Virus record (IMG/VR): IMGVR_UViG_3300028400_000003
Location: 1-64,000 of that record
DNA: 64,000 nt
Strand: one strand, 5' to 3'
Source: a virus
Part shown: piece by piece, positions 1-64,000 of the stretch
How the letters are laid out: every line of letters begins with the position of its first letter
Position numbering within the stretch: position 1 is the first letter of the stretch
Program-made: the position numbers and the translations under genes
Notes under the pieces: model-generated
Database searches by the model: none
Seen by the model: the letters and a program-made list of their open reading frames with translations, nothing else
What the model was told of the DNA's origin: nothing

Positions 1-2
1 GG

Positions 3-134
3 CCGTGGTGGAAAGACCCTGATCTTTGCGAGCAATGGCGCGTCGAGCACGGTATTGACCGCCGTATGCGGTGCAACCATGCGGCAGCGGTACAAGCCCT
101 TGAGCAGCTTATGGGTTTCGGGTGGCGAGGATGA
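3..134 (+). CDS. Partial CDS, C-terminus of a hypothetical protein
   Basis: The window opens inside a gene. This frame stays open from base 3 and gives 43 residues rich in W, R and A (it starts PWWKDPDLCEQW), ending at a TGA that overlaps the ATG of the next gene as ATGA. That overlap is the usual coupling in this genome. The other two frames are less protein-like here. No family is recognised from this fragment. Confidence 0.55.
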   Translation, partial: PWWKDPDLCEQWRVEHGIDRRMRCNHAAAVQALEQLMGFGWRG

Positions 135-1069
135 GGCCCACCTTTCGCATTCACACCTTTGGCGGCGTTGGGGTACCCGTTGACCCGCCGCCGCCCCCGG
201 CCAGCCTCACGGAAGTGCTCACCTACCAGAAGGCCATGCACTACGGTGCGTTCCTCGCCATGTACGGGTCGCATATTCCCCGGGTGACCGTAGCTAAGTA
301 CCTTGGACTCTATACCCCGACCGGCAAGCCCTTGGAGGTCTACCGCAAGGTGCTTGAGGGCTACCGCAACCTGATGCGCCGGTTGAACAAAACCCATCCG
401 GTTCAGCCCCCGGAGTGGGCGGAGTGGATTGACGAGATGAAACGAGAACTGGTAGCTTTCGATCTGCTCGTTCGCACCACTAGCTGGGGCCGCCTTCCCG
501 TCATAGCCTTTGCGGGACCGGATCGGGTTGGCAAGAGCACGCTCGCGGCTGAGTTTCAAAGCCACATGGGAGGACGGATCATCGGTTTCGGGGATGCCGT
601 CAAGGAGATGGCGCATGAGTTGGGCCTGGCCGAAAACGTAGGCCGGGGCGATAAGGGTTGCTGGGAACGGGCGGCGTATGTTTCTGTAGCTCAGACCATG
701 CGCGAGAAGGTGGACCGTGCGTACTGGATCAAAGCGCTGGCCCCCAAGGTTGACCCGGACCGGTGGAACATTATTGACGATCTGCGCTTCCAGAACGAAG
801 CTGATTGGGTTAGACGCATGGGCGGCATTATTGTTCGCATTAACCGGCCAGGGGCTCAGTATCATAAGTCCCAGCGCAACCCGTTTACCCTGAGCGCTTA
901 CAGTGAGATTCCGCGCCAGACGAACGCCAGCAAACCGATTATCGCGTTTCTAGATAACGACTCTACCTTCGACGTGTTCAGGAAGAGGGCGGCTGAGCTT
1001 CTGAGGTACATCTACCGCGCGGGATCAGCCACGCTCGCGCAATACCAGCGTAAACGCAGGCTTGAGTAA
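131..1069 (+). CDS. Deoxynucleoside monophosphate kinase-like P-loop protein
   Basis: Probable dNMP kinase acting in cytosolic nucleotide metabolism, transferring ATP phosphate to a deoxynucleoside monophosphate. A Walker A motif GPDRVGKST lies at about residues 129-137. Downstream, IIDDLRFQNEADWV followed by GGIIVRINR resembles the lid and nucleotide-binding region of phage dNMP kinases (T4 gp1-like). The first ~120 residues are an extra domain I do not recognise. ATG 131 is chosen because it overlaps the upstream stop (ATGA); a GTG at 122 is the alternative. A role in making a modified nucleotide is possible but not shown. Confidence 0.7.
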   Translation: MRPTFRIHTFGGVGVPVDPPPPPASLTEVLTYQKAMHYGAFLAMYGSHIPRVTVAKYLGLYTPTGKPLEVYRKVLEGYRNLMRRLNKTHPVQPPEWAEWIDEMKRELVAFDLLVRTTSWGRLPVIAFAGPDRVGKSTLAAEFQSHMGGRIIGFGDAVKEMAHELGLAENVGRGDKGCWERAAYVSVAQTMREKVDRAYWIKALAPKVDPDRWNIIDDLRFQNEADWVRRMGGIIVRINRPGAQYHKSQRNPFTLSAYSEIPRQTNASKPIIAFLDNDSTFDVFRKRAAELLRYIYRAGSATLAQYQRKRRLE

Positions 1070-1090
1070 TATCGTGTGGTCATATATAAT
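1062..1090 (+). promoter_or_regulatory. Sigma-A type promoter
   Basis: TTGAGT at 1062-1067 and TATAAT at 1085-1090 with a 17-base spacer. It lies in the short gap before the gene at 1105 and shares the catatataat -10 context of other promoters in the window. Confidence 0.7.
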
Positions 1091-1104
1091 AAGGGTAGAA
1101 AGGG

Positions 1105-1311
1105 GTGAAGACGGTGGGCGCATTCAGGTATCGGGTTACAAGAAAGAGCGGACAGCATGTGCATGTGGCCTTGTCGAGCCGCCAGCCGAATGGCGAGTAC
1201 GTCAGCAATGGGATGGTGGCTTTTACCGTTGACGAGTGGGAGCGCCTGAAGCGGGCGCTCAAGTCGGCTCCGGGTGACTTCGAGGTGGTTGACCGTGTAT
1301 CCGATCATTAG
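1105..1311 (+). CDS. Small hypothetical protein (TVDEWERLK family)
   Basis: A 68-residue protein starting at GTG after a purine-rich GAAAGGGG, just downstream of a good promoter. The N-terminal half looks like a beta hairpin sheet (FRYRVTRKSGQHVHVAL). The C-terminal part holds VAFTVDEWERLKRAL, which resembles LSLSVEEWEALRDMI in the protein at 9230, so the two are probably distant paralogs. Function unknown; possibly a small early host-takeover protein. Confidence 0.65.
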   Translation: MKTVGAFRYRVTRKSGQHVHVALSSRQPNGEYVSNGMVAFTVDEWERLKRALKSAPGDFEVVDRVSDH

Positions 1312-1708
1312 AAAAGGGCAGATGCGCAACTTCAGGCAGGCGGAAAGCATCGCCTCGCGCATCGTCTACCGTGAAAAGGTTGGGGAAAGCACGGATGGGC
1401 AGGAGATCGAGGCCGCTATCGCCATTAATCGCGAGGGTACCCGCAACACGTGGTTCGTTGCGCTGGTCCTGATTGACGCCGAGGTATGGGCACGCTCCCC
1501 CTTCGGCCAGGCCATGAAGTTTGTGCAGGTAGACAAGGCGCTTCGCGCCTGGCAGAGGGCCATCGGGTTTCAATTCAAGATCATGATGGATGAGCCGGGG
1601 CGCTACATCTGGCGCTCGCAGCATCCTGAGAAAGCCGCCGATGCGTTGCGTCGGGTATGGCCTGAGCACCTGTTGCAGTTGGCGGGCAGTGTGGAGGCTC
1701 AAAAATGA
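1295..1708 (+). CDS. Hypothetical protein
   Basis: About 137 residues with mixed alpha/beta character and no recognised family. GTG 1295 is chosen: it has GAGGTGG 9 bases upstream and overlaps the end of the preceding gene. ATG 1322 preceded by AAAAGGG is a reasonable alternative. The gene ends in an ATGA overlap with the next gene, so it is translationally coupled to the RDF-like gene downstream. Confidence 0.6.
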   Translation: MYPIIRKGQMRNFRQAESIASRIVYREKVGESTDGQEIEAAIAINREGTRNTWFVALVLIDAEVWARSPFGQAMKFVQVDKALRAWQRAIGFQFKIMMDEPGRYIWRSQHPEKAADALRRVWPEHLLQLAGSVEAQK

Positions 1709-2724
1709 TACACGGACTAGGCAAGCGGGCGAGTTTACAGCGTATTGGCAAGCTCCGGATCGGGGAGAAGAGTGAGCGCGGCCTGCCCCGTAGCATAGAC
1801 CACTTTCGGGTGGTCATGGATGAGGGGTTTGACGACGTGTTGGAGGCCATAGCGGAACAGTACGGCTCAGAACCCAAAGAGTTGATCGTTTATCTACCTG
1901 CCAACCCCGATTTCGATGAGGTCTGGAGCCCGTGGTATCGGCGTTACACCACCGCCGGTTTGGTGTGCAAGGGGGATGGCCTGACCGGTGTCGAGATTCA
2001 GCGGGGCGGTGAAAAGGTGGAGCGGCCATGCGCCGAAAAGGGGTGCCCGTTTGCGGAGCCTGACGAAAAGGGGCGGGTGGCCTGCAAGCCGGTTGGTATC
2101 CTGAGCCTCAAAGTTTACGGTATAGAGCACCCTGGGACATTGCACCTGACGATGGGCGGGTGGTTTCAGGTAGACCTCGCGCATAGGTTCCTGATGCTGC
2201 TAATGGAGAAGGAGGGCGGCGATGCGGCCGGCGTTCCCTTCAAGATTTCTACGGAGCGCATTAAGGGGCGCAAGGGGGTGTTTACCCGTATCAACTTTGG
2301 ATACACGAAGCTGCCGCGCATCGAGGTTGCGGTCGAAGCGCCACCGGTGGAGCCCGAACTTCCCGAACCTGAAGAAGGGCTAGAGCATGGTCCAGGCTCC
2401 GAGTTGGCCGAGGTGATCAACGAGGCCGTGGAAGCCGGGTTGCTCGTTGGGGTGGCCAAGAAGCGGGCGCTCGAAACCCTGTCACGCATACCGCTGATGG
2501 GGGCCGATGAAGCGGCCGCTCAGCTTGAGAGCGTCAGGAACTACCTAAATGAACTGCGGGCCACCTGGAACGAGCCGGTAAGCGAGCATGCTTCGGATAA
2601 GGCCCTGGCCGAAGCCGTATGGGAGAGGTACGGAGAAGAAGCCCTGCGTGAGCACGGCATCGCCTCACCCGAAGACATGACGCGCGGACAGGCCAGGGAG
2701 TTTTTGCGCGAACTTGGGGGATAG
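1705..2724 (+). CDS. Recombination directionality factor-like protein
   Basis: A 339-residue protein. Its first ~200 residues match the pattern of phage Gp3-type recombination directionality factor-like proteins: RIGKLRIGEK near the start, then DHFRVVMDEG, LVCKGDG, a cysteine cluster PCAEKGCPF plus ACKPVGILSLKV, and a tail reading GTLHLTMGGW. The four cysteines probably bind zinc. The C-terminal ~120 residues are helical and acidic with a Pro/Glu linker. In temperate phages such proteins switch serine integrases toward excision. Homologs are also widespread in phages without a known integrase, and none is seen here, so a DNA-metabolism role is an open alternative. Confidence 0.6.
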   Translation: MIHGLGKRASLQRIGKLRIGEKSERGLPRSIDHFRVVMDEGFDDVLEAIAEQYGSEPKELIVYLPANPDFDEVWSPWYRRYTTAGLVCKGDGLTGVEIQRGGEKVERPCAEKGCPFAEPDEKGRVACKPVGILSLKVYGIEHPGTLHLTMGGWFQVDLAHRFLMLLMEKEGGDAAGVPFKISTERIKGRKGVFTRINFGYTKLPRIEVAVEAPPVEPELPEPEEGLEHGPGSELAEVINEAVEAGLLVGVAKKRALETLSRIPLMGADEAAAQLESVRNYLNELRATWNEPVSEHASDKALAEAVWERYGEEALREHGIASPEDMTRGQAREFLRELGG

Positions 2725-2726
2725 TT

Positions 2727-3281
2727 ATGCGTAAGGCCAGGGAGGCGCTTTGGTCATTGGCCGGGGCCTGTTCCCTTGATCTGGGGGCGCTGGCCGAAAC
2801 CCGCATGGTATGCCCGCGTTGTGGCGGCGACTCCTGGGAAGAGTATACGCACGATAGCTGGAGCAGCACGTGGGTTTGTGACTATTGCGACGGCTATGGC
2901 AGCGTCTCCTTTGACAAGGTATTTACTGATCTAATGCACTCTCCGCCGTCTCCCGGTTCGCTTGCCAACGAAGCCGAGGTTTGGCAGGGGGTGTTCATAG
3001 ATGCGGATGACGTGATTAGCCTGACACGCAAGGTGGTGCACACCATACCTGAACCCAAGGAGGTGGCGGCTAGCCTGCTGGTAGCCTTCGTCTACCGGTT
3101 TGACGCCCGATCGGAGACCAAGGCTCCGGGTTGGTCATGGACCTGGCTTGCTCGCGCCCTCGGTCCGATTAACGCCGATACCGTCTTTAAGAGGGCTCGG
3201 TTGCTCAACGCTGCCATTGCGCTAAGGCATGCTAGCAGCCGCTCCAATGCCCGGCCCTCTGAGGAAGCGCTGCCTTTCTAG
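2727..3281 (+). CDS. Zinc-ribbon hypothetical protein
   Basis: A 184-residue protein with CPRCGG and CDYCDG (residues ~29-55), a four-cysteine zinc knuckle as in DnaJ-type or ribbon domains. The rest is helical with a Trp-rich segment. It follows the RDF-like gene by two bases in the same transcription unit. Nucleic-acid or protein binding is plausible; function unknown. Confidence 0.65.
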   Translation: MRKAREALWSLAGACSLDLGALAETRMVCPRCGGDSWEEYTHDSWSSTWVCDYCDGYGSVSFDKVFTDLMHSPPSPGSLANEAEVWQGVFIDADDVISLTRKVVHTIPEPKEVAASLLVAFVYRFDARSETKAPGWSWTWLARALGPINADTVFKRARLLNAAIALRHASSRSNARPSEEALPF

Positions 3282-3284
3282 CCC

Positions 3285-3313
3285 TTGACATATATCGCCA
3301 TATCATATACAAT
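3285..3313 (+). promoter_or_regulatory. Early-type promoter
   Basis: TTGACA at 3285-3290, 17-base spacer, TACAAT at 3308-3313, followed by the GCAGGAGGTAGGC leader before ATG 3332. It is a member of the repeated promoter-leader family. Confidence 0.85.
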
Positions 3314-3331
3314 GTAGGCAGGAGGTAGGCG

Positions 3332-3532
3332 ATGAAGAAGATCAAGATGATCAGGGTTATTGACGAGCGCGGCCAGGTCATCACGGCCAAGGGTAGCCGG
3401 GCGGAGCGCCTTTGGGAGGCGCTGAAAGCCCGCTGCATCTATGACCACGTTAACAAGCGCGGTCAGATCGAGATGCAGATCCTCGACCGCCTTGGCCGTT
3501 TTCTGTTTCGCACGGTGGAGGTGGTGGTGTGA
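3332..3532 (+). CDS. Small hypothetical protein
   Basis: A 66-residue basic protein directly behind a strong promoter and an AGGAGGTAGGC ribosome-binding leader, so it should be highly expressed. The predicted fold is two beta hairpins around a helix (ERLWEALKARCIYD). Function unknown. Its stop overlaps the GTG of the next gene. Confidence 0.75.
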   Translation: MKKIKMIRVIDERGQVITAKGSRAERLWEALKARCIYDHVNKRGQIEMQILDRLGRFLFRTVEVVV

Positions 3533-3900
3533 GCGCCGAACTTAACGCCGTCATGGTCAACGCCTTCGACGTTTCGCCGTTGTTTTACAGGATCACGGTG
3601 AGCGCCCTCCTCAACGGGGATACGGCCCTGGTCCGCGCGACGGGCGAGCATAAGACCCTGGAAGAAGCGGCCCGTATCGTGGCGAAGTATTGGGCGGGCA
3701 GCGGGTTGCCGTTTGACGGTCATGGCGAAAACCCCCGCGCCTTTATGCCGCCGGTCACGGTGGATGGCGTTGAGATTGCCTGGCTCCCTTCATCGTGGGA
3801 AACCGGAGGCATAAATGAACGCTGGTTGGCCATGAAGCCGCACCTGAGCGGCATTTACTGGGTTGCGGATGACGCCCTGGAGGTTGCTAATGACGCTTGA
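3529..3900 (+). CDS. Hypothetical protein
   Basis: A 123-residue protein with a GTG start overlapping the preceding stop (GTGA). It has an alpha/beta pattern with an aromatic C-terminal half. Its 3' end overlaps the start of the MoxR-type ATPase gene by eleven bases, so it probably belongs to the same operon. No family recognised. Confidence 0.65.
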   Translation: MSAELNAVMVNAFDVSPLFYRITVSALLNGDTALVRATGEHKTLEEAARIVAKYWAGSGLPFDGHGENPRAFMPPVTVDGVEIAWLPSSWETGGINERWLAMKPHLSGIYWVADDALEVANDA

Positions 3901-4939
3901 GGAGAAGATCAAGAGGTACATCGAGCTTGACATCCCCGTGCTGCTCAAGGGGCCGCCAGGGGTAGGTAAAACCGAGCGCATTAAGGACCTTGCCAGCGCT
4001 GAGGGCTGGCACCTTGAGGTGCTTCCCCTGAACGTCATGGAGCCGCCCGACGTTGGCGGCCTGCCGGGTATCGTCAACGGTGAAGCTGTTTTCTTCCCAC
4101 CCGAGTGGGCCAAGCGGGTAGAGCGGGCGGCGGCCGATGGTAAGCGCCCGGTGGTGTTTATTGACGAACTGAGCACGGTCCCGCCTGCCGTACAGGGACC
4201 GGCGCTCAAGCTCATTCGTGAGCGGTATGCGGGCACGATCAAGCTCCCGGAGAACACCCGCTTTATCGCGGCGGTCAATCCGCCCGATACCACGGCGGGG
4301 GCCTGGGATACCATCGCGCCGCTGGCCAACCGATTCGCCCACGTCGAGGTGCGGGCCGATCTGGATGAGTGGGTTGCGTGGGCAGCGCGTCAGTCACCGC
4401 ACCATGCCCGCATCGCGGCCTTCCTGAAAACGAAACCCACGCTGCTTTTCAACCAGCCTAGCGGCTCGACCCTGGCGGCCCAAGCCTGGCCCAGCCCCCG
4501 TACCTGGGATCACGTGGCCAAGCTGCTGCGGTTTGAACCCGAACCTGCGGAGCTTTATGAGATGGCCGTTGAACAGGTAGGCGAAGGGGCGGCGGCTGAG
4601 TTTGCGGCTTGGATCAAGAAGGCCGAACTGATTGACCCGCACAAGGCGCTGGCGCAACCCGACGCCTTCGCACTCCCCAAGCGCGAGGATGCGGCTTTCT
4701 CGCTTGTCTATGAGGCCGGGGCCATTCTCAGCAACGCGGATGACGTCACCCGCTACTGGGCTCCCTTCTGGCGGCTGCTCACCCGAGTGCTCGATGCGGG
4801 TTACCGGGACATTGCGGCCACCGGGGCCGTAGTGGCCGTAGAGGCCTTTAGGAAGAGCGGCGGCAAGCTGCCTATACCGCAAGAGATCACTCACTTCTCC
4901 GACTACGTGCAAAACGTTTTAGAAAAGGTACGCGGATGA
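3890..4939 (+). CDS. MoxR-family AAA+ ATPase
   Basis: A AAA+ ATPase of the MoxR type, about 349 residues. Walker A GPPGVGKT lies at residues 21-28, Walker B is VVFIDELST, and sensor-1 is FIAAVNPPD followed by an arginine-bearing LANRFAHVEV. MoxR proteins act as chaperones that remodel VWA-domain partners, and the next gene (overlapping by ATGA) encodes one. ATG 3890 is chosen over an in-frame upstream ATG because GGAGG lies just before it and the protein then begins at the conserved helix. The phage target is unknown. Confidence 0.85.
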   Translation: MTLEEKIKRYIELDIPVLLKGPPGVGKTERIKDLASAEGWHLEVLPLNVMEPPDVGGLPGIVNGEAVFFPPEWAKRVERAAADGKRPVVFIDELSTVPPAVQGPALKLIRERYAGTIKLPENTRFIAAVNPPDTTAGAWDTIAPLANRFAHVEVRADLDEWVAWAARQSPHHARIAAFLKTKPTLLFNQPSGSTLAAQAWPSPRTWDHVAKLLRFEPEPAELYEMAVEQVGEGAAAEFAAWIKKAELIDPHKALAQPDAFALPKREDAAFSLVYEAGAILSNADDVTRYWAPFWRLLTRVLDAGYRDIAATGAVVAVEAFRKSGGKLPIPQEITHFSDYVQNVLEKVRG

Positions 4940-6117
4940 AGGCCAACGAGGTCTTAGAACTCCTACGGGCGGCCAGGCAGGTGGCCAGTCAACGCTACCC
5001 GTTCGTGGCTTCGATGATCTATGCCATGCATCTTAGGAGTGAGCCTACTCGCCACGAAGGTCTGGTAGCCGCCGTTTCCCAGCATGGAACGCTGTACTGG
5101 AACGATGAAGAGTTGCGCAAGATTGACCCCAAGCATTACCCTGGGATCATCTACCACGAGGCCAAGCACTTGTTGCTCAAGCATTTCAAGCGGGCGGAGA
5201 TCGCCGGTGTCGGTCCTGGGGGTCACAAGCCCTGGAACGTAGCGGCCGACATCGAGATCAACCAAGCGATACGGCGTGACCAAGCGCTTTCCCTACCTGA
5301 TTTTGCGTTGTACCCTGAAACGTTTGACCTTCCGCCTGGTCTGGTAGCGGAAGAGTATTACGACATGATCCGTGACCACGAAGACGCCCAAAGCGGCGCT
5401 CCTTCAGGGTCGGGTTCGGATGGGGTTGGGCGTGAGTGGGAGGGCGACTCCGAGGAGCCCCACCTTACGGAGGCCGACATCGAGGTGATACGTCACCAGG
5501 TGGCCAACGAGTATGTGGAGTGGAAAAAGCGCTATCAAGGTGCTACTCATGCGGACTACGAGCGCCTAGTCAAAGAGGTACTCAACCCGAAGGTTGACTG
5601 GCGGGTGTTGCTGGCGGGTCACATTCGCGCGGCCATTCAGGAGGGCTCGGGGGCTGACGACTACTCGTATAGCCGCCCAAGTCGCCGGTATGCAGGTAGC
5701 GGATTTGTTTACCCCAGGCTTCGAGGGCGTATACCAAAGGTGGCGCTGGTCCTTGACACTTCGGGCTCTATGAGTGCCCAAGACTTGAGCGTGGCTTTGT
5801 CTGAGGTGAAAGGGGTGATCGAAGCCGCCGGGGATGCTGTAGATTGGATCGCATACGACACCGAGGTCGCTTCGAGCGGGCGGACTCGAAGGCTCCAGGA
5901 CATTAAGCTGGCCGGGGGCGGTGGCACGGACATGAGTGCTGCGATCATGACCGCCGTTGAACGGAGCAGGCCCGATGTTATTGTGGTCATGACGGATGGG
6001 TATACGCAGTGGCCACCTGAGCCTGTTGGCCCTCACGTTATCGCCGCGATTATCAACACGAGGCAGACGCCGCCGGGGTGGATCAAGACCGTCTACGTAG
6101 GAGAGGAAAACGGATGA
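4936..6117 (+). CDS. VWA / metallopeptidase-like protein, MoxR partner
   Basis: A 393-residue protein with a metallopeptidase-like N-terminal domain (HEAKH at residues 74-78, with helix IEINQAI following, as in DUF2201-type proteins), a Ser/Gly/Glu-rich linker near 150-170, and a C-terminal von Willebrand A-like domain. The MIDAS motif DTSGSMS is at residues 274-280, with GGGGTDMSAAI and VVMTDG completing the metal site. HEAKH fits the HExxH pattern, so zinc binding is plausible. The start overlaps the MoxR stop, which fits a two-gene ATPase-VWA system. Confidence 0.8.
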   Translation: MKANEVLELLRAARQVASQRYPFVASMIYAMHLRSEPTRHEGLVAAVSQHGTLYWNDEELRKIDPKHYPGIIYHEAKHLLLKHFKRAEIAGVGPGGHKPWNVAADIEINQAIRRDQALSLPDFALYPETFDLPPGLVAEEYYDMIRDHEDAQSGAPSGSGSDGVGREWEGDSEEPHLTEADIEVIRHQVANEYVEWKKRYQGATHADYERLVKEVLNPKVDWRVLLAGHIRAAIQEGSGADDYSYSRPSRRYAGSGFVYPRLRGRIPKVALVLDTSGSMSAQDLSVALSEVKGVIEAAGDAVDWIAYDTEVASSGRTRRLQDIKLAGGGGTDMSAAIMTAVERSRPDVIVVMTDGYTQWPPEPVGPHVIAAIINTRQTPPGWIKTVYVGEENG

Positions 6118-6362
6118 GTAGAAAAGCTAAGATCGGGCCGCTACAGGAAAAGATTCTGGTAAAGGTTGCCGAGGAGGGGTGCGTTTTTACGCGCGACCTG
6201 CTCAGCGTTCATAGCAACAGGGGGTCAATCAATTATGCGGTGCATGCCCTTGCTGATCGCGGTTTTGTTACTATTCAGTATCACGGGGTCAAGCTATACA
6301 TCTGCATCACCAAGCGAGGACTCGAGCACGCCGGACGTTATCGTGCTGGTGAAGAAGCCTGA
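6114..6362 (+). CDS. Winged-helix DNA-binding protein
   Basis: An 82-residue protein with the helix-helix-helix-wing layout of a winged helix: LQEKILVKVAEEG, then RGSINYAVHALADRG as recognition region, then a wing FVTIQYHGVKLYICITKRG. A likely transcriptional regulator of phage genes. ATG 6114 overlaps the preceding stop (ATGA). More than half of its length is overprinted by the next gene in another frame. Confidence 0.7.
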   Translation: MSRKAKIGPLQEKILVKVAEEGCVFTRDLLSVHSNRGSINYAVHALADRGFVTIQYHGVKLYICITKRGLEHAGRYRAGEEA

Positions 6363-6726
6363 GCCGCAAGTGCTCGAAGTACCGCAGCTTGGCCGCAGGG
6401 TCCGCGTAACGTTTTACCAGCCCGTGCACGGGCAGACGGACGATGCGCCTAGCATAGCTAGCTGCGGCCCCAACCGCGAGCCCTGGAGGCAGGTGGCCGT
6501 AAGCCGTGACTTGTTTTACACCCCAGACGGTCACAAGCGCTGCGGTGAAACCGTCGAAATCGTTTTGGACCGGCCGGTAGTAACGGCCTCCGGAGTCAAG
6601 GTCACGGTGGTGCGTGGCGTTATATGGGATACCATGCACCCGCGTTACCGCGATGCGGTTGACGTGTTGGTTGGTCCTGACGAGCCCGCCTTGCGCTACG
6701 GTGTTGTAGGCGGGTGGTTGCGGTGA
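6235..6726 (+). CDS. Secreted 3D/RlpA-like beta-barrel protein
   Basis: A 163-residue protein with an apparent signal peptide (MRCMPLLIAVLLLFSITGSS...SA). The mature part reads VRVTFYQPV...VAVSRDLFY...GETVEIVL...IWDTMHPRYRDAVDVLV, which recalls the 3D / double-psi beta-barrel domains that bind or cut peptidoglycan. A cell-wall role is inferred, not proven. The chosen ATG lies inside the winged-helix gene; AGGGGG upstream supports it. An upstream in-frame ATG at 6166 would bury the signal peptide. Confidence 0.55.
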   Translation: MRCMPLLIAVLLLFSITGSSYTSASPSEDSSTPDVIVLVKKPEPQVLEVPQLGRRVRVTFYQPVHGQTDDAPSIASCGPNREPWRQVAVSRDLFYTPDGHKRCGETVEIVLDRPVVTASGVKVTVVRGVIWDTMHPRYRDAVDVLVGPDEPALRYGVVGGWLR

Positions 6727-7241
6727 GCCGCCTTGATCAGCAGGCGCTCGATAGAATTGACCTTTCCGTTAGGGTTATCGTCGGTCCTATCATGGATGCC
6801 GTTACCCCGATTCTTAACGTGGCCGCAGCCCTGTTTTCCAGTGCGATGATGATCGTGCTCACTTACACGTCACCCTCTCCCCTGCTTTATGCGGTGTTTA
6901 CCACGGTGGCCATGCTGTCTGTAGCAACCATAGGTATAGCTTTTCATTACTGGCCTGAGCGCGAGGCCCGTGCGTGGTTGCAAACGGCGCGATCCGCGAT
7001 GCGCGAGGTGGCCGCTCACCCGCCCTCTTTAAAACGCCACTTGGAACGGATAGGGCGTATGCGTCTTCTTCTTCTCCCCAAGACCCGCCGGCTCCTCGAA
7101 GCAGTGGAAGAAGAAGCCGAAGCCTATTTCATCATGGCGCGGCTTATTGGGATACCTGACGATGAAGCGGCCTATTCCGACTGGTTCGCACGCCAGAGCG
7201 TCGAGGCGCGTATGAGGCAGAGTGGTATATCATGGGATTAA
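6723..7241 (+). CDS. Membrane protein, two transmembrane segments
   Basis: About 172 residues. Two hydrophobic stretches near residues 20-65 (ILNVAAALFSSAMMIVLTYT and LLYAVFTTVAMLSVATIGIA) form a helical hairpin, followed by a charged helical C-terminal domain. GTG 6723 overlaps the previous stop (GTGA). It follows a secreted wall-active-like protein, so an envelope function such as lysis or exclusion is conceivable but unproven. Confidence 0.65.
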   Translation: MSRLDQQALDRIDLSVRVIVGPIMDAVTPILNVAAALFSSAMMIVLTYTSPSPLLYAVFTTVAMLSVATIGIAFHYWPEREARAWLQTARSAMREVAAHPPSLKRHLERIGRMRLLLLPKTRRLLEAVEEEAEAYFIMARLIGIPDDEAAYSDWFARQSVEARMRQSGISWD

Positions 7242-7693
7242 TGGATAAACCCACTACAGTACGTGTACATATCGCCATGCCGTCAGGGGAGCGAGTGCGA
7301 ACGTGTCACGGCCGCCGCTTCGCCTGTCCCCTATGCGGTACCGAGTTGCAGCTAAAGCGGTCGAAGATTAGTGAGTTTATGGAGGATGCCGCTGGAACCC
7401 CGGTAAACGTTTTCAAGCGAACCTATTATTGCCCATCATGCGAGTTTAAACTGCATAGTCAGGTATGGCGGCCTTACGGAGAGAACCCGTGCTGCCAGCA
7501 GCAGCTTTCCCATTTGAACCCGAGTATGACCAAGATCGTGGACATGTGGGTGGAGCGCGACGGCAACCTTACCATCTACCGTAAGCGGGAGGCGTTCGCG
7601 TGCACTTGCGGCATATATTACGAGTGGCCCGAGGGGGCCGTAATACCCTTCGACCGTGGAGCCGACGCGGGTGGAAACGATGAACCGGTCTGA
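7241..7693 (+). CDS. Cysteine-rich zinc-binding hypothetical protein
   Basis: About 150 residues with three cysteine clusters (CPLCG, CPSC, CTCG), suggesting two zinc ribbons. ATG 7241 overlaps the upstream TAA (TAATG) and has TATCAT 7 bases before it, so it could also be made from a leaderless transcript. ATG 7232 is an alternative start. Function unknown. Confidence 0.65.
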   Translation: MDKPTTVRVHIAMPSGERVRTCHGRRFACPLCGTELQLKRSKISEFMEDAAGTPVNVFKRTYYCPSCEFKLHSQVWRPYGENPCCQQQLSHLNPSMTKIVDMWVERDGNLTIYRKREAFACTCGIYYEWPEGAVIPFDRGADAGGNDEPV

Positions 7694-8027
7694 CTGCAAG
7701 CTCCCCCCTCACCTGGCGGTAGCCCTGGCCAGCGCCGTTCGCACGTACTACTCCGGCCGCTGGCCCGATCACGTGGCCCTGCCGCAGCTTCGCGCCGTAG
7801 ACCACGCCTATGACGAGCCCGGTGGAACCACGCTGCTCGACACCATGACTAGGGAACAGATGCAGGCGGGACTCGAGCGGCTGAAGTTGTTTTACCCGCG
7901 CGATCATAGGATGCTACTTGCTGGCCTGGGCAACAAGCTAGACCCCAAGCGGGCGGTGGTGTTTTACCTTGCGCTTTGCAGGCTATGGACGGTGTTGAGG
8001 GCACTTGATAAGCAGGGAGGAGAGTAG
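7680..8027 (+). CDS. Hypothetical helical protein
   Basis: About 115 residues, mostly helical, with a paired histidine/aspartate region (FYPRDHRMLLAGLG). ATG 7680 overlaps the end of the previous gene by 14 bases. No family recognised. Confidence 0.6.
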   Translation: MNRSDCKLPPHLAVALASAVRTYYSGRWPDHVALPQLRAVDHAYDEPGGTTLLDTMTREQMQAGLERLKLFYPRDHRMLLAGLGNKLDPKRAVVFYLALCRLWTVLRALDKQGGE

Positions 8028-8028
8028 T

Positions 8029-8241
8029 ATGACAAGAAGCGGAGAGAGGGCTGGAAAAAGGATGCTGCTGGCGGTAAGGGCGGGCGGCCTCGAAGCGGGC
8101 ACGCGGGTTGTGGTGCTGCGGCCCGTCGGAGATGGCCAGGTGTTGGCCCTGGTTGAGGGGGAGGGCAAGAAGGTCTTGCTCCCACGCAACGTGCTCAGTG
8201 AGGTGGTGAATGGTGATGAGGCGCAGACGGAAGAAGGATGA
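8029..8241 (+). CDS. Small hypothetical protein
   Basis: 70 residues, very basic N-terminus, then beta strands (TRVVVLRPVGDGQVLALVEG) like a small barrel. It starts at ATG 8029 after GGAGGAGAG. Possibly nucleic-acid binding; function unknown. Confidence 0.6.
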   Translation: MTRSGERAGKRMLLAVRAGGLEAGTRVVVLRPVGDGQVLALVEGEGKKVLLPRNVLSEVVNGDEAQTEEG

Positions 8242-8716
8242 GAAAGCGAAGGCCGATCAGCAAACCAAGCCTGAAGCTCAAGGGCTCGAGTCCGGGGTGG
8301 CCGGTGGCGGTGCTCAGGGCGTTGAGGCTACGGTTGAGGAGACTACGCCTACCGCGCAAAAGGGGGTAGGTTGGGATAAGGAGTTCAACGAGGCCGCCGA
8401 AGCGCTCGATGAGATCGTGGCCTGGCTTCGTGAGCGCGGCTTCAGAGACCTCGACATGCTGGTTCCCTGTTGCCCGCAACAGATCAGCGGCAGGACGCCG
8501 GGGGGCTGGTTGTTTTACTACAGGGTTAGGAGTGGCGATGGGATGCTCGTTGCCGATCCAGCCGTGAAAGACCTGAACGAGTTAGTCGAGCGCTCCTTCA
8601 GTGAAACCAACCCCCCGGCGGTTAGCCTGACCTGGGTTGAAGACTCCAAGGCCAACGGTGGATGGTCTACCCTGCTCACGGCCACCCGCAAATTGGCCAG
8701 CCTGGTAGGTTTCTGA
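8210..8716 (+). CDS. Hypothetical protein with basic low-complexity N-terminus
   Basis: 168 residues. The N-terminus (MVMRRRRKKDEKAKADQQ) and a Gly/Glu/Thr-rich stretch to about residue 50 look disordered; the rest is a folded alpha/beta domain with WLFYYRVRSGDGML. It overlaps the previous gene by 32 bases and its stop overlaps the next ATG (TGATG). Function unknown. Confidence 0.6.
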   Translation: MVMRRRRKKDEKAKADQQTKPEAQGLESGVAGGGAQGVEATVEETTPTAQKGVGWDKEFNEAAEALDEIVAWLRERGFRDLDMLVPCCPQQISGRTPGGWLFYYRVRSGDGMLVADPAVKDLNELVERSFSETNPPAVSLTWVEDSKANGGWSTLLTATRKLASLVGF

Positions 8717-8907
8717 TGGCGGACATTACCAAATGCAGAGTTGATCAGTGCGACTTTAAGGAGCGGTGCTGGCGCTACCTGGCACCGGCAAGCGAACATA
8801 ATCAGGCCTGGTTCCTGCCGCAGCCGAACAAGACTGGAATCTTTTGCGAGTTGTTTTGGGATGTAAGCGATGCCAAAAACCGCAGGGCCAGACGTACCGC
8901 GCGTTGA
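8716..8907 (+). CDS. Small cysteine-rich protein
   Basis: 63 residues with cysteines at CRVDQC, ERCWRY and IFCELF. The pattern of four Cys around a Trp/Tyr core is common in small phage metal-binding or [Fe-S]-like proteins. It starts by TGATG overlap with the gene upstream. Function unknown. Confidence 0.6.
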   Translation: MADITKCRVDQCDFKERCWRYLAPASEHNQAWFLPQPNKTGIFCELFWDVSDAKNRRARRTAR

Positions 8908-9172
8908 GTCTTCCGGTCGGAGGTGTTTGGTCATGGCCGCGTTAATGCCCCGGTTGATCATGCTGGCCCACGAGATTAGGCGGGTGTTGCCGGGTAGAAG
9001 CATCCACTTGGTTTACGAACCTGATGAAGATGGAACAATCTGGACGATGTATGTACTGCTAGCTGGTAATAACCTATACGACGACCTGTCCAAGCTTTAC
9101 TCCATCTATTACGACTTTCTACCTAGGCAGGGTCCGCAATTCAACCGACGGGTAGCCCTAGCCCCGTTGTGA
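8870..9172 (+). CDS. Hypothetical protein
   Basis: 100 residues starting at ATG 8870, overlapping the preceding gene by 38 bases. It has a helix (LIMLAHEIRRVL) and paired strands (IHLVYEPDEDGTIWTMYVLL). No family recognised; last gene of this run before a weak promoter. Confidence 0.55.
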   Translation: MPKTAGPDVPRVESSGRRCLVMAALMPRLIMLAHEIRRVLPGRSIHLVYEPDEDGTIWTMYVLLAGNNLYDDLSKLYSIYYDFLPRQGPQFNRRVALAPL

Positions 9173-9180
9173 ACTAGGAC

Positions 9181-9209
9181 TAGACGTGTAGCGCGTTAAC
9201 ATGTATAGT
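9181..9209 (+). promoter_or_regulatory. Weak promoter
   Basis: TAGACG at 9181-9186 and TATAGT at 9204-9209 with 17-base spacing, ahead of the gene at 9230. The -35 matches consensus at four of six bases. Confidence 0.4.
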
Positions 9210-9229
9210 AGGCGTGAGGGGTGACTGGA

Positions 9230-9427
9230 ATGACCATACGCTACCGCTTCGAGGCGCAACGCAAGGATACGGGCTACACCGTAAAGGTGAGCACGTCGCA
9301 CTATCCGTTTGCCTCCTGGCGGGATGCTGGCACCCTCAGCCTGAGTGTCGAAGAGTGGGAGGCGCTGCGTGACATGATCGGGCGCTTTACGGCCAGCGTC
9401 AAGCTGGACGAGTTGCAAGAGGTTTAG
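9230..9427 (+). CDS. Small hypothetical protein (VEEWEALR family)
   Basis: 65 residues. It resembles the product at 1105 in layout: an N-terminal beta sheet (TIRYRFEAQRKDTGYTVKV), then LSLSVEEWEALRDMIG. Preceded by GAGGGG and a weak promoter, followed by a terminator. GTG 9221 is an alternative start. Function unknown. Confidence 0.6.
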   Translation: MTIRYRFEAQRKDTGYTVKVSTSHYPFASWRDAGTLSLSVEEWEALRDMIGRFTASVKLDELQEV

Positions 9428-9440
9428 GTGCACCACAATG

Positions 9441-9464
9441 GCCCCGGCATGCCGGGGCTTTTAG
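9441..9464 (+). terminator. Intrinsic terminator
   Basis: A perfect self-complementary GCCCCGGCATGCCGGGGC followed by TTTT, in the gap between the gene ending at 9427 and the promoter at 9477. Confidence 0.8.
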
Positions 9465-9476
9465 CAGTCTTTGGGC

Positions 9477-9505
9477 TTGACAAATAGCGCAACCCCCTAT
9501 ATACT
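9477..9505 (+). promoter_or_regulatory. Early-type promoter
   Basis: TTGACA 9477-9482, 17-base spacer, TATACT 9500-9505, then the AAGGACAGGAGGTAGGC leader before ATG 9523. It drives the operon that holds the Csx16-like gene. Confidence 0.9.
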
Positions 9506-9522
9506 AAGGACAGGAGGTAGGC

Positions 9523-9909
9523 ATGCTGAAGAACATGGAACATATCAGAAGCGCGTTTGACAAGGCGATCAAGGAACGCATCGTGCCTGACTGGGAGGCG
9601 TTCGCGCGTGAGCATGGCGAGGGCGATGCGGAAATGCTGGCGCATGACCTCTACCGCTTCGATCCCCGCTGGTGCGATTGCCCGGAGGAGACGAAGGTCT
9701 GGATCAACGAGACGCTTGCTCGGGCTGCTCGCGAGTACCTGGAGGCGCTGAAAGCCAAGGCGCAAGCCAAGCCGCAACCGCAACCTGACTACCCGGAGGG
9801 GCGGGAGCTGGACTGCGGGCACGTGGTCTACTACAAAACTGACGTTATGCGGGCCAGCCTCGGGACCGTTTGCCCCGACTGCTACGATGACCCCCGCTGG
9901 AGCGGCTAG
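9523..9909 (+). CDS. Hypothetical protein with C-terminal zinc ribbon
   Basis: 128 residues. The N-terminal ~85 residues are helical and acidic, followed by a KAKAQAKPQPQPQ-type linker and a short ribbon LDCGHVVYY...CPDC. First gene behind a strong promoter and leader. Function unknown; immediately followed by the Csx16-like gene. Confidence 0.7.
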   Translation: MLKNMEHIRSAFDKAIKERIVPDWEAFAREHGEGDAEMLAHDLYRFDPRWCDCPEETKVWINETLARAAREYLEALKAKAQAKPQPQPDYPEGRELDCGHVVYYKTDVMRASLGTVCPDCYDDPRWSG

Positions 9910-9910
9910 C

Positions 9911-10204
9911 ATGGAAAGGCCGCTGATCGTCACACGACACCCCGCCCTCGTTGAGTATCTACGGGAGCTTGCGCCGAGCCTCCACGAGGCCGAAGTGCGA
10001 ACCCACGTGACGGAAGACGACGTGCGGGGCCGGGTGGTGTTTGGAACGCTGCCGCTTCATCTGGCAGCCCTTGCGGAAAAGGTAGTCGTGGTGCCGCTAA
10101 ACCTTCCTTACGAACTGCGGGGTAAGGAGCTAAGCCTGGAGCAGGTTCGCCAGTATGCGGGCAAACTTGAAGTCTATGTGGTGCAGAAGGAGGCGGTGGA
10201 ATGA
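9911..10204 (+). CDS. csx16: Csx16 (VVA1548)-family protein, candidate anti-CRISPR ring nuclease
   Basis: A 97-residue protein matching the Csx16 / Cas_VVA1548 pattern along its full length: IVTRHPALVEYLREL at the start, then GRVVFGTLPLHLAAL (43-54), then LNLPYELRGKELSLEQV (63-79) and a final strand LEVYVV. Csx16 proteins accompany type III CRISPR systems. From memory of recent work they act as ring nucleases that degrade cyclic oligoadenylate messengers. In a phage, such an enzyme would switch off type III immunity. It lies second in an early-promoter operon, fitting an anti-defence role. Family assignment by eye is fairly strong; activity is inference. Confidence 0.75.
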   Translation: MERPLIVTRHPALVEYLRELAPSLHEAEVRTHVTEDDVRGRVVFGTLPLHLAALAEKVVVVPLNLPYELRGKELSLEQVRQYAGKLEVYVVQKEAVE

Positions 10205-10560
10205 GCACCAAACAAGCAACGCAGATCGAGTGGATGGCCAGCTTTTTCTACAAGACCGTGGCGAGGGCGTGGTTGCACCTCTACCTTGCTGAGAGGAGCG
10301 TGGGCCTCGCCATCACAAACGGCGCTGCGGAGGAGGCCGTTCACATCAGCTTTGCTAGGCTAGCCCTCAAGCATGCGGAGATGGAGGTGGACAACGCACG
10401 GGTCATCATGAACGACCTGGTAGGGCTGATGAAGGAGCGGTCATGGGCGAAAGAGGAACGGGCCGAGGTGGAGGGTGTTTTCTATCAGCTAAGCGGTGCG
10501 TTCAGCAATTTAAAGCGGCGCGTGGCGCAGGTAGGGGGAGGTGATGGTGGTGAGCGGTAA
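10201..10560 (+). CDS. Hypothetical helical protein
   Basis: 119 residues, all-helical by composition, starting with an ATGA overlap from the Csx16-like gene, so co-translated with it. Possibly a coiled coil or four-helix bundle. No family recognised; as an operon neighbour of a candidate anti-CRISPR it is worth noting. Confidence 0.65.
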   Translation: MSTKQATQIEWMASFFYKTVARAWLHLYLAERSVGLAITNGAAEEAVHISFARLALKHAEMEVDNARVIMNDLVGLMKERSWAKEERAEVEGVFYQLSGAFSNLKRRVAQVGGGDGGER

Positions 10561-10762
10561 GCACACGATCAAAGAGCTAATGGAGTTGTGGCAGGAGTAC
10601 AACCGTAAGCGTGACGAGTATGGCCGTCTGAGGTTCGGCCAATTCGTGTGCAACAGGTTCGGCTGGAGCGGGCGGGATAGGCTGTTCTACACCACGGACA
10701 ACAACGATGCCTTTAGAATGGCCTATGAAATTCTTCAAGGCGAAAAGGAGGTAGGCTGGTGA
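10550..10762 (+). CDS. Small hypothetical protein
   Basis: 70 residues, helical, ending in ILQGEKEVGW. GTG 10550 lies 9 bases after GGGGGAGG; ATG 10544 is possible but too close to it. Its stop overlaps the GTG of the exonuclease gene. Function unknown. Confidence 0.6.
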   Translation: MSGKHTIKELMELWQEYNRKRDEYGRLRFGQFVCNRFGWSGRDRLFYTTDNNDAFRMAYEILQGEKEVGW

Positions 10763-11442
10763 GTGAGCCGATCAAGGACCACGTAGTGTTTTTCGACATC
10801 GAGACCGTTCCCTCGACGGATGAGGAGGTGCGGCGTGCGGCCCATGCACGGGCGACCCGCATTGCTGAAGGCAAAGGGGAGGAGGCCCCAACAGAAGAAG
10901 AGGCGATCCAGCGCTTCGCCATGAGCAATGGAATTTACAACGAGATTGTCAGTATCGCATGGGCCAAGGGCGAGGGAGAGGTACAGGTGGCCACGGCCAA
11001 GGACTTTGAAGAGGTTAGCCTGCTCACCATGTTCGCCACCGCGTTGGGCAACCCCAAGCGCGTGTTCCTGGTAGGCTACAACATCTTCGCCTTCGACCTG
11101 AAGGTCATGTTCCAGAGGGCGGTCATCCTTGGCGGCCCCAGTCATCCGGAGTTTGAAAACCTGTTCAAGGTCCTGCCCAAGCCATCGGTTGCGCCCTGGC
11201 AGGCCGGTAACGCGCTCGATCTGGCCACCTACTGGAACGGCGTTGCCGGTATCAAGGCCCCACTCTATGATCTGGCCGTTGGTTTGGGGCTGGTCAGTTA
11301 CGATGAGGCGGCGCGATACGACAACGGGGCCGACGTGGCCGGGTTCGTGCGGGATGGGGAGTGGAACAAGCTCCGCGAACACAACGCCTTTGACGTGCAC
11401 ATCACCCGCGAAATTTACCGGCGCGTGGTGCTCGGGGGTTAG
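10759..11442 (+). CDS. DEDD-type 3'-5' exonuclease
   Basis: 227 residues with an RNase H-like exonuclease fold. Exo I is FFDIETVP (Asp13, Glu15), exo II is GYNIFAFDLKVM and exo III is REHNAFDVHIT. This set matches polymerase-B-like 3'-5' exonucleases that degrade or proofread DNA. There is no polymerase domain, so it is a stand-alone nuclease. The GTG start overlaps the previous stop. Confidence 0.75.
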   Translation: MSEPIKDHVVFFDIETVPSTDEEVRRAAHARATRIAEGKGEEAPTEEEAIQRFAMSNGIYNEIVSIAWAKGEGEVQVATAKDFEEVSLLTMFATALGNPKRVFLVGYNIFAFDLKVMFQRAVILGGPSHPEFENLFKVLPKPSVAPWQAGNALDLATYWNGVAGIKAPLYDLAVGLGLVSYDEAARYDNGADVAGFVRDGEWNKLREHNAFDVHITREIYRRVVLGG

Positions 11443-11443
11443 G

Positions 11444-11839
11444 GTGTCGCAGGTAGTGGTCAGGACCGAAATATGCGACATGGTGCTGCATCGAGAGCAG
11501 CGCTCGAAGGCCCGCAAGCGTCACCGGTGCACGTCCTGCGACGGCCCGATTCCACCGGGAGCCACTTACACGAGGCACGGGGTGCTTGAGCGGGCGGATG
11601 GCAGGTGGCATACCTATAAGGTTTGCGGCCGCTGCGAGGAGCTTTTCTACTGGAACCTTGACCAGGGGGCTTATGCCTGCGAAACGAGCTTTACCGATCC
11701 CGTAGAAGACTTTTTCGACAGCTACACAAAGGGAGACCTGCCCATGTTGGCCCGTAGCGCTATGCCCCGCGATCTGGCCAACTGGTTGGCGAGGTTATGC
11801 GGGACTACACTAGCAAGGCTTGAGAAAGGAGAGGAATGA
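11444..11839 (+). CDS. Zinc-finger hypothetical protein
   Basis: 131 residues. RKRHRCTSCDGPIPPGATYTRH and VCGRCEEL form a Cys4 zinc finger like those near phage HNH or recombination proteins, followed by a helical tail. GTG 11444 sits two bases after the exonuclease stop. Nucleic-acid binding is likely; role unknown. Confidence 0.65.
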   Translation: MSQVVVRTEICDMVLHREQRSKARKRHRCTSCDGPIPPGATYTRHGVLERADGRWHTYKVCGRCEELFYWNLDQGAYACETSFTDPVEDFFDSYTKGDLPMLARSAMPRDLANWLARLCGTTLARLEKGEE

Positions 11840-12129
11840 GCAAGCCCAACGCGCAAGGCAGAAGGGGGATGACCATGAGCGTATCCGTGACCATCGAGGT
11901 GGGACCGCTGGCAGAGCCGCTTGGCAGGCAGCTTGAACAGAAAGGCATTGCCTACAACCGCAAGGGCGTGGCGGCGCTGGAAAAAGACCTTGAAGCGGTT
12001 CACCGGCTCAAGGTTCGTGGTTATCTGAACGATCAGACGGTAGCCTCCATCGAGGAAGAGATCGTCACGGAGAGGCTTGGCGGGGAAGTTTACACCGGCG
12101 AGGAGGAGGCGAAAAATGGAAAAGCCTGA
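11836..12129 (+). CDS. Hypothetical protein
   Basis: 97 residues, beginning by ATGA overlap. Predicted strands (MSVSVTIEVGPL) then helices (RKGVAALEKDLEAVHRLKV), acidic C-terminus. An internal ATG at 11875 could be the true start of the folded part. Function unknown. Confidence 0.6.
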   Translation: MSKPNAQGRRGMTMSVSVTIEVGPLAEPLGRQLEQKGIAYNRKGVAALEKDLEAVHRLKVRGYLNDQTVASIEEEIVTERLGGEVYTGEEEAKNGKA

Positions 12130-12823
12130 CGCTCACACTTTGATCAAGCAGTTTCGCGAGGTCTACCCGATCCTGATCGAGACACAGATGCTACTCGATG
12201 CTCCGCGCATGGGCAACCCGCCGCCAGAATCCCTTCTCCGCGTGGCCCTGCTTGCTGAGATCGGGGAGATGCTGAATGCCCTAAAGCCTAGATGGGCATG
12301 GTGGAAGCGGCGGGACAAGACCTTTGAAGAGGGTGACGTGTTAGGCGAGTTGGCGGACATAATGCACTTCGCGCTTGGTCTCGACGTTCGTGTGCTTCAC
12401 TCGATCTACGCAGAGGCCGCGGTCGGGCATGGAAAGCACCCCGTAACGCTCAGCGGTTTTACCTTTGCCCATGCTAAGCCGCACATCGGCCTTCTCCTAG
12501 ATCACTACGCCGATGAAGGTCCGGCTCGCCGGTTGCTCGATTCCGCCATCGGAGAGTATGAAGCCTGCCTCGACGGGCTCGATGAAGGGCCGTGCGACAT
12601 CGTGGCGGAGCTGCTTTACAGGGGGTGGTTTACCTTTGATACCGCACCCTACATGCGCCTTCACTCCTACAGGACTTATGTTGAGATGATCGTTATGGCC
12701 GGGTTTAGCGTCGAGCGCCTGGTAGACGCTTATTTTAACAAAGCCCGGGAGAACATGGGGCGGTGGGAGCGTGACCCCAAGCAGGTTGACGAGGTGCTGA
12801 GGAGAGGGGCGGGCCATGAGTGA
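12116..12823 (+). CDS. Dimeric dUTPase / MazG-superfamily pyrophosphatase
   Basis: 235 residues. The all-alpha NTP pyrophosphatase signature is visible: LLAEIGEMLNALKPRWAWWK, then VLGELADIMHFALGLDV (metal-binding Glu/Asp pairs), and a late YFNKARENMGRW segment typical of dimeric dUTPases. It would hydrolyse dUTP to dUMP, limiting uracil in DNA and supplying dUMP. ATG 12116 follows GAGGAGGCG and overlaps the preceding gene. A related substrate such as a modified dNTP cannot be excluded. Confidence 0.75.
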   Translation: MEKPDAHTLIKQFREVYPILIETQMLLDAPRMGNPPPESLLRVALLAEIGEMLNALKPRWAWWKRRDKTFEEGDVLGELADIMHFALGLDVRVLHSIYAEAAVGHGKHPVTLSGFTFAHAKPHIGLLLDHYADEGPARRLLDSAIGEYEACLDGLDEGPCDIVAELLYRGWFTFDTAPYMRLHSYRTYVEMIVMAGFSVERLVDAYFNKARENMGRWERDPKQVDEVLRRGAGHE

Positions 12824-12986
12824 CGTGGACAAGAAGCTCAAGAAGTTGCGTGAGCAGATCGCGCGGCTTGAGCGTAAGCTTACTGAACTAGAGGGTGCGC
12901 TGGAGGAGGTCAGGGGCTCTCCACGGAAAACCGATGGGGCGAAGAAGGAGCCACGGGTGCCCGTCAAAACCTACAAAGAGTATTGA
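12816..12986 (+). CDS. Small coiled-coil protein
   Basis: A 56-residue protein. The first ~35 residues form a heptad coiled coil (LKKLREQIARLERKLTELEG), followed by a basic tail. ATG 12816 overlaps the dUTPase end and follows GGAGAGGGG. A likely oligomerising accessory protein; function unknown. Confidence 0.6.
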   Translation: MSDVDKKLKKLREQIARLERKLTELEGALEEVRGSPRKTDGAKKEPRVPVKTYKEY

Positions 12987-12988
12987 TC

Positions 12989-13300
12989 ATGCTCAAGGCG
13001 TATTGGGTTGGCCCGCCGCCTCACTCGCCTATCTCTCCAGGCCATCTGATTTGGGCCGATGGAGAGCGCAAGGCCCGGCTTTTGTTTGCTCAACACGTGG
13101 AGTGGGCGGATGAGATTGCCTTCATGTATCCACCCTACATCAGCGCGAGGGCATGGCGGGCACCGGGCTATGACGGCATGGTGACAATGGCGATGCTATC
13201 GGATGACGTGGTGTACGTAGGGTCTGATGGCGTAGTCCCTAGTCATGACTTCTTGCGCGAGGTCGGGGCCTTTTCCGACGCGCTCGAGTCCCTCGATTGA
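12989..13300 (+). CDS. Hypothetical protein
   Basis: 103 residues, aromatic and proline-rich at the N-terminus (YWVGPPPHSPISPGH), alpha/beta after that. ATG 12989 is two bases after the preceding stop. It is the last gene before the CCA-enzyme promoter. No family recognised. Confidence 0.6.
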   Translation: MLKAYWVGPPPHSPISPGHLIWADGERKARLLFAQHVEWADEIAFMYPPYISARAWRAPGYDGMVTMAMLSDDVVYVGSDGVVPSHDFLREVGAFSDALESLD

Positions 13301-13305
13301 ATTGC

Positions 13306-13334
13306 TTGACAAATAGCGTAATACCCTATATAAT
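13306..13334 (+). promoter_or_regulatory. Early-type promoter giving a leaderless mRNA
   Basis: TTGACA 13306-13311, 17-base spacer, TATAAT 13329-13334. Only six bases (GCAGGC) separate the -10 box from the ATG at 13341, so transcription should start at or next to the start codon. Confidence 0.9.
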
Positions 13335-13340
13335 GCAGGC

Positions 13341-14630
13341 ATGGAACCGAAGGCGATCTACCTGGTAGGCGGAGCGGTGAGGGATGTACTGCTTGGTCGC
13401 CCGGTAAGCGACCTGGACCTGCTGGTAGAGGGGTTCAGTCAAGACGAGCTTAAAGCGACGCTCGGGGAGCCCAACGGCAAGAGCTTTCCCGTGTGGCGGT
13501 ACGGACCTTTTGAAGTGGCCGCCGCCAGGTTGGAAAGAAAGACCGGCGCGGGTCACAAAGGGTTCAGCGTCGAATGGGGAGAGCACGTGACCGCCAGGCA
13601 GGAGCTTGGCCGTCGCGACTTTACCGTCAACGCGCTGGCCCTGCTGATCTGGTCAGGCAACGGCGGCATGCCTAGCGTGAGAACACTAGAGGCTATCACG
13701 GCCGCCGCTATCGTTGATCTGAGCAAGCACGGCCGCAACGCCGTTGGCCTCCTGAACCCGTTTGGGGGACTCGAGGATTTGCTGGATCACAAGGTGCTCA
13801 GGGCCACGAACCGCAAGGCGTTCCGGGAAGACCCGTTACGGGTGCTGCGTCTGGCCCGCTTCGCGGCGCGGTGGCCCTGGATGAGCCTGGACGAGTGGAC
13901 GGTCGAGGCCGCCCGCAACGCGGTGCACGAGCTTAAAACCCTGCCTGCTGAGCGGGTGTGGAACGAGTGGGTTAAAGCCAGCAAGACCCGCCGCCCCGAC
14001 CGCTTCTTCCAAGTGCTTGACCAGGTGGGGGCGCTTGAGCACCTGCCAGGCTTCGCTTGGTTGAAAAGGGCTAAGCAGCTGACCCCGCCGAACCACTCGG
14101 AGAGTCTGTTTGACCACTCACTGCGTACCCTCCGGGCGGCGCGGCGGCTCGTTGGCGTGGACGTGGCCCTGCTGTCTGCGGCCCTTTGGCATGATCGGGG
14201 TAAGCTGGCGGGGTCGGTTGGGCATGACCGCCACGGGGTGGAAATGGCCCTCGAAGACCTCGACGCGCTCAAGGCTCCGCGCAACGTTCGGCGAACCGTA
14301 GCTACGTGGGTCCGTAACCATATGCGGGTTTGGGATGCCAAGCGGGCGGGCAAGTTGGTTCGGTTGGCCGCTGACCTGGATCGAGCGGGGTTTGACCCTA
14401 ACCTTGTTACGCGCATGGCGGCTGCGGATAGCCTGGGAAGCACCAAGCGTAAAAGCGACGCGCGGGCGATCTGCAAGATGCACCGCCGCCTTGCCCTGGC
14501 GTTCAAGTCGCTTAGTGCGGTGCGTGGTGACGACCCGGCCCTGGATGGAGTCAGTGGTCAGGATGTAGGGGTCAAGCTGCTAGGGCTTCGTGCTCACTGG
14601 TTGTCACGCAGAATGAGGGGAAGGCTATGA
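13341..14630 (+). CDS. cca: CCA-adding enzyme (tRNA nucleotidyltransferase)
   Basis: A 429-residue class II tRNA nucleotidyltransferase, which builds or repairs the 3' CCA of tRNAs in the cytosol. Visible motifs: GGAVRD (10-15), the catalytic DLDL (24-27), RRDFTVNA (91-98), EDPLRVLR (163-170), and a C-terminal HD phosphohydrolase domain with WHDRGK near 283-288. All ten phage tRNA genes already encode CCA, so a repair role is more likely than first-time CCA addition. The mRNA looks leaderless. A poly(A) polymerase activity is the alternative within this superfamily. Confidence 0.85.
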   Translation: MEPKAIYLVGGAVRDVLLGRPVSDLDLLVEGFSQDELKATLGEPNGKSFPVWRYGPFEVAAARLERKTGAGHKGFSVEWGEHVTARQELGRRDFTVNALALLIWSGNGGMPSVRTLEAITAAAIVDLSKHGRNAVGLLNPFGGLEDLLDHKVLRATNRKAFREDPLRVLRLARFAARWPWMSLDEWTVEAARNAVHELKTLPAERVWNEWVKASKTRRPDRFFQVLDQVGALEHLPGFAWLKRAKQLTPPNHSESLFDHSLRTLRAARRLVGVDVALLSAALWHDRGKLAGSVGHDRHGVEMALEDLDALKAPRNVRRTVATWVRNHMRVWDAKRAGKLVRLAADLDRAGFDPNLVTRMAAADSLGSTKRKSDARAICKMHRRLALAFKSLSAVRGDDPALDGVSGQDVGVKLLGLRAHWLSRRMRGRL

Positions 14631-14893
14631 CCTATTTCATGGCGTGTGAAGAGGTGTTGGACAAGCCGGCCTTCCTTGAAGGGGCTAAGGGAGGCTACTA
14701 CCGCGCCTTCGTTACGGCCGAGGCGCTGCTGGCCAGTTTCCAGGGCTCCGATGATACTCCTGTAGCCCTGTTTGACGGTAACGCTAAGCGTGATCCAGAG
14801 GGCGGCGCTGATGGGATGGTGCTGGTCTGGCCGGTTCGCCTGCTGGGTTGGACTACGGTTAGTGACCTGCGGGGTAAGGTAAAGCGGCGCTAG
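14627..14893 (+). CDS. Hypothetical protein
   Basis: 88 residues, ATGA overlap with the CCA-adding enzyme gene, so co-expressed with it. Mixed alpha/beta with DGMVLVWPVRLLGW near the end. No family recognised. Confidence 0.65.
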   Translation: MTYFMACEEVLDKPAFLEGAKGGYYRAFVTAEALLASFQGSDDTPVALFDGNAKRDPEGGADGMVLVWPVRLLGWTTVSDLRGKVKRR

Positions 14894-14919
14894 GTGTACG
14901 GCATTTTGCCGCACATTTA

Positions 14920-14939
14920 AAAGTTTGACCGGGTACAAA
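14920..14939 (+). promoter_or_regulatory. Conserved upstream box (30 bases before -35)
   Basis: AAAGTTTGACCGGGTACAAA. The TTGAC core begins at 14925, exactly 30 bases before the -35 at 14955. The same arrangement occurs at 16095, 16626 and 26426. A candidate regulator-binding site. Confidence 0.55.
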
Positions 14940-14954
14940 CATGGTTTATTGCGC

Positions 14955-14983
14955 TTGACAAATAGCGTAGTACCCTATATACT
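14955..14983 (+). promoter_or_regulatory. Early-type promoter
   Basis: TTGACA 14955-14960 and TATACT 14978-14983, 17-base spacer, followed by AAGGACAGGAGGTAGGC and ATG 15002. Confidence 0.9.
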
Positions 14984-15001
14984 AAGGACAGGAGGTAGGC
15001 A

Positions 15002-15211
15002 ATGACTATGACTAAGGTTCAAATCGAAGCCCTTAAGACCGAAGCGATGATTAAAAGAGTCATTTACGAGGGCAAGCAAAAAACCCTCAAGGGCCTCTTG
15101 GACTACGGGTTTGAGGACCAGGAAGAAATCTCTGCCCTTCGGGCCGAGATCAAGGAGGCCATGCGCCAGTGGTTGGAAGCCGAAAAGGCGCTGAAGGAAG
15201 CTAAGCAATGA
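15002..15211 (+). CDS. Small hypothetical protein
   Basis: 69 residues, highly charged and helical, probably a coiled coil at the C-terminus (RQWLEAEKALKEAKQ). First gene behind a strong promoter. Its stop overlaps the next ATG. Function unknown. Confidence 0.7.
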   Translation: MTMTKVQIEALKTEAMIKRVIYEGKQKTLKGLLDYGFEDQEEISALRAEIKEAMRQWLEAEKALKEAKQ

Positions 15212-15402
15212 CCAGGGCGGAGGCCGGTTTTAAGGCCGTTAAGGCCCTCGTTGAATGCGGCCGCAAGGAAGAAGCGGAGGCGCTGATGGACCTTCTGCAA
15301 TACGATAGCGTGTTTGACGCTATCTATTCCCTTGCGGAGCGTTCAGGACGGTACAAGGTGACGCTCAAGGCTGAGGACGACGCGGAGGCTGCCCTGCTCT
15401 AG
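15208..15402 (+). CDS. Small hypothetical protein
   Basis: 64 residues, helical with an acidic end, ATGA overlap with the preceding gene. Helix repeats such as AVKALVECGRKEEAEALMDLL resemble a TPR-like helical hairpin. Function unknown. Confidence 0.65.
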   Translation: MTRAEAGFKAVKALVECGRKEEAEALMDLLQYDSVFDAIYSLAERSGRYKVTLKAEDDAEAALL

Positions 15403-15419
15403 GGCGCATAGGGGGTTCC

Positions 15420-16076
15420 ATGAAAAAGCCTGTGGTAGTGGTTCAAGACGCTGAGGTGCTGGCCGAGGCTGGAAAACGCAGCATAGACGTACTCGCCCTT
15501 GGAGGGCGTATCCTCTGCATTGCCGATCCGGAAACCAGCATCGAGGTTGCGGCCTCCCTCGCCATGAGCGTGTACCTGCGTGACGTATCCACTAAGGGAG
15601 CGGATGCCAAGGTCTACAGCGCCATAGTGGCCGGACGACATGAACAGGGGTTCGTGGTTGCGGTCCTCGACCTACTCCCCTGGATCGGCTATCAGATCAT
15701 GACCGCCCTTGACAAGGGCGACAGTGGAATCATCGCCAGTACGGCCGTCAACGAGATGGCGCTCGCGGTATGGTCCGAGGTTACCTTTCAGCAGGTCGAA
15801 GAGTTCCAGGGGTGGATGGGTCTCGCAGCCGGTATCAAGGGCGGCGAAGCCAAAGCCATGTCTCCAGGATGGCTTAAGCCGTATATTGAATTCGCCGAAC
15901 ACGTGCGGTTCACCGGTAAGCTGGTTGGTCATCCGGCCTCGATCCTGTACACCCTGGGGCGCAACCCCGTTGCTGGTATCAAGGCTTTGGAGATGCTGGT
16001 TGATCATCTGATGAAGCAGCAAGGGGACGAGAAAGAGGATGGAGGCTTTGACGTGACGAAGGGGCTGAAGGCTTAG
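15420..16076 (+). CDS. Hypothetical protein
   Basis: 218 residues, alpha/beta N-terminal half (VLALGGRILCIADPETSIEVAASLAM), helical C-terminal half, charged tail. It starts after GGGGGTTCC. No family recognised. The length and hydrophobic core suggest a stable globular domain rather than a small host-takeover peptide. Confidence 0.65.
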   Translation: MKKPVVVVQDAEVLAEAGKRSIDVLALGGRILCIADPETSIEVAASLAMSVYLRDVSTKGADAKVYSAIVAGRHEQGFVVAVLDLLPWIGYQIMTALDKGDSGIIASTAVNEMALAVWSEVTFQQVEEFQGWMGLAAGIKGGEAKAMSPGWLKPYIEFAEHVRFTGKLVGHPASILYTLGRNPVAGIKALEMLVDHLMKQQGDEKEDGGFDVTKGLKA

Positions 16077-16094
16077 CAGCCCAGCCTCCAGCGA

Positions 16095-16114
16095 AAAATT
16101 TGACCCGGTTCAGT
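16095..16114 (+). promoter_or_regulatory. Conserved upstream box
   Basis: AAAATTTGACCCGGTTCAGT. The TTGAC core at 16100 is exactly 30 bases before the -35 at 16130. A divergent member of the set at 14920, 16626 and 26426. Confidence 0.45.
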
Positions 16115-16129
16115 CTTTGCCGTGTACCC

Positions 16130-16158
16130 TTGACATATATGGCAATGCCATATATACT
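16130..16158 (+). promoter_or_regulatory. Early-type promoter giving a leaderless mRNA
   Basis: TTGACA 16130-16135, 17-base spacer, TATACT 16153-16158; ATG 16165 begins only 6 bases later. Confidence 0.85.
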
Positions 16159-16164
16159 TAAGGC

Positions 16165-16569
16165 ATGAAAACCCTGACCCTTCACCCCACTACCGGCCCC
16201 AAGACCAAAGCCACTATGGAAGCCAGGATCAGCTTTGACTGGGCCTGGGACCTGGTTCGTAAGTTCGCGAACAAGGCCGAAGGCGTCGGGCCGTTCATCG
16301 GCACGCGCATTCTCGATGAGATCATCATCGGGAACGCCGAGGCCGACGCGGATGCGGACACGCTCGCGGACCGGGCCTTTAGCGCCTGGGAGTCTGGGGC
16401 TGATTGGGCTTTGCACCTTACGGTGCTGGGTGCCCTTCAGCAGCTCCACAAGGCGAAGGCGCGGCCGAAGGACGGCGTTATCACGCTGCGGCTGCGTAAG
16501 GACTACACGCCCATCGAGTACGGTTTCGGCGCGGAGCCAGGACGCTGGCACAAGGCGGCCGGTGCTTAG
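16165..16569 (+). CDS. Hypothetical protein, leaderless
   Basis: 134 residues with an acidic middle (EADADADTLADRAF) and a helical core. There is no ribosome-binding site and the -10 box is 6 bases before ATG, so it should be translated from a leaderless mRNA. It is followed by a strong terminator, making a single-gene unit. Function unknown. Confidence 0.7.
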   Translation: MKTLTLHPTTGPKTKATMEARISFDWAWDLVRKFANKAEGVGPFIGTRILDEIIIGNAEADADADTLADRAFSAWESGADWALHLTVLGALQQLHKAKARPKDGVITLRLRKDYTPIEYGFGAEPGRWHKAAGA

Positions 16570-16584
16570 ACCCGACGTGGTGCG

Positions 16585-16618
16585 GGTGCCACCTGGAAGC
16601 GGGTGGCACCTTTCTTTT
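16585..16618 (+). terminator. Intrinsic terminator
   Basis: GGTGCCACC (16585-16593) pairs with GGTGGCACC (16602-16610) across the loop TGGAAGCG, followed by TTTCTTTT. It ends the single-gene unit at 16165. Confidence 0.85.
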
Positions 16619-16625
16619 CCGTCTG

Positions 16626-16645
16626 AAAGTTTGATCGGGTACAAA
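16626..16645 (+). promoter_or_regulatory. Conserved upstream box
   Basis: AAAGTTTGATCGGGTACAAA. The core at 16631 is exactly 30 bases before the -35 at 16661 and differs from the 14920 copy at one base. Confidence 0.55.
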
Positions 16646-16660
16646 GATGGCCCTATGTGC

Positions 16661-16689
16661 TTGACAAATAGCGTAGTACCCTATATACT
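16661..16689 (+). promoter_or_regulatory. Early-type promoter
   Basis: TTGACA 16661-16666, TATACT 16684-16689, 17-base spacer identical to that at 14955, then an AGGAGGTAGG leader before ATG 16708. Confidence 0.9.
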
Positions 16690-16707
16690 AAGAACAGGAG
16701 GTAGGAC

Positions 16708-17157
16708 ATGAGCATCATCGCTTTCGGACAGAACGGACAAGCAAAACTGGCCTGGGCTTTCAACGTAGCGCTTCACGCTCACGACATGAGCATCACGGTT
16801 AAGGTTCCGAAGGGGGCGGAAGCTGCCCTGGAAAACCTGGTTGGCGTTGAGGTGCGTAATGGTTGGGCGCGGTTCAACCGTTATGACGATCTGGCCAAGC
16901 TGGTTGCGCTGGCCAATCTGGACAGCTACCGCCAGCGCTACGGTGAGGATGCCGGCGAGTACCACAAGGGCTACCTCACCGCTACCTCGGACGAGACGAC
17001 GGATGAGGAAAAGCTGGCGTGGAGCGTGTTGAGCCGCTACCGGAACAACATCTACCGCGAGGCCCTTAACGGCCTGGGAGCAGTAGCCCTTGACGCGCTG
17101 AACAAGGCCATGCACGCTATCGCCGAGGCTAAGCTTTACGCCTACGTGGAGATGTAA
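16708..17157 (+). CDS. Hypothetical protein
   Basis: 149 residues. An N-terminal beta-rich part (MSITVKVPKGAEAALENLVG) is followed by a helical C-terminal half. Strong promoter and ribosome-binding leader. No family recognised. Confidence 0.7.
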   Translation: MSIIAFGQNGQAKLAWAFNVALHAHDMSITVKVPKGAEAALENLVGVEVRNGWARFNRYDDLAKLVALANLDSYRQRYGEDAGEYHKGYLTATSDETTDEEKLAWSVLSRYRNNIYREALNGLGAVALDALNKAMHAIAEAKLYAYVEM

Positions 17158-17171
17158 ACAAGGAGGGCGGA

Positions 17172-17486
17172 ATGGGACGGTTTGAAACGAAGTACGGCGA
17201 AGTGGTGACCGGATACGACTCGGAGCTTGGTTACTATGCCGAGCTTCTGGACGAGGGGGGCGCGGTGATCGAGCAGGCAACCCGGGCCAAAAGCGAAGAG
17301 GAGGCCTTTGCCTTGCTCGTCAAGAAGGCGGGCCAGAGGGGGCGCAAGGCCAAGCGGGAGCTGCTGGAAGAGTACACCATGTGGCTCCTGAAGGCCGGGG
17401 TGCTCGACGGCTACACCGGCGAAGAGCTTAAGGGGCTGATCGAGGAGTTCCTGAAGCCGGTGAAAGGTAAGGGGTGGCCCAAGTGA
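17172..17486 (+). CDS. Hypothetical protein
   Basis: 104 residues. It opens with a WGRFETKYGEV-like strand pattern (MGRFETKYGEVVTGYDSELG) and continues with charged helices. It starts after AGGAGGGCGG. Function unknown. Confidence 0.65.
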   Translation: MGRFETKYGEVVTGYDSELGYYAELLDEGGAVIEQATRAKSEEEAFALLVKKAGQRGRKAKRELLEEYTMWLLKAGVLDGYTGEELKGLIEEFLKPVKGKGWPK

Positions 17487-17854
17487 GCGCCAGCGCTGCG
17501 GTCTTGGAGGCCGCGCTGGAGTTGCAAACAAAGGTCAACGGCCTGATGCTGGCCGCCCTGTACACCAAGGATGCCAAGATCATCGAGACGATGAGCCGGT
17601 ATGCCGAAACCACAACCCACCTGATCCGGGCCTACGTTCAATACGCATGGGGACCAATGCCCCATATCAACGCTGGTAAGACTTCAACGCCGCAGGCGGT
17701 CAAGGACTCACTCAACCGCTTCCTTGAGCGGTGCGAAGCCAATGGAGATGACGTCCGTAAAGGTATCGCAGAAGCCATTCTGCGAACCGTTGTCGAGATG
17801 GTCATGGAAATGGCCCGGTTTAATCTGGAAAGGGGAGACGATGAATCAGTTTGA
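17483..17854 (+). CDS. Hypothetical helical protein
   Basis: About 123 residues, all helical. GTG 17483 overlaps the upstream stop (GTGA); GTG 17474 is possible. Its 3' end overlaps the next gene. No family recognised. Confidence 0.6.
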   Translation: MSASAAVLEAALELQTKVNGLMLAALYTKDAKIIETMSRYAETTTHLIRAYVQYAWGPMPHINAGKTSTPQAVKDSLNRFLERCEANGDDVRKGIAEAILRTVVEMVMEMARFNLERGDDESV

Positions 17855-18098
17855 TATCGAGTTGCGGGTTCATGCGTTTACTGTACCGGACGATGTGGTT
17901 GTGATTTTTACCAACGTGCCTACGCTAGTGGATGGCGATGGCGAGGTGGTTGGGTTCGATCCGGATGTTGCTGAGAACCTTACTCACCTGATGGCCCTCA
18001 CCAAAGCCTATAAAGGGTGCAAGTTTGTTTGCATAGACTACCAGACGGAAGACGCCTACGGATTGGTAAAGGTGCATGGTTGCCGTGAAACCGCTTGA
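17841..18098 (+). CDS. Hypothetical protein
   Basis: 85 residues, beta-rich (FDIELRVHAFTVPDDVVVIF), starting at ATG 17841 after GGGGAGACG and overlapping the previous gene by 14 bases. Function unknown. Confidence 0.6.
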   Translation: MNQFDIELRVHAFTVPDDVVVIFTNVPTLVDGDGEVVGFDPDVAENLTHLMALTKAYKGCKFVCIDYQTEDAYGLVKVHGCRETA

Positions 18099-18324
18099 TG
18101 GCTCCGAGTTTAACCTGTGTGACGAGCACAAAGGGGCCTATATGATCGAGGCCAGATACACGGTTTGCACTTCCTGCGGCGAGCCGGTGGACTACCTATG
18201 CATCTGGCACAACGGACACAAGCAAGTGGCCCAACCCGTGGACTGCTGGGGCAATGCCGAAGAGGTGTGCCCACATTGCGGCGAGGGTGGAAGATGGTGG
18301 AAGGAGGAGAGCGGTGAGGCTTGA
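18076..18324 (+). CDS. Small zinc-ribbon protein
   Basis: 82 residues with CTSCGEPVDY and CPHCGEGGRWWK, a two-knuckle zinc ribbon ending in paired tryptophans. The C-terminal domain of the protein at 49305 ends the same way (CPHCGHGGVWWR), so the two share a domain. Nucleic-acid binding is likely. Confidence 0.65.
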   Translation: MVAVKPLDGSEFNLCDEHKGAYMIEARYTVCTSCGEPVDYLCIWHNGHKQVAQPVDCWGNAEEVCPHCGEGGRWWKEESGEA

Positions 18325-18799
18325 TCCGATTGACGTAGAGGAACTTGGCGGGCTTGGCGTCGAAACCGACGGGTGCAAAGTCATCGAGGCATGGATGACA
18401 GACGTCACTCCAGAAAGCCATGATGCGGCTCGGGTGGCGCAATGGCTTATGAAGGATGCGACGGCCCGTGATCAACTACAGGACATGGCCTTCATGGAGC
18501 AGGTGCTTGGGATCGCCATTATGAGCCTGGCGGACAGCGGGCTCCCGTGGTGGTTTAGCAAGATCAGATGGGCGCTCCCCCAGCGGGTCAGGGTCTACCT
18601 GCTGTATGTGGATGGGTGCGAACAAAACGGCAACGAACCCACCTTCGAGCTATGGATTCAGATCGAAACCGGCGAAACGAGCGATCCAATCACCATGATC
18701 TCGGAGATTAAAGCCGAGGGCATGGATATCAAGGCGCTGGCCAACGACATCAACTTGAACCGCACCATTCCCTTTACCAACTTTGAGATGCTGGGATAG
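18314..18799 (+). CDS. Hypothetical protein
   Basis: About 161 residues; acidic, helical first half, then a beta sheet (RVRVYLLYVDGCE). GTG 18314 has AAGGAGGAGAGC before it and overlaps the previous stop region. No family recognised. Confidence 0.6.
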   Translation: MRLDPIDVEELGGLGVETDGCKVIEAWMTDVTPESHDAARVAQWLMKDATARDQLQDMAFMEQVLGIAIMSLADSGLPWWFSKIRWALPQRVRVYLLYVDGCEQNGNEPTFELWIQIETGETSDPITMISEIKAEGMDIKALANDINLNRTIPFTNFEMLG

Positions 18800-18815
18800 A
18801 CGAAAGGAGAGGGCG

Positions 18816-19109
18816 ATGAAAGAGGTGCATTGCGTGGTTTGGGCCGATGGGTTGATTGAGATCATGGATGAGGAGCCAAAAGGCGGTATCTCAATTGCTG
18901 AGGCAGATCGAGCAACTATGGAGAGCGCTATCGCGGCCACCGCCCGCCTGGCGTATGACGGCGAAAACTGGATTGTGCCAGAAGTGCGGAGTGCGTGGTT
19001 GAGTGGCGAGGATAAGGTTAAGGCGCTCATTGCCTACCAGAACCGCCTCGCCAAAGCCATCGAGCGCATCCAGAAGGAGGCCATTCATGGCGGTGGAACA
19101 CCCGAGTAA
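18816..19109 (+). CDS. Hypothetical protein
   Basis: 97 residues starting at ATG 18816 after AGGAGAGGGCG. A short N-terminal sheet (VHCVVWADGLIEIMD) and a helical C-terminal half ending in IERIQKEAIH. Function unknown. Confidence 0.6.
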   Translation: MKEVHCVVWADGLIEIMDEEPKGGISIAEADRATMESAIAATARLAYDGENWIVPEVRSAWLSGEDKVKALIAYQNRLAKAIERIQKEAIHGGGTPE

Positions 19110-19494
19110 AAAGCACATCTGGGCCTATGCACAAAACAAGCCCTCGCTTGTAGCCGATGACCTAGAGACCTACGGCGTTCCGCGTGAGGCGGTACATGCT
19201 GCCCTCCTGCGGCGTGGCGTTTACAAGTGGCTTGCGGTTAGGCGTGACCTGATCCGTTACAAGGACGTGCTGAAACGAGAGATCAGGGGCTTGAACGAAC
19301 ATATCCGGACGCTGCCACGCAAGTCGGTTGAGCGTAGGGTGATGGCCGCGAGGCTAAAAGCCCTTGAAGAGGTGCGTGCGGCCATTCGCCAGATGACGCA
19401 CTCGGAGCGCTGGCGAGCGCCGGACAACGACCGTGAGGCCGCGCGGTTGCTGGTGATCTGGGATGATGAAGCCAAACCAGAGGTAAGACCATGA
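19087..19494 (+). CDS. Hypothetical basic protein
   Basis: 135 residues, strongly basic, with a coiled-coil-like central helix (RKSVERRVMAARLKALEEVR). ATG 19087 follows AGGAGG by six bases. The N-terminal half (DLETYGVPREAVHAALLRRG) looks like a helix-turn-helix-type helical domain. DNA or RNA binding is possible. Confidence 0.6.
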   Translation: MAVEHPSKKHIWAYAQNKPSLVADDLETYGVPREAVHAALLRRGVYKWLAVRRDLIRYKDVLKREIRGLNEHIRTLPRKSVERRVMAARLKALEEVRAAIRQMTHSERWRAPDNDREAARLLVIWDDEAKPEVRP

Positions 19495-19814
19495 CCTACT
19501 TGATTGTGGCCTACAAGGCGGTTCCAAGGAGCAGGCGACCCCATGACCACTTTAAGGTTGAGGACATGGCCAAGCGCTTTCCAGGTGTACGTAACGGTTG
19601 GGCTACGGTGATTGCCAGGCGCAAAGATATTCCGGATGCAGCGGAGCTGCTATGGTTGAACCAACCGCTCGTCAGCCCCGAAGATCCTGGGAAGCTACAT
19701 GCCGGTTTCGGGGAAGCGGCATACCTGGTCCGTGGATGCGATGCATGGTTGGTGTGGTATCGGATGGCCGGCGAAAAGGAGGGGCGCTGGGTTCGCAGAC
19801 CTGGTGATGTATAA
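19491..19814 (+). CDS. Hypothetical protein
   Basis: 107 residues, ATGA overlap with the preceding gene. Beta-rich and basic, with several tryptophans near the end (DAWLVWYRM). No family recognised; last gene before the promoter at 19818. Confidence 0.6.
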   Translation: MTYLIVAYKAVPRSRRPHDHFKVEDMAKRFPGVRNGWATVIARRKDIPDAAELLWLNQPLVSPEDPGKLHAGFGEAAYLVRGCDAWLVWYRMAGEKEGRWVRRPGDV

Positions 19815-19817
19815 GGC

Positions 19818-19846
19818 TTGACAAGTAGCGTAGTGCAATATATAAT
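19818..19846 (+). promoter_or_regulatory. Early-type promoter
   Basis: TTGACA 19818-19823 and TATAAT 19841-19846 with 17-base spacer, then CAAGGAGGTAGGT before ATG 19864. Confidence 0.9.
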
Positions 19847-19863
19847 AAATCAAGGAGGTAGGT

Positions 19864-20304
19864 ATGCGTGAACAAGCAGAATTAAAGGCCTACAAGCGCG
19901 TCGTTCATGGGGACATGCTGGCCGTCACCCGCGCTTACAGCAACGGTGTCTTCGGCGTGGTGAGCAACCTGGTTGGCATGATCGAGCAGGGCGAAAACCC
20001 GCTGGCCGCGCTGGTCTCCTTCGTGGCCTCGCTTGAGCCTGGATACGCCGCTCGCAACCAGATTGGGCTCACGCTTATGGACAGCAATACGTGGCCGGGG
20101 ACAAGCGTGACCTTTCGGGATGGCGGGCATGTGCTCGATGTTCGGGTAGGCACCAACCACAAAGCCTTCAAGCTTAGCGGGGCGGCGCGTAAGGTGGTCA
20201 ATCGCTTGCTCCTTGCGGGCGACCTGATCGTTGGGGCTGCTCGGAGCGGGGCGCTCATGGCGACGCTCAAGGAGGAGACCCTTTACGGGGTTTTGTCTGA
20301 GTAG
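19864..20304 (+). CDS. Hypothetical protein
   Basis: 146 residues; helical N-terminal half and a beta sheet near 80-100 (VTFRDGGHVLDVRVG). Strong promoter and leader indicate high early expression. Function unknown. Confidence 0.65.
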   Translation: MREQAELKAYKRVVHGDMLAVTRAYSNGVFGVVSNLVGMIEQGENPLAALVSFVASLEPGYAARNQIGLTLMDSNTWPGTSVTFRDGGHVLDVRVGTNHKAFKLSGAARKVVNRLLLAGDLIVGAARSGALMATLKEETLYGVLSE

Positions 20305-20319
20305 ATCGTGGAGGATGAA

Positions 20320-20907
20320 ATGAAGACCAACACCAGGGTTCCTAGCTTAGACCGGGCGGCTGAAATACAAAAGGCGTTGTGGGATGCCTATCAGGCCAAC
20401 CTTGCGCTTCGCAGAACGGCCAACAACTGGGGCGGGTACGGTGAGCTTGAAGGCTATGATGACAAGGTAGGTGACTGCGTGGGCCTTGTGGCCGAAATGG
20501 AGCAGAAGTTCCGTGAAAGTGGCCTGCTTACCTGCAAGGAGCGCATAGATGGCGACGGTATTCTGCTCAGGCCGTTCCTCATAGCAGACCTTGAGGATGA
20601 GTTTGCACCTACTACGCCGGGTAAGGCTATGATCGGATGCTTTGCCTATGACGACCTACCCGAGTGGTTCAGGAAAATCGTGGATGACCGGCTAGGTCCT
20701 GAAGAGCTTAAGCGCGGCGATGGAATCGAGGTCTGCGTCATGCTGGATTACGAGAATGCCCGCACGGACATCTACGTCGAGGCTTCCGGCAACAACGGAA
20801 TCATCGCTGGTATTAGCTGGATAGCTTACGGCGCGGCTTCGCCGCTGGAGCTTGCTCAGGCTATGGCAGCTGACGTAAGCCTCGCCCTGGTCCTGCTTGG
20901 CCGATAG
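20320..20907 (+). CDS. Hypothetical protein
   Basis: 195 residues, alpha/beta with an acidic centre. ATG 20320 follows GGAGG by five bases; GTG 20308 is the alternative. No family recognised. A leaderless-type promoter for the phosphoesterase begins just after its stop. Confidence 0.65.
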   Translation: MKTNTRVPSLDRAAEIQKALWDAYQANLALRRTANNWGGYGELEGYDDKVGDCVGLVAEMEQKFRESGLLTCKERIDGDGILLRPFLIADLEDEFAPTTPGKAMIGCFAYDDLPEWFRKIVDDRLGPEELKRGDGIEVCVMLDYENARTDIYVEASGNNGIIAGISWIAYGAASPLELAQAMAADVSLALVLLGR

Positions 20908-20923
20908 TTTCGTGCTGGAGCGG

Positions 20924-20929
20924 TATCAT
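20924..20929 (+). promoter_or_regulatory. -10 box of a leaderless promoter
   Basis: TATCAT six bases before GTG 20936, the same spacing as other leaderless starts in this window; no clear -35. Confidence 0.45.
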
Positions 20930-20935
20930 GGTAGC

Positions 20936-22051
20936 GTGACTGATGACCAGTACCGCATTCTCGCAGCTAGGTTCCTACAGGAGGCGATGTACACCAAGAA
21001 TAAGCGGACTGGGTACCGTAGCTTCAGGGCGTGGTTAAAGAACAATGGCTATCCGGCCCCCGGTACTGATCGGGGGTTGCGCATTTTGAAGAGCTTAAAG
21101 GCTGCTCGTATTCGCACCAACACATGGGAGAGCCCCGGCCCCGATGGACCGGTACAACTGAACCAGGTACGTATTGATTGGGATAGCGTCGAGTCTGATC
21201 TACGGGCCTCGATCCTCGACTTTATACGCAGGGAGGTTGAACCGGTTAGGATTAAACCGGCAAGGCTTGGAAACAAGTTGGGCGTTCTGTCCATACCCGA
21301 TATTCACGTCGGGAAACTGGCATGGGGTGATGAGGTAGGCAGTAGCTATGATACCAAGATCGCGGTAGCCGTTTACAGGGATGCAGCTTCACACCTGATA
21401 GGCGAGTTGCGGCGCAACGATGTAGGAGAGGTGGTCTATGTCGTTGGAAACGACCTGCTACACGTAGATGGCTTTGACAATGCCACTACCGCAGGCACCC
21501 CGCAGGATACCGACACCAGGTTCCAGAAAGCTTTTTTACGGGCCAAGGACATGATCGTGGCCACGGCTTGCGCCCTAGCCGAGTTTGCTCACGTTCACCT
21601 TGTGGTTCAGCCTGGAAACCATGACCGTATTCTTTCGTGGACCCTAGGCGAGGTGCTGGCCGCCTACTTCAAGGACTCGAAGGCGGTGAAGGTTGACAAT
21701 GCACCTGCCTATCGCCGGTACGTGCAAAAGGGGCGCATCTTGTTCGGCATCACTCACGGTGACAAGGTGAAACCAACCGACCTTCCCTCGATCATGGCCA
21801 CGGAGGCCCCGGACAGCTGGGGGAGTACGGTGTACCGCGAGTGGTTTCTTGGGCACCGCCACCGCAAGCAGGAGTTTACGACGTTGAGCATAACCGAACA
21901 GGGCGGCGTTCGCATTCGCTTCCTCCCAAGCTTGGCCGGTCAGGACCGCTGGCATTTCGAGCGCGGATACTACAACGTGCGTTCGGCCGAGGCTCACGTC
22001 TACGCTCCTGAAAAGGGGCACCAGCTGATGAGCTTCTACTACCATCTTTAG
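20936..22051 (+). CDS. Calcineurin-like metallophosphoesterase
   Basis: About 371 residues. The N-terminal ~115 residues look like a helical/winged DNA- or RNA-binding domain. The rest is a metallophosphoesterase with the ordered motifs DIHVGK, VVGNDLLH, QPGNHDR, THGDK and GHRHR that bind two metal ions. Such enzymes act as DNA-repair nucleases (Mre11/SbcD type) or phosphatases. GTG 20936 is chosen since a TATCAT -10 box precedes it by six bases and no ribosome-binding site fits the in-frame start at 20897. In this genome, with RNA ligase and tRNA genes nearby, an RNA end-healing role is also conceivable. Confidence 0.75.
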   Translation: MTDDQYRILAARFLQEAMYTKNKRTGYRSFRAWLKNNGYPAPGTDRGLRILKSLKAARIRTNTWESPGPDGPVQLNQVRIDWDSVESDLRASILDFIRREVEPVRIKPARLGNKLGVLSIPDIHVGKLAWGDEVGSSYDTKIAVAVYRDAASHLIGELRRNDVGEVVYVVGNDLLHVDGFDNATTAGTPQDTDTRFQKAFLRAKDMIVATACALAEFAHVHLVVQPGNHDRILSWTLGEVLAAYFKDSKAVKVDNAPAYRRYVQKGRILFGITHGDKVKPTDLPSIMATEAPDSWGSTVYREWFLGHRHRKQEFTTLSITEQGGVRIRFLPSLAGQDRWHFERGYYNVRSAEAHVYAPEKGHQLMSFYYHL

Positions 22052-22060
22052 GCGGTATTG

Positions 22061-22088
22061 ACAAAGCTATTACCTTTGTGTCGTTTTT
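22061..22088 (+). terminator. Weak intrinsic terminator
   Basis: ACAAAG / CTTTGT stem (22061-22066 with 22074-22079) followed by GTCGTTTTT, just after the phosphoesterase stop. Confidence 0.4.
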
Positions 22089-22135
22089 ACTCCTACCATA
22101 AATGCGTCTGTGGCCCTATTGTTTATGTTTGTATA

Positions 22136-22164
22136 TTGACAAATGGCGAGCGCGTTAATAGTTT
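22136..22164 (+). promoter_or_regulatory. Possible second promoter upstream of tmRNA
   Basis: TTGACA 22136-22141 with TAGTTT 22159-22164 at 17-base spacing. The -10 is weak. It lies in the AT-rich 200-base gap between the phosphoesterase gene and the tmRNA. Confidence 0.35.
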
Positions 22165-22178
22165 GTTGATTATTGCCC

Positions 22179-22207
22179 TTGACTTATTTATGCTGGCACG
22201 CTATACT
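22179..22207 (+). promoter_or_regulatory. tmRNA promoter
   Basis: TTGACT 22179-22184, 17-base spacer, TATACT 22202-22207. Transcription would start near 22214, leaving a ~35-base leader for RNase P to remove before the tmRNA 5' end at 22249. Confidence 0.85.
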
Positions 22208-22248
22208 GCGAGTAGGCGGTGAGGTTCAAGCCCAAGCCGCCGAAAACT

Positions 22249-22567
22249 GGGGGCGAACAGGGTTCGACGGAGCAGAAGGTAGCCGTGGCGCGGGGGCGAG
22301 GTGCCGGAGGCCTCGTAAAACACCGGCAAGCTGTAACTGGCAACGACACTTTTCTCGCCGCTGCTTAGCAAAGTCTAGGCAGCCGGGTCAGCGTCAGACC
22401 TGGGAACAGAAATGACGCCCTCGTGCAAGATGCCTACCTCCAAGGGTATACCGCTACCCGCTCGCACGGGCAAAAGGCGGTGTTAGTACGGCGTGTTCAT
22501 ACCCCCAACGAGTAGCGCCACGCCTACCCTGTTTCGGACGCGGGTTCAATACCCGCCGCCTCCACCA
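22249..22567 (+). ncRNA. ssrA: Transfer-messenger RNA (tmRNA)
   Basis: A one-piece tmRNA of 319 bases that would rescue stalled ribosomes and tag their products. The 5' end GGGGGCGAACAGGGTTCGAC is the classic tmRNA start. GGGGGCG pairs over 7 bp (one G-T) with CGCCTCC before the discriminator A and encoded CCA. The T arm is GCGGG-TTCAATA-CCCGC. The reading frame after TAACT at 22339-22368 is GGC AAC GAC ACT TTT CTC GCC GCT GCT TAG, a tag GNDTFLAAA. It ends in AAA instead of the usual LAA. It has its own promoter and terminator, so it is an independent unit. Confidence 0.92.
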
Positions 22568-22570
22568 CTC

Positions 22571-22594
22571 GGGCCGCCTTCGGGCGGCCCTTTG
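22571..22594 (+). terminator. Intrinsic terminator after tmRNA
   Basis: GGGCCGCC-TTCG-GGCGGCCC with a UUCG tetraloop followed by TTTG, four bases after the tmRNA CCA end. Confidence 0.85.
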
Positions 22595-22607
22595 CTTGTG
22601 TCAACAC

Positions 22608-22636
22608 TTGACAAAAATAGTAGGGTCATATATAAT
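22608..22636 (+). promoter_or_regulatory. tRNA cluster promoter
   Basis: TTGACA 22608-22613, 17-base spacer, TATAAT 22631-22636: a full consensus promoter about 50 bases before the first tRNA. Confidence 0.9.
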
Positions 22637-22684
22637 ACAGCTGGCAGCCGCAGGCGGCCGGTGGAGCTTGAAAACCTAGATCGT

Positions 22685-22760
22685 ATAGGGGTGGCGCAAT
22701 TGGTAGCGCACCGGCTTTGGGAGCCGGGGGTTGCGGGTTCAAGCCCCGCCCCCTATACCA
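22685..22760 (+). tRNA. tRNA-Pro (UGG)
   Basis: Full cloverleaf: acceptor ATAGGGG / CCCCTAT, anticodon arm CCGGC-TTTGGGA-GCCGG with anticodon TGG, T arm GCGGG-TTCAAGC-CCCGC, discriminator A, encoded CCA. It starts with A rather than G. Confidence 0.9.
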
Positions 22761-22763
22761 TAT

Positions 22764-22806
22764 GGGCGGCATGGATGCAAGCTGGGTTCAAGCCCCAGCC
22801 CGCCCA
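22764..22806 (+). other. tRNA-like minihelix (T arm plus acceptor only)
   Basis: GGGCGG pairs with CCGCCC (22800-22805) around a proper T arm, CTGGG-TTCAAGC-CCCAG (22782-22798). Only about 12 bases lie where D and anticodon arms should be, and no CCA follows. It is either a deletion remnant of a tRNA gene or a tRNA-mimic segment. Confidence 0.45.
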
Positions 22807-23000
22807 AGAGCGCGGGAGTTGCACCATGATGCGCAGAGCAGCCGATGGAAGGTGCAACAGGTTGCCGCCGAAGGCGGGGTCGGCGGTGGAAACAATGGAG
22901 CGGGTTTGGGAAGATGCGGCCAGCTACGCTGACCAACGCATCGGCCCGAGCGTAGGGGAACCCGCAGGGGCTACGGTAGGTGGGGACCGTAGCTGTTTAT
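22807..23000 (+). ncRNA. Hairpin-rich spacer A, candidate structured RNA
   Basis: A stretch without a convincing gene, between tRNA-Pro and tRNA-Ala. Perfect stems: GTTGCACC 22818-22825 with GGTGCAAC 22851-22858; GATGCG 22913-22918 with CGCATC 22937-22942; CTACGGT 22971-22977 with ACCGTAG 22986-22992 closing the loop AGGTGGGG. The same loop on a different perfect stem recurs in spacer B, which suggests a selected RNA structure. It should be transcribed with the tRNAs. It does not match RNase P or other RNAs I know. Confidence 0.45.
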
Positions 23001-23076
23001 GGGCGCGTAGCTCCAACGGGAGAGCGGCCGGTTTGCACCCGGCAGGTTGCAGGTTCAAATCCTGTCGCGTCCACCA
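23001..23076 (+). tRNA. tRNA-Ala (UGC)
   Basis: Acceptor GGGCGCG / CGCGTCC, anticodon arm GCCGG-TTTGCAC-CCGGC with anticodon TGC, T arm GCAGG-TTCAAAT-CCTGT, discriminator A, encoded CCA. Confidence 0.92.
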
Positions 23077-23079
23077 TGC

Positions 23080-23169
23080 GGTGGGGTGGCGGAGCCAGGT
23101 TTAACGCACCCGGTTGCTAGCCGGGCGGTCTGAAAAGGCCCGTAGGTTCAAATCCTACTCCCACCGCCA
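23080..23169 (+). tRNA. tRNA-Ser (GCU)
   Basis: A 90-base class II tRNA: acceptor GGTGGGG / TCCCACC, anticodon arm CCCGG-TTGCTAG-CCGGG with anticodon GCT, long variable arm as expected for Ser, T arm GTAGG-TTCAAAT-CCTAC, discriminator G, encoded CCA. Confidence 0.92.
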
Positions 23170-23172
23170 GAT

Positions 23173-23250
23173 GCCAGCGTAGCCCAATCAGGCAGAGGCA
23201 CCCGGCTTAGGACCGGGGTAGTGCAGGTTCAAGTCCTGCCGCTGGCACCA
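23173..23250 (+). tRNA. tRNA-Leu (UAG), short variable loop
   Basis: Acceptor GCCAGCG / CGCTGGC, anticodon arm CCCGG-CTTAGGA-CCGGG with anticodon TAG, T arm GCAGG-TTCAAGT-CCTGC, discriminator A, encoded CCA. The variable region is only five bases (GTAGT), whereas bacterial tRNA-Leu normally has a long variable arm. Leucine identity is assigned from the anticodon alone. Confidence 0.8.
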
Positions 23251-23251
23251 T

Positions 23252-23326
23252 GCCCGGTTAGCTCAACGGTAGAGCGTTCGCCTTGTAAGCGAGGGGCTGG
23301 GGGTTCAAATCCCTCACCGGGCTCCA
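23252..23326 (+). tRNA. tRNA-Thr (UGU)
   Basis: Acceptor GCCCGGT / ACCGGGC, anticodon arm TTCGC-CTTGTAA-GCGAG with anticodon TGT, T arm GGGGG-TTCAAAT-CCCTC, discriminator T, encoded CCA. Confidence 0.92.
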
Positions 23327-23542
23327 GAGGGGCGTCTGCACGACGCATGCGGCCTGGCGCGGGCGGGGCGGGCCGTCGCGGGAGCCTGTTCGGAGCCGGA
23401 GGGCTGCACTAGATCATGGGAACAGGCAGGCTGCACCGGAGGTGGGGCCGGTGTGGAAGCGGAGCAGACCTAGTAGGCTTCATGCCTGCGGAGCGTAGGT
23501 GGGGTCTGCACATCATGATCGGCGGGGGTCATGATGACTCGA
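23327..23542 (+). ncRNA. Hairpin-rich spacer B, candidate structured RNA
   Basis: Between tRNA-Thr and tRNA-Gln, with no convincing gene. Perfect stems: CCTGTTC 23385-23391 with GAACAGG 23420-23426; CACCGG 23434-23439 with CCGGTG 23448-23453 closing AGGTGGGG; GCAGACC 23464-23470 with GGTCTGC 23503-23509; CATCATGA 23511-23518 with TCATGATG 23529-23536. A third AGGTGGGG lies at 23497. It shares the stem-AGGTGGGG-stem module with spacer A. Confidence 0.45.
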
Positions 23543-23618
23543 TGGCCGGTAGTTCAAATGGCAGAACAACGGACTTTGGATCCGTGGGTTGCAGGTTCGA
23601 GTCCTGCCCGGCCAGCCA
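23543..23618 (+). tRNA. tRNA-Gln (UUG)
   Basis: Acceptor TGGCCGG / CCGGCCA, anticodon arm ACGGA-CTTTGGA-TCCGT with anticodon TTG, T arm GCAGG-TTCGAGT-CCTGC, discriminator G, encoded CCA. A 5' T is usual for tRNA-Gln. Confidence 0.92.
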
Positions 23619-23621
23619 GAC

Positions 23622-23708
23622 GGAGGGGTCGCCAGTAGGTGCGGCAACCGGTCTTGAAAACCGGGGCGGGTAACACCGTTGCAGGTTCGAGTCCTGTCCC
23701 CTCCGCCA
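23622..23708 (+). tRNA. tRNA-Ser (UGA)
   Basis: Class II tRNA: acceptor GGAGGGG / CCCCTCC, anticodon arm CCGGT-CTTGAAA-ACCGG with anticodon TGA, long variable arm, T arm GCAGG-TTCGAGT-CCTGT, discriminator G, encoded CCA. Confidence 0.92.
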
Positions 23709-23711
23709 TAT

Positions 23712-23786
23712 GGCCCTGTCGTCTAATGGACAGGACATCTGCCTACGGAGCAGAAGATCGGGGTTCGAGTCCCTGCGGGGCCGCCA
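23712..23786 (+). tRNA. tRNA-Arg (ACG)
   Basis: Acceptor GGCCCTG / CGGGGCC, anticodon arm TCTGC-CTACGGA-GCAGA with anticodon ACG (A34 normally edited to inosine by host TadA), discriminator G, encoded CCA. Confidence 0.92.
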
Positions 23787-23806
23787 GAAAGAAAGGGGCG
23801 ACCGGT

Positions 23807-23986
23807 GTGGAAAGACCTTATTGCCTTCTCGTTGATAACTTTGTGACCGCCTGTGGAAAGTACAGGTTTGCCATCGTTGACTTCCCCTACGTCGCAAGAA
23901 CACTCGATGAGGTCACATGCGAAGAGTGCAAACGCTCCAAGGAATACCAGAAGTTGGTAGACATGGCCCCGTCGTCTAATGGATAG
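23807..23986 (+). CDS. Small cysteine protein overlapping tRNA-Arg
   Basis: A 59-residue protein from GTG 23807 behind AGGGGCG: FVTACGKYRFAIVDF...LDEVTCEECKRSKEY. The C-terminal TCEECKRS knuckle with the earlier Cys resembles small phage zinc proteins. Its last 22 bases overlap the following tRNA-Arg(UCU), so it could only be translated from the uncut transcript. Unknown function; moderate support. Confidence 0.5.
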   Translation: MERPYCLLVDNFVTACGKYRFAIVDFPYVARTLDEVTCEECKRSKEYQKLVDMAPSSNG

Positions 23987-24039
23987 GGCAGCGGGCTTCT
24001 AACCCGCCTGTGCAGGTTCGAGTCCTGCCGGGGTCACCA
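23965..24039 (+). tRNA. tRNA-Arg (UCU)
   Basis: Acceptor GGCCCCG / CGGGGTC, anticodon arm GCGGG-CTTCTAA-CCCGC with anticodon TCT, T arm GCAGG-TTCGAGT-CCTGC, discriminator A, encoded CCA. Confidence 0.92.
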
Positions 24040-24051
24040 GAAGGAGGGACG

Positions 24052-24522
24052 ATGACGAGGGAGATATGCAAGGCGTGCGGTCGGGTCAGTCGCGTAGGGT
24101 TCAGCGTCCCGGATGACCTTTGGGCCGAGGTGGTGCCCGAGGTCTATCGCGATAACGTCGTGTGCCTGGCGTGCTTCACGGAATGGGCTGATGAGTCGTT
24201 GAGGCCCTGGGACGAGAAGATCGAACTTTACCCGGTTTCCTTGAAGACGCTTCTATCCTATGAACAATCTGGCATAGTGGATACCCCAGAAGTAGGGCTG
24301 CGGCGCTTGCTCGACGAACTTGTTAGTCAGGGGCGCATCCTCAAGGCCACCTTTAATAGAATGCAACAACGCTACTGGAATGTTGTCCTTGAGGTTGACG
24401 AGGAACAGTACTACAAGGCAGGCTTCCGGCTTGGCATCATTTCCGAAATAACCGAAAAGATAGACCGGCAGTATGGAATCTACACGAACATCACCATGCA
24501 TCCAAAACGGGTGGAAACATGA
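24052..24522 (+). CDS. Hypothetical protein with N-terminal zinc knuckle
   Basis: 156 residues. CKACGRVSRVGF and VCLACFTEW form a Cys4 site near the start; the rest is alpha/beta with acidic helices. ATG 24052 follows GAAGGAGGG. It directly follows the tRNAs and overlaps the RNA ligase start (ATGA), so it may serve RNA metabolism, but no family is recognised. Confidence 0.65.
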   Translation: MTREICKACGRVSRVGFSVPDDLWAEVVPEVYRDNVVCLACFTEWADESLRPWDEKIELYPVSLKTLLSYEQSGIVDTPEVGLRRLLDELVSQGRILKATFNRMQQRYWNVVLEVDEEQYYKAGFRLGIISEITEKIDRQYGIYTNITMHPKRVET

Positions 24523-25178
24523 AACGGGCGCTTCGTAAGCATCATAGAACTTACCATCTTCCTTGGAGCGAAGGCGCGTCACGGGACGATCTGATTGTGC
24601 CAAGCGACGATCATTTTACCGGCCTGCCAGTCGTGGTAACGGAGAAGATGGACGGCGAAAACACATCACTCTACCGCCACACCGTACACGCGAGGTCGGT
24701 AAACAGCGGCCACCATCCATCTAGGGCATGGATCAAGGGCTTCTGGGCGAAGATCGCCCATGCCATACCGGACGGCCTGATCATTCGCGGCGAAAACCTT
24801 TATGCAACGCATTCCATCTACTACGCCGATCTACCAAGCTACTTCATGGGGTTCGCCGTCGAAACCGCAGAGGGGCTTGTGTGGTCATGGAGAAGGACCG
24901 TTGAGTTGTTTGAAGCGCTTGGCATCGAGCCGGTTCCGGTGATATATGAAGGGCTATACAATCGCGACGTGATACACCGGGCGGCTATGGAATATTTCGC
25001 CAAGACTGGCGGCCTTGATCGTCATGAGGGGTACGTCGTTCGGGTGAGCGGTGGATACCTAGCCTCAAAGCATAAGACGAGGATCAATAAATGGGTTCGC
25101 AAAGACCATGTGACCACGGACGGGCATTGGATGCATGGTAAGTTAGTGGTAAATGGGTTGGCAAAGGAGAGGGGGTAG
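24519..25178 (+). CDS. RNA ligase (Rnl2-like family)
   Basis: A 219-residue ATP-dependent RNA ligase that would seal nicked RNA, with tRNA the likely phage substrate. Nucleotidyltransferase motifs are visible: motif I EKMDGEN with the adenylated Lys43, motif III-like YFMGFAVE, motif IV EGYVVRVS, motif V SKHKTRINKWVRKDH. It is short, so it is a minimal catalytic domain. It lies next to the tRNA cluster and pairs naturally with the CCA enzyme (13341) and RlaP-like gene (47834). A DNA ligase is less likely given the size and motif V. Confidence 0.8.
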   Translation: MKRALRKHHRTYHLPWSEGASRDDLIVPSDDHFTGLPVVVTEKMDGENTSLYRHTVHARSVNSGHHPSRAWIKGFWAKIAHAIPDGLIIRGENLYATHSIYYADLPSYFMGFAVETAEGLVWSWRRTVELFEALGIEPVPVIYEGLYNRDVIHRAAMEYFAKTGGLDRHEGYVVRVSGGYLASKHKTRINKWVRKDHVTTDGHWMHGKLVVNGLAKERG

Positions 25179-25180
25179 GA

Positions 25181-25402
25181 GTGCGGCGAAGACGTAGAGG
25201 TCTAGCGGCAAGGAAGGCCAAGCAGGTGGCCAAGACGCTTATTGGCGGCATGTTAGGTACGGCCTTCGGGGCCGTGATGCTCCCATTGGAGGCGCTTCAT
25301 CGGGCCGAAACCGGCTTGACGGATGAACCCTATCTAGTCGAGGAGGGCTTAGGCAACTTGTTTGGCGGCCTCGTGGAAACCATGTTTGACTGGGAGGAGT
25401 AG
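25181..25402 (+). CDS. Small basic membrane-associated protein
   Basis: 73 residues from GTG 25181: an Arg-rich N-terminus, then a Gly/Ala-rich hydrophobic helix (LIGGMLGTAFGAVMLPL) that could insert in the membrane, and an acidic tail. Function unknown. Confidence 0.55.
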   Translation: MRRRRRGLAARKAKQVAKTLIGGMLGTAFGAVMLPLEALHRAETGLTDEPYLVEEGLGNLFGGLVETMFDWEE

Positions 25403-25411
25403 GAGGATACG

Positions 25412-25678
25412 ATGACCAAGAAGGAGATGCAGAAACGCATTAACACCCTGGAAGAAGAGGTGGCCTTTCTGCGGGAGCTAGTGCGTATGCTGACGCATGG
25501 ACAGATGCCACAAACCCCAACCTATCCCACGCCTACGCCCTGGCAGCCGCTACCCAGACGAACGAATCCGGTATGGCCGCAACTCCCGTGGGACATCTGG
25601 GTTGGCGATAATACAGGCGGTAAGCCGAAGCACTGGAGCAGTAGCGCTAGCGGGGTTGAAGTCAGCGCCTTTCACTAG
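25412..25678 (+). CDS. Small coiled-coil / Pro-rich protein
   Basis: 88 residues: a short coiled coil (MQKRINTLEEEVAFLRELVR) followed by a Thr/Pro/Trp-rich low-complexity tail (PTYPTPTPWQPLP). ATG follows AGGAGGATACG. Unknown function; the tail pattern is typical of flexible linkers. Confidence 0.55.
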   Translation: MTKKEMQKRINTLEEEVAFLRELVRMLTHGQMPQTPTYPTPTPWQPLPRRTNPVWPQLPWDIWVGDNTGGKPKHWSSSASGVEVSAFH

Positions 25679-25696
25679 TAGAATGGTCTTACATCC

Positions 25697-25774
25697 CCCT
25701 CGACGCTGCGGCGTTGAGGTGCACCCCCGCCGAACCGTCACCGTAGGTGGCTTGCCGAAGGGCTAGGCGGGGGT
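25697..25774 (+). other. Strong hairpins before the RuvC-like gene
   Basis: CTCGACGC-TGCG-GCGTTGAG (25699-25718) is an 8-bp stem with a UNCG-type tetraloop. It is followed by ACCCCCGCC (25723-25731) pairing with GGCGGGGGT (25766-25774), which encloses GTCACC-GTA-GGTGGC (25737-25751). There is no T tract, so it is not a simple terminator. Possible structured RNA in read-through transcripts, or a DNA cruciform site. Confidence 0.45.
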
Positions 25775-25779
25775 TGCGT

Positions 25780-25785
25780 TATGAT
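25780..25785 (+). promoter_or_regulatory. -10 box of a leaderless promoter
   Basis: TATGAT five bases before ATG 25791; no clear -35. Confidence 0.4.
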
Positions 25786-25790
25786 CAGGT

Positions 25791-26345
25791 ATGAAACCCT
25801 TACGCGATGGAAAGATTGTAGGCGTTGATCCAGGCACGGGTAAGGTTCACGTGGCTGTCCTGCGAGTATCGGATGGCCGGCTTTACTATGAAACCAGTGG
25901 CTCCTACGGGGTAGGCGACCTTGAACCGGTCAAGGAGCTGCTAAGCACGGCCAAGAGGTTGGTTGTAGAGAAACCCGGCGGTACCCTGTACGGAAAGGTG
26001 CGCTACGATCACCTGGTAATGATCAGCGTCAACGCAGGCCGCGTGTTCCAAATGGGCATAGACCAGGGGCTCGAGTCCCGCCTGGTAAACGCGCATGGTC
26101 CTGGAGGCTGGCGGCCCGCATTGCTTAAGAGCGGAAAGGGCTACCGTCGAAAGGGGCAAGAGGTAGCGGAGCTTGAGGCCCTGCTGCCTTACCTGATCCG
26201 TGAGCTACCGCTTCGCAATGGTAGGTTGAAGGGGGTGGTGAGTGAGCACCAGCGGGACGCCTTGGGCATAGCCGTGGCGGGCGCGTTGGGGCTTAACCCG
26301 CTACCCCGTAGAGGCAAGCAGCGCCGTGGACCCATAGCTCAATAG
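25791..26345 (+). CDS. RuvC-like Holliday junction resolvase
   Basis: 184 residues with an RNase H-like fold. VGVDPGTG (Asp13), LVVEKPGG (catalytic Glu) and HQRDALGIAVAG (Asp) are the acidic residues of RuvC-type nucleases that cut four-way junctions. It probably resolves recombination or replication branches before packaging. ATG 25791 fits a leaderless start. The last 18 bases overlap the tRNA-Met gene, so processing of that tRNA would cut the mRNA 3' end. Confidence 0.75.
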   Translation: MKPLRDGKIVGVDPGTGKVHVAVLRVSDGRLYYETSGSYGVGDLEPVKELLSTAKRLVVEKPGGTLYGKVRYDHLVMISVNAGRVFQMGIDQGLESRLVNAHGPGGWRPALLKSGKGYRRKGQEVAELEALLPYLIRELPLRNGRLKGVVSEHQRDALGIAVAGALGLNPLPRRGKQRRGPIAQ

Positions 26346-26404
26346 GTTAGAGCACCCGGCTCATAACCGGTAGGTTGCAGGTTCAAGTCCTGCTGGGTCC
26401 ACCA
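26328..26404 (+). tRNA. tRNA-Met (CAU)
   Basis: Acceptor GGACCCA / TGGGTCC, anticodon arm CCCGG-CTCATAA-CCGGT with anticodon CAT, T arm GCAGG-TTCAAGT-CCTGC, discriminator A, encoded CCA. The paired first position suggests elongator Met; a lysidine-modified Ile tRNA is the alternative. It is separate from the main cluster and overlaps the RuvC-like gene. Confidence 0.88.
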
Positions 26405-26425
26405 TTTTACACCGGTGCCTAGTTG

Positions 26426-26445
26426 AAAATTTGACTAGGCACATA
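26426..26445 (+). promoter_or_regulatory. Conserved upstream box
   Basis: AAAATTTGACTAGGCACATA. The core at 26431 is exactly 30 bases before the -35 at 26461; a degenerate member of the set at 14920, 16095 and 16626. Confidence 0.4.
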
Positions 26446-26460
26446 TTTAGCCGCATGCCC

Positions 26461-26489
26461 TTGACAAGTAGTGTAATACCCTATATACT
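26461..26489 (+). promoter_or_regulatory. Early-type promoter
   Basis: TTGACA 26461-26466, TATACT 26484-26489, 17-base spacer, then AAGGACAGGAGGTAGGC and ATG 26508. Confidence 0.9.
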
Positions 26490-26507
26490 AAGGACAGGAG
26501 GTAGGCA

Positions 26508-26888
26508 ATGGCGAAGATCGCACATATACTGACTGATGACCAAGAGATCAGCATCTTCACCACTGGGGGCAACGTGGACGTAAAAGGGGTTTCTTCGTTC
26601 GCGGAAGGCGTTCAGCGGTCTAAGGAGCTTGCTGAGGAGTACCGTGAAGCCGGGTATGAGGTGACCGTGTACGTCAAGTTTGACTTGGGCGAGGACGGCG
26701 CTATGTACGCTAGCAGCTTCGAGTTTGGCCCTGAAGGCGCGGAGATCGCCGGTGTCTATGAAAGCCCCGAGGGTGAAATTCCGGGCAAAATTCACGTGTA
26801 CACGGTTCACGGCGGCGATGGTCTGCGCATTCCGGCCACGGTCGAGGACCTGAACAACGACTGGAACGAATGGGGGTTTAAAGAATGA
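26508..26888 (+). CDS. Hypothetical protein
   Basis: 126 residues, acidic, beta-rich ends with a helix in between (EGVQRSKELAEEYREAGYEV). First gene of the operon that leads to the clamp gene. Function unknown; its stop overlaps the next ATG. Confidence 0.7.
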   Translation: MAKIAHILTDDQEISIFTTGGNVDVKGVSSFAEGVQRSKELAEEYREAGYEVTVYVKFDLGEDGAMYASSFEFGPEGAEIAGVYESPEGEIPGKIHVYTVHGGDGLRIPATVEDLNNDWNEWGFKE

Positions 26889-27817
26889 ACGCACGTGACA
26901 TTGCCCGCTACTGGAATTGGTCTTCAACGGACCCAGAGGCCCGCGCTCAGGAAGCACTCGACTACATGCGTGGTAACCTGCGGCGCTTCCTTGAGCACGT
27001 CAATAAGCTGGCGGGTATGGATGGCGTGGACCCCAGCTTTGACCCTGCCGAAGAGTACGGACGCTTCGTGGCCAAACACAAGGAGCTTCACCGCGCCTAC
27101 TGGGAGGCCATCGGCCGCACGGCCAACCCGATGATCACGGGCCGCGCTAAGTTTCCGGTCGAGCGCAACCGACGGGCCAACGAGATCGCCGTTAAACGCT
27201 TCGAGGCCATCGAGGACCACCTGGAGAAGGCGATGAAAGCCGCTGAGCGCAAGGCGTTCCCTTACGGCATGAAGGGCGACCCGGTGAAAAACGAAGACCC
27301 GGAGGCCGTTAGCAAGCTCGAAGAGAGGCTTGAGCGGCTTAAGGGGTTGCAGGCCAAGATGAAGGAGGCTAACCGGCTGTTCCGGAGTGGTGATGACCAG
27401 GCCCTTATCGAAATGGGCTTCAGCCCCGAACAGGTCGAGGAGTGGCGGACGAGCACGGATATCTTCAAGGCCGGCCCTCCCTTCAAGAGCTTCGACCTGG
27501 CCAGCGTTCGCGGCAAGATCAAGCGGGTAGAGGAGCGCCTGGTCGTGCTCAAGCGTCGGGCCGAACGCCTTGAGCGCGAGGGCGGGAACCCAACTTACGT
27601 TGTTGTGCCCGGCATGCGCATCGTTGAAAACCTGGAGCTAGATCGTCTACAGTTGTTCTTCGACGGCAAGCCCAAGGACGAGGTTCGCGCGTTGCTCAAG
27701 CGCAATGGCTTCAAGTGGGCTCCCTCGAAGGGGGCCTGGCAGCGCAAGCTCACGGACAACGCTAAACGCGCTGTGCGTTACATCGTTGACGAAATCCTCA
27801 AGGGGGGTGGGCTATGA
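26885..27817 (+). CDS. Large helical protein with DUF3560-like C-terminus
   Basis: 310 residues. A long helical, coiled-coil region (about 85-235) follows a conserved MITGRAKFPVERNRRANEIA segment. The C-terminal ~60 residues (LELDRLQLFFDGKP...LKRNGFKWAPSKGAWQR) match a small domain common in phage and plasmid proteins, often beside anti-restriction or DNA-handling functions. The protein at 29267 carries a similar NGFKWDP motif. DNA-linked function is likely; the exact role is unknown. Confidence 0.65.
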   Translation: MNARDIARYWNWSSTDPEARAQEALDYMRGNLRRFLEHVNKLAGMDGVDPSFDPAEEYGRFVAKHKELHRAYWEAIGRTANPMITGRAKFPVERNRRANEIAVKRFEAIEDHLEKAMKAAERKAFPYGMKGDPVKNEDPEAVSKLEERLERLKGLQAKMKEANRLFRSGDDQALIEMGFSPEQVEEWRTSTDIFKAGPPFKSFDLASVRGKIKRVEERLVVLKRRAERLEREGGNPTYVVVPGMRIVENLELDRLQLFFDGKPKDEVRALLKRNGFKWAPSKGAWQRKLTDNAKRAVRYIVDEILKGGGL

Positions 27818-28260
27818 TTGCCCACCCTCCGAAGGCTTACTATGTAGGCGTTCGCCAGCCTATGCGCGATCTATTCCAGCCCGTAAAAAACGCCATGCCC
27901 TATAGCGGGCTTCCGAAAAAACCGGAGGGCGGGTTGTGGATGAGCCCGTGGTCTTCATACGCGCCTGCGTGGGTTGAGTTTCTGCTAGACAGCGGACTCA
28001 GGTTTAAGGATTGGGATCGGTTGGGCGTGTGGGAGGTTGACGTGAGCGGGCTCAAGACGGCGCGTGTGGCCCCAACCGACCCGTACCCCGACTTCGAGGA
28101 GCTGGCCCGTGAATACGACCTGTTCTTTTTAATGGCCAGGGACGTTTGCGGCTGGACCTACACCTGGGACATACCAACCTTCGTGTTGCTCAGGTGGGTT
28201 GACGGACTCGAGTTCCGCAAGATCGCGGACAGCGTGAAGCAGTTTAAGGACAGGAGGTAG
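27814..28260 (+). CDS. Hypothetical protein
   Basis: 148 residues with KPEGGLWMSPWSSYAPAWVE, a motif seen in many phage hypothetical proteins, plus many aromatic residues. ATGA overlap upstream. Its last codons lie inside the AAGGACAGGAGGTAGGC leader of the next gene. Confidence 0.65.
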   Translation: MIAHPPKAYYVGVRQPMRDLFQPVKNAMPYSGLPKKPEGGLWMSPWSSYAPAWVEFLLDSGLRFKDWDRLGVWEVDVSGLKTARVAPTDPYPDFEELAREYDLFFLMARDVCGWTYTWDIPTFVLLRWVDGLEFRKIADSVKQFKDRR

Positions 28261-28263
28261 GCA

Positions 28264-29190
28264 ATGAACCGAACGGCTATCAAAGGAGCAGGCAGGGTGA
28301 GCGTGCACCAGGGGTTCCTCAAGGCCCTGATCGGCGATCTTGAGGTTGACTGGCTTCTTCCGGAGGTCAGCGGTGAGGGGCACCTGGTCAGCCTGAACGA
28401 CTGGAAAAAGATCAACGCTACTGTAGCCTTCAAAAAGGGTGAGGTCTTTACCGCTGGAAGTACCCTCAACTTCAAGCACGGGAAAGTCACCGTCAAAGCA
28501 GAGGTCTTTGAAGACGCGGTGGATGGCGAGCCCTTGCCGCGTGACTCCAGTGAGGCCATGCCGTGGGAACCCGGCATCATGGAGGTAAGGGTTGCGTCGT
28601 CAAATCAGGACTATCGGGCCGTCTTCAGGGGCGTGCAGTTTGAGCCCAACCGCATCGTTGCCGCGGATGGGTTCAGGCTACATGCTATGGACGTCAAGAC
28701 GCCCGCGCGGTCCGCTATCATCATCGAGGGTAGGTTGCTCGACGCCCTTAACCGCCTCCGGCCTACCCGTTACTGGTTCGGGGAACACGGCATGTATGCT
28801 GCGGGTGAGGACTGGGTGGCCTTTGCGCCTAGCATGGGTGACGTGTACCCGGACTACATGCGCGTCGTGCCTTCCGAGTTTATCGAGCCGGAGGTGAGGC
28901 TGATAGCCGATGATTGGCTCGAGTCCCTGAAGACGGCCGCGCAAACCGTGGACAGCGAAAATGGGTATGTCTTCATCGGCGAGGATGGCTCGATCTTTCA
29001 CGACCGGATCGAGGTCGAGGGGGTCTTTAGCCGGATGCCGGTGAAGCAGGCCTACAATGCCAAGTACCTGATGGAGGCGTTGATCTTCACCGGAGGCCGG
29101 GAGGCCACGCTTATGACCAGCGGTCCTACGGGGTACACCCTGGTCCGGGGCGGTGACCGTTGGGCCGTACTCAGGCCCTATGCCTTTTGA
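28264..29190 (+). CDS. dnaN: DnaN-like sliding clamp (DNA polymerase III beta)
   Basis: 308 residues resembling a beta clamp, the ring that tethers polymerase to DNA. The clearest signature is RGVQFEPNRIVAADGFRLHAMD, the repeated clamp motif (ATDGHRL type). It is followed by FVAFAPS-like strands, a third-domain YNAKYLMEAL and a closing TLVRGGDRWAVLRPY that occupies the place of the usual MPMRL end. It is somewhat short for a three-domain clamp (~360-370). ATG follows the AGGACAGGAGGTAGGC leader but no promoter, so it is transcribed from 26461. The phage polymerase partner is not in the window. Confidence 0.7.
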   Translation: MNRTAIKGAGRVSVHQGFLKALIGDLEVDWLLPEVSGEGHLVSLNDWKKINATVAFKKGEVFTAGSTLNFKHGKVTVKAEVFEDAVDGEPLPRDSSEAMPWEPGIMEVRVASSNQDYRAVFRGVQFEPNRIVAADGFRLHAMDVKTPARSAIIIEGRLLDALNRLRPTRYWFGEHGMYAAGEDWVAFAPSMGDVYPDYMRVVPSEFIEPEVRLIADDWLESLKTAAQTVDSENGYVFIGEDGSIFHDRIEVEGVFSRMPVKQAYNAKYLMEALIFTGGREATLMTSGPTGYTLVRGGDRWAVLRPYAF

Positions 29191-29219
29191 AGTCTTGACT
29201 GAGTACAACGCCACCCTAC

Positions 29220-29248
29220 TTGACAAGTATGGTGGCGCAATATATACT
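29220..29248 (+). promoter_or_regulatory. Early-type promoter
   Basis: TTGACA 29220-29225, TATACT 29243-29248, 17-base spacer, then AAGGACAGGAGGTAGGC. A TTGACTGAGTACAA element begins 25 bases upstream at 29195, similar to the upstream boxes but five bases closer. Confidence 0.88.
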
Positions 29249-29266
29249 AAGGACAGGAGGTAGGCG

Positions 29267-29614
29267 ATGAAGCGCACGCTGGTCTTCAAGTACACGGAGA
29301 AGGGGGTCACGGCCACGGGCTACACCTACCCGTACCGCGAGGCCCTGAAGCGCAACGGCTTCAAGTGGGACCCTGAGCGGAAGGCGTGGGTTCGCGATGA
29401 GTACCTTCGCCCTACCGCTGAGTTTTACGACGCGCTGGTTTACGCGCATCGTAAGGCGGGACTGGCCCGCAAGATGACCCGCGTCGAGGTCTACAGCAAC
29501 GCGCGTCTCAACCCTGATGAGCCCGCTATCGGCTGGGTCCACGGCTACGGCTACTCGCGCCCGCTCACGGAGAAGGCACATAAGCGTATTTACGGCGCTT
29601 ACAAGCGCCAGTAA
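29267..29614 (+). CDS. Small basic protein with NGFKWDP motif
   Basis: 115 residues. The N-terminal half (LVFKYTEKGV...ALKRNGFKWDPERKAWVRD) resembles the C-terminal module of the protein at 26885. The rest is Tyr/Arg-rich. Likely DNA or protein binding; function unknown. Confidence 0.65.
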   Translation: MKRTLVFKYTEKGVTATGYTYPYREALKRNGFKWDPERKAWVRDEYLRPTAEFYDALVYAHRKAGLARKMTRVEVYSNARLNPDEPAIGWVHGYGYSRPLTEKAHKRIYGAYKRQ

Positions 29615-29624
29615 GGAGGGTGTC

Positions 29625-29867
29625 ATGAGGAAGCGGCTCACTAAGCTGGTCAAGATGTTGGGAGGTATCGGCGGGGCGCGTGCGGCGTTCAGGGGTTGGG
29701 ACGAAGATAAGGAGACCGGCGTTTTGCAGCACGAAATCGAGGGCATCCCTGGTGACCTGATCGAAAAGGTAACGCTGAGGGCTGGGGATAAGCCTTGGGC
29801 CGTCATCGTGGTTGTCATCACGCTGAAGAACGGCAAGGAGATCGTTCGCACCATCGCGGAGGTCTAG
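29625..29867 (+). CDS. Small hypothetical protein
   Basis: 80 residues: basic helix at the start (MRKRLTKLVKMLGG), then a beta sheet ending IVVVITLKNGKEIVRTIAEV. ATG 29625 follows GGAGGGTGTC. Function unknown. Confidence 0.65.
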   Translation: MRKRLTKLVKMLGGIGGARAAFRGWDEDKETGVLQHEIEGIPGDLIEKVTLRAGDKPWAVIVVVITLKNGKEIVRTIAEV

Positions 29868-30533
29868 GTGGTGTTCCTGAGCCCGGATCAGCTTATACGG
29901 GTTTGCAAGTGGCATGACGCCGCTATCAACCTGTTCCACGACTTTGGGAGCCGGTATGAGTCCTACAGCATAAGTATGACCCGTAGGCAGTCGGATCTCC
30001 AGGTATATATCAACGATATTGGCATAGAGTTGTACCATCTTGCATATACTAGAAGCACTTCACCGGTATGGCTAGTCAAGCCGCCACGCGTGGATGGATA
30101 TGACAACGAGGAGTACATAATTAGGCAAATCTACCTTGGCCGCTTTCACGGAATGATGCCAACGTCACAGAAATGCGGGTTTGAGACTAGATACGACACC
30201 AGATACTTGCTTGACCAGGTATACGAAGAGGGCGTGGATCGGTTCATCATGGAGGCAACACGGGCCTATCTGGACTATGCCAGGCATATCAAGCACCTAT
30301 GGTTTATGGACCCAGCCCTACCCGCCCTCAAGGGCTTTGCTGAGATGATGCGGCTGGCGGGTGTGACGGATATCATACCCGAAGATACCTTTTCCCTGGG
30401 CGACTTCGTGCGGGCGGTGGCGAAGGCGCAGGGGATAAAAATGAACCAGAGGATGCAAGTCACCTTCAATGGAATGACGCCCTCCAGGGCCATAGAGCGG
30501 CTAAGGGAGCTTGGGATCGAGGTGGTGGTGTGA
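29868..30533 (+). CDS. Hypothetical protein, tandem paralog 1 of 3
   Basis: 221 residues, GTG start directly after the previous stop. A beta-rich N-terminal half is followed by a helical half with ARAYLDYARHIKHLWFMDPA and a closing MTPSRAIERLRELGIEVV. The two genes after it share both blocks. No family recognised; three adjacent copies suggest a multi-subunit assembly or rapid diversification. Confidence 0.65.
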   Translation: MVFLSPDQLIRVCKWHDAAINLFHDFGSRYESYSISMTRRQSDLQVYINDIGIELYHLAYTRSTSPVWLVKPPRVDGYDNEEYIIRQIYLGRFHGMMPTSQKCGFETRYDTRYLLDQVYEEGVDRFIMEATRAYLDYARHIKHLWFMDPALPALKGFAEMMRLAGVTDIIPEDTFSLGDFVRAVAKAQGIKMNQRMQVTFNGMTPSRAIERLRELGIEVVV

Positions 30534-31180
30534 CCAGTATGCCGACTAGGGGGTTATGTAACCGCATTAAGGAGGCAAACACACTCTATGACCGGTATGG
30601 AAGCCCGTGGATTAACTACAGCCTGGTTATAAACCACTACAAAGTGCCCATCTCCGTAAGGGTTAGCGTCCTTGGTGTTGAGATTCTTGAGCGGCGGACC
30701 ATAGTAGGAAAGCTGGAGTTTCGCCATACGATCAACCTGCATGCCGAACACCGGCTGGATTTGCTAATCGGCGTGGTAGAGGATGACGACGGTGGGGCAT
30801 GCAGGCTAAGACCAACCAGGCTCCGCCCTCTAAACGCAACGGCGGATGAAATCTGGATGTGGCTTAAGGTCGAGCTTAGCGTTAAGGATATGATCTACGC
30901 GGCGGTGGAAGAATACTATGCCTATGCCGATCATCTCCGCCACCTGTGGGTTAATGACCCCGCCCTCCCGGCCTTGCAGCGCTATGCGGTGATGATGCAG
31001 ATAGCGGGGATCAGTTGGTTTCCAAAAGACAAAAACACGCTGAGCGGGTTTATGATTGACCTTGGAAGACTCCACAACCACAAGCCGTGGGAAAAAGAAA
31101 CGATGGCCGCCTTCATGGACCTTACACCATCGGAGGCCGTGGAAAAAATCAAAGAGCTAGGGGTGGAGATCATTCCATGA
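30530..31180 (+). CDS. Hypothetical protein, tandem paralog 2 of 3
   Basis: 216 residues, GTGA overlap with paralog 1. Shared blocks: VEEYYAYADHLRHLWVNDPA and LTPSEAVEKIKELGVEII. The N-terminal half begins CNRIKEANTLYDRYGSPWINY, aligned with the opening of paralog 3. Function unknown. Confidence 0.65.
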   Translation: MTSMPTRGLCNRIKEANTLYDRYGSPWINYSLVINHYKVPISVRVSVLGVEILERRTIVGKLEFRHTINLHAEHRLDLLIGVVEDDDGGACRLRPTRLRPLNATADEIWMWLKVELSVKDMIYAAVEEYYAYADHLRHLWVNDPALPALQRYAVMMQIAGISWFPKDKNTLSGFMIDLGRLHNHKPWEKETMAAFMDLTPSEAVEKIKELGVEIIP

Positions 31181-31845
31181 CGCGCTTACAGCAGCTTTGC
31201 AGCAAAATGAAGCGGGCTCACGACCTGATCGAGCGCTACGGAAACTTTTACGATGACCACACGGTGGCCCTATCGCACTATCGGCCTTCGTTCAGGGTTG
31301 CGGCAACTGAAAACGGCTTGCAGGTGTACCTACTGTACCCGCTTAAGTGGCCTTGGTTTGAGCCCTATGCTCCACGATACTTTAGTCTGGTTTACCCTAT
31401 GGCCAGGCACCGTGACGGGCGTTACTTCCTGGGGGCTATCAAGGATGATGGAGACGGTTGCCGATACTGGCCGGTAAAAGAGGTGGAGCGTAAGAGGTTC
31501 AGGGAGCTTGTACGGGAAAACCCTAAGTTGGCCGATCTTATGGCGCTCACCGCCAGGGCCTATCTTGATTATGCCGAACGCCTTAAGCGTGAATGGGAGG
31601 CTAACCCGCTGCTGCCTCGATTGCAGGGGTATGCCAGGATGCTCAAGCTTGAAGGTGTGGTGCATACGGTTCCGGAAGATAGGCCTACGCTCGACGCTTT
31701 CATAAATGAGCTAGTCGAGAGCAGCGACGTTTTACAGGCTATGGGTTACGGAGGCTACCGCATGCACGATGTTTCCCCTAAGATGGCCGCTGGGCTTCTT
31801 AAGCGTATCGGCGTTGACCTGGACCCAGCTATCCTTGACAAATAG
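31177..31845 (+). CDS. Hypothetical protein, tandem paralog 3 of 3
   Basis: 222 residues. ATG 31177 is chosen because it overlaps the previous stop (ATGA) and aligns with paralog 2 (CSKMKRAHDLIERYGNFYDD). Shared blocks: ARAYLDYAERLKREWEANPL and VSPKMAAGLLKRIGVDLD. Function unknown. Confidence 0.65.
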   Translation: MTRLQQLCSKMKRAHDLIERYGNFYDDHTVALSHYRPSFRVAATENGLQVYLLYPLKWPWFEPYAPRYFSLVYPMARHRDGRYFLGAIKDDGDGCRYWPVKEVERKRFRELVRENPKLADLMALTARAYLDYAERLKREWEANPLLPRLQGYARMLKLEGVVHTVPEDRPTLDAFINELVESSDVLQAMGYGGYRMHDVSPKMAAGLLKRIGVDLDPAILDK

Positions 31846-31863
31846 AGCAGGGCAATATATAAT
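31835..31863 (+). promoter_or_regulatory. Early-type promoter
   Basis: TTGACA 31835-31840 and TATAAT 31858-31863 with a 17-base spacer. The -35 overlaps the last codons of paralog 3. Confidence 0.88.
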
Positions 31864-31891
31864 AGGCGAGAGGGGAAGAAAGGCGGTGAGT

Positions 31892-32104
31892 ATGGGAAAG
31901 CCGAAACTAGAGCTTACGGGTGAAAACGGCAATGCCTTCGCCATTCTTGGCCGTGCTCGGGCCGCGCTCAAAAAGCACCTGCGTGAGCAAGGCAAGACGC
32001 CTTTGCAGGTCAAGGATGAGGTCGAGCGCTTCACGCGCGAGGCCACTAGCGGGGATTACGATCACCTGTTGATCGTGGTCAATCAGTGGTTTGAGGTCGA
32101 GTAG
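31892..32104 (+). CDS. Small hypothetical protein
   Basis: 70 residues: MGKPKLELTGENGNAFAILGRARAAL then KDEVERFTREATSGDYDHLL. The layout matches a small phage family with conserved GNAF-IL and SGDYDHLL elements, function unknown. Expressed from its own promoter and closed by a terminator. Confidence 0.7.
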   Translation: MGKPKLELTGENGNAFAILGRARAALKKHLREQGKTPLQVKDEVERFTREATSGDYDHLLIVVNQWFEVE

Positions 32105-32110
32105 GTATGA

Positions 32111-32142
32111 AGCGCCCCTAGCCCCCTCTAGGGGCGCTTTTG
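32111..32142. terminator. Bidirectional terminator between convergent genes
   Basis: AGCGCCCCTAG (32111-32121) pairs with CTAGGGGCGCT (32128-32138), followed by TTTT on the + strand. It sits between the + gene ending at 32104 and the - gene ending at 32118; the minus gene ends inside the stem. Confidence 0.8.
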
Positions 32143-32708
32143 CTTAGGAGGTGGAAAGTGCGGGAGCGGCGGTCTTTGGCCCTACGGCGGTCTATCGCGC
32201 TCGGACCCACTCGATGATCGGCCGGGTTGGGCAAGCAAATCCAAAGGCGCTCCTTACGCGACTTCAGAAAATCGGAGACCATAATGTCTACGCCGGTCGG
32301 GTCTTTATCAAACCCCGGCCATACTGGGAAATAGGATAGCAGCTGCTTTGAATAGCCCTGCGGGAGGTAAAAGCAAAGGGCACCCCAAAGCTCGCGAGTC
32401 CACCGCCCGCCAGCGGTGAGGTGTTTGGGGTTGAGGTCTTCCTTGCGTCTGGAAAAGAAGTTGATCACGGTTTGAGGGCGTTGCTCGATGCAGGCCGAGG
32501 CGATCCGGTCGAAGCCTGGGGCAAGGATAACGTCGTCTTCGAGGTGCAAGGCCGGGCCGTCGCCTGCTGCGGCCAGCGCGGCGATGAACGTATCCATAGC
32601 GTTGCGCGTCTTGTCCCAAACAACCTTGGCCTCCGGGATTCGGGCCGTAAGTTCTGACACCATTTCGCGCCGTTCGTCTATGGCCCTGATGATGGTCGGG
32701 ATGTTCAT
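32118..32708 (-). CDS. Glycosyltransferase-like protein (only minus-strand gene)
   Basis: 196 residues. LHLEDDVILAPGFDRI (EDD at 57-59) is the metal-binding acidic motif and context of GT-A type glycosyltransferases such as family 25. ELWGALCFYLPQGYSKQLL and WPGFDKDPTGVDIMVSDFL fit the acceptor/metal-binding part. The C-terminus is very basic. It may glycosylate phage DNA bases, a phage protein or the host surface. The start codon is six bases from a TATCAT box on the minus strand, so it is probably leaderless. As the sole antisense gene it looks like a moron. Confidence 0.65.
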   Translation of the reverse strand: MNIPTIIRAIDERREMVSELTARIPEAKVVWDKTRNAMDTFIAALAAAGDGPALHLEDDVILAPGFDRIASACIEQRPQTVINFFSRRKEDLNPKHLTAGGRWTRELWGALCFYLPQGYSKQLLSYFPVWPGFDKDPTGVDIMVSDFLKSRKERLWICLPNPADHRVGPSAIDRRRAKDRRSRTFHLLSKSAPRGG

Positions 32709-32714
32709 GGGACC

Positions 32715-32720
32715 ATGATA
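32715..32720 (-). promoter_or_regulatory. -10 box of minus-strand leaderless promoter
   Basis: On the minus strand this reads TATCAT, six bases before the ATG of the glycosyltransferase-like gene; no clear -35. Confidence 0.45.
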
Positions 32721-32747
32721 GCACCGGCCCTATATGGCGTAGTCGTA

Positions 32748-32753
32748 TATAAT
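32748..32753 (+). promoter_or_regulatory. -10 box of leaderless promoter
   Basis: TATAAT six bases before ATG 32760, back-to-back with the minus-strand -10 box at 32715-32720. No recognisable -35, so an activator may be involved. Confidence 0.5.
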
Positions 32754-32759
32754 GGGCGC

Positions 32760-33359
32760 ATGGGCCAGGAACAGGTGGTGTACAGAACGGCGCTGCGGAA
32801 GAGGGGGCCGCTGAGCCGTCAGGCACCGGGCTCAAGTGTTGAGATCGTTCAGCGGGTCGAGTTTGACCGTGGCGTTGTTTTTAAGCACGATCTAAGCCAC
32901 GGGCTGCCGCGTGAGTACCGCGAGGTCGAGGCCGTTTACTGTGAGGTTCCCTTCAGGGGAGGCTATGAAGGCGATCAAGCCTATACGGATTTTATCAGCG
33001 TAGTGGCCTCAATTTACGATACATTAGGGGTGCCAACCATCGTTGCTGGACCGCGTGCCATCGAAAAAGCGGGTGAGCCGCACCGCAAGCTAGATGAGTA
33101 TCAAGTGGTATCATCCGTGATACCGCTTTACGCTTGGGGTTGGGATGGGCCGCTGCCTGACCGCTGGGACAAAATGCTGATCATGCTATCAGGTCACTTC
33201 GAGTCCATAGGGGACCCCGTGTGCGGCTTCGGCAATACCGGGTTGGTGTTCGCGTTGCGCGGGAAGGGGTTCGTTATGTCGGACGTGAATGCGGTAGCCG
33301 TATCTGTAACGGCCAAGCGCATCGAGGAAGCTTTAAGGAGGCAGAATGACGCTAGATGA
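32760..33359 (+). CDS. DNA methyltransferase-like protein with unusual motif IV
   Basis: 199 residues. The C-terminal part DPVCGFGNTGLVFALRGKGF (152-171) followed by SDVN (174-177) and TAKRIEEAL matches the SAM-binding end of permuted N6/N4 DNA methyltransferases. In these, the catalytic DPPY comes first. Here that position reads YCEVPFRGGYE (EVPF at 62-65), a poor match to DPPY. It is thus either a divergent methyltransferase, a different base-modifying enzyme, or an inactive binder. Leaderless-type promoter. It precedes a PAPS-reductase-like gene and two ParB-like genes. Confidence 0.6.
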   Translation: MGQEQVVYRTALRKRGPLSRQAPGSSVEIVQRVEFDRGVVFKHDLSHGLPREYREVEAVYCEVPFRGGYEGDQAYTDFISVVASIYDTLGVPTIVAGPRAIEKAGEPHRKLDEYQVVSSVIPLYAWGWDGPLPDRWDKMLIMLSGHFESIGDPVCGFGNTGLVFALRGKGFVMSDVNAVAVSVTAKRIEEALRRQNDAR

Positions 33360-33618
33360 GTTTCGCGAGTTTGTCAAAGCGGGCCGGTGGCACTTCGCCA
33401 AAACGATGCCTAAGCATCCCCACTTCTACGTGCGAAAGCGCGAGTCTGACCCTAAGCGGTTCATGGAAGCCGCGAGGTTCGTGTGGGAAAACGGGACGCC
33501 GCGCAAGTGGTTCAACCGCGTTTATCGTTACCTTGAGGTGGATGGGTATGAATACTGGTTGGCCGCGCCGTTTCAGAAGGATACCGTGATTATCAACCGA
33601 AGGCCACTCGATGAGTAA
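33346..33618 (+). CDS. Conserved phage hypothetical protein
   Basis: 90 residues: FAKTMPKHPHFYVRKRES...FMEAARFVWENG...VYRYLEVDGYEYW...VIINRRP. I recognise this as a widespread phage and prophage family of unknown function with the AKTMP, YRYL-YWL and INR blocks. It often lies near DNA modification or PAPS-reductase-like genes, and does so here. ATG 33346 overlaps the end of the preceding gene. Confidence 0.7.
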   Translation: MTLDEFREFVKAGRWHFAKTMPKHPHFYVRKRESDPKRFMEAARFVWENGTPRKWFNRVYRYLEVDGYEYWLAAPFQKDTVIINRRPLDE

Positions 33619-34762
33619 ACCACGCCTCCCTGACAGCCGCATTACCCTGCCGCTCACCGTTTACGAGGCGGCTCAGCGCCGGATTGCGTATGTGTTTGAC
33701 GAGTTTGACCACGTGGTTGTGGAGATGAGCGGCGGTAAGGATAGCACGGTGGTCTTCAACCTTGCGCTCCAAGAGGCGCAAAGGCGCGGGAGGCTACCGC
33801 TTACCGTAAGATGGCTTGACCAGGAGTTCGAGTGGCAGGCCACCGTGGACTACATGACGGCCATTTTCGAGCGTGATGATGTAAGGCCCGAATGGTTCCA
33901 GGTCGAAATGATTATGAGCAATGCGTCTTCTTCCTCAGAAGACCAGATCGTGGTTTGGGAAGAGGGCATGGAGGACAGGTGGATTCACCCGAGGCACCCG
34001 CTTTCGATCAAGGACAAGAGCCTGTTCCCAAAGCTCGACCGGTTCCACGCCTTCCTGAAAAAGGTAGACCGCTTCTTAAATCCTAACAACCCGGTGGCCG
34101 TCTTCACTGGAATGCGGGCGGAAGAAAGCGCTGGCCGTAAAGCAGGGCTGACCACTCCCAGTTACAAGGGATGGGTTAGTTGGGCTAGCGCCCTTGACAA
34201 GCGGCGCAACCACTACGCTTTTCACCCGATATACGACTGGTCCGTGACGGATGTTTGGGGGGCCATTGCAAAGAACGGGTGGCCGTACAACCGTGTCTAT
34301 GATTACCTGTTCGCCACCGGGAGGCCGCTCAGTCGTATGCGTGTCAGCAACCTAATCCACGAGAACGCCATTATTGACGCCCCCGTGTTACAGGAGTTCG
34401 AGCCTCGCACCTATGAGCGCATCGTGGCCCGCACCGGCGGTATTGACGCCATCGGCAAGGTTGGAAACGACTTCTTTAAGGTCGAGTTGCCGCCGATGTT
34501 TGGAAGCTGGGAAGAGTACACGGAATGGTTAGCGCCGAAGCTGATCACTGACCCGAAAAAGCTTGCCCGGTGGAAGAAGGAGGTAAGGACGTTCAGGGAG
34601 AAGCTTAGCGGCGCAATACCTGACGAGGCCATTAACAAATTCATCGTCAAGTCGTTGATACGCAACGACTGGGAAGGTGCCTGGTTGAAGATCAAGATGT
34701 CGCAGTGGTATTACAAGGCCCGGCAACGGGACCGTGGCGAGCTAGAGGGGGTCAATCAGTGA
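33611..34762 (+). CDS. PAPS reductase / PP-loop family protein (IbrA/YbdN-like)
   Basis: 383 residues. A PP-loop SGGKDST (40-46) binds the adenylated substrate. VFTGMRAEESAGRKAG and HPIYDWSVTDVWGAIAKNG are typical of the PAPS-reductase superfamily. The length and C-terminal extension resemble the IbrA/YbdN group, which occurs with a ParB-like partner (IbrB/YbdM); such a partner follows immediately by GTGA overlap. Bacterial IbrA's reaction is unknown, and in Dnd systems the related DndC takes part in DNA phosphorothioation. Sulfur or adenylyl chemistry on DNA is a possibility, not a demonstrated function. Confidence 0.75.
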   Translation: MSKPRLPDSRITLPLTVYEAAQRRIAYVFDEFDHVVVEMSGGKDSTVVFNLALQEAQRRGRLPLTVRWLDQEFEWQATVDYMTAIFERDDVRPEWFQVEMIMSNASSSSEDQIVVWEEGMEDRWIHPRHPLSIKDKSLFPKLDRFHAFLKKVDRFLNPNNPVAVFTGMRAEESAGRKAGLTTPSYKGWVSWASALDKRRNHYAFHPIYDWSVTDVWGAIAKNGWPYNRVYDYLFATGRPLSRMRVSNLIHENAIIDAPVLQEFEPRTYERIVARTGGIDAIGKVGNDFFKVELPPMFGSWEEYTEWLAPKLITDPKKLARWKKEVRTFREKLSGAIPDEAINKFIVKSLIRNDWEGAWLKIKMSQWYYKARQRDRGELEGVNQ

Positions 34763-35442
34763 GCAGCAAGGCGGCGATGGAAAAGGCTATAACGCAGTAT
34801 GTGCAAGATGACCCTGACCGGCTGCAAGAGGTTCGTGACCTGCTTGCCAGGCTAAGCCCGTTCAAGGTCATGCCCGTGGACGCGGTGCGGTGGGTTCCGA
34901 TTGGCAAGCTGGTTGCTAACGACTACAACCCCAACGCGGTGCCTCGCAGGGAGATGGCGCTGCTCTACCGCTCGATCAAGGAAGACGGTATCACGCAGCC
35001 GATTGTCACGTTTTACGACTCCGATAAGGACCGCTACATCATCGTGGATGGCTTTCACCGTTATACGGTCATGCGGATGCATCCTGATTTGCTCAAGCAT
35101 ACGCAGGGTAGGGTTCCTGTTGTGGTCATTCAGAAGCCGCTCGTTGAGCGCATGGCCTCGACGGTTAGGCACAACCGGGCGCGGGGGAAGCATAGCGTGG
35201 CCGGTATGGCCAACCTGGTTTTCAAGATGCTAAGCGAGGGCGTAACCGATGCCGAGGTCTGCGAAAAGCTTGGACTCACCAGTGAGGAGCTTGTTAGGAT
35301 CAAGTACGTTACCGGTTTTGCCAAGCTATACGAGGATGTGGAATATACCAACGCTTGGGAGCTTGATAGAATGACGAAGGCGCGTACCGCCGCTGAAAAG
35401 AAAGGGGAACAGAAGATTTATGGGAAAAAGAGCCGTAGCTGA
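34759..35442 (+). CDS. ParB-like protein (IbrB/YbdM-like)
   Basis: About 227 residues. The ParB/sulfiredoxin-fold core is visible: VRWVPIGKLVANDYNPNAVPRREMALLYRSI, then DGITQPIVTFYD and IIVDGFHRYTVMRM, followed by a helix-turn-helix-like stretch (TDAEVCEKLGLTSEELVRI). This matches IbrB/YbdM partners of PAPS-reductase-like proteins. GTG 34759 overlaps the upstream stop. ParB-fold proteins can bind or hydrolyse nucleotides; the phage role is unknown. Confidence 0.75.
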   Translation: MSSKAAMEKAITQYVQDDPDRLQEVRDLLARLSPFKVMPVDAVRWVPIGKLVANDYNPNAVPRREMALLYRSIKEDGITQPIVTFYDSDKDRYIIVDGFHRYTVMRMHPDLLKHTQGRVPVVVIQKPLVERMASTVRHNRARGKHSVAGMANLVFKMLSEGVTDAEVCEKLGLTSEELVRIKYVTGFAKLYEDVEYTNAWELDRMTKARTAAEKKGEQKIYGKKSRS

Positions 35443-36082
35443 GAATATCGAGGTCTGGCCGCTGGACAAGATCAAGCCGTACTGGAGGAACCCGCGTAAG
35501 ATTGACCGCAAGGCCATCGAGGCCGTTAAGGCCTCCATTGCTGAATACGGTTATGTACAGCCGATTGTTGTTGACGCCGAGGGGATTATAGTTATTGGAC
35601 ACGTTCGTTATAGGGCCTTGCAGGAGTTGAAGGTCAAAGAGGTTCAGGTGATCGTTGCCGATCTTCCAGAAGAAAAAATCAAGTCGCTTAGGCTCGTTGA
35701 CAACCGGGTTGGCGAGTTGAGCCGTTGGGATGAAGACAAGCTGTTCCAGGAGCTTGCAGAGCTAGTGGGCGAAGCTACTGAGGTCACCGCCTTCTTTCCG
35801 GAATTCGACCTTCCAGACGTTGACGCTATTGTGGACACTCTAGGCGACATCGGGGCCGATCTTGTACAAGCGCAAGAGGGCGAAAGCGCCGGCTCCGACG
35901 ATGACCCGTACTCCGTTAGCAACGCCGATATCGTCAACGCCGAGGTGAAGCTGGAAACCGCCCCGGCTTCACAGAAACCGGCCGATCACACCGTACAGGT
36001 CACATGCCCGCATTGCGGCGAGGAGTTCGGGGTTGACGTGAAGCGTCTGATGCTCATCCTCGAGTCCCAGAAGCAGCGCTAG
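35420..36082 (+). CDS. ParB-like protein with C-terminal zinc knuckle
   Basis: 220 residues. The N-terminal ParB domain reads WPLDKIKPYWRNPRKIDRKA...GYVQPIVVDAEGIIVIGHVRYRALQEL. An acidic linker follows, then a C-terminal VTCPHCGEEFGVDVK half-ribbon. A second ParB-fold protein directly before the terminase is common in phages and suggests a link to DNA recognition for packaging. It overlaps the first ParB gene by 23 bases. Confidence 0.75.
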   Translation: MGKRAVAENIEVWPLDKIKPYWRNPRKIDRKAIEAVKASIAEYGYVQPIVVDAEGIIVIGHVRYRALQELKVKEVQVIVADLPEEKIKSLRLVDNRVGELSRWDEDKLFQELAELVGEATEVTAFFPEFDLPDVDAIVDTLGDIGADLVQAQEGESAGSDDDPYSVSNADIVNAEVKLETAPASQKPADHTVQVTCPHCGEEFGVDVKRLMLILESQKQR

Positions 36083-36094
36083 CCTCAAGCATTG

Positions 36095-36125
36095 GGCGGG
36101 TGGTTAATGGCCGCCCGCCTTTATT
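36095..36125 (+). terminator. Intrinsic terminator before terminase
   Basis: GGCGGGTGG (36095-36103) pairs with CCGCCCGCC (36111-36119) and is followed by TTTATTG. It separates the ParB genes from the structural operon. Confidence 0.75.
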
Positions 36126-36129
36126 GTTG

Positions 36130-36135
36130 TAATAT
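36130..36135 (+). promoter_or_regulatory. -10 box of leaderless promoter for the packaging operon
   Basis: TAATAT six bases before ATG 36142, directly after a terminator. No TTGACA-like -35 at the expected place, unlike the early promoters; possibly a late promoter class. Confidence 0.5.
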
Positions 36136-36141
36136 ACAGGT

Positions 36142-36675
36142 ATGACGAGAAAGGGCGGGAAGCCTAGGAAGAAAGCCAAGGACTCGCTTGATCCACAGGC
36201 ACGTGAGGGCATACGCCTGGAGTACGTAACGCGCAACGCGAGCCTGAGCAGCCTGGCCAACCGTCACAACGTACCCCTGGAAGAGCTACGGAGCATAGCC
36301 GATGAAGAGGGCTGGCACGGTCAGCGTGATGAGTATTGGCGCGGGGTGTACACGGACGTCATTCACGCTACTCGCGCGGCTACGGCCAACCTAATGGCCG
36401 GTACGGTTAGCTCCGCCGATAGGTTGGTGCGTTGGGCCAAGGAGCAGATGGCGGTCAACGAAAAGACGGGCGAGGTCAGAATTGGCCCTGACCAAGTAAT
36501 TGATATCGCCAGGGCGATCAGGGTCTCCCTTGACGTGCTCAAGTTTACACTTGGAGAGCCTGACAGCCTGGTAGTTTCCACAGGGGTTGAACCGGCGGTA
36601 AAAAGTTACGTCATGGAGGAGGCGGCTCGCGCGTTGAAGGACATTATCGGCGAAGACGACGGTGACGATGAATGA
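36142..36675 (+). CDS. terS: Terminase small subunit
   Basis: 177 residues. A basic N-terminal tail (MTRKGGKPRKKAKD) and a helix-turn-helix (RLEYVTRNASLSSLANRHNVPLEELRSIA read in part) are followed by a helical oligomerisation region and an acidic tail, as in phage small terminases that recognise DNA for packaging. Identity rests on this layout and its position just before the large subunit (ATG of the next gene overlaps its end). Confidence 0.7.
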   Translation: MTRKGGKPRKKAKDSLDPQAREGIRLEYVTRNASLSSLANRHNVPLEELRSIADEEGWHGQRDEYWRGVYTDVIHATRAATANLMAGTVSSADRLVRWAKEQMAVNEKTGEVRIGPDQVIDIARAIRVSLDVLKFTLGEPDSLVVSTGVEPAVKSYVMEEAARALKDIIGEDDGDDE

Positions 36676-38207
36676 AGTGGTTCCTGGAAGAGCTAGCCCG
36701 CAGGGGCGACGTATCCCTAGACAAGATCGCCGAAGCCCTGGAAAACCCGCACAAGGTCGAGGAGCTTGTGCGGCTGGCCAGTCACTTCGACGCCGTGGCG
36801 TTCGGGTTGCGCTTCCTACCTCACCATTTTCGTTCTCCGCCAGCGCCCTTTCATTACGTTATCAGTGAACGATTGGCGAAGCGTGACTACTATGCCGTAG
36901 CCGCGCCGCGCGGTCATGCTAAGTCAACGCTGGTAGGTCTAGCCCATCCGCTGCTTGAAGCGGCTTCGGGGCGGGCGAAGTTTATCTTGCTCATCGGGGC
37001 TGATGCCGGGGCGGCAGAGGACCGCCTTGAGGATGTGCTTAACGAGTTGGCCGATAACGACGCATTGCTCGATGAATTCCCACACCTGCGGCCGCCTGAT
37101 CCCGGCGAGTTGAAAAAATGGGCCAAGGCGCGAAAGAAGTTTAAGCAAAGGCGCTCCGACTTTGTGTCCGTAGGCGGCATCCGCTTTTCTGCAAGGGGTG
37201 CGGGCCAGGCGCTACGTGGCATGAAGCAGGGAGCGCAGCGGCCCGATCTGATTATCCTCGATGACGTTGACACGGATCAGCGCTGCGACAGCCCCCGCCA
37301 GCTGGTCAAGCTAGCCCGGTGGTTTGATACGGTGATCATGAACCTGGAAGGGGTCGAGCGGGCACGTATTCGTATTGCGGGAACAAAATTGTGCCACCGG
37401 GCGTTGATATCGCAGCTGGTTGAAAGGTGGCACGGGGACACGTTCAAGGCCATTGTTGACGAGGAGCGAGGCAAAACGTTATGGCCTGCGGTATGGCCGT
37501 ATGAGCGCCTGATCGAGAAACGGGATGGCGGCTATGATGATGATGGTTCATGGGTCCAGGGTATCGGTCCGCGCCGTTTTGCACGGGAATATCAGAACGA
37601 CCCCGCGTCCGAAGATGAGACGTTTTTGACGGAAGAACAGGTAACGTTTGTGGCCACGCCGCCACCTGGCTATCCCAAGTCTGGATACTACACAGCAGGG
37701 CTTGACCTGGCAGTAGGTATGAGTGAAAAATCATCACAGAATGCGATAGTCCTAATGTGGCACAGCCCGGCAAACGTTACCTACATCATTGCCGCTGAAA
37801 GATGGCGCGGTGTGGCGGGACTCGAGGACCGGGTGCGTCGCTTCATCGAGGAGAACGCCCTGCAAACACCACGGTTGATTGCCGTCGAGGCCGTACAGTA
37901 TCAGATGAAAGCCGTACTCGATCTTACCAGCGCCATGCCCTACCGTTTCGTTCCCGTGCATCCGGACCGCAGCAAATCGGCGCGGTTTGCGCTCATAGCG
38001 GACCGCTTCGTCAACGGCCAGATCACGATGCTCAACGGCCTTCCCACCTGGTTCAAGGAGGAGCTGTTTTCGTTCCCTATTGGAACCTTCACCTGGGACG
38101 GCATAGACGCTACGGTATACGCCTATCTAGCTAAGTTTGAAAAGGGGAGGAGCAAGAGGATGTCAACGGCCATACTGCAACCTAGCGGAGGGGGTGACTG
38201 GCAGTGA
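36672..38207 (+). CDS. terL: Terminase large subunit
   Basis: A 511-residue packaging motor. The ATPase half has a Walker A-like APRGHAKST (78-86) and Walker B LIILDDVD; the nuclease half has YYTAGLDLAVG (first metal Asp) and DGIDATVYAYL near the end. It translocates DNA into the prohead and cuts it. The start overlaps the small-subunit stop and the stop overlaps the portal GTG. Confidence 0.9.
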   Translation: MKWFLEELARRGDVSLDKIAEALENPHKVEELVRLASHFDAVAFGLRFLPHHFRSPPAPFHYVISERLAKRDYYAVAAPRGHAKSTLVGLAHPLLEAASGRAKFILLIGADAGAAEDRLEDVLNELADNDALLDEFPHLRPPDPGELKKWAKARKKFKQRRSDFVSVGGIRFSARGAGQALRGMKQGAQRPDLIILDDVDTDQRCDSPRQLVKLARWFDTVIMNLEGVERARIRIAGTKLCHRALISQLVERWHGDTFKAIVDEERGKTLWPAVWPYERLIEKRDGGYDDDGSWVQGIGPRRFAREYQNDPASEDETFLTEEQVTFVATPPPGYPKSGYYTAGLDLAVGMSEKSSQNAIVLMWHSPANVTYIIAAERWRGVAGLEDRVRRFIEENALQTPRLIAVEAVQYQMKAVLDLTSAMPYRFVPVHPDRSKSARFALIADRFVNGQITMLNGLPTWFKEELFSFPIGTFTWDGIDATVYAYLAKFEKGRSKRMSTAILQPSGGGDWQ

Positions 38208-39568
38208 GGATAAGGGAGGGCATTACGATACCGCAGCCCCTTGGCGAGTCAACCCTAGACTCCGTTGGGTTTACCGTCTACCGTGGAACGCTCACGCAGA
38301 ACACCATGACGCTCGCCCAAAACATGCTGCAAGCGTACAAGGCTGGCAGCACGATCAGCCGGGTGGTCAACCAGATCGTTGAGCAGGTCATGGCCGATGG
38401 CAATATTGCGCCGGCCATCCAGGCACCCGAAAAGATCAGTGAACCCTTGCAGGGGTGGTGGAATAGCGAGAGCATCACGCACCTGCTACGCCAGTCGTTC
38501 AAGGAATACCTGTTAAGCGGTGAGGTGTGGTTGTACGTGCCTCGCCGAAACAAGAAGGAAGGTGTCAAGGTCTACACGCTGGTTCCGTGGTATATCAACA
38601 CCGTTGAGGGCACCAGCGCTCGGGCATGGAGCAAGGCGAGTTACGTCAACGCCAAGACCGGCGAAAACTATCCGCTCACCCCTGAAAACACCGTTTTCGT
38701 TGCGCACGATGCCCTGTTCGGCGAGTTGCGCGGCATCACCCCGTTCGCCTCACTCTACTTCGCCACGCAGACGTATGAGGACTGGTTGCAAGGCCGCATC
38801 AGGATTAACCGGCTATCGGGCAACATTATCGGCAAGATGCATTTCCCGGACCTTGAAAGCGCCGCGTCGAGCCTACTCAACGCGCGGGTGGTGCATGATC
38901 CCGATGGAGACTACCTTGAGGTAGATGGCCCGGTGGAAATACCTAAGCCGGGCACGATGGCCGTATTGATCGGCGAGGGCTCGGACTTTCAACTGGTGAC
39001 GCCCAACGTCGGCGCTTCGACGGCTAAGGACGACGGTGAAGCCATATGGCGTATGGTGATTGAGGCCACCCGCCTGCCTGAGTTTTTGTCTGGTTGGGGT
39101 AGGGGCGTTAACGTGGCCACCGCACGGGTACAGTACCCGTTCGCCGTTCGCATGATGCTGGCCCTCCGGGATGAGTTTGACGATGCCATCCAGATGATGG
39201 TGCGACTGGTGCTACAACGCTTTGCGCAAAACCGCATCATACCCCCGACGTGGCGCGATGATAACGGCAACGAGTGGACCCCGGCCACGGTTCCAGTGCA
39301 CATTAGCTGGCCCGAGGTTCGCGAGCTTGACTTCGACGCTATCAGCCGCACGGTGCTGGAGCTGCTAAAGCTTCAGGTGATTGATCCTTCGGCCGGGTTG
39401 TACATGCTCGGGTGGAGCAAGGACGAGCTAGAGCAGATCGCAATGGCGAACGAGGCCGTAGGCGGCGCAACCGATCCCAGCAAGATAGCCCAAACGATAC
39501 AGGAGGCGCTAAATGCCTGGCTTGAGCAAAAGCTTAACGAAGGGGCACCTGATACTAGCGCTGACTGA
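38204..39568 (+). CDS. Portal protein
   Basis: 454 residues. Position after the terminase, size, and portal-like features support the call: a beta-rich wing region, AHDALFGELRGITPFASLYF (typical of portals binding to the head wall), then helical stem and crown sequences up to WSKDELEQIAMANEAV. It forms the dodecameric DNA channel at one capsid vertex. GTG start, GTGA overlap. Confidence 0.85.
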   Translation: MRIREGITIPQPLGESTLDSVGFTVYRGTLTQNTMTLAQNMLQAYKAGSTISRVVNQIVEQVMADGNIAPAIQAPEKISEPLQGWWNSESITHLLRQSFKEYLLSGEVWLYVPRRNKKEGVKVYTLVPWYINTVEGTSARAWSKASYVNAKTGENYPLTPENTVFVAHDALFGELRGITPFASLYFATQTYEDWLQGRIRINRLSGNIIGKMHFPDLESAASSLLNARVVHDPDGDYLEVDGPVEIPKPGTMAVLIGEGSDFQLVTPNVGASTAKDDGEAIWRMVIEATRLPEFLSGWGRGVNVATARVQYPFAVRMMLALRDEFDDAIQMMVRLVLQRFAQNRIIPPTWRDDNGNEWTPATVPVHISWPEVRELDFDAISRTVLELLKLQVIDPSAGLYMLGWSKDELEQIAMANEAVGGATDPSKIAQTIQEALNAWLEQKLNEGAPDTSAD

Positions 39569-40358
39569 ACGCAGACCGCCGCCGCGAAAGGTGGCCAAGG
39601 AGCACAAGCGGGTTCGTGAGGTCTATGACCGGACGGCTGAGCGGTTTGTTGGGGTTTACGAGCGCCAAGCCTACCCTACGATCCTCGACTACATTGCGCG
39701 GGGGTATACGGATGACGCCCTGCTTCAGTCGCTTGCTGTTAGCCTCATGACAGACTGGCCAGCCGAACGGCTGGCCGCCCTGGATGACTTCACTAAGGTT
39801 TTCCTCAGTAACCTGCTTTACGGGTACAACTACGGGGCGCAAATTCAGTACCGCGCGATTGGGGGCAAGGGTAAGTTTGAACTAAAGAACCTTGCCGAGC
39901 TTGAGCGCCTGGAACGGCGGGCCGTTTCCATGTCCAGGTACGCCGTCGTTCGCACGCTTGAGCGCAAGCTATTCATGTGGACCACATCGGGGGTACTGGC
40001 CGGTTACAAACCCTCAGAGGTCCCCATGAATTACGGCTACTTGGTTGACGTGAGTCATAAGGTTGGGATACTCGGAGGCTACAACGAAGGGCGTAGCCGG
40101 GTGGTTAAGAAGTCTTGGAAAGGGGGTGAGATGCAGAAAACATGGGCACACGCCGGGGCCGATCTTAAGAGGCGGGATAGCCACGTGGCCGTCGAGGGCA
40201 TGACCATTGGCCTCGAAGAGCTTTTCCCAGTGGCCAACGGGGTGAAATACCCGCACGACTGGGAGAATGCGGGGTGTGACGAGTGGTGCAACTGCCACTG
40301 CTATGTTGAGTACGTTCCTGGCCGCAACGCTACCGTTGAGCCGTGGAATGGAGAATAG
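39513..40358 (+). CDS. MuF / SPP1 gp7-like head morphogenesis protein
   Basis: 281 residues. The C-terminal part KTWAHAGADLKRRDSHVAVEGMTI...YPHDWENAGCDEWCNCHCYVEYV is the MuF-type domain (H-x-G plus terminal cysteine cluster). These proteins sit inside the head near the portal and are ejected or aid DNA delivery. The N-terminal half is helical. It overlaps the portal end by 56 bases with AGGAGG before its ATG. Confidence 0.8.
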   Translation: MPGLSKSLTKGHLILALTERRPPPRKVAKEHKRVREVYDRTAERFVGVYERQAYPTILDYIARGYTDDALLQSLAVSLMTDWPAERLAALDDFTKVFLSNLLYGYNYGAQIQYRAIGGKGKFELKNLAELERLERRAVSMSRYAVVRTLERKLFMWTTSGVLAGYKPSEVPMNYGYLVDVSHKVGILGGYNEGRSRVVKKSWKGGEMQKTWAHAGADLKRRDSHVAVEGMTIGLEELFPVANGVKYPHDWENAGCDEWCNCHCYVEYVPGRNATVEPWNGE

Positions 40359-40370
40359 GGGGTTAGTAAT

Positions 40371-42020
40371 GTGAGCAAGGGAAGAATCTTGAAGGAGCAG
40401 GCTATCGGCTACGTCCTGCTAGAGCAGGAGGGCAACGGTAGCCCGGTGGCCAAAGTTACCCTAATCAAGGCGGGGCTTTCCCTGAACAATGTGAATTACC
40501 CGCCTGACGTGCTGGCCGCAGCCGCTCACCTGTACAACGACAAGCCTTGCATGCTGGATCATAGCTGGTCACCAAGCGTGCGTGACATTGCGGGTTGGTT
40601 CCGAAATGCCCGCTGGAACGCACAGGATCAGGCCATCGAGGCCGATCTGTACCTGCTCGACACGCAGGCGGGGCGGGTGCTGCTTGAGCTTGCGCGTGAG
40701 GAGCAGCGGCTTCGTGCTGAGGGTAACATTGGCGAAGGCAGCCGGTTGTTCGGGCTCAGTCACCAGGTCTTTGGCGACGTGGAGGTTGTAACGGACGAGG
40801 GCGGTAACGAGTACGTAAACGTCCGTGAGATCACTGAGGTTATGAGCGTTGACGCCGTGGCCTTCCCCGCCGCCAATGGCGAGGTTAAGGAGTTGCACGA
40901 AAGCGCCGATAACCCCGAAAAGACCTGCATGAGCGCCGAACAGTTTGGCCGAGTCCTAGAGGAAGCCATGAAGCGAGCTACCGAAGGTGGGGATCGGCTT
41001 GCCGAACGCGCCACCCGGTTCCGTGACCTGCCGCTTGCCGAACGCGCCCGCCCCTGGAACGGAGCGGCAGCCCGTCAGCGTCTCCGCAAATGGGCGAGTG
41101 AAGACGGCTCGGGTAACACGGATACGATTGACTGGCGCAAGTACCGTTGGGGCTTCTTCTGGTATGACCATACCGATCCCGAGAGGCTTGGCAGCTACAA
41201 ACTGCCTTTTGCTGACGTGCTCGGGGGCACGATCCGCGCTATTCCACGGGGCATCTTCGCCGCTGCCGGGGTAGTGAGCGGGGCGAGGGGCGGCCCCGAC
41301 ATACCGGAAGAAGACATGGCGGGCGTCAAGCGCCACATTTCGGCCTACTACCGCAAGATGCGGGACGAGTGGGACGACCCCAACCTGATGCCGCCGTGGG
41401 AGCGCGAAGAGTCGAGGCCAACCGATGAAGAGGCTGCGGCCTTTATCGAGGCCTTTGGGCTCGATGCGTTCGTTGAAACCTTCGGCTACTCTCCCAGCAC
41501 TAGCGGGGGTGAAGCAATCGAGGAGCAGCACGATGAGAGTAAGGAGGAAGAAGCCATGAGTGAAGCCAACAAGAATCCGGAAGCAAAGACACCTGAAACC
41601 GCGCCGATGCCTGACGAAAAAGGTATCCGCGAGCAGGTGGCCGAGGAGTTCGCCGAAAAGCTTCGGGGGCTCGTTGAGGAGAACAAGCAGCTTCAGGAAG
41701 AGGTCGAGGCCCTGAAGGAGCAGATCAAGGCCTTCGAGGAGGAGAAGGCGGCGGCCGAACGCGCGGCCAAGCTCGAAGAGATGTTCCTGGCGGCCGGGAT
41801 CGAGGGGGCCGCTCGCGAGGTGCTTGAGGGCGTCGTGAGCGACCTTCCGCTTGAAAAGGCCGAAAAGGTCATTAAGCTGGCCGCTGGAACCGAGCCCAAG
41901 GAAGCTGACCCCGCGCCCAAGAAGCGGGTTCAGGAGGGCACGGAAGAGGCGAGCCCAACCGACCTTGGACGCAAATACGCTGAGCAGGTCTTCGGCCTCA
42001 AGGTCGAGGAAGCAAACTAA
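40371..42020 (+). CDS. Prohead protease fused to scaffold domain
   Basis: 549 residues. The first ~190 residues are the capsid maturation protease (MLDHSWSPSVRDIAGWF; LSHQVFGDVEVV; REITEVMSVDAVAFPAA, with His and Ser as candidate catalytic residues). Residues ~215-350 contain DTIDWRKYRWGFFWYD and KLPFADVLGG...AVKRHISAYYRKM-like blocks, a module often inserted in such proteases. The C-terminal ~150 residues are acidic coiled coil, i.e. scaffold. GTG start. An internal ribosome site yields the scaffold alone (separate entry). Confidence 0.8.
   Translation: MSKGRILKEQAIGYVLLEQEGNGSPVAKVTLIKAGLSLNNVNYPPDVLAAAAHLYNDKPCMLDHSWSPSVRDIAGWFRNARWNAQDQAIEADLYLLDTQAGRVLLELAREEQRLRAEGNIGEGSRLFGLSHQVFGDVEVVTDEGGNEYVNVREITEVMSVDAVAFPAANGEVKELHESADNPEKTCMSAEQFGRVLEEAMKRATEGGDRLAERATRFRDLPLAERARPWNGAAARQRLRKWASEDGSGNTDTIDWRKYRWGFFWYDHTDPERLGSYKLPFADVLGGTIRAIPRGIFAAAGVVSGARGGPDIPEEDMAGVKRHISAYYRKMRDEWDDPNLMPPWEREESRPTDEEAAAFIEAFGLDAFVETFGYSPSTSGGEAIEEQHDESKEEEAMSEANKNPEAKTPETAPMPDEKGIREQVAEEFAEKLRGLVEENKQLQEEVEALKEQIKAFEEEKAAAERAAKLEEMFLAAGIEGAAREVLEGVVSDLPLEKAEKVIKLAAGTEPKEADPAPKKRVQEGTEEASPTDLGRKYAEQVFGLKVEEAN
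41556..42020 (+). CDS. Nested in-frame scaffold protein start
   Basis: An AAGGAGG at 41541-41547 lies eight bases before the in-frame ATG 41556 inside the protease gene. Initiation there gives a 154-residue acidic coiled-coil protein (MSEANKNPEAKTPETAP...) that equals the scaffold region. This copies the lambda C/Nu3 arrangement, in which the free scaffold is made in excess over the protease fusion. Confidence 0.65.
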   Translation: MSEANKNPEAKTPETAPMPDEKGIREQVAEEFAEKLRGLVEENKQLQEEVEALKEQIKAFEEEKAAAERAAKLEEMFLAAGIEGAAREVLEGVVSDLPLEKAEKVIKLAAGTEPKEADPAPKKRVQEGTEEASPTDLGRKYAEQVFGLKVEEAN

Positions 42021-42035
42021 TGGAGGTGAATGAGC

Positions 42036-42383
42036 ATGGCAACCAAGACATACATTAGCGGTCCCGTTGCACACGTTCGCGTCAACGTCGGCGCGGCCAG
42101 CTACTCGAAGGGTGACTTTTACAAGGCCGGGCGTCTTAGCGGCTTTGTGGTCACGGAACCCGACAGCAGCGGCGATATGATTATCGCCGTCGAGGGCGTT
42201 TTCATCGTGCCCTTCCTTGGCACCAACGCGGTGGTTGCGGGTGACGTGGTTGAGTACAACTCCGGAAGCGCGGCCTTCGAGAAACCCGCCACCCCTACCG
42301 CCGCAGACGCCATTGTGCTTGAGGACCACGCAGCGGCCAATGGAACCCTCAAGGTTCTGCTTGTTCCCGGACTGAAGCTCTAG
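42036..42383 (+). CDS. Capsid decoration protein (DUF2190-like)
   Basis: 115 residues, beta-rich: VRVNVGAASYSKGDFYKAGRLSGFVV then AVEGVFIVPF and GTLKVLLVPGLKL. The pattern and place between scaffold and major capsid genes fit small decoration/stabilisation proteins of the DUF2190 type. ATG 42036 is nine bases after GGAGG; ATG 42030 is too close to it. Confidence 0.75.
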   Translation: MATKTYISGPVAHVRVNVGAASYSKGDFYKAGRLSGFVVTEPDSSGDMIIAVEGVFIVPFLGTNAVVAGDVVEYNSGSAAFEKPATPTAADAIVLEDHAAANGTLKVLLVPGLKL

Positions 42384-42407
42384 GTTGAGTGAGAGGAGAG
42401 TAACGAC

Positions 42408-43337
42408 ATGAAAAACATTACAAGCCTGCGAGAAATGGCAACCCTGGCCGATGCCCCGGTTGCCCTGGGTACCGCCGTCAACCTGCTTGTGCTTGACGCT
42501 TATCAGCGTGCCTCGCATGACTGGCAGAAGTACACCAAGATTGACACAGTTCCCAACTTTAACGACGTGAAGCGCGTCATCGTGGACACCGGCGATGATG
42601 ACCTGGAAAAGGTGCTTGAGGGTGAATATTACCCCGAGATGGGCATCACGGAGACAACCAACACCTGGCGCGTGGTCAAGTGGGGTCGTCTCCTAAAGGT
42701 CACCTACGAGATGATCGTCAACGATGACAACCGTAAGCTGCGTGACCTTGCGGCCGGTGTTGGGCGGCTTGCCGCTATCGCGGAAAGCAAGCTGGTGACC
42801 AGTCAGTACAGCGGCCTTTCCGTTAGCACGGGCTATGACGGTAACCCGCTTTCGGGCACGATGGACACCACGCTGATGGATAAGGCGATGGCGACTTACG
42901 CCCAGCTTACGGACAGCAACGGTAACGCGCTTGAAATCGCGCCTGCCTACGTGGTCACCCCGCCCGCCTACCGCTCGTTCCTGGAGAGCTACTTCCGCCC
43001 CAGCACCGCGCTCGACTTCAACCCATACGCCGGGGCCGCTGAGGTGGTTGAAAACCGCTACCTGACCGGCAACAAAATCTTCATCTTCCCCAACCCCAAC
43101 GACTTCCCCGCGCTGGAACTTGACTACCTGAAGGTGCCCGCTGATCCGCGTGAAGACTACAGCCGTGGCCCCCGCGTGCTCGTTGACCAGGCCAGCAGCG
43201 CCGCCGCTGTGCTGCCCGGTGACGTTGGCACTTCGGGTGACGGCTTCCGTTACGACAGCATCTCTTACAAGGTCCGCCACGTGTTCGGCGCTGGTGTCGT
43301 TGAGTCCAACGCCATCCTCGTTGTTGAGTTTGTCTAA
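42408..43337 (+). CDS. Major capsid protein
   Basis: 309 residues, HK97-fold type by composition and context. TNTWRVVKWGRLLKVTYEMIVNDD is the E-loop/early core, APAYVVTPPAYRSFLESYF the A-domain region, and a beta-rich C-terminus (VRHVFGAGVVESNAILVVEFV) ends it. It follows protease, scaffold and decoration genes. Strong AGGAGAG ribosome site. Confidence 0.88.
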   Translation: MKNITSLREMATLADAPVALGTAVNLLVLDAYQRASHDWQKYTKIDTVPNFNDVKRVIVDTGDDDLEKVLEGEYYPEMGITETTNTWRVVKWGRLLKVTYEMIVNDDNRKLRDLAAGVGRLAAIAESKLVTSQYSGLSVSTGYDGNPLSGTMDTTLMDKAMATYAQLTDSNGNALEIAPAYVVTPPAYRSFLESYFRPSTALDFNPYAGAAEVVENRYLTGNKIFIFPNPNDFPALELDYLKVPADPREDYSRGPRVLVDQASSAAAVLPGDVGTSGDGFRYDSISYKVRHVFGAGVVESNAILVVEFV

Positions 43338-43345
43338 TGATCCAT

Positions 43346-43351
43346 TAGAAT
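43346..43351 (+). promoter_or_regulatory. -10 box of leaderless promoter
   Basis: TAGAAT six bases before ATG 43358, in the 20-base gap after the capsid gene. Confidence 0.4.
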
Positions 43352-43357
43352 AGGGCT

Positions 43358-43825
43358 ATGGACTTCAAGGAAGCCTACAGCCGGTTCAGGTCATTTGACA
43401 CCAAACGGCGCGTCACGGTACGCGAGCACCTGTTTGATTACATCACGGAGGTGCTCGCGTACTATGGCGGCGTTGAGGAGGCGCGGCCACCTTCGGATGA
43501 AGCGCTTGAGCAGGTGCACGCTGAGCTAAACCGTCGGACTTTCGATAGCCTGCAAAAGTCGCGTGACGAAATCACCCTTGCAGGGCTCCGCAGGGTCAGG
43601 GATGACGCCTTGCCACCCGATCTTAAGAACGCCCTCAAGGGCATCGGAATAACGACACCAGGCCATCTGCTCAGCGCCATTCGGGAGAAGTCGTTACCCG
43701 ATGACGCGTTCAAGTCGGTCCTGGACTACCTTGGGTTGCAGCGCAAGGGTGGGCGTCCGCGGAAGGCCGGCCAAGAGGGGAAGGAGGTAGAGGTTGCAGG
43801 TAACGCTGGAGGAAATAGCGGCTGA
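43358..43825 (+). CDS. Hypothetical head protein
   Basis: 155 residues: helical, with a small GITTPGHLLSAIREKSLP helical hairpin and a basic Gly-rich tail (RKGGRPRKAGQEGKE). It lies between the capsid and connector genes. It may be a head-tail connector accessory or DNA-binding head protein; family not recognised. Confidence 0.6.
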   Translation: MDFKEAYSRFRSFDTKRRVTVREHLFDYITEVLAYYGGVEEARPPSDEALEQVHAELNRRTFDSLQKSRDEITLAGLRRVRDDALPPDLKNALKGIGITTPGHLLSAIREKSLPDDAFKSVLDYLGLQRKGGRPRKAGQEGKEVEVAGNAGGNSG

Positions 43826-44201
43826 TACCCTACCGGGCGCTGACGGGCCAGCCGGTCCGCTGCCCGCCTCCCCGCTTGGGGTTAAGCCAGACACGGACGA
43901 GTACCGGGAAATCGTTGAGAACGTCAAGCGGCAAATCGAGGCTCACCTGGCCGCGTTTTCCGCCCCAACTACCCTGCTCAAGCTGGCGCTCATACGATAC
44001 TACGCGGCACAGGCCGTATTGTCCCGAGCACGCACAGGCAGCGTCAAAGACCCGAGCGGCGCTTCCATCACGCTTAGCGGTAGTGACTTAGCTCCCTGGC
44101 AGAACATGAAGGAGGAGGCCGCCGCTGAGATCAACCGCTACGTGCCAAGCCGGAGCCGGGGCGGGGTTTACTTCGCCGAAATCGAAGTCGAGGATGACTG
44201 A
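43794..44201 (+). CDS. Head-tail connector protein
   Basis: 135 residues, largely helical (DTDEYREIVENVKRQIEAHLAAF; LLKLALIRYYAAQAVLSRA), like the gp6/gp15-type ring proteins docked under the portal. It starts with TTG 43794, supported by AAGGAGG six bases upstream; no better start exists. The position fits a connector. Confidence 0.65.
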   Translation: MQVTLEEIAADTLPGADGPAGPLPASPLGVKPDTDEYREIVENVKRQIEAHLAAFSAPTTLLKLALIRYYAAQAVLSRARTGSVKDPSGASITLSGSDLAPWQNMKEEAAAEINRYVPSRSRGGVYFAEIEVEDD

Positions 44202-44203
44202 CC

Positions 44204-44872
44204 ATGCCGTTACCAGATGATCGGTTTGACGAAATGCTGGCGCGTGTAATGAGCGCCCTGCCGCCTAGCACGTTCACCGTTACTCGTGGTTCAACTACGG
44301 AGAGCGTTGAGGGATACCTGCGTGAGCGGGCCTCGAAAAGCGAAAGCGGTATGGGCGAGGTTGGCCGTTCGGCCACCTTCTACATTACCAGCGGTTCCCT
44401 ACAAACCGGTGACCTCCTCGATGGCGCTGACGAAGACTACGTGGCTTACGACACGGCTCCGTCACACGGCTTCGCTTCGGCGTGGAGGCTGATACGCATT
44501 CCTCCCTTTAGCGCCATGCAGACCTACAGCCTCGACTTCGAGGCTCAGGGCACTACATGGAGCACAGACCCCGACACCGGCAACCGGGTACCCTCGCGCT
44601 CAACCCAGACCGTAGAGGCCGTCCTTAAGGCTTCGCGTGATCCTAAGCTGGCCGATGTCCTTGGGGTTAGGCCTGGGGAGGTAGTGCTTGAGGGCTACTG
44701 CGTCAACCCAACGACGCTTCCAAGCGGAGTGAGTGAAGGTTCGGAGGCCACCCTGACCATCGGCGGCGTGGCGGGTACGTTCGTGCTGGGGCCACGCGTG
44801 CCTGACCCGATGACCGCTAAACAGGTCGCGTTCGGCGAGTACCTGGTTGGGAGGTGGTCATGGCAAAGCTAG
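44204..44872 (+). CDS. Head closure / connector-region protein
   Basis: 222 residues, beta-rich (FYITSGSLQTGDLL; AWRLIRIPPFSAM; TLTIGGVAGTFVLG). Placed between the connector and the HK97 gp10-like gene, where head closure proteins usually are. I do not recognise the family directly; the role is inferred from gene order. Confidence 0.55.
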   Translation: MPLPDDRFDEMLARVMSALPPSTFTVTRGSTTESVEGYLRERASKSESGMGEVGRSATFYITSGSLQTGDLLDGADEDYVAYDTAPSHGFASAWRLIRIPPFSAMQTYSLDFEAQGTTWSTDPDTGNRVPSRSTQTVEAVLKASRDPKLADVLGVRPGEVVLEGYCVNPTTLPSGVSEGSEATLTIGGVAGTFVLGPRVPDPMTAKQVAFGEYLVGRWSWQS

Positions 44873-45276
44873 TTTGGCATGGCCCCAAGTTTAAGGAGGC
44901 CATGATACGGGCGTTCATCGAGGCTCAGCCCAAACTGGTGCGTAGGTTCACTGAGGAGGTCAACGCCGATAAGTGGACCTGGCCTAACCCACCTTCTCCT
45001 CGCGATATCGTGGACACCGGCCGTCTGCGTGACAGCCTGAACAACCCCAACCACACTGGACCTAGAACGCCGACGGTGGAGAAAACGGGCGACCTGGTTC
45101 GGGCCGTGCACACCTGGCACGTTCCTTACGCCGTTTATGTGCATGAAGGGTACACGCTGAGGAGCGGCTTCTTCGGCCCCCCAAGGCCGTGGACCGAGCC
45201 CGCAGTCAAGGGCTTCAAGTGGCGTGAGCACTTGATCGGCGTGCTTCATGAGCAGCTGCGGAGGACAAGCCAATGA
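44860..45276 (+). CDS. HK97 gp10-like tail completion protein
   Basis: 138 residues. VDTGRLRDSLNNP, then VPYAVYVHEGYTLRSG and RPWTEPAVKGF are the hallmark blocks of HK97 gp10-like proteins (TGxLRxS; YAxYxExG; PPRPF). They join head and tail. ATG 44860 follows GGGAGG. Confidence 0.85.
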   Translation: MAKLVWHGPKFKEAMIRAFIEAQPKLVRRFTEEVNADKWTWPNPPSPRDIVDTGRLRDSLNNPNHTGPRTPTVEKTGDLVRAVHTWHVPYAVYVHEGYTLRSGFFGPPRPWTEPAVKGFKWREHLIGVLHEQLRRTSQ

Positions 45277-45662
45277 GTGAAGTGCTCGATCTACGCCAGG
45301 AGCTTGAAACCTTGCTAAGCGACCTGCTTGGAACCTACACCTACCCTGACGGGGCCACAACCCCGGCGATCAACGTAGGCTTCAAGGTTCCAGAGGGGGT
45401 TACCGCTACGGGGCTCGAAGTGGTCATATCGCCTGAGCCGTCGTCGCAACCTATGGCCATGCAGGGTGACAAGGGGGTGTACCGCGAGTGGTTGGTTGTG
45501 CTCAGGCAATGGGATGACGCTGACGTAGACTCCCTGCGGCTGGCGGTGGAGCGCATGATCGCGAGGTGGCCCGAAATGACGGCTCCGGTTGTGGTTCCGG
45601 CCACATACGAAACCCTAGCCCAAGCGAGGGTGAGTGTACCCCAGAGGGTACAGGTGAAGTGA
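45273..45662 (+). CDS. Tail terminator / completion protein
   Basis: 129 residues, alpha/beta: an N-terminal helix (VLDLRQELETLLSDLLG), then VNVGFKVPEGV-like strands and a WLVVLRQWDDADVDSLRLAVERMI segment. The order after gp10-like and before tail tube is that of tail terminators. ATGA overlap. Confidence 0.65.
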   Translation: MSEVLDLRQELETLLSDLLGTYTYPDGATTPAINVGFKVPEGVTATGLEVVISPEPSSQPMAMQGDKGVYREWLVVLRQWDDADVDSLRLAVERMIARWPEMTAPVVVPATYETLAQARVSVPQRVQVK

Positions 45663-45675
45663 AAGGAGAACAAGC

Positions 45676-46353
45676 ATGCCCTGGAAAGACGACTTCGTTC
45701 TTGGAAAAAGCCAGGCGCTTTACGTCTACCTGCTTCCAGCCGGTAGCCGTGACGCACCTAGCAGCGTGACTTTTACGGTTAGCAACGCCGGCTCCGACGT
45801 GGCGGCTGGCAGTACGAGCATCCCGCTGGCTTCGGCCACGGGGGTAATTGTCCCGGAGGGGACGATCCTTACCTTTGGCAGCGTTGAGGTCTACGTCGCA
45901 CAGACGGCCCAAGCCACGGACACCAGCCTGACGGTTGATCCAACTTCGGCCGCGATTACGGACGGCTCGACGGCCACCTGGGACCAGATGGTGCGGGTTC
46001 ACGGTGGCACCAACAGCCCGTTCCAGGGGTCGAGCAACGAGCAGACCACCAACACTTACGAGTCGGGCGGTTGGACTGACGGTAAGGTGGTCAGCAACAC
46101 GTGGACGATCAACTGGTCAGGAAATTTCCGGCCCGATGACTACGGCTACAAGTACGTGCGGGATGCCTGGATGAACCAGCAAGAGCTTTACGTTCGCCAG
46201 GTACGTACCCGTGAGGATGGCAGCACCGCTGAAAAGCGCGAGGGGGTTTGCGCCGTCACCAGCTTCCAAGACGACGCACCCGCCGATGGCGTGGTCACCA
46301 CTAGCTTTACGCTAGTCGGGCGCGGTTCTCCGACCATCACGGAAACACCCTAG
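45676..46353 (+). CDS. Major tail tube protein
   Basis: 225 residues. MPWKDDFVLGKSQALYVYLL starts a beta-rich domain with an extra Ser/Thr/Ala-rich insert (about 30-85). The core GGWTDGKVVSNTWTINWSGNFRPDDYGYKYVRDA and a final strand TSFTLVGRG fit siphovirus tail tube proteins. The terminator right after it fits a highly expressed gene ending a transcription unit. Confidence 0.8.
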   Translation: MPWKDDFVLGKSQALYVYLLPAGSRDAPSSVTFTVSNAGSDVAAGSTSIPLASATGVIVPEGTILTFGSVEVYVAQTAQATDTSLTVDPTSAAITDGSTATWDQMVRVHGGTNSPFQGSSNEQTTNTYESGGWTDGKVVSNTWTINWSGNFRPDDYGYKYVRDAWMNQQELYVRQVRTREDGSTAEKREGVCAVTSFQDDAPADGVVTTSFTLVGRGSPTITETP

Positions 46354-46357
46354 TTCC

Positions 46358-46387
46358 AGAGGGGGCTTCGGCCCCCTCTTTTCTTTT
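46358..46387 (+). terminator. Intrinsic terminator after tail tube
   Basis: AGAGGGGGC-TTCG-GCCCCCTCT followed by TTTCTTTT. It marks the end of the head/tail-tube operon and the start of the inserted small-gene region. Confidence 0.9.
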
Positions 46388-46398
46388 GGCCTATACAC

Positions 46399-46427
46399 TT
46401 GACAAATAGGGCAAAGTCATATATAAC
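46399..46427 (+). promoter_or_regulatory. Early-type promoter inside the tail module
   Basis: TTGACA 46399-46404 and TATAAC 46422-46427, 17-base spacer. Confidence 0.8.
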
Positions 46428-46448
46428 GAAATTAGAAAGGGGGCAGAG

Positions 46449-46640
46449 ATGGAAAAGAGGTTATTGGTTTACGAGGGGAATGTCAGGGAGGCACGCGAGG
46501 AGGCCCGTGCCGCGCTCAAGGCCGGGTATGTCGTCACCCTGGTCTTCGTTGGAACCGGTAAGAGCATCGAGGTCGAGCGCGTTCAGGAACTCGAGAATGC
46601 CCTGGCCATCTTTGAAGGGCGAGCGCTGGAGGTCGTGTGA
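46449..46640 (+). CDS. Small hypothetical protein
   Basis: 63 residues, alpha/beta: LLVYEGNVREAREEARAAL then VVTLVFVGTGKSIEV and a closing helix. ATG 46449 after GAAAGGGGGCAG. The overlapping longer frame starting at 46399 covers the promoter and is not real. Function unknown. Confidence 0.65.
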   Translation: MEKRLLVYEGNVREAREEARAALKAGYVVTLVFVGTGKSIEVERVQELENALAIFEGRALEVV

Positions 46641-46879
46641 TGATCAAGGTGCTGGATCAAAAGGGTAGGCTGCACCTGTTTGGGCCTCACACGGTGTTTG
46701 AGCGGACAGGCACCCAGGTCGTGGCCCATGTGCTTGCTGGACTGGCCGTGCTCCACGGGGTTGGTGATCCGCACTACCACTCGATCACCCTTGCCGAATA
46801 CACTTCGGAAGCCGCTGCCGAAAGCGCCGTCATGAGCCTGGCCAGCGCCCAACCCACGGAGTTTGTCTACTTGGCGTAG
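46640..46879 (+). CDS. Small hypothetical protein
   Basis: 79 residues starting by TGATG overlap. Beta-rich start (MIKVLDQKGRLHLFG) and helical end (AAAESAVMSLASAQ). Function unknown. Confidence 0.6.
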   Translation: MIKVLDQKGRLHLFGPHTVFERTGTQVVAHVLAGLAVLHGVGDPHYHSITLAEYTSEAAAESAVMSLASAQPTEFVYLA

Positions 46880-46886
46880 GTGTAAC

Positions 46887-47117
46887 ATGATACTGCTTTC
46901 ATTCTTCATCCTGTTGTTTCTGGCCCTGGTGCTCGTGCTACGCGCCGAGTTATCGCCTATGGACAAGGGGCGGCTGGCGCTTTTCATCGGCGTGCTGGCC
47001 GTTGCGGGTATGGTGTTCGCACTTCTGTTTGCCACGATCAACGCGATTGACCAGCACGAAAAAGAGGTGGACCGCCTGCTCATACAACTTGAGTCCGAGT
47101 TGAACCAAGGGCGGTAA
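46887..47117 (+). CDS. Small membrane protein, two TM helices
   Basis: 76 residues. MILLSFFILLFLALVLVLRA and GRLALFIGVLAVAGMVFALLF are two transmembrane helices, followed by an acidic amphipathic tail (IDQHEKEVDRLLIQLESEL). Size and layout would suit a holin or an envelope-acting moron. No endolysin is adjacent, so the call stays generic. Confidence 0.65.
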   Translation: MILLSFFILLFLALVLVLRAELSPMDKGRLALFIGVLAVAGMVFALLFATINAIDQHEKEVDRLLIQLESELNQGR

Positions 47118-47126
47118 CCCCTTGAC

Positions 47127-47155
47127 TTGACAAATAGCGCGTTACCATATAAGAT
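47127..47155 (+). promoter_or_regulatory. Early-type promoter
   Basis: TTGACA 47127-47132, 17-base spacer, TAAGAT 47150-47155, then GGCAGGAGGTAGGT before ATG 47173. Confidence 0.82.
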
Positions 47156-47172
47156 AAAGGCAGGAGGTAGGT

Positions 47173-47508
47173 ATGCGAGTAAGCAAAATGCAGGTTGACC
47201 CCAAACTTGTTGCTAAGCTGGCCAAGATGAACTACGGCCCACACCTTCCGCTCAACATGAGGCGGGTGGAGAGCACAGAGGCCACGTTCATAGGGGCTAT
47301 GTTCCCCGAGTATCGGGTGACGCGCGGTCTGGCCGGTGAGGTGGTCTTTCACGAGGATGGCAAGATCGTGTTTGTTACCGCAGCCTACAACACCTACACC
47401 GGCGACCTTGAGATCAAGGGGCTTGCTGGCTTGGGGCCACGGGCAAGAGGGACCGTCGAGCGTCTGGCAAGAGCAGCCCTTGGGTTGAAGCAGGAGGTGA
47501 GGTCGTGA
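47173..47508 (+). CDS. Hypothetical protein
   Basis: 111 residues, basic, beta-rich middle (EVVFHEDGKIVFVTAAYN) and helical end. First gene of the operon that contains the RlaP-like enzyme. Function unknown. Confidence 0.65.
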   Translation: MRVSKMQVDPKLVAKLAKMNYGPHLPLNMRRVESTEATFIGAMFPEYRVTRGLAGEVVFHEDGKIVFVTAAYNTYTGDLEIKGLAGLGPRARGTVERLARAALGLKQEVRS

Positions 47509-47825
47509 AGCACCGGCATAGGTACGTCTATGAAAGCCCACGTGGCTTCGCCAACGAGTTTGTGATCTATGTGGTCCCGGAGAGTTGGAAGGTTGCGAGC
47601 ATCTTCAGTTTTTCAAAGGCCGGGCGGTCGCTTCATCCCATCACTCGCAAGAAGGCCGTGGAGTCTTTACGCGGCTATCGCGGCAAGGATAGCCGGCGCT
47701 CGTTGTATGCGTGCCCGGTGTGCGGCTATGTTCCGGAAGGGGTGGCCGCAGGCGAGGTTGAGCGGCCGTGGTGGTCCAAGGCTGGCGATCTAAAGGCCTA
47801 CCTTGATAATGGCAGTTACTACTGA
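47505..47825 (+). CDS. Hypothetical zinc-knuckle protein
   Basis: 106 residues from GTG 47505 (GTGA overlap). Basic and Ser/Arg-rich with YACPVCGYVPEG near the C-terminus. Only one CxxC is present, so zinc binding would need partners. Function unknown. Confidence 0.6.
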   Translation: MKHRHRYVYESPRGFANEFVIYVVPESWKVASIFSFSKAGRSLHPITRKKAVESLRGYRGKDSRRSLYACPVCGYVPEGVAAGEVERPWWSKAGDLKAYLDNGSYY

Positions 47826-47833
47826 GGGCGGTC

Positions 47834-48877
47834 ATGGAAAAGGATTTCAGCTTTAGCTTGGTAGACGATATTCGCAACGACGGTAACGCGTTGCTGCTGA
47901 TCACGCGGTACGGTTCCCATCTGTACGGGACAGCAACAGAGGACTCAGACGAAGATTACGCAATCCTTTACGCCCCACCGCTTGGTGATATCCTGCTTGG
48001 CACAGAAAGGCACTCCTACCGGTACAATTCCAACGCGGACGGCAAGAACCACGCAGGCGACGTTGACATACAGGCGTCAAGCGTTAACGGGGTGGTCAAG
48101 CGGTTCATGAAGGGAGAGCTTGTAGCGCTCGATCTGCTTCATGCTCCAACCAATCCGCATGCGTTAATCTACATACACCCCGCCTTCATGCAGTTTCTAG
48201 AGGGCTACATTTGGAACCACCGGTTGACACCGGTACGCATGGCGGGCGTGCTCGGTTACATGCGCAACCAGGCTAACAAGTACGGGATGAAAGGCACCAA
48301 GCTTGGTGTAGCGTTGGAGCTTGATCGGGCGGTCAACCGCTTGATCGAGCGCTACGGTGGGGATACACTTATCAGCGCCGTAGCTAACGACATACCCGTA
48401 AACAAGCCGCATGTGCAATGGGCATGGATGGACGCCCTCGGAAAGGGCGGTTCCCATAAGAAGGTGCGAGCCCTGAACGTGTTCGGCCGCTTTGCCCCTG
48501 AATACTGGACGCTCGATCAGTTGAGCGTAGCCGTGCGTAGGGTGGTTGACGGTTATGGACACCGCTCACTCAAGGCAATGGAGCAAGAAGGCGTTGACTA
48601 CAAGGCGCTAAGCCATGCGCTCCGGGCCGCGCATGAGTATGAGGCTTACATCGGCGGCCACCTACGCTTCCCGCTGCCGCCGAACGTGGTAGACACCGTG
48701 CGGGCCATTAAGGAAGGTAGGATGGATTTTGCTCAGGCCAAGGCGGTAGTCGAAGCGGCCGTTGATCGGGTCATGCGGCTGCATGAGGCCAGGCAGGCGG
48801 ACAACGAGGCGGTGGAAGAAAATTATGCGCTGGCCAAGCAGGCGTTGAAGAACCTGTATGCCGCGCTTTGGGGGTAG
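47834..48877 (+). CDS. RlaP-like nucleotidyltransferase (RNA repair)
   Basis: 347 residues. The Pol-beta-type active site reads RYGSHLYGTATEDSDEDYAILY (GS at 27-28, SDED at 38-41), followed by DVDIQASSVNGVVKRFMKG and LDLLHAP, the layout of predicted nucleotidyltransferases of the RlaP family. From memory, comparative genomics placed RlaP with RNA ligases in RNA repair. This genome also encodes an RNA ligase (24519) and a CCA enzyme (13341), which supports an RNA end-repair role. It would add nucleotides to RNA ends; substrate unknown. Confidence 0.75.
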   Translation: MEKDFSFSLVDDIRNDGNALLLITRYGSHLYGTATEDSDEDYAILYAPPLGDILLGTERHSYRYNSNADGKNHAGDVDIQASSVNGVVKRFMKGELVALDLLHAPTNPHALIYIHPAFMQFLEGYIWNHRLTPVRMAGVLGYMRNQANKYGMKGTKLGVALELDRAVNRLIERYGGDTLISAVANDIPVNKPHVQWAWMDALGKGGSHKKVRALNVFGRFAPEYWTLDQLSVAVRRVVDGYGHRSLKAMEQEGVDYKALSHALRAAHEYEAYIGGHLRFPLPPNVVDTVRAIKEGRMDFAQAKAVVEAAVDRVMRLHEARQADNEAVEENYALAKQALKNLYAALWG

Positions 48878-48879
48878 CT

Positions 48880-49164
48880 ATGAAGTCCGGAAAGGTGCTC
48901 GGGTACAGGGTGACGGTAGACGGTCAGACGCTCACCGTAAACGACTGCCAGTTTTCGCCGTCGAGAGCCAGTTTTGGACCAGCGGCGAGCGGCATCAGGG
49001 TGGAATGCGCCGATGGTATCAAAGCCAGCTTCATGCTTGGGCGGTCCTTCTTCGTGGTAACCGTCAACGAAGCAGGTTGGAGAGTGGTGGCCAAACGCGC
49101 TCAGATCGTGCCTCGCGTGTTTGGGGGCGAGTGGGAGAGCGAGCGGAAGGCAAAGGTTACTTGA
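48880..49164 (+). CDS. Hypothetical protein
   Basis: 94 residues, almost entirely beta (VLGYRVTVDGQTLTVNDCQF; FFVVTVNEAGWRVVAKR). ATG 48880 is two bases after the RlaP-like stop. A longer frame from TTG 48868 is less likely. Function unknown. Confidence 0.6.
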   Translation: MKSGKVLGYRVTVDGQTLTVNDCQFSPSRASFGPAASGIRVECADGIKASFMLGRSFFVVTVNEAGWRVVAKRAQIVPRVFGGEWESERKAKVT

Positions 49165-49189
49165 CAAATATAACCAGGCAATATATAAT
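49161..49189 (+). promoter_or_regulatory. Early-type promoter
   Basis: TTGACA 49161-49166, 17-base spacer, TATAAT 49184-49189, then CAGGCAGGAGGTGCGAGG. Confidence 0.88.
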
Positions 49190-49209
49190 CAGGCAGGAGG
49201 TGCGAGGTA

Positions 49210-49296
49210 ATGGCGAAGTTGATCTGGGGGGCCGTAGGGATTCTGGCCGTGGCCGTGGCGTTGTGGCTTGACATCAGGCGTGAGGGTTTGCCGTAG
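49210..49296 (+). CDS. 28-residue single-TM peptide
   Basis: MAKLIWGAVGILAVAVALWL followed by DIRREGLP: one transmembrane helix with a short charged tail. It is placed right behind a full promoter and AGGAGG, so it is probably real despite its size. Function unknown. Confidence 0.55.
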   Translation: MAKLIWGAVGILAVAVALWLDIRREGLP

Positions 49297-49304
49297 GGGG
49301 AGTG

Positions 49305-49844
49305 ATGAAGGTTTATCTCGTAACGACTGAGCACATAGAAAATTGGGAGGGTATGGTAACCCGGGTGTGGGTTGCGGCGCAAAATGAGCGGCAGGCTGCC
49401 GCCATCGCCGCGCTCGCCTTCGATAAGATGCTTGGTAACTACCAGCCGGGCATCATCGGCAGCGATCCTCTAGACCCCTATGTCTATCCGCTGAGGGCTT
49501 CGTCTTATGCCCTTCTGGGCATCCTTGGCCAGAACCAGGTTTACGACATCGGAAAGACCCCGCAGCTGATCGAGGTAACCGAAGAGCAGGAAAAGCAGCT
49601 GATGAACCTGTTTTGGGGAACGCCGCCCGGTTCCGTGTATGAGCGTGGCGGCTTCACCCAGCCTGCCGAAGACTACATCTGCAAGAACTGCGGAACCGAG
49701 GTGGACTGCTTCGGGAGCTATCGGGAAGATGGGGAAGACGTTTGGCTTGCCGTTGACTGCGAAAACGGAGCACCGCTCGAAGCCTGCCCGCATTGCGGCC
49801 ACGGTGGAGTTTGGTGGAGGAAGAGGGGCAATGTCAAGAATTGA
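49305..49844 (+). CDS. Hypothetical protein with C-terminal zinc ribbon
   Basis: 179 residues. The N-terminal part looks alpha/beta (VYLVTTEHIENWEGMVTRV, a DUF-like strand-helix pattern). The last 60 residues hold ICKNCGTEVDCFG and CPHCGHGGVWWRKR, a zinc ribbon shared with the protein at 18076. ATG 49305 follows GGGGGAGTG; GTG 49302 is an alternative. Confidence 0.65.
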   Translation: MKVYLVTTEHIENWEGMVTRVWVAAQNERQAAAIAALAFDKMLGNYQPGIIGSDPLDPYVYPLRASSYALLGILGQNQVYDIGKTPQLIEVTEEQEKQLMNLFWGTPPGSVYERGGFTQPAEDYICKNCGTEVDCFGSYREDGEDVWLAVDCENGAPLEACPHCGHGGVWWRKRGNVKN

Positions 49845-49989
49845 GCAGATCTTCGACTTTATTGGCAAGGCCATTCTGATCGCAGCGGCGGCCTGGATCA
49901 TCTTTTACATCGTCTACGTATCTATCACGGTGGCGGTGGACTGCAACATCGAGGCAGGACCATGCATTGAGGAGGTGAGCAGACCATGA
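49831..49989 (+). CDS. Small single-TM protein
   Basis: 52 residues: amphipathic start (MSRIEQIFDFIGK), a transmembrane helix (AILIAAAAWIIFYIVYVSIT) and a short tail with two cysteines. ATG overlaps the end of the zinc-ribbon gene and has GGAAGAGGGG before it. Confidence 0.6.
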   Translation: MSRIEQIFDFIGKAILIAAAAWIIFYIVYVSITVAVDCNIEAGPCIEEVSRP

Positions 49990-50372
49990 CGGTCAAGAGC
50001 ACCACGGGTAGCACTCACCCACTCAAGCATCTTGATCTGGCCATACAAACCCTACGGGATGCACAGAAGCGCGTGCGTGAGCGTGGTTGCCACGAAGAGT
50101 ATGACCTGGCGAATGTGGAGTTTGACATTGGCACGGCCATGTTACAGATCAAACTGGCAGAACAAGCCTTCAAGTGGAGAGAGGTGGACAAGGTGGCCCC
50201 GCCAAAGGACGGGTCGCTTTTGATTATCGAGGAAGGGGGCGGTGAGTATGCGGTAGTACGGTGGAGTGAGAGGGACGGTCTCGAAGCCTGGCACAATGCC
50301 TATGGAGGCCCGGCAACCTTCATGAGAGACGAAGACATCGAGGGGCTGCGGTGGAGGCCGCTCACCCCCTAG
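49986..50372 (+). CDS. Hypothetical protein with DUF551-like C-terminus
   Basis: 128 residues. Helical N-terminal half; the C-terminal half KVAPPKDGSLLIIEEGGGEYAVVRW...RWRPLTP matches the small DUF551-like module common in phages (APPxDGxxVL ... WxPLP). Function unknown. Confidence 0.65.
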   Translation: MTVKSTTGSTHPLKHLDLAIQTLRDAQKRVRERGCHEEYDLANVEFDIGTAMLQIKLAEQAFKWREVDKVAPPKDGSLLIIEEGGGEYAVVRWSERDGLEAWHNAYGGPATFMRDEDIEGLRWRPLTP

Positions 50373-50382
50373 GAGGTCACAT

Positions 50383-50850
50383 ATGCATGTTATCGAGAAA
50401 CCAGACGGCTCGGGCTTTTACATTGCCACACTTGAGGTGTTTGACGAAGGCGAGTGCGGCGTGAAAAGCCTGTTCACCTACGTGGGCTCGGGCCGCAACC
50501 CCGAGGAGGCCCTTGAGGAGGCTAAGAAGCAGCCCTGGTATGCATCGTTCGCTCCAAACCGCCATCTTCAAAGGGGAGACAGCGGCCCGCTCTTCGCCCC
50601 ACGGTCCATCAGCCTCAACATCTTCAAGGCCAAGCCGTGCCCATCCTGCGGCAATCATCATCTCACCTACGTTGCAAGTCAGAGAAACTGGATCGCGGTG
50701 ACCTGCGAGAACTGCCTTCTGATTGGCCCCAAGGTAGGCGGATACACCATCAACGATCCAGCTACCACACCATCGGCCAAGCTACGGGCGGTCCTAACTT
50801 GGAACACTTGGATCAAAACGTTTAAGGGAGAGAAGAAGGATGAAAGTTGA
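50383..50850 (+). CDS. Lar-like restriction alleviation / zinc protein
   Basis: 155 residues. The C-terminal ~65 residues read KPCPSCGNHHLTYV...IAVTCENCLLIGPK...AKLRAVLTWNTWI, the Cys4 and WN pattern of Lar-type restriction-alleviation proteins. The N-terminal ~80 residues form a separate beta-rich domain (FYIATLEVFDEGECGVKSLF). It may weaken host restriction, but many Lar-like domains are only structural zinc modules. Confidence 0.65.
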   Translation: MHVIEKPDGSGFYIATLEVFDEGECGVKSLFTYVGSGRNPEEALEEAKKQPWYASFAPNRHLQRGDSGPLFAPRSISLNIFKAKPCPSCGNHHLTYVASQRNWIAVTCENCLLIGPKVGGYTINDPATTPSAKLRAVLTWNTWIKTFKGEKKDES

Positions 50851-51217
50851 TCGGCGCATCTACTTGATTTTCGTGAATTACGCCCCTGACAAGGACCCTC
50901 CGGTTGAGCTTGACCTGACCAAGCGCTACCTTCACCCCCTCGGCGAGGCCGGATTCACGGTGGATCCGAGGATGGTCAACTACCGCGCCGAGGACTACGC
51001 CAGGCATGTTTGGGCCAGCATGCATGATCCGGACCCTTACCAGGGCCTCGACTTCGCGGCCTACATGGTGACCGGCCCTAGTACGGCTGCTTTGGTTTGG
51101 TGGAAACGGGCAGGTCGTGTACGCGGACGGTGGGCATCGTGGCACGGCAACCCGTCACACAAGCGGATCAAAGGTAAGTGGATCAAGAGTGAGGTAAACG
51201 AAGGGAGTGACGCATGA
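50840..51217 (+). CDS. NDK-like fold protein lacking the catalytic His
   Basis: 125 residues resembling nucleoside diphosphate kinase: EAGFTVDPRMVNYRAEDYARHVWASM aligns with the GFkI-H region, AAYMVTGPSTAALVWWKRAG with the fMtSGP-v-mvleG strand, and KRIKGKWIKSEVNEGSDA with IRGdf...NxxHGSD. The catalytic histidine before GSD is absent (NEGSD), so the enzyme would be inactive or repurposed, perhaps as a nucleotide sensor. The match is by eye and moderate. Confidence 0.5.
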   Translation: MKVDRRIYLIFVNYAPDKDPPVELDLTKRYLHPLGEAGFTVDPRMVNYRAEDYARHVWASMHDPDPYQGLDFAAYMVTGPSTAALVWWKRAGRVRGRWASWHGNPSHKRIKGKWIKSEVNEGSDA

Positions 51218-51561
51218 GCGATCAGACGGCAGGCACACTTATCGAGGAGCTTAAGGAAGCGACGCAACGGTACAGCAAGGCGAGGGAAGAGTACATGAAG
51301 GCGGCCATCGAGCACCGCAAAGCTAAGGCGTGGCTGAAGGAGCTTGAAGCTAACCTGCTCATCGAAGGATCGGTGACGGGCAAGAATGCACAAGAGCGCG
51401 AGGCCTCACTGATGGCGCTCACATCGGATAAGCGGGATCAGGTCCTCGCGGCTGAGCATATGCTGAGCAAGGCATCCGCCAAGCTGGACATCGCCAGCGA
51501 GGAGCTGAAGACGGTGCGTGCGGCCATGAACTTTCTGGCCGCTAAAGAAGGTGGTAAGTGA
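51214..51561 (+). CDS. Coiled-coil protein
   Basis: 115 residues, almost entirely helical with heptads (LIEELKEATQRYSKAREEYMK; LAAEHMLSKASAKLD). ATGA overlap upstream and TGATG overlap with the lipoprotein gene. Function unknown. Confidence 0.65.
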   Translation: MSDQTAGTLIEELKEATQRYSKAREEYMKAAIEHRKAKAWLKELEANLLIEGSVTGKNAQEREASLMALTSDKRDQVLAAEHMLSKASAKLDIASEELKTVRAAMNFLAAKEGGK

Positions 51562-51965
51562 TGGTGAAAAAGGTACTGCTTCTTCTGCTGCTCATGATTC
51601 CACTTGGGCTGTTTGCGGCTTGCAGTCAGGCTGACGTAGTTTCCAGCAACATCAGCCGAAAGGCCGATCAGTTTCAGGTTTACCGCCGGATCATCTTCTA
51701 CAACGGCATCACCGGCGAGTACATGCTGAACATCGAGGGCTACTGCTCGCTTGGGAACTACGATAAGGATGGCGAAGTATCGGTTACCTGCAAGGTAGGC
51801 CGGGGCAAGTACGTCAAGCACTACCTTGGACTAAGCGATAACGTGACCTACTTCGCGGAGCAGACCGTGGCCACCCCTGAAGACCCTTACCACTATGTGG
51901 TTTACTTCAGGCCAACCACCATCGTCCCCAACTTTGAGCTTGACGTGCCAGGGAGCCAGCGTTGA
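51561..51965 (+). CDS. Beta-sandwich phage lipoprotein
   Basis: 134 residues. Signal MVKKVLLLLLLMIPLGLFAAC ends in a lipobox (LFAAC), so Cys21 would be lipidated and the protein anchored in the membrane. The mature part ADVVSSNISRKADQFQVYRRIIFYNGITGEY...YVKHYLGLSDNVTYF matches a lipoprotein family seen in many siphophages. Surface display could give superinfection exclusion, but no function is established to my knowledge. Confidence 0.75.
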   Translation: MVKKVLLLLLLMIPLGLFAACSQADVVSSNISRKADQFQVYRRIIFYNGITGEYMLNIEGYCSLGNYDKDGEVSVTCKVGRGKYVKHYLGLSDNVTYFAEQTVATPEDPYHYVVYFRPTTIVPNFELDVPGSQR

Positions 51966-52171
51966 GTGGCAAGCGCCAGGTCTATGCCGTTTTGCGGCTT
52001 ACGAACGGGATCGTGGTTGAGGTGACGGGCATAGACGGCCACGGCCGCGAGGCGGTGGTGAACCTGCCGGAAGGAAGGTACCTTATACCGGTTTTTGATT
52101 CACTGGAAGAGGCGCGAGAGCAGTCCGAAGGTGGGAAGTACGATATCCTGGCGCTTGAAGTAGGCGAATGA
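51962..52171 (+). CDS. Small hypothetical protein
   Basis: 69 residues, beta-rich (RQVYAVLRLTNGIVVEVTGI) then acidic. Starts with TTG 51962 overlapping the lipoprotein stop (TTGA). The start is uncertain. Function unknown. Confidence 0.55.
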   Translation: MSGKRQVYAVLRLTNGIVVEVTGIDGHGREAVVNLPEGRYLIPVFDSLEEAREQSEGGKYDILALEVGE

Positions 52172-52186
52172 CAACCTAGGAGGTAC

Positions 52187-52229
52187 TGCGTGCTGTGGTA
52201 GGCTAAGCTATGGTCTACTACAGCACGCA
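52187..52229 (+). promoter_or_regulatory. Inverted repeat enclosing the start codon and -10 box
   Basis: TGCGTGCTGTGGTAG (52187-52201) and CTACTACAGCACGCA (52215-52229) form a 15-bp dyad with one G-T, and a 13-base centre that holds ATG 52210. The left arm overlaps the -10 TAGGCT (52199-52204). Either an operator for a dimeric regulator or an RNA hairpin that exposes or hides the start codon; an AGGAGG lies just before it. Confidence 0.6.
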
Positions 52230-52461
52230 TAAACGTGGCGGAGAGCCAGTAGTGTGCTTGTTTGGGGCCAGAAGGTTGACGGATGGAACGCTGGCCGTTG
52301 ACATACTCGCCGTTGCTGAGCGTTGGTCCCAAGCTGAAGTCGAGGTGCAAACACCACCCGATCACTCGCGCTCGCAAAAGATGCGTATACGCCTTCCGGA
52401 AGATGCCCTGAACCGCAGCGTGCCCATCATGATGCGGGAGGTTAGAATAGAGCAGATATGA
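52210..52461 (+). CDS. Hypothetical protein before tail chaperones
   Basis: 83 residues, beta-rich. The last third (KMRIRLPEDALNRSVPIMMREVRIEQI) is charged. ATG 52210 lies five bases after TAGGCT and inside a large inverted repeat. The stop overlaps the chaperone ATG (ATGA). It may be a small tail protein; family not recognised. Confidence 0.6.
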   Translation: MVYYSTHKRGGEPVVCLFGARRLTDGTLAVDILAVAERWSQAEVEVQTPPDHSRSQKMRIRLPEDALNRSVPIMMREVRIEQI

Positions 52462-52877
52462 GCCTACCGTTCAAAACACCAAAGCCGCAGCAAACGATTG
52501 AGGTTGGAGACAAGGCCACCGGCAAGGTCAAGGTCCCCGTTTACGGAGGCCTTCTTACCGGCGAAGCCATCGAGATTGCCAAGCTATTCCAGCAGGTGAG
52601 CAACGAACTTGGCAAGAGCGTTGACGACATTACGGATCAAGACCTGGTAGCCTACAAGGACGCGCTGGCGCTGATTGCGCTGAGGTATCGGGTCAAAGGT
52701 GGAGAACAGGCCACCCTTGAAGACCTGCAAACGGCCCCGTGGTCCGTAGTGGATGCACTGGCCAAACTAATGATCAACGAACTAAACGCCGAAGCCCTCC
52801 GGAACTTGCAGGCTGTCATCGCGGAGGAAGACGAGGGCGGTGAAACAAAAAAAGAAAAAAGCCAGCCGCGCAGCTAA
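52458..52877 (+). CDS. Tail assembly chaperone (G-like)
   Basis: 139 residues. Acidic helical protein directly before the tape measure gene, the standard place of the tail chaperone (lambda gpG role) that keeps the tape measure soluble for tail building. VPVYGGLLTGEAIEIAKLF is a common opening of such chaperones. The C-terminal codons ACA AAA AAA GAA carry a slippery run for a -1 frameshift. Confidence 0.75.
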   Translation: MSLPFKTPKPQQTIEVGDKATGKVKVPVYGGLLTGEAIEIAKLFQQVSNELGKSVDDITDQDLVAYKDALALIALRYRVKGGEQATLEDLQTAPWSVVDALAKLMINELNAEALRNLQAVIAEEDEGGETKKEKSQPRS

Positions 52878-53254
52878 CGGATGACGATTGGACCCAGCTA
52901 TTTGCGCGGCTGGCCTACCACTATCCAAGCATCATTCACCACGAAAACTTCGCCTGGCTTCCGCTTGGGCTTGTCATGGCCCTCGACCACGCACTCCAAA
53001 CAATAGAATACGACCGGGCACAGCTATTGTCCTGGGGTGATGCGATGGTGGCCTACATAGTAGCTAAAACGGGTTTCGCAAACATACCCGATGCGAGGTT
53101 GGAGGACTTCAACCCGTTTGCCGTCGCACAGAAACGCTGGCCGCGCAAGGGAGCCAGGGAGTTTATACGCGAGGTCAAGGCCGGGCGTGTGCCTAGGTGG
53201 TTGCTAGGGTTCGCGCCTATCAACGAGCTTAAGTATGCTGCGGGGAATGATTAA
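52458..53254 (+). CDS. Tail assembly chaperone frameshift product (GT-like)
   Basis: A -1 slip at A AAA AAA G (52847-52853) joins the first chaperone to the next frame, which stays open to 53254 (RKKPAAQLTDDDWTQLFARLAYHYPSII...GLVMALDHALQTIEYDRA...). The result is a ~265-residue GT-type chaperone. The T part has no ribosome site or early start of its own; the in-frame ATG at 52976 is mid-domain. The arrangement is conserved in siphophages. Confidence 0.75.
52847..52853 (+). other. Slippery heptamer for -1 frameshifting
   Basis: A AAA AAA followed by G, in the correct phase with the chaperone frame (ACA AAA AAA GAA), near the end of the upstream frame and giving an open downstream frame. Confidence 0.75.
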
Positions 53255-56200
53255 TGGCGAGTTACTCTCTTGGCCGCGCCATATTTGAAACCGGAGTAGA
53301 CCTAACCGGGCTGAACCGTGGCCTCACGAAGGCGGAGCAGCGGGTCAAAGCCTTTGGGCTGAAGATCGAGCGTCAGGTCAAGGGCGGGAAGGCGTTTAGC
53401 TTCACCGCGCCGCTCGAAAAGCAGACCGCAGCTATCAATAAGTTTTCCAAGCAGGCCGAGCAGTCGCTTGGGCGGGTCAAGCGAGCAAGCGCTGGAACCA
53501 GTAACGCCCTTGGCAAGATGGTGACCAAGTACCTGGCCGCCGGTGCGGTCCTATACGGCGTGCAAAAAGCCTTCCGCGCCACTATCAACGCCGCAAAAGA
53601 CTTTGAGGTGGCCATAACGAATATTGACACCCTGGCCGCCAACACTACGGAGCAGATGGCTTTGCTCCGTCAGGGCGTGCTCGATCTTGCTTCCGTGGTA
53701 GGCGAGGGACCAACGAAGCTCGCGAGCGCCCTTTATGACGTAGTTTCAGCCGGGTACTCCGGAGCCGAAGGGCTGAAGGTGCTTGAGGCATCGGCTAAGG
53801 CCGCTCGCGCTGGTTTGACCACAACGAAGGTGGCGGCCGATGCCGTGACGACTACCCTCAACGCCTACGGACTGGCCGCTGAGCAGGCCACGCACGTTAC
53901 GGACGTTTTGCAGACCACGGTCAAGTACGGTAAGACCACCTGGGGTGAACTGGCTCCCGTGATAGGTCAGGTGATTCCACTGGCCGCCGCAGCGGGGGTG
54001 AGCATCGAGGAGCTTGGCGGTGCCCTGGCCGTGCTAACCGGCAACGGTGTGCAAACGTCTCAAGCCGTCACGCAGGTGCGTTCCCTGATCGCCGCACTCC
54101 TGAAAGACACTTCGCAAGCTCGCGAGGTGATGGATAAGTACAACTTCAGTATTTCCGCCAGCACCCTACAGCAGAAGGGGCTGATCGGAACCCTCAAGGA
54201 GCTTCAAGGGGCTATCGGCGGCGACACGGAAGCCCTGTTCAAGTTCCTAGGCCGCGTCGAGGCCGTCAACGCAGCCCTCGCCCTGACCACGGATCAGGGG
54301 TTCAAGAAGCTGGTCAGCGTTACGGAAGAGATGCGGAAGGCCGGGGGTGTGGTTGACGAGGCCTTTAACAAGCAGCTAGGAACGGCTCAGGGGCAGATTG
54401 ATCGGTTTACGGCGGCCCTTGACGCCCTTAAGATCACTCTTGGAAACGAACTTTTGCCTACCATCGGCATTGTAGCCGGGGCGCTTGCCGGGTTGATCGA
54501 AAAGATCAACGACCTTGCCAACCCTCGCCTTGCTGCGGCCAAGAAGCTGGTACTTGAGGCGGGCGTGGCGGAAGAGCAGGTTTCGCCCGAGCAGCTAAGC
54601 AAGATCGCCGGTATCCAGGAGCAGCTGCGTGAATTGCGCGAGGTCGAGCGCCGCCTTAAAGACCTGGATACCGTGATGCGTACATCCGGGGTTGGGGCCT
54701 TCATCTCCGGGCTCGAAACCGTGGCCGCCCGCCTTGGTATGACCAAAGAGGAGCTAGCCGAGGTTCACAAGGAGGCACGTAAGGCGCTTCGCGAGGGGCG
54801 TGGTGAAGAGTTTGCTGCTCAGTTTGCGGCTCGCGTCAATCAGATGCTCCAGTCTCAGAAGTCAGAGCTACAGGCGTCCCTCGATGAAGCGCTCAAGCCG
54901 GGGCCTGGGGCCGAAGACCTTTCGCAGAAGATCGAGCAGATCAACCGCAGCCTGAACAACGCTCGCCAGCAGGCGCAACAGCTAGGTAGCGCCGACATCT
55001 TCAAGACGGCGGCGGCCAAGGCCGTGGAAAGCCTCAAGGCGTTGAGGCAGGAATTTGCCAGCAACGAAGAGGTTGTACAGAATATTGACAACCTTATCAA
55101 GTCCATCGAAACCGAGGCGGCTAACTTCAAGGTGGCCCCGCAGGCCCCGAGTGAAGCTGAGGCCGAAGACTTCCTTAAGCCCTACCGCGACGCCTTGCAG
55201 AACATCACCCTGAAAAGCAAGCTTGGGTTGATTGACGAAGGGACGGCGCGGCGGCAGCTTGAGGACATACGCAACCGCCTGCAAAAGGTGCTCGAAGGTA
55301 CCGGGGATCAGGCTAAGCAGAACAGCATCATGACCTTGATCCTGAGCCTCGATCTGGCCATGAAGGGGTTGCAAACCCAGGCCAAGAGCACGGATGATGC
55401 CTTCCAGGCATGGTTGCAGAAGCTTGAGGTACAGGCCAAGCGAGGGCTCCGGCCCGTGTCTGAGATCAAAAACGAAGTGGCCAGCGCCCGCCAGAAAATA
55501 CTTGAGCAGATACGAGCCCTTGGGCCGCTGGACACTCGCGAAAAGGTGGAAATACTCTTTGAGCTAAGCGCAAAGCTTGACCGGCTCGATGGGCTAAGCG
55601 AAACGCTTAAGGGGGCCACGGACAGGCAGCTTGAGGCGTATCGCGAATACTACCGCTCCCGCGTCGAGGGGCTGGGTTATGAGATGGCCGATGAAGCACG
55701 GGCGGCCATGCAAACGCTGGCCAGCGCCCTTAGTGGTGAAGCCGATTTCTCCCAGGGGCTCGCCGCCGCAGAAAAACTGCGTGGCTTGATCGAGCAAAGC
55801 GTTGTCCCGATACCGGATGCGGTCAAGACGGCGGCGTTGGAACTTCTTGACGCCTTCGATGCCTACGGCGCGGCCATAGCGGATGGCTTCGAGAAAGCTG
55901 CACGAGCCGTCAATCAGGCCCGCTTCGGAGAGGGCATACTGGCCACCGCTGACGCCTTCAGGCGCTCCTTCGATACCGTAGGCGAGGCGCTGGTTTACCT
56001 TGGTAAGAACGGTCAGCTTACGGAAGAAAACATGCGGGCTTTGGGGGTGGCCTATGGTGAGGTTGGCCAGACCCTAGAACAACTTTTTACCGGGGCTAGC
56101 GCCCTCAACCTGGCCTTCAAGCTTGGAATCATCAGCGCGGACGACTACCGCAAGCGCCTATCCGAGGCGCGTGATGTGTTGCAAACCATAATCCAGACCG

Positions 56201-57798
56201 TCGAGGTTGGCAGCCCCGCCTTTGATCAGCTGGCCGATGCGCTCCTGCGGGTTAACGAGGCCCTTAACCGGCTTGGGCGGGATGCTGGTGACCCGTTGCA
56301 GGGCATAGACGACCTAAGCGAAGCGCTAAGCACTTTGGCCGCAGACGGGGCCATATCGCGTGAAGAGGCCGTGCGGCTGGCCAAGGGGTTCGGCGGTCTT
56401 GGCGAGGCGGTGGCCGGGGCCGTTGGCGGCCTTGGCACCTGGAACGCAAGGTTGCAGGCGGGCTTGATCACGGAAGACGAGTACCGCACTAAGCTAGAGA
56501 TGACCCGCGACATACTGCAAGAGCTTGCTCAAAGGTACAAGGACGACCCAGTGCTCCTTGAGCTTTATGCTGGGGCATTGGATAGCGTAAACCAGCAGCT
56601 TGCCACCTTGAGTGACACCGGCGGGCAGCTGAGTGACGACAGCCTCTTGCCTGAAGAACTTGACCGCAGGGCGTCCCTGCTATCGGCCAGATTCCGGGAG
56701 GTTGGCGAGGCGCTGGCGAGCCTGGCCAAGGATGGCCGGCTAACCGAGCAGGAGATGAGCCTACTCAGCCGTGCTTTTGGTGACCAGGGGCAGGCTATAC
56801 TCGACGCCTTTGACGGTTTTCGCGAGATACGAACGGCGTTTGAGATTGGTCAGATCGGAGCCGAAGAGTTTCGGAGTGCGGTAGAGGGCATACTGCCTCA
56901 GCTGGAAGAGGCCATCCAAAACGTCGAGCGGGGTACCCCAGCATGGTATATGCTCGCCGAAGCGATCAAGGCGGCCAAGAGTGCACTAGGCGATGGCGGT
57001 AGCGAAGCGTTTGACCTTGGCAAGGAGATTGCGTCAGGGCTCAGTAACATATCAAGCCGGGCTCAAGTCGGGCTTCTAGGCAACGGCCTTGAGCAGCGTA
57101 GGCAGGTGCTCGAAGAAACGGCTTCCTTGCTCCGGGAAAAGATCGCCGAGGGCCTAAAGAACGGCCTAGACCCTGACAATCCAGAGATACAGGCGGCGCT
57201 GGAAAAGTTGCAGTCCACGGAGATTGAGTTGAAGCTGGTCACCGCCGGGGCCAAGATTGCGGACGCCTTCGTTGACGCGGCGGCTTCGGTTGGTCAGGCG
57301 TTGGGCGAGTACCTGGTCAACGGTGGCGCTGAGGCCGGGGCCAGACTTTACGACGCCCTGGTTTCTGCGTCAGAAACCTTTTCCAATGTGCTCAAGTCTA
57401 CCCTCACGGACCTTGGAGCCGACCTAGGCGGCAAGCTAGGGCAGCAGCTAGGTGAGTCCATCGGCGGGGCCGTTGGCGGGGCGCTCGGGGCCGCAGGCGG
57501 GCCGCTTGGCATGGCCATAGGTACGGCTATCGGGGCCGCCGTGGGTTCGTTGCTTGGGAGCCTGCTCGATTTCATCTTTAAAGCTCCCAAGGCAAAGCCT
57601 GAACCTGATACCCTGGACAAGAGGGTGACGACAAGCGTGTCGGAGGTCAACTACACCGCCATTGCCAACCTGAACGTAACCGAGGGGGCCAACATGCGCG
57701 ATCCACAATTCCGGTCTGAGCTACGTGGGTTCGTCAGGCAGACGGCTACGGAACTGCTCGATCAGTTAGGGCTCGTCAAGGGAGGCGCGAATGCCTAG
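53254..57798 (+). CDS. Tape measure protein
   Basis: 1514 residues. A TP901-type tape-measure core is seen near 110-290 (FEVAITNIDTLAANTTEQMA; GLTTTKVAADAVTTTLNAYG; LAVLTGNGVQTSQAVTQVR). Long coiled-coil and repeat regions follow (three ~110-residue repeats about 900-1245) and a Gly-rich hydrophobic segment near the C-terminus (GPLGMAIGTAIGAAVGSLLG) that may enter the membrane. By the usual ~0.15 nm per residue, tail length would be roughly 230 nm. It follows the chaperones by a one-base stop/start overlap. Confidence 0.9.
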   Translation: MASYSLGRAIFETGVDLTGLNRGLTKAEQRVKAFGLKIERQVKGGKAFSFTAPLEKQTAAINKFSKQAEQSLGRVKRASAGTSNALGKMVTKYLAAGAVLYGVQKAFRATINAAKDFEVAITNIDTLAANTTEQMALLRQGVLDLASVVGEGPTKLASALYDVVSAGYSGAEGLKVLEASAKAARAGLTTTKVAADAVTTTLNAYGLAAEQATHVTDVLQTTVKYGKTTWGELAPVIGQVIPLAAAAGVSIEELGGALAVLTGNGVQTSQAVTQVRSLIAALLKDTSQAREVMDKYNFSISASTLQQKGLIGTLKELQGAIGGDTEALFKFLGRVEAVNAALALTTDQGFKKLVSVTEEMRKAGGVVDEAFNKQLGTAQGQIDRFTAALDALKITLGNELLPTIGIVAGALAGLIEKINDLANPRLAAAKKLVLEAGVAEEQVSPEQLSKIAGIQEQLRELREVERRLKDLDTVMRTSGVGAFISGLETVAARLGMTKEELAEVHKEARKALREGRGEEFAAQFAARVNQMLQSQKSELQASLDEALKPGPGAEDLSQKIEQINRSLNNARQQAQQLGSADIFKTAAAKAVESLKALRQEFASNEEVVQNIDNLIKSIETEAANFKVAPQAPSEAEAEDFLKPYRDALQNITLKSKLGLIDEGTARRQLEDIRNRLQKVLEGTGDQAKQNSIMTLILSLDLAMKGLQTQAKSTDDAFQAWLQKLEVQAKRGLRPVSEIKNEVASARQKILEQIRALGPLDTREKVEILFELSAKLDRLDGLSETLKGATDRQLEAYREYYRSRVEGLGYEMADEARAAMQTLASALSGEADFSQGLAAAEKLRGLIEQSVVPIPDAVKTAALELLDAFDAYGAAIADGFEKAARAVNQARFGEGILATADAFRRSFDTVGEALVYLGKNGQLTEENMRALGVAYGEVGQTLEQLFTGASALNLAFKLGIISADDYRKRLSEARDVLQTIIQTVEVGSPAFDQLADALLRVNEALNRLGRDAGDPLQGIDDLSEALSTLAADGAISREEAVRLAKGFGGLGEAVAGAVGGLGTWNARLQAGLITEDEYRTKLEMTRDILQELAQRYKDDPVLLELYAGALDSVNQQLATLSDTGGQLSDDSLLPEELDRRASLLSARFREVGEALASLAKDGRLTEQEMSLLSRAFGDQGQAILDAFDGFREIRTAFEIGQIGAEEFRSAVEGILPQLEEAIQNVERGTPAWYMLAEAIKAAKSALGDGGSEAFDLGKEIASGLSNISSRAQVGLLGNGLEQRRQVLEETASLLREKIAEGLKNGLDPDNPEIQAALEKLQSTEIELKLVTAGAKIADAFVDAAASVGQALGEYLVNGGAEAGARLYDALVSASETFSNVLKSTLTDLGADLGGKLGQQLGESIGGAVGGALGAAGGPLGMAIGTAIGAAVGSLLGSLLDFIFKAPKAKPEPDTLDKRVTTSVSEVNYTAIANLNVTEGANMRDPQFRSELRGFVRQTATELLDQLGLVKGGANA
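55950..56995 (+). repeat. Three tandem repeats in the tape measure gene
   Basis: Protein-level repeats of about 110 residues: VGEALVYLGKNGQLTEENMRALG..., LSEALSTLAADGAISREEAVRLA... and VGEALASLAKDGRLTEQEMSLLS..., each followed by an A-F/L-x-x-G-x-I-x-x-x-x-Y/F-R block. They look like duplications that set tail length. Confidence 0.55.
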
Positions 57799-58195
57799 CG
57801 TAACGGTTACACCACTGAGTGGCGGGTCAGCCGTCACCCTGCCACAGTTTAATGACATATCCTACGGGTCGCAGCGCGAGGTATCCTTCGGCTGGCAGAC
57901 TCCGCTTAAGGACATCTACGCCGATATCGTTGGGCTTGCGGCCACGAACGTACAGGTCGAGCGCAACCGCAATGGAACCTACGTGGCCATAGCTGATCCA
58001 GGTGCTCAGGCCGTGGAGGTCAGCTGGACGGAGTACGAGCTTGATACTAGAGTGCCACTATCCAAGACGGCCAAGGGTGTGATCACGCTGAGCGGGACGA
58101 CGTACCGCAACCTGGCCGAAACGACAACCATGACCCTATGGCGGGTGCAATGGTTGTTCATCAGGGCCACGGGTGAATCCTATGAACTGGTGTAG
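57791..58195 (+). CDS. Minor tail protein
   Basis: 134 residues, beta-rich (SVTVTPLSGGSAVTLPQFND; VQVERNRNGTYVAI). Overlaps the tape-measure end by eight bases. Small protein between tape measure and hub, the place of distal-tail proteins in many siphophages; identity inferred mainly from position. Confidence 0.6.
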   Translation: MPSVTVTPLSGGSAVTLPQFNDISYGSQREVSFGWQTPLKDIYADIVGLAATNVQVERNRNGTYVAIADPGAQAVEVSWTEYELDTRVPLSKTAKGVITLSGTTYRNLAETTTMTLWRVQWLFIRATGESYELV

Positions 58196-58202
58196 GTGAG
58201 GC

Positions 58203-60359
58203 ATGGATCCCAAACCGCTTACGCCCTCTACCAAAGTGGTTCCAGACCCCAAGCCGTTGTCACTTTCGGCTCAGCTGCCGGTGGCGGCCTTGGGCTCCTA
58301 CAACCACTTCTACGGGAGCGCCGGCGGCTACTCGGTTTACTACCCCGATCTGAATTCCTACACCTGGTTTGAGGCGGCGCGGCTCAACGACCCCGTAAGG
58401 GTCCACCTAGGTGAGTCTTTGGGCGGGCGGTTCGTTGATTCGGATATTTCGTTTACTTACCTATCCGTAGCCCCGCTTGAGGTTGGAGATACACACTTCA
58501 TCGGGGCCGAGATAACCCCGAACGAACCACTACGCACCTTCTGGATTACCACGAAGGCGGAGGAGGCGGGCCTGATCACCTACGGCGGGGCTACCCTGCT
58601 ATCCAGGCTTCACTCAACCGTGGCCCCCGAGGTAGTCGAGAATGGGCCGTTTACCCCGCAAGAGGCGCTGGAAAAGATACTTACCAGCTGGCGTGACGCC
58701 GGGCATGACTGGCTTGTGTGGGAGCCGATACCTAGCATTGGCATCAGGGTCGAATCGGGCATCTACATTCCAACGATCAACGCGCTGGCCCTATTCCAGG
58801 ACAAAGACCTTGCGATTGAGCAGAAGACGATGCGGCAATGGCTTGAAGAGTTTATTGCCCCATTCTCCGACTATTACTTCCGCGTCACGAGCGCTGGCAA
58901 GCTGCAACTGGTTAGGCTTGGCGAGGGATACGAAACCGGAGGGGTGCTGAGCAAAGACTGGGGCGTCAGCGGCAATGCAAGCGATACCTTCACTTCATCC
59001 GCAACGAGCCTGACCATTAACCTTACTCCGCGCATCTACAGGTATGAAACCCTTGTGCTCGCCCCTACACCTGCTAGCATAACCGTACTCAACGACGGCG
59101 TGGCCGTATCCAACACATTCACGGGCACAGGTACGGATGGAAACGCTTACGACTTGACCGTTGAGGCCACACTTGACGCGGCAGGCAATGGCACCATAGC
59201 CGTCACCTCCTTCAAGCTCAACGGGGTCGAGGTTACCCGCGAGGCGGTCGGGTATAGGGTTGACTGGACGGCTTCGCCTACGGATCGGGTGCTCAAGGTG
59301 CTTGGCAACGATGACCTGACCCCGGAGGAAACCCTAACCACGCTCACGGATGAGATCGTCAACATCTGCAAGGTGACGAGCAAAGGATACGACTTCGTGA
59401 GCACCACGGACATTCTTGAACCTGCGTGTGGGATCATGAACGTCCAATGGTGGTGCGGCGGCGGCCAGCAACTCCTCTCCCCGACCCCTTCGACGGTATG
59501 CCCCACGGGCCGCTACAATTTGGGTACGGGCACGACATCATGGCAGGAGCGGGCAACCCGCTACGTAGTGCTACCCGAGGTGTGGAAGGTAGCGGCCAAC
59601 ACGCTGGTAGGTGGAACCACGATTGACGTTAGCACGCAAGTGCATTGGTATTTTGACCGCTGCGGCGATACCGCCCCGCAGGGGTACTACACCTCCCAAA
59701 CGGTTACTGGAACGGCTCAGATCAACAACGGGGACTGGCAGCTGGTTGGAAACGCCTACCTTGACCCGAGCGCCTGGGGCGACCTTAACGCCTATGTCTA
59801 TGTGCAAAGCGTGTTTGACGCTGATGGCACGTTCCAGGGTTTTAGGGTGAAGCTTGGTTTGCGCATGGGCGATCTACAGAGCGTTTGGGCTTTCGGGGTG
59901 CAGCTGAACGCCGATGGCACATCGTTTAGTGAACGCCAGGAGAACATCGTGGCCGTGTACGGCGAGGCCACGGAAGACCCCGGCGTTGGAGGTAGTCAAC
60001 AGGTCTACGGTAGGCGCATCCGCGAGATTGACATGGGCTGGTTCCCGGTTAGTTACGATGACGCCCTCTCCATTGCCCAAGCGGTGGTCACCAACAACTA
60101 CAACCCGAAGCGCGAGTACACGCTTGAGCTTATGCCGCCCTACACGGCACTTAAGCCCGATGACATTGCCGCACCGGTGAAGTTTAAGGACATCGAGGGG
60201 GTGCTTTGGGCCTGGAAGTATACGGAGATTCATAGCGCGGCCACATCGCGCTCGCGCATGGAGATCACGGTTCGCGAGACCAGTCACGTGCTCAGTGACG
60301 TACTCGATGAAACAGCCTACGGGGATGCCGTGTATACTGTGTCTAAGTACCTGGAGTGA
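58203..60359 (+). CDS. Baseplate hub / tail-associated protein
   Basis: 718 residues. The first half has the beta-barrel-plus-alpha/beta layout of tail hub (gp27/Tal-like) proteins (YTWFEAARLNDPVRVHLG; WLVWEPIPSIGIRVESGIYIPTINALALFQ). Residues ~295-385 look like an inserted Ig-like domain (SITVLNDGVAVSNTFTGTGT). A Cys/Trp-rich insert lies near 410-440, and the hub domain resumes to YTLELMPPYTALKPDDIA. It probably closes the tail tube and holds the fibres. Confidence 0.7.
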   Translation: MDPKPLTPSTKVVPDPKPLSLSAQLPVAALGSYNHFYGSAGGYSVYYPDLNSYTWFEAARLNDPVRVHLGESLGGRFVDSDISFTYLSVAPLEVGDTHFIGAEITPNEPLRTFWITTKAEEAGLITYGGATLLSRLHSTVAPEVVENGPFTPQEALEKILTSWRDAGHDWLVWEPIPSIGIRVESGIYIPTINALALFQDKDLAIEQKTMRQWLEEFIAPFSDYYFRVTSAGKLQLVRLGEGYETGGVLSKDWGVSGNASDTFTSSATSLTINLTPRIYRYETLVLAPTPASITVLNDGVAVSNTFTGTGTDGNAYDLTVEATLDAAGNGTIAVTSFKLNGVEVTREAVGYRVDWTASPTDRVLKVLGNDDLTPEETLTTLTDEIVNICKVTSKGYDFVSTTDILEPACGIMNVQWWCGGGQQLLSPTPSTVCPTGRYNLGTGTTSWQERATRYVVLPEVWKVAANTLVGGTTIDVSTQVHWYFDRCGDTAPQGYYTSQTVTGTAQINNGDWQLVGNAYLDPSAWGDLNAYVYVQSVFDADGTFQGFRVKLGLRMGDLQSVWAFGVQLNADGTSFSERQENIVAVYGEATEDPGVGGSQQVYGRRIREIDMGWFPVSYDDALSIAQAVVTNNYNPKREYTLELMPPYTALKPDDIAAPVKFKDIEGVLWAWKYTEIHSAATSRSRMEITVRETSHVLSDVLDETAYGDAVYTVSKYLE

Positions 60360-60369
60360 GGTGTAGCTA

Positions 60370-61083
60370 ATGGCCCAGAATCCGATTTACACCACGATAA
60401 GCTCCCTGCCTGGTAGCACCACGGGCAAGGTGCGGGTGGTCAAGTTTCACCTGGACGATAACCATGACGTGCTCAATCAGGCCATCGAAAATGCTATCCT
60501 CGCGACCTACAGTCAGGGCGGGGTGACCAAGCAGGGGACCACTTCGCTTTCGGGCACCACCTTTTCAATCACGGATCATGCCGGTATCAGCATAGACATG
60601 ACGGCGGCGGGCTACATCACCTCCGCAAGCCATGATGTAGCTTCGGCCGCGGATGGCAAGCATCGGCTCGTCATGATGATCACTCCCTCAACGACCGCCC
60701 GCACCTACACGGACCCTGAAACAAGCGAAACGATCACCCACGACATGGCCACGGCCATTGGGGTGCTCGGGGTGATTGAGGGCGACGCTACCAACTACCC
60801 CACCCTCACCGGCAACGTCGTTCCGATTATCAAGTTTGAGATGAGCAGCGGGACGGTGACTACGTGGTCTGATGACGGCGACTACATTGCCACGGCCTAC
60901 ACCGTAGACAACCACGAAGCGGCAAGCGACCCGCACCCGCAGTATCAGAAGGAGCAGGCTGGGGCTACGGCTAGCCGCCCGGCCAGCCCGGCCACCGGCG
61001 AAATGTACTTTGACACTACCCTAGGCAAGCCCATCTGGTATGACGGTAGCAACTGGGTTGACGCAACGGGGACAACAGTCTGA
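60370..61083 (+). CDS. Tail fibre-like protein
   Basis: 237 residues. An N-terminal tail-attachment-like region is followed by beta-rich sequence and the DPHPQY motif found in many phage fibres and tail-tip proteins, then a ASRPASPATGEMYFDTTLGK-type segment common at fibre C-termini. It likely attaches to the baseplate and contacts receptor or other fibres. Confidence 0.7.
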   Translation: MAQNPIYTTISSLPGSTTGKVRVVKFHLDDNHDVLNQAIENAILATYSQGGVTKQGTTSLSGTTFSITDHAGISIDMTAAGYITSASHDVASAADGKHRLVMMITPSTTARTYTDPETSETITHDMATAIGVLGVIEGDATNYPTLTGNVVPIIKFEMSSGTVTTWSDDGDYIATAYTVDNHEAASDPHPQYQKEQAGATASRPASPATGEMYFDTTLGKPIWYDGSNWVDATGTTV

Positions 61084-61097
61084 TGATGGGGGGGAAG

Positions 61098-62147
61098 ATG
61101 AACCCGAGAGTTAGCAAGCGCGGAGATCGGTACATACCGGAGCTTGCCCTTGCTCAGGGGCCGGTGGCGATTGGAACCGGCTCGACCTATGCTGAACTGT
61201 TCGGGTACATCTGGGCGGTAGAAGTCAGCGAAGCCGACGAGGTGGTGCTGTATCAATACGATGAGGCGACTTCGGCATGGGACGAGAAGCATACGATTGC
61301 GGATGCTCCCACCCCACCGGAGAAGATGCGTCACATCAGCCTCGCTTTTGATCAAGCCGCGCGTCCGATTATCGCTTACGAGCACAAGGACACGCAGCAG
61401 ATCTACGTGAGGCAATGGGATGGACTTAGCAACACATTTGTCTACCGGGGGCCATTCGACGGGGTTGATCCGGTGCTAATCAACGACGTTGTGGTTCATT
61501 ATCAGATAGGACAAAGCGACATTCTGTGCTATCACCTGACAAAAGACAGGCAAACATTGGTTGCTCGGGTACAAAGCGAGCAGTATGGCACTCAACATGA
61601 TCAAACAACCTTTACCGCTCAGGTATACCTTGATCAGATTGCCAGCTACGATTATCGGCTGGCCGTCGTGGGAAGCTATTGTTCAGACCAGGACTCAACC
61701 GACGTAGTGCTTGATACTGGTCCATATCCACAATACTTGTCGGATGTCGTTCACCAATCAAGCTACATTGCCGGTACCGGGAATTATATACCCAAGATTG
61801 TCGCCGAAGATGTAGGAACCGACAATGTAGCGGCCGCATCCTATACGGTTGGAGCAGGCAACTATATCCCACTAACCGTGATTATTGACGTTGGAAGTGA
61901 TGGCGTAGCATCGGTGGCTTATATTGTTGGAAATACCGATTATGCAACGGTCGTGGTTGTTCATGACCTTACGGCCTCGCAGTATACATCACCAGACGCC
62001 GTGACCACAGCATCGTTTATTGCGTCTACGGTCATATATTCCATTGTCGTGGTTGTTCATGACCTTACGGCCTCGCAGTATACATCACCAGACGCCGTGA
62101 CAAGCTCAAGCTACATAGTTGGAGGTGGCACCTATGCAACAGCATAG
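61098..62147 (+). CDS. Tail-tip protein with C-terminal repeats, paralog 1
   Basis: About 349 residues, starting MNPRVSKRGDRYIPELALAQGPV, chosen by alignment to the paralog at 63274; ATG 61083 is the longer option. The first ~200 residues form a conserved beta domain (QAARPIIAYEHKDTQQIYVRQW; YRGPFDGVDPVL). The C-terminal ~130 residues are tandem units of ~26-32 residues (YIAGTGNYIPKIVAEDVG..., YTVGAGNYIPLTVIIDVG..., then two copies of VVVVHDLTASQYTSPDAVT). A likely receptor-binding or adhesin-like tail protein. Confidence 0.65.
   Translation: MNPRVSKRGDRYIPELALAQGPVAIGTGSTYAELFGYIWAVEVSEADEVVLYQYDEATSAWDEKHTIADAPTPPEKMRHISLAFDQAARPIIAYEHKDTQQIYVRQWDGLSNTFVYRGPFDGVDPVLINDVVVHYQIGQSDILCYHLTKDRQTLVARVQSEQYGTQHDQTTFTAQVYLDQIASYDYRLAVVGSYCSDQDSTDVVLDTGPYPQYLSDVVHQSSYIAGTGNYIPKIVAEDVGTDNVAAASYTVGAGNYIPLTVIIDVGSDGVASVAYIVGNTDYATVVVVHDLTASQYTSPDAVTTASFIASTVIYSIVVVVHDLTASQYTSPDAVTSSSYIVGGGTYATA
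61950..62005 (+). repeat. 56-bp perfect direct repeat, copy 1
   Basis: Begins GTCGTGGTTGTTCATGACCT and is identical over 56 bases to 62046-62101, 96 bases (32 codons) downstream. Perfect identity at DNA level points to a recent in-frame duplication. Confidence 0.9.
62046..62101 (+). repeat. 56-bp perfect direct repeat, copy 2
   Basis: Identical to 61950-62005; the reading frame is kept (VVVVHDLTASQYTSPDAVT in both). Confidence 0.9.
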
Positions 62148-63264
62148 CAGATTTGAGAAAAGCGGCAGATTCTACCTTCCAAAAGTTAGAGTGCTTGGCG
62201 AGAGAAGACCGCCAGCGCCCAAGCAACATGTTCGCATGCTTGGACCACAGGAGATGTTCTGGCAGATCATCGAGGGCAATGATGTCGTTAGGGAGGCCGA
62301 AAGCCCTGTACATAACATCGTGCTTACCAACTCCCTTGATCTTGCTGCATCCTATGGTTTTACGGGCCAGGCCAACTACGCCGTTGTGGGTACCGGCTCC
62401 AGCACCCCCGCAGCTTCGCAGACCGGACTAGACAACGAAGTAGCGAGGACCAACTACCTACCTGACGGCGAAACGGTTACGGTGACCCGAAATGCAGACG
62501 GCGATTACACATTCCAAGTCGTAAGGGAGTTTACGGAGGCTGAGGTTGGCGGCCAAAACCTTACGGAGTGGGGCTTTAGCGGGGGCGGAACCGCTGGAAA
62601 TAATCTGATGAGCCGCGAATTGTTCAGGGATGGCAGTGGAAATCCGATTACGATCACCCTTGCTTCAGATCAAAAACTTCGACTGATCTATGCGACCAGA
62701 TTTACGGTTGGGCCAGTGACGGCTACCGCAACCGACTTGACGATTAGCGGATATGGAACGGTGAGCGGGAAAAGCATTGCCTTTAAAAGCGCTTCAATCT
62801 TTGGGCTTACTCAAGGGGCGGTAGATATTTATACTGCCGACATGGTGGCCAAAGCATCGAATGGTACGCCATTTTCTCGTTATATTCCATCTGGCGACCC
62901 AGGATATGAACTGAATTTATATCTCATGTTTTGGATTACATCTTCATTGTATACAGCGGATTATAACACCAACGCTGCGGCGCAAAGCGCTGGTACCATG
63001 CGCTCCATTGACGACGGCAATCTGCCTTTCAATGCCTATACATCGGGTTCATACCAACGAACGATCAGCTCAGCACTCTTCGGCACCACTGAAGCAAACT
63101 ACAATATAGCAAGTATTGGATTTGCAGTTTCGGATTCATCTACTGAGTCAAACAGGGGATTTGGTTGGGCATGGATAGCTAACGATAGCAACAACACCAT
63201 TAATAAAGACAACCTGCATAAGATAGACTTCTCCGGCTGGGGTATTTCCTGGAGCGCCCTGTGA
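62134..63264 (+). CDS. Putative receptor-binding / tail-tip protein
   Basis: 376 residues. A basic N-terminal tail (RFEKSGRFYLPKVRVLGERR) may anchor to the neighbouring protein. The remainder is beta-rich, Ser/Thr/Gly/Asn-rich (GFTGQANYAVVGTGSSTPAA; LTEWGFSGGGTAGNNLMSRE), as in viral-type tail or capsid jelly-roll domains. Base composition is clearly more AT-rich after ~62.6 kb than the surrounding genes, hinting at recent exchange. ATG 62134 follows GGAGG by eight bases and overlaps the gene upstream. Confidence 0.65.
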   Translation: MQQHSRFEKSGRFYLPKVRVLGERRPPAPKQHVRMLGPQEMFWQIIEGNDVVREAESPVHNIVLTNSLDLAASYGFTGQANYAVVGTGSSTPAASQTGLDNEVARTNYLPDGETVTVTRNADGDYTFQVVREFTEAEVGGQNLTEWGFSGGGTAGNNLMSRELFRDGSGNPITITLASDQKLRLIYATRFTVGPVTATATDLTISGYGTVSGKSIAFKSASIFGLTQGAVDIYTADMVAKASNGTPFSRYIPSGDPGYELNLYLMFWITSSLYTADYNTNAAAQSAGTMRSIDDGNLPFNAYTSGSYQRTISSALFGTTEANYNIASIGFAVSDSSTESNRGFGWAWIANDSNNTINKDNLHKIDFSGWGISWSAL

Positions 63265-63273
63265 GGTACATGG

Positions 63274-64000
63274 ATGAACCCTAGAGTATCCAAGCGTGGC
63301 GACTACTGGTTCCCAGAGCTAGCCCTAGCTCAGGGGCCGGTGGAAATAGCCGTTACTGGTTCAGATTACGCAAGCCTTTTCGGCCATGTTTGGGCCGTAG
63401 CGCTCGAAGAGGCAGGCGAGGTGGCGTTGTATCAATACGACGCTGCGGCCACAACCTGGAACAAGAAGAGCACGATCACGGATGTACCTACACCGGTCAA
63501 TAAGATGCGCCACATCAGCCTGGCTTTCGATCAGGCAGCCCGGCCCATCATTGCCTATGAGCACGTAGACACGCAGCAGATTTACATCCGGCAATGGGAT
63601 GCTACGGCCAGCGCTTTTGTCTACCGGGGACCGTTTGACGGGGTTGATCCGGTGCTGGTCAACGATGCCGTAGCCCACTATCAAGTGAACGACAGTGATA
63701 TTTTGTGCTACCACTTAACAAAAGATAGGCTTACGTTGGTAGTGAGGGTTCAGCGTGAGCAATATTCCACCGCATACACACAGGAAACGCTTGCAGAGGC
63801 GGTATATCTAGACCAGGTGGCGGCGTTGCCGCTTCGGCTTGAGCTTGCTGGCTCCACCCTTGACGCACCTAATACCACAGGCTATGCACGTGTCACCGGC
63901 CTGTATCCTTATAACGCAGATGACCTGTTAGCTACAGCTAGCTATGTACCTGCACAATCCGCAATCTACCATCCGATAGTCGTTGTTGTTGACGTTGGCG
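63274..64000 (+). CDS. Tail-tip protein, paralog 2 (runs off window)
   Basis: The frame stays open to the window end (242 codons seen). It begins MNPRVSKRGDYWFPELALAQ and is clearly a paralog of the gene at 61098: AFDQAARPIIAYEHVDTQQIYIRQW, FVYRGPFDGVDPVLVNDAV and ILCYHLTKDRLTLVVRVQ all align. Its visible end (ATASYVPAQSAIYHPIVVVVDVG) enters the same type of repeat region. Confidence 0.75.
   Translation, partial: MNPRVSKRGDYWFPELALAQGPVEIAVTGSDYASLFGHVWAVALEEAGEVALYQYDAAATTWNKKSTITDVPTPVNKMRHISLAFDQAARPIIAYEHVDTQQIYIRQWDATASAFVYRGPFDGVDPVLVNDAVAHYQVNDSDILCYHLTKDRLTLVVRVQREQYSTAYTQETLAEAVYLDQVAALPLRLELAGSTLDAPNTTGYARVTGLYPYNADDLLATASYVPAQSAIYHPIVVVVDVG

Follow-up and report, generated by a model that had tools for sequence, protein, structure and literature searches.

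The window analysed here is a stretch of 64,000 bases, corresponding to bases 1-64000 of an 84,085-base IMG/VR virus record. On its plus strand lies a csx16-like gene (9911..10204) encoding a 97-residue protein, MERPLIVTRHPALVEYLRELAPSLHEAEVRTHVTEDDVRGRVVFGTLPLHLAALAEKVVVVPLNLPYELRGKELSLEQVRQYAGKLEVYVVQKEAVE, which belongs to a virus branch of Csx16 described below and is a predicted ring nuclease for cyclic tetra-adenylate (cA4). The start codon at 9911 is backed by a GGAG sequence 8 bases upstream and by the start positions of relatives. With the alternative in-frame ATG upstream, at 9887, the gene would overlap the preceding one. The record carries terminase, head protease and tape-measure genes, and the genomic setting of csx16 is that of a tailed phage; the first-pass annotation had rightly called the protein phage-encoded.

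The gene is the second in a cluster that occupies 9523-11442 on the plus strand. The first gene (9523..9909) encodes 128 residues with C-terminal cysteine pairs, DCGH and CPDC. The stop codon of csx16 lies in a 4-base overlap with the third gene (10201..10560; 119 residues), and the two are likely to be translationally coupled. A 73-residue product is encoded by the fourth gene (10541..10762), and the fifth (10759..11442) encodes a PolB-type 3'-5' exonuclease-like protein (PF10108, E 3.5e-6; phrog_403, E 1.2e-5); this gene serves replication, not anti-defence. Just before the first gene there is a sigma-70-type promoter, TTGACA-17-TATACT (9477..9505, plus strand), which matches the consensus at 11 of 12 positions and makes the earlier proposal of a shared operon plausible. 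Within 3000-20000, seven sites, this one among them, agree with the consensus at 11 or all 12 positions, and the next one downstream is at 13306. These seven near-perfect promoters (TTGACA-17-TATACT/TATAAT/TACAAT) span 17 kb (3285-19846) and are all on the plus strand.

It had also been suggested that the genes at 9523, 10201 and 10550 could be further anti-defence genes, and here we found nothing in favour. The products of the genes at 9523, 10201 and 10541 have no family match in Pfam, NCBIfam, PHROGs or PADLOC; the two that were searched against viral contigs, those of 9523 and 10201, have no relatives there; and viral carriers of csx16 have unrelated neighbourhoods with no neighbour gene in common. 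Searches of the viral contigs for relatives of the terminase and the exonuclease of this phage likewise found none, and so offered no closely related phage in which the presence or absence of csx16 could be compared. The phage proteins closest to those of this phage are distant and mixed, and they yield no host prediction.

Membership of the Csx16 family is, judged by profile matches, practically certain. The blocks TRHP, GTLPLHLAAL and LPYELRGKELS occur in the translation in the order first noted as typical of Csx16/VVA1548 proteins. The Pfam family PF09652 (Cas_VVA1548/Csx16) matches with an E-value of 4.3e-19 and a score of 68.9 bits (the cut-off is 25), and its alignment is full-length, pairing residues 6-91 of the window protein with positions 2-90 of the 91 in the profile. 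Three PADLOC models for Csx16 match over nearly the whole length (best E 9.1e-19) and a fourth matches partially; a PHROGs search gave no match. The NCBIfam model TIGR02620 is likewise covered from end to end, but the score of 30.7 bits (E 2.8e-7) falls short of its curated cut-off of 46.35. We therefore regard the window protein as part of a divergent branch of the Pfam family that lies outside the TIGR02620 group.

When the window protein was used as the single query, no relatives turned up among the viral contigs. Scans of uncultured viral contigs guided by two alignments (A2 and A4) found Csx16 on 57 other contigs, with 51 distinct sequences. Pfam hallmark models for terminase and portal match 12 of the 48 virus records tested, and a terminase is also present on contig L011; the remaining viral carriers rest on the IMG/VR classification, and some could be plasmids or other elements. 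Plasmid matches were few, comprising pMESIL02, pDEIPR02, one archaeal plasmid and two Allochromatium plasmids. Among the four plasmids checked for Cas10, pALVIN01 was positive, and pMESIL02, pDEIPR02 and the archaeal plasmid were negative. A published survey of 28,114 phage genomes reported Csx16 in only two (PMC12409355). In our tblastn search of 50,697 phage records, only Methanobacterium virus Drs3 was matched, in two records of the same virus, and queries with two other viral Csx16 proteins and one cellular Csx16 matched none of these records. We assume that the two phage genomes of the survey are perhaps the two Drs3 records.

A maximum-likelihood tree of Csx16 (134 rows, 102 alignment columns), whose inner forks are weak, groups the window protein with 48 other rows at a support of 100/98. 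This branch of 49 holds 46 viral rows, pMESIL02, pDEIPR02 and one MAG contig assigned to Patescibacteria, which is probably phage DNA because it carries a terminase. Adjoining it are two more viral rows and one planctomycete row; the planctomycete csx16 has ParB and phage-integrase genes no more than a few kilobases away, and the Cas10 of that genome is on another contig. A 99/90 branch separates these from the remaining 78 cellular rows, which share their side of the tree with Drs3, the archaeal plasmid, pALVIN01 and viral contig L011. Of 56 viral-type sequences, the patterns used to scan cellular genomes recognise only 8. As a fairer test, a profile built from the virus set (A6) was run on 1,375 genomes from four phyla, and virus-type proteins were found only in the two genomes already known to carry them, two of the four phyla having been picked for containing those genomes. 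The other matches with recovered sequence belonged to the CRISPR-locus type, and every one except a single protein had the A-x-V-C motif described below; three matches were left untyped. That the virus branch resides mostly on mobile elements is thus supported rather than proven.

The viral and cellular carriers differ in their association with type III genes. Neither Cas10 (PF22335) nor RAMP proteins (PF03787) were found on the whole 84,085-base record, in keeping with a phage setting free of host type III genes, and neither the window nor bases 64001-84000 of the record (L144) showed a CRISPR array. Cas10 was missing from every one of the 58 Csx16-encoding virus records, this one included, and present in all 14 of the cellular Csx16 genomes checked; a CRISPR-like array flanks Csx16 in 44 of 80 cellular loci. 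A crude repeat scan flagged five viral Csx16 loci. Four of these (L012, L103, L104 and L112) were rejected as CRISPR arrays, since their repeats appear to be in tandem, with no differing spacers between them; in the fifth (L143), the repeat has an 80-base period and lies at the contig end.

Profile-profile alignment of the virus set with CRISPR-locus Csx16, the comparison proposed at the outset as a check on family identity, extends over 93 columns with 99.7% probability (E 8e-26), and PF09652 was matched by all 25 sampled members of the virus branch and its relatives. Fourteen positions are conserved in both branches (R9, H10, H32, G40, V43, G45, L47, P48, L51, L63, R70, G71, E73 and L74), and the window protein keeps every one. 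Virus-branch proteins lack a four-residue A-x-V-C insertion that follows the GxLPxxLA block in CRISPR-locus Csx16, where its cysteine is 99% conserved; they have lost W16 and D41, which are conserved in the CRISPR-locus form, and the window protein has L13/L17 where that form has A/A. The virus branch has diverged within and after the GxLP block. Given the absent insertion, the specificity or the rate of virus-branch Csx16 may differ from that of its cellular counterpart.

The AF2 model of the window protein is an alpha/beta structure with a pLDDT of 95.7, and its main secondary-structure elements follow the same order as those in a model of CRISPR-locus Csx16. The latter has a longer helix after the GxLP block, at the place where the virus branch is four residues short. 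A Foldseek search with the window model found nothing significant in the PDB or among viral structures. With the CRISPR-locus model, the Crn1-type protein Sis0455 ranked first (E 0.027, prob 0.89; not significant), and Sso2081, Cam1 and Csm6 structures were within the top 50, again none of them significant.

CRISPR-locus Csx16 (PF09652, TIGR02620, VVA1548) is alike in its full-length homology, in the order of its elements and in the 14 conserved residues, and is set apart from the window gene by the latter's position away from cas genes, its separate branch and its score under the TIGR02620 cut-off, in addition to the missing insertion and the L13/L17 pair. Two related proteins are plasmid-borne: those of pMESIL02 (Allomeiothermus; 47.8% identity) and pDEIPR02 (Deinococcus; 44.3%) fall in the same branch and have no accompanying Cas10. 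The pMESIL02 protein consists of two Csx16 domains in tandem (L003, 7992-8777), and there is a further copy at 1785-2111 of that record. The Csx16 of Drs3 (AXN53384.1), which is annotated as Cas_VVA1548, is also virus-encoded and is 31.8% identical to the window protein; Drs3 is, however, an archaeal virus, and its Csx16 lies outside the virus branch on a long end branch of unsure placement.

Three other virus-encoded ring nucleases have been established or proposed, namely AcrIII-1, AcrIII-2 and phage Crn4b (PMC12751052, PMC12830947). AcrIII-1 (DUF1874, viral Crn2) is a small virus-encoded cA4 ring nuclease for which the same role has been proposed (PMC12409355). It belongs to a different family, and the Pfam search with the window protein gave no match to DUF1874. 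Whether AcrIII-1 natively acts as an anti-CRISPR is reportedly disputed in one study. AcrIII-2 (viral SAVED) and phage Crn4b, both proposed type III anti-CRISPRs, are of other families again (PMC12751052, PMC12830947). Like AcrIII-1 and AcrIII-2, the window Csx16 is borne by a virus, with no Cas10 on its own record or on the 57 other viral records.

The statement in the first-pass annotation that Csx16 degrades cyclic oligoadenylates is borne out for the CRISPR-locus form: Hoikkala et al. showed that a CRISPR-locus Csx16 is a cA4-specific ring nuclease that does not cleave cA6, and placed its conserved residues at a modelled ligand site (PMC12409355). Because Csx16 has this demonstrated activity and the window protein keeps the family-wide residues, its most likely function is that of a ring nuclease acting as a type III anti-CRISPR. 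We consider it probable that the virus uses the window protein to degrade cA4 and so to blunt type III immunity, homology being the ground for carrying the activity over from the CRISPR-locus protein. Host type III CRISPR complexes respond to phage RNA by producing cA4 through Cas10, and cA4 switches on toxic effectors such as Csm6/Csx1. In the scheme that we infer, which extends to the cleavage activity of the window protein, its dimeric state, the role of each residue, the timing of expression and the protection of the phage, the strong host-type promoter would drive expression of phage Csx16. Two copies of the protein would pair into a small dimer of Rossmann-like (CARF-like) fold, take up cA4 on the face with the conserved residues T8-R9-H10, H32, G45-x-L-P48 and R70-G-x-E73, and cut it into linear A2 products, so that the effectors would stay off. 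As its branch is distinct and mostly virus-borne, the virus form of Csx16 probably helps many uncultured phages to silence the host alarm in this way.

The retained residues also bear on the possibility that the virus-branch protein is a cA4 sponge, sequestering cyclic oligoadenylate and cleaving it slowly or never. Phages have sponges for other cyclic nucleotides, such behaviour has been discussed for Csx15 (PMC12409355), and the loss of the A-x-V-C insertion and of W16 and D41 relative to CRISPR-locus Csx16 could be read in this light. Nevertheless, the residues common to both branches, including R9, H10, H32, R70 and E73, are kept, as would fit a retained active site, and we think a sponge unlikely. 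The same divergence in and after the GxLP block might instead have redirected the protein to a different cyclic nucleotide, so that it would counter another signalling defence, for example one that uses the cA3 of CBASS, and not type III immunity; Crn4 ring nucleases, for their part, accept several cyclic oligoadenylates (PMC12830947). Against this, the Csx16 in the literature cleaves cA4 specifically and does not act on cA6 (PMC12409355), and cellular carriers of Csx16 have Cas10, which makes a change of target quite improbable.

Some mobile elements carry CRISPR systems of their own, and Csx16 might accordingly be the built-in off-switch of a type III system belonging to the phage. The absence of Cas10 and RAMP proteins from a record that may be incomplete, the lack of an array in the window and in L144, and the absence of Cas10 from all 57 other viral carriers together leave this with hardly any probability. 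We give equally little credence to a chance motif. The sequence GTLPLHLAA is ankyrin-like, and a PDB sequence search with the protein gave only designed ankyrin-type proteins, aligned over stretches of ∼25–60 residues, as might be seen if this were an ankyrin-like or unrelated small protein. An ankyrin identity for the block is ruled out by the full-length PF09652 match, the full-length profile-profile match, and a confident model that is alpha/beta and not built of helical repeats.

If the cA4 ring nuclease interpretation holds for the branch as a whole, virus-branch Csx16 would join AcrIII-1 and AcrIII-2 as a third family of ring nucleases with which viruses counter type III CRISPR. It would be widespread and specialised for mobile elements, occurring in uncultured phages that are unrelated to one another, with no member in the phage reference records that we searched. 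On balance, we lean towards this view. Known virus-encoded ring nucleases are few, and later literature names AcrIII-1 and AcrIII-2 as the viral examples. We did not find a virus-borne Csx16 branch in the open literature searched, which covers few subscription papers or preprints and is no proof of priority. As the branch occurs on dozens of unrelated contigs, the destruction of cA4 would be a commoner phage strategy than isolate databases suggest, and its members, clearly distinct in structure through the missing A-x-V-C insertion, would be at hand for comparing the speed and breadth of viral and cellular enzymes.

Several Csx16 proteins have unusual domain arrangements. A 261-kb viral contig encodes three consecutive Csx16 domains, one stand-alone and two in the next ORF (L096, 6001-7305). 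On a Marinospirillum contig (L063, 501-3194), Csx16 is fused to ∼800 residues that contain no other confident Pfam domain, possibly an effector with a built-in off-switch. C-terminal extensions of ∼140–200 residues, with no Pfam match, are present on three viral Csx16 proteins (L013, 1892-2800; L097, 5992-6699; L131, 6001-6726).

Other features of the phage genome are recorded here for completeness. The record contains ten tRNA genes and one tmRNA (22249-22567; RF00023, 108.8 bits; tag GNDTFLAAA), which heads the tRNA cluster. A CCA-adding-type tRNA nucleotidyltransferase with an HD domain is encoded at 13341-14630; CCA is already encoded in all ten tRNA genes, and the enzyme may serve in tRNA repair. 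A match to the DUF3800-IX RNA family (RF02968) lies at 25721-25781, with 48.9 bits against a threshold of 36.8. Finally, an AAA ATPase gene adjoins one for a DUF2201 metallopeptidase/VWA protein at 3863-6117, a MoxR/VWA-like pair, and distant relatives of the VWA protein are found in many phages.
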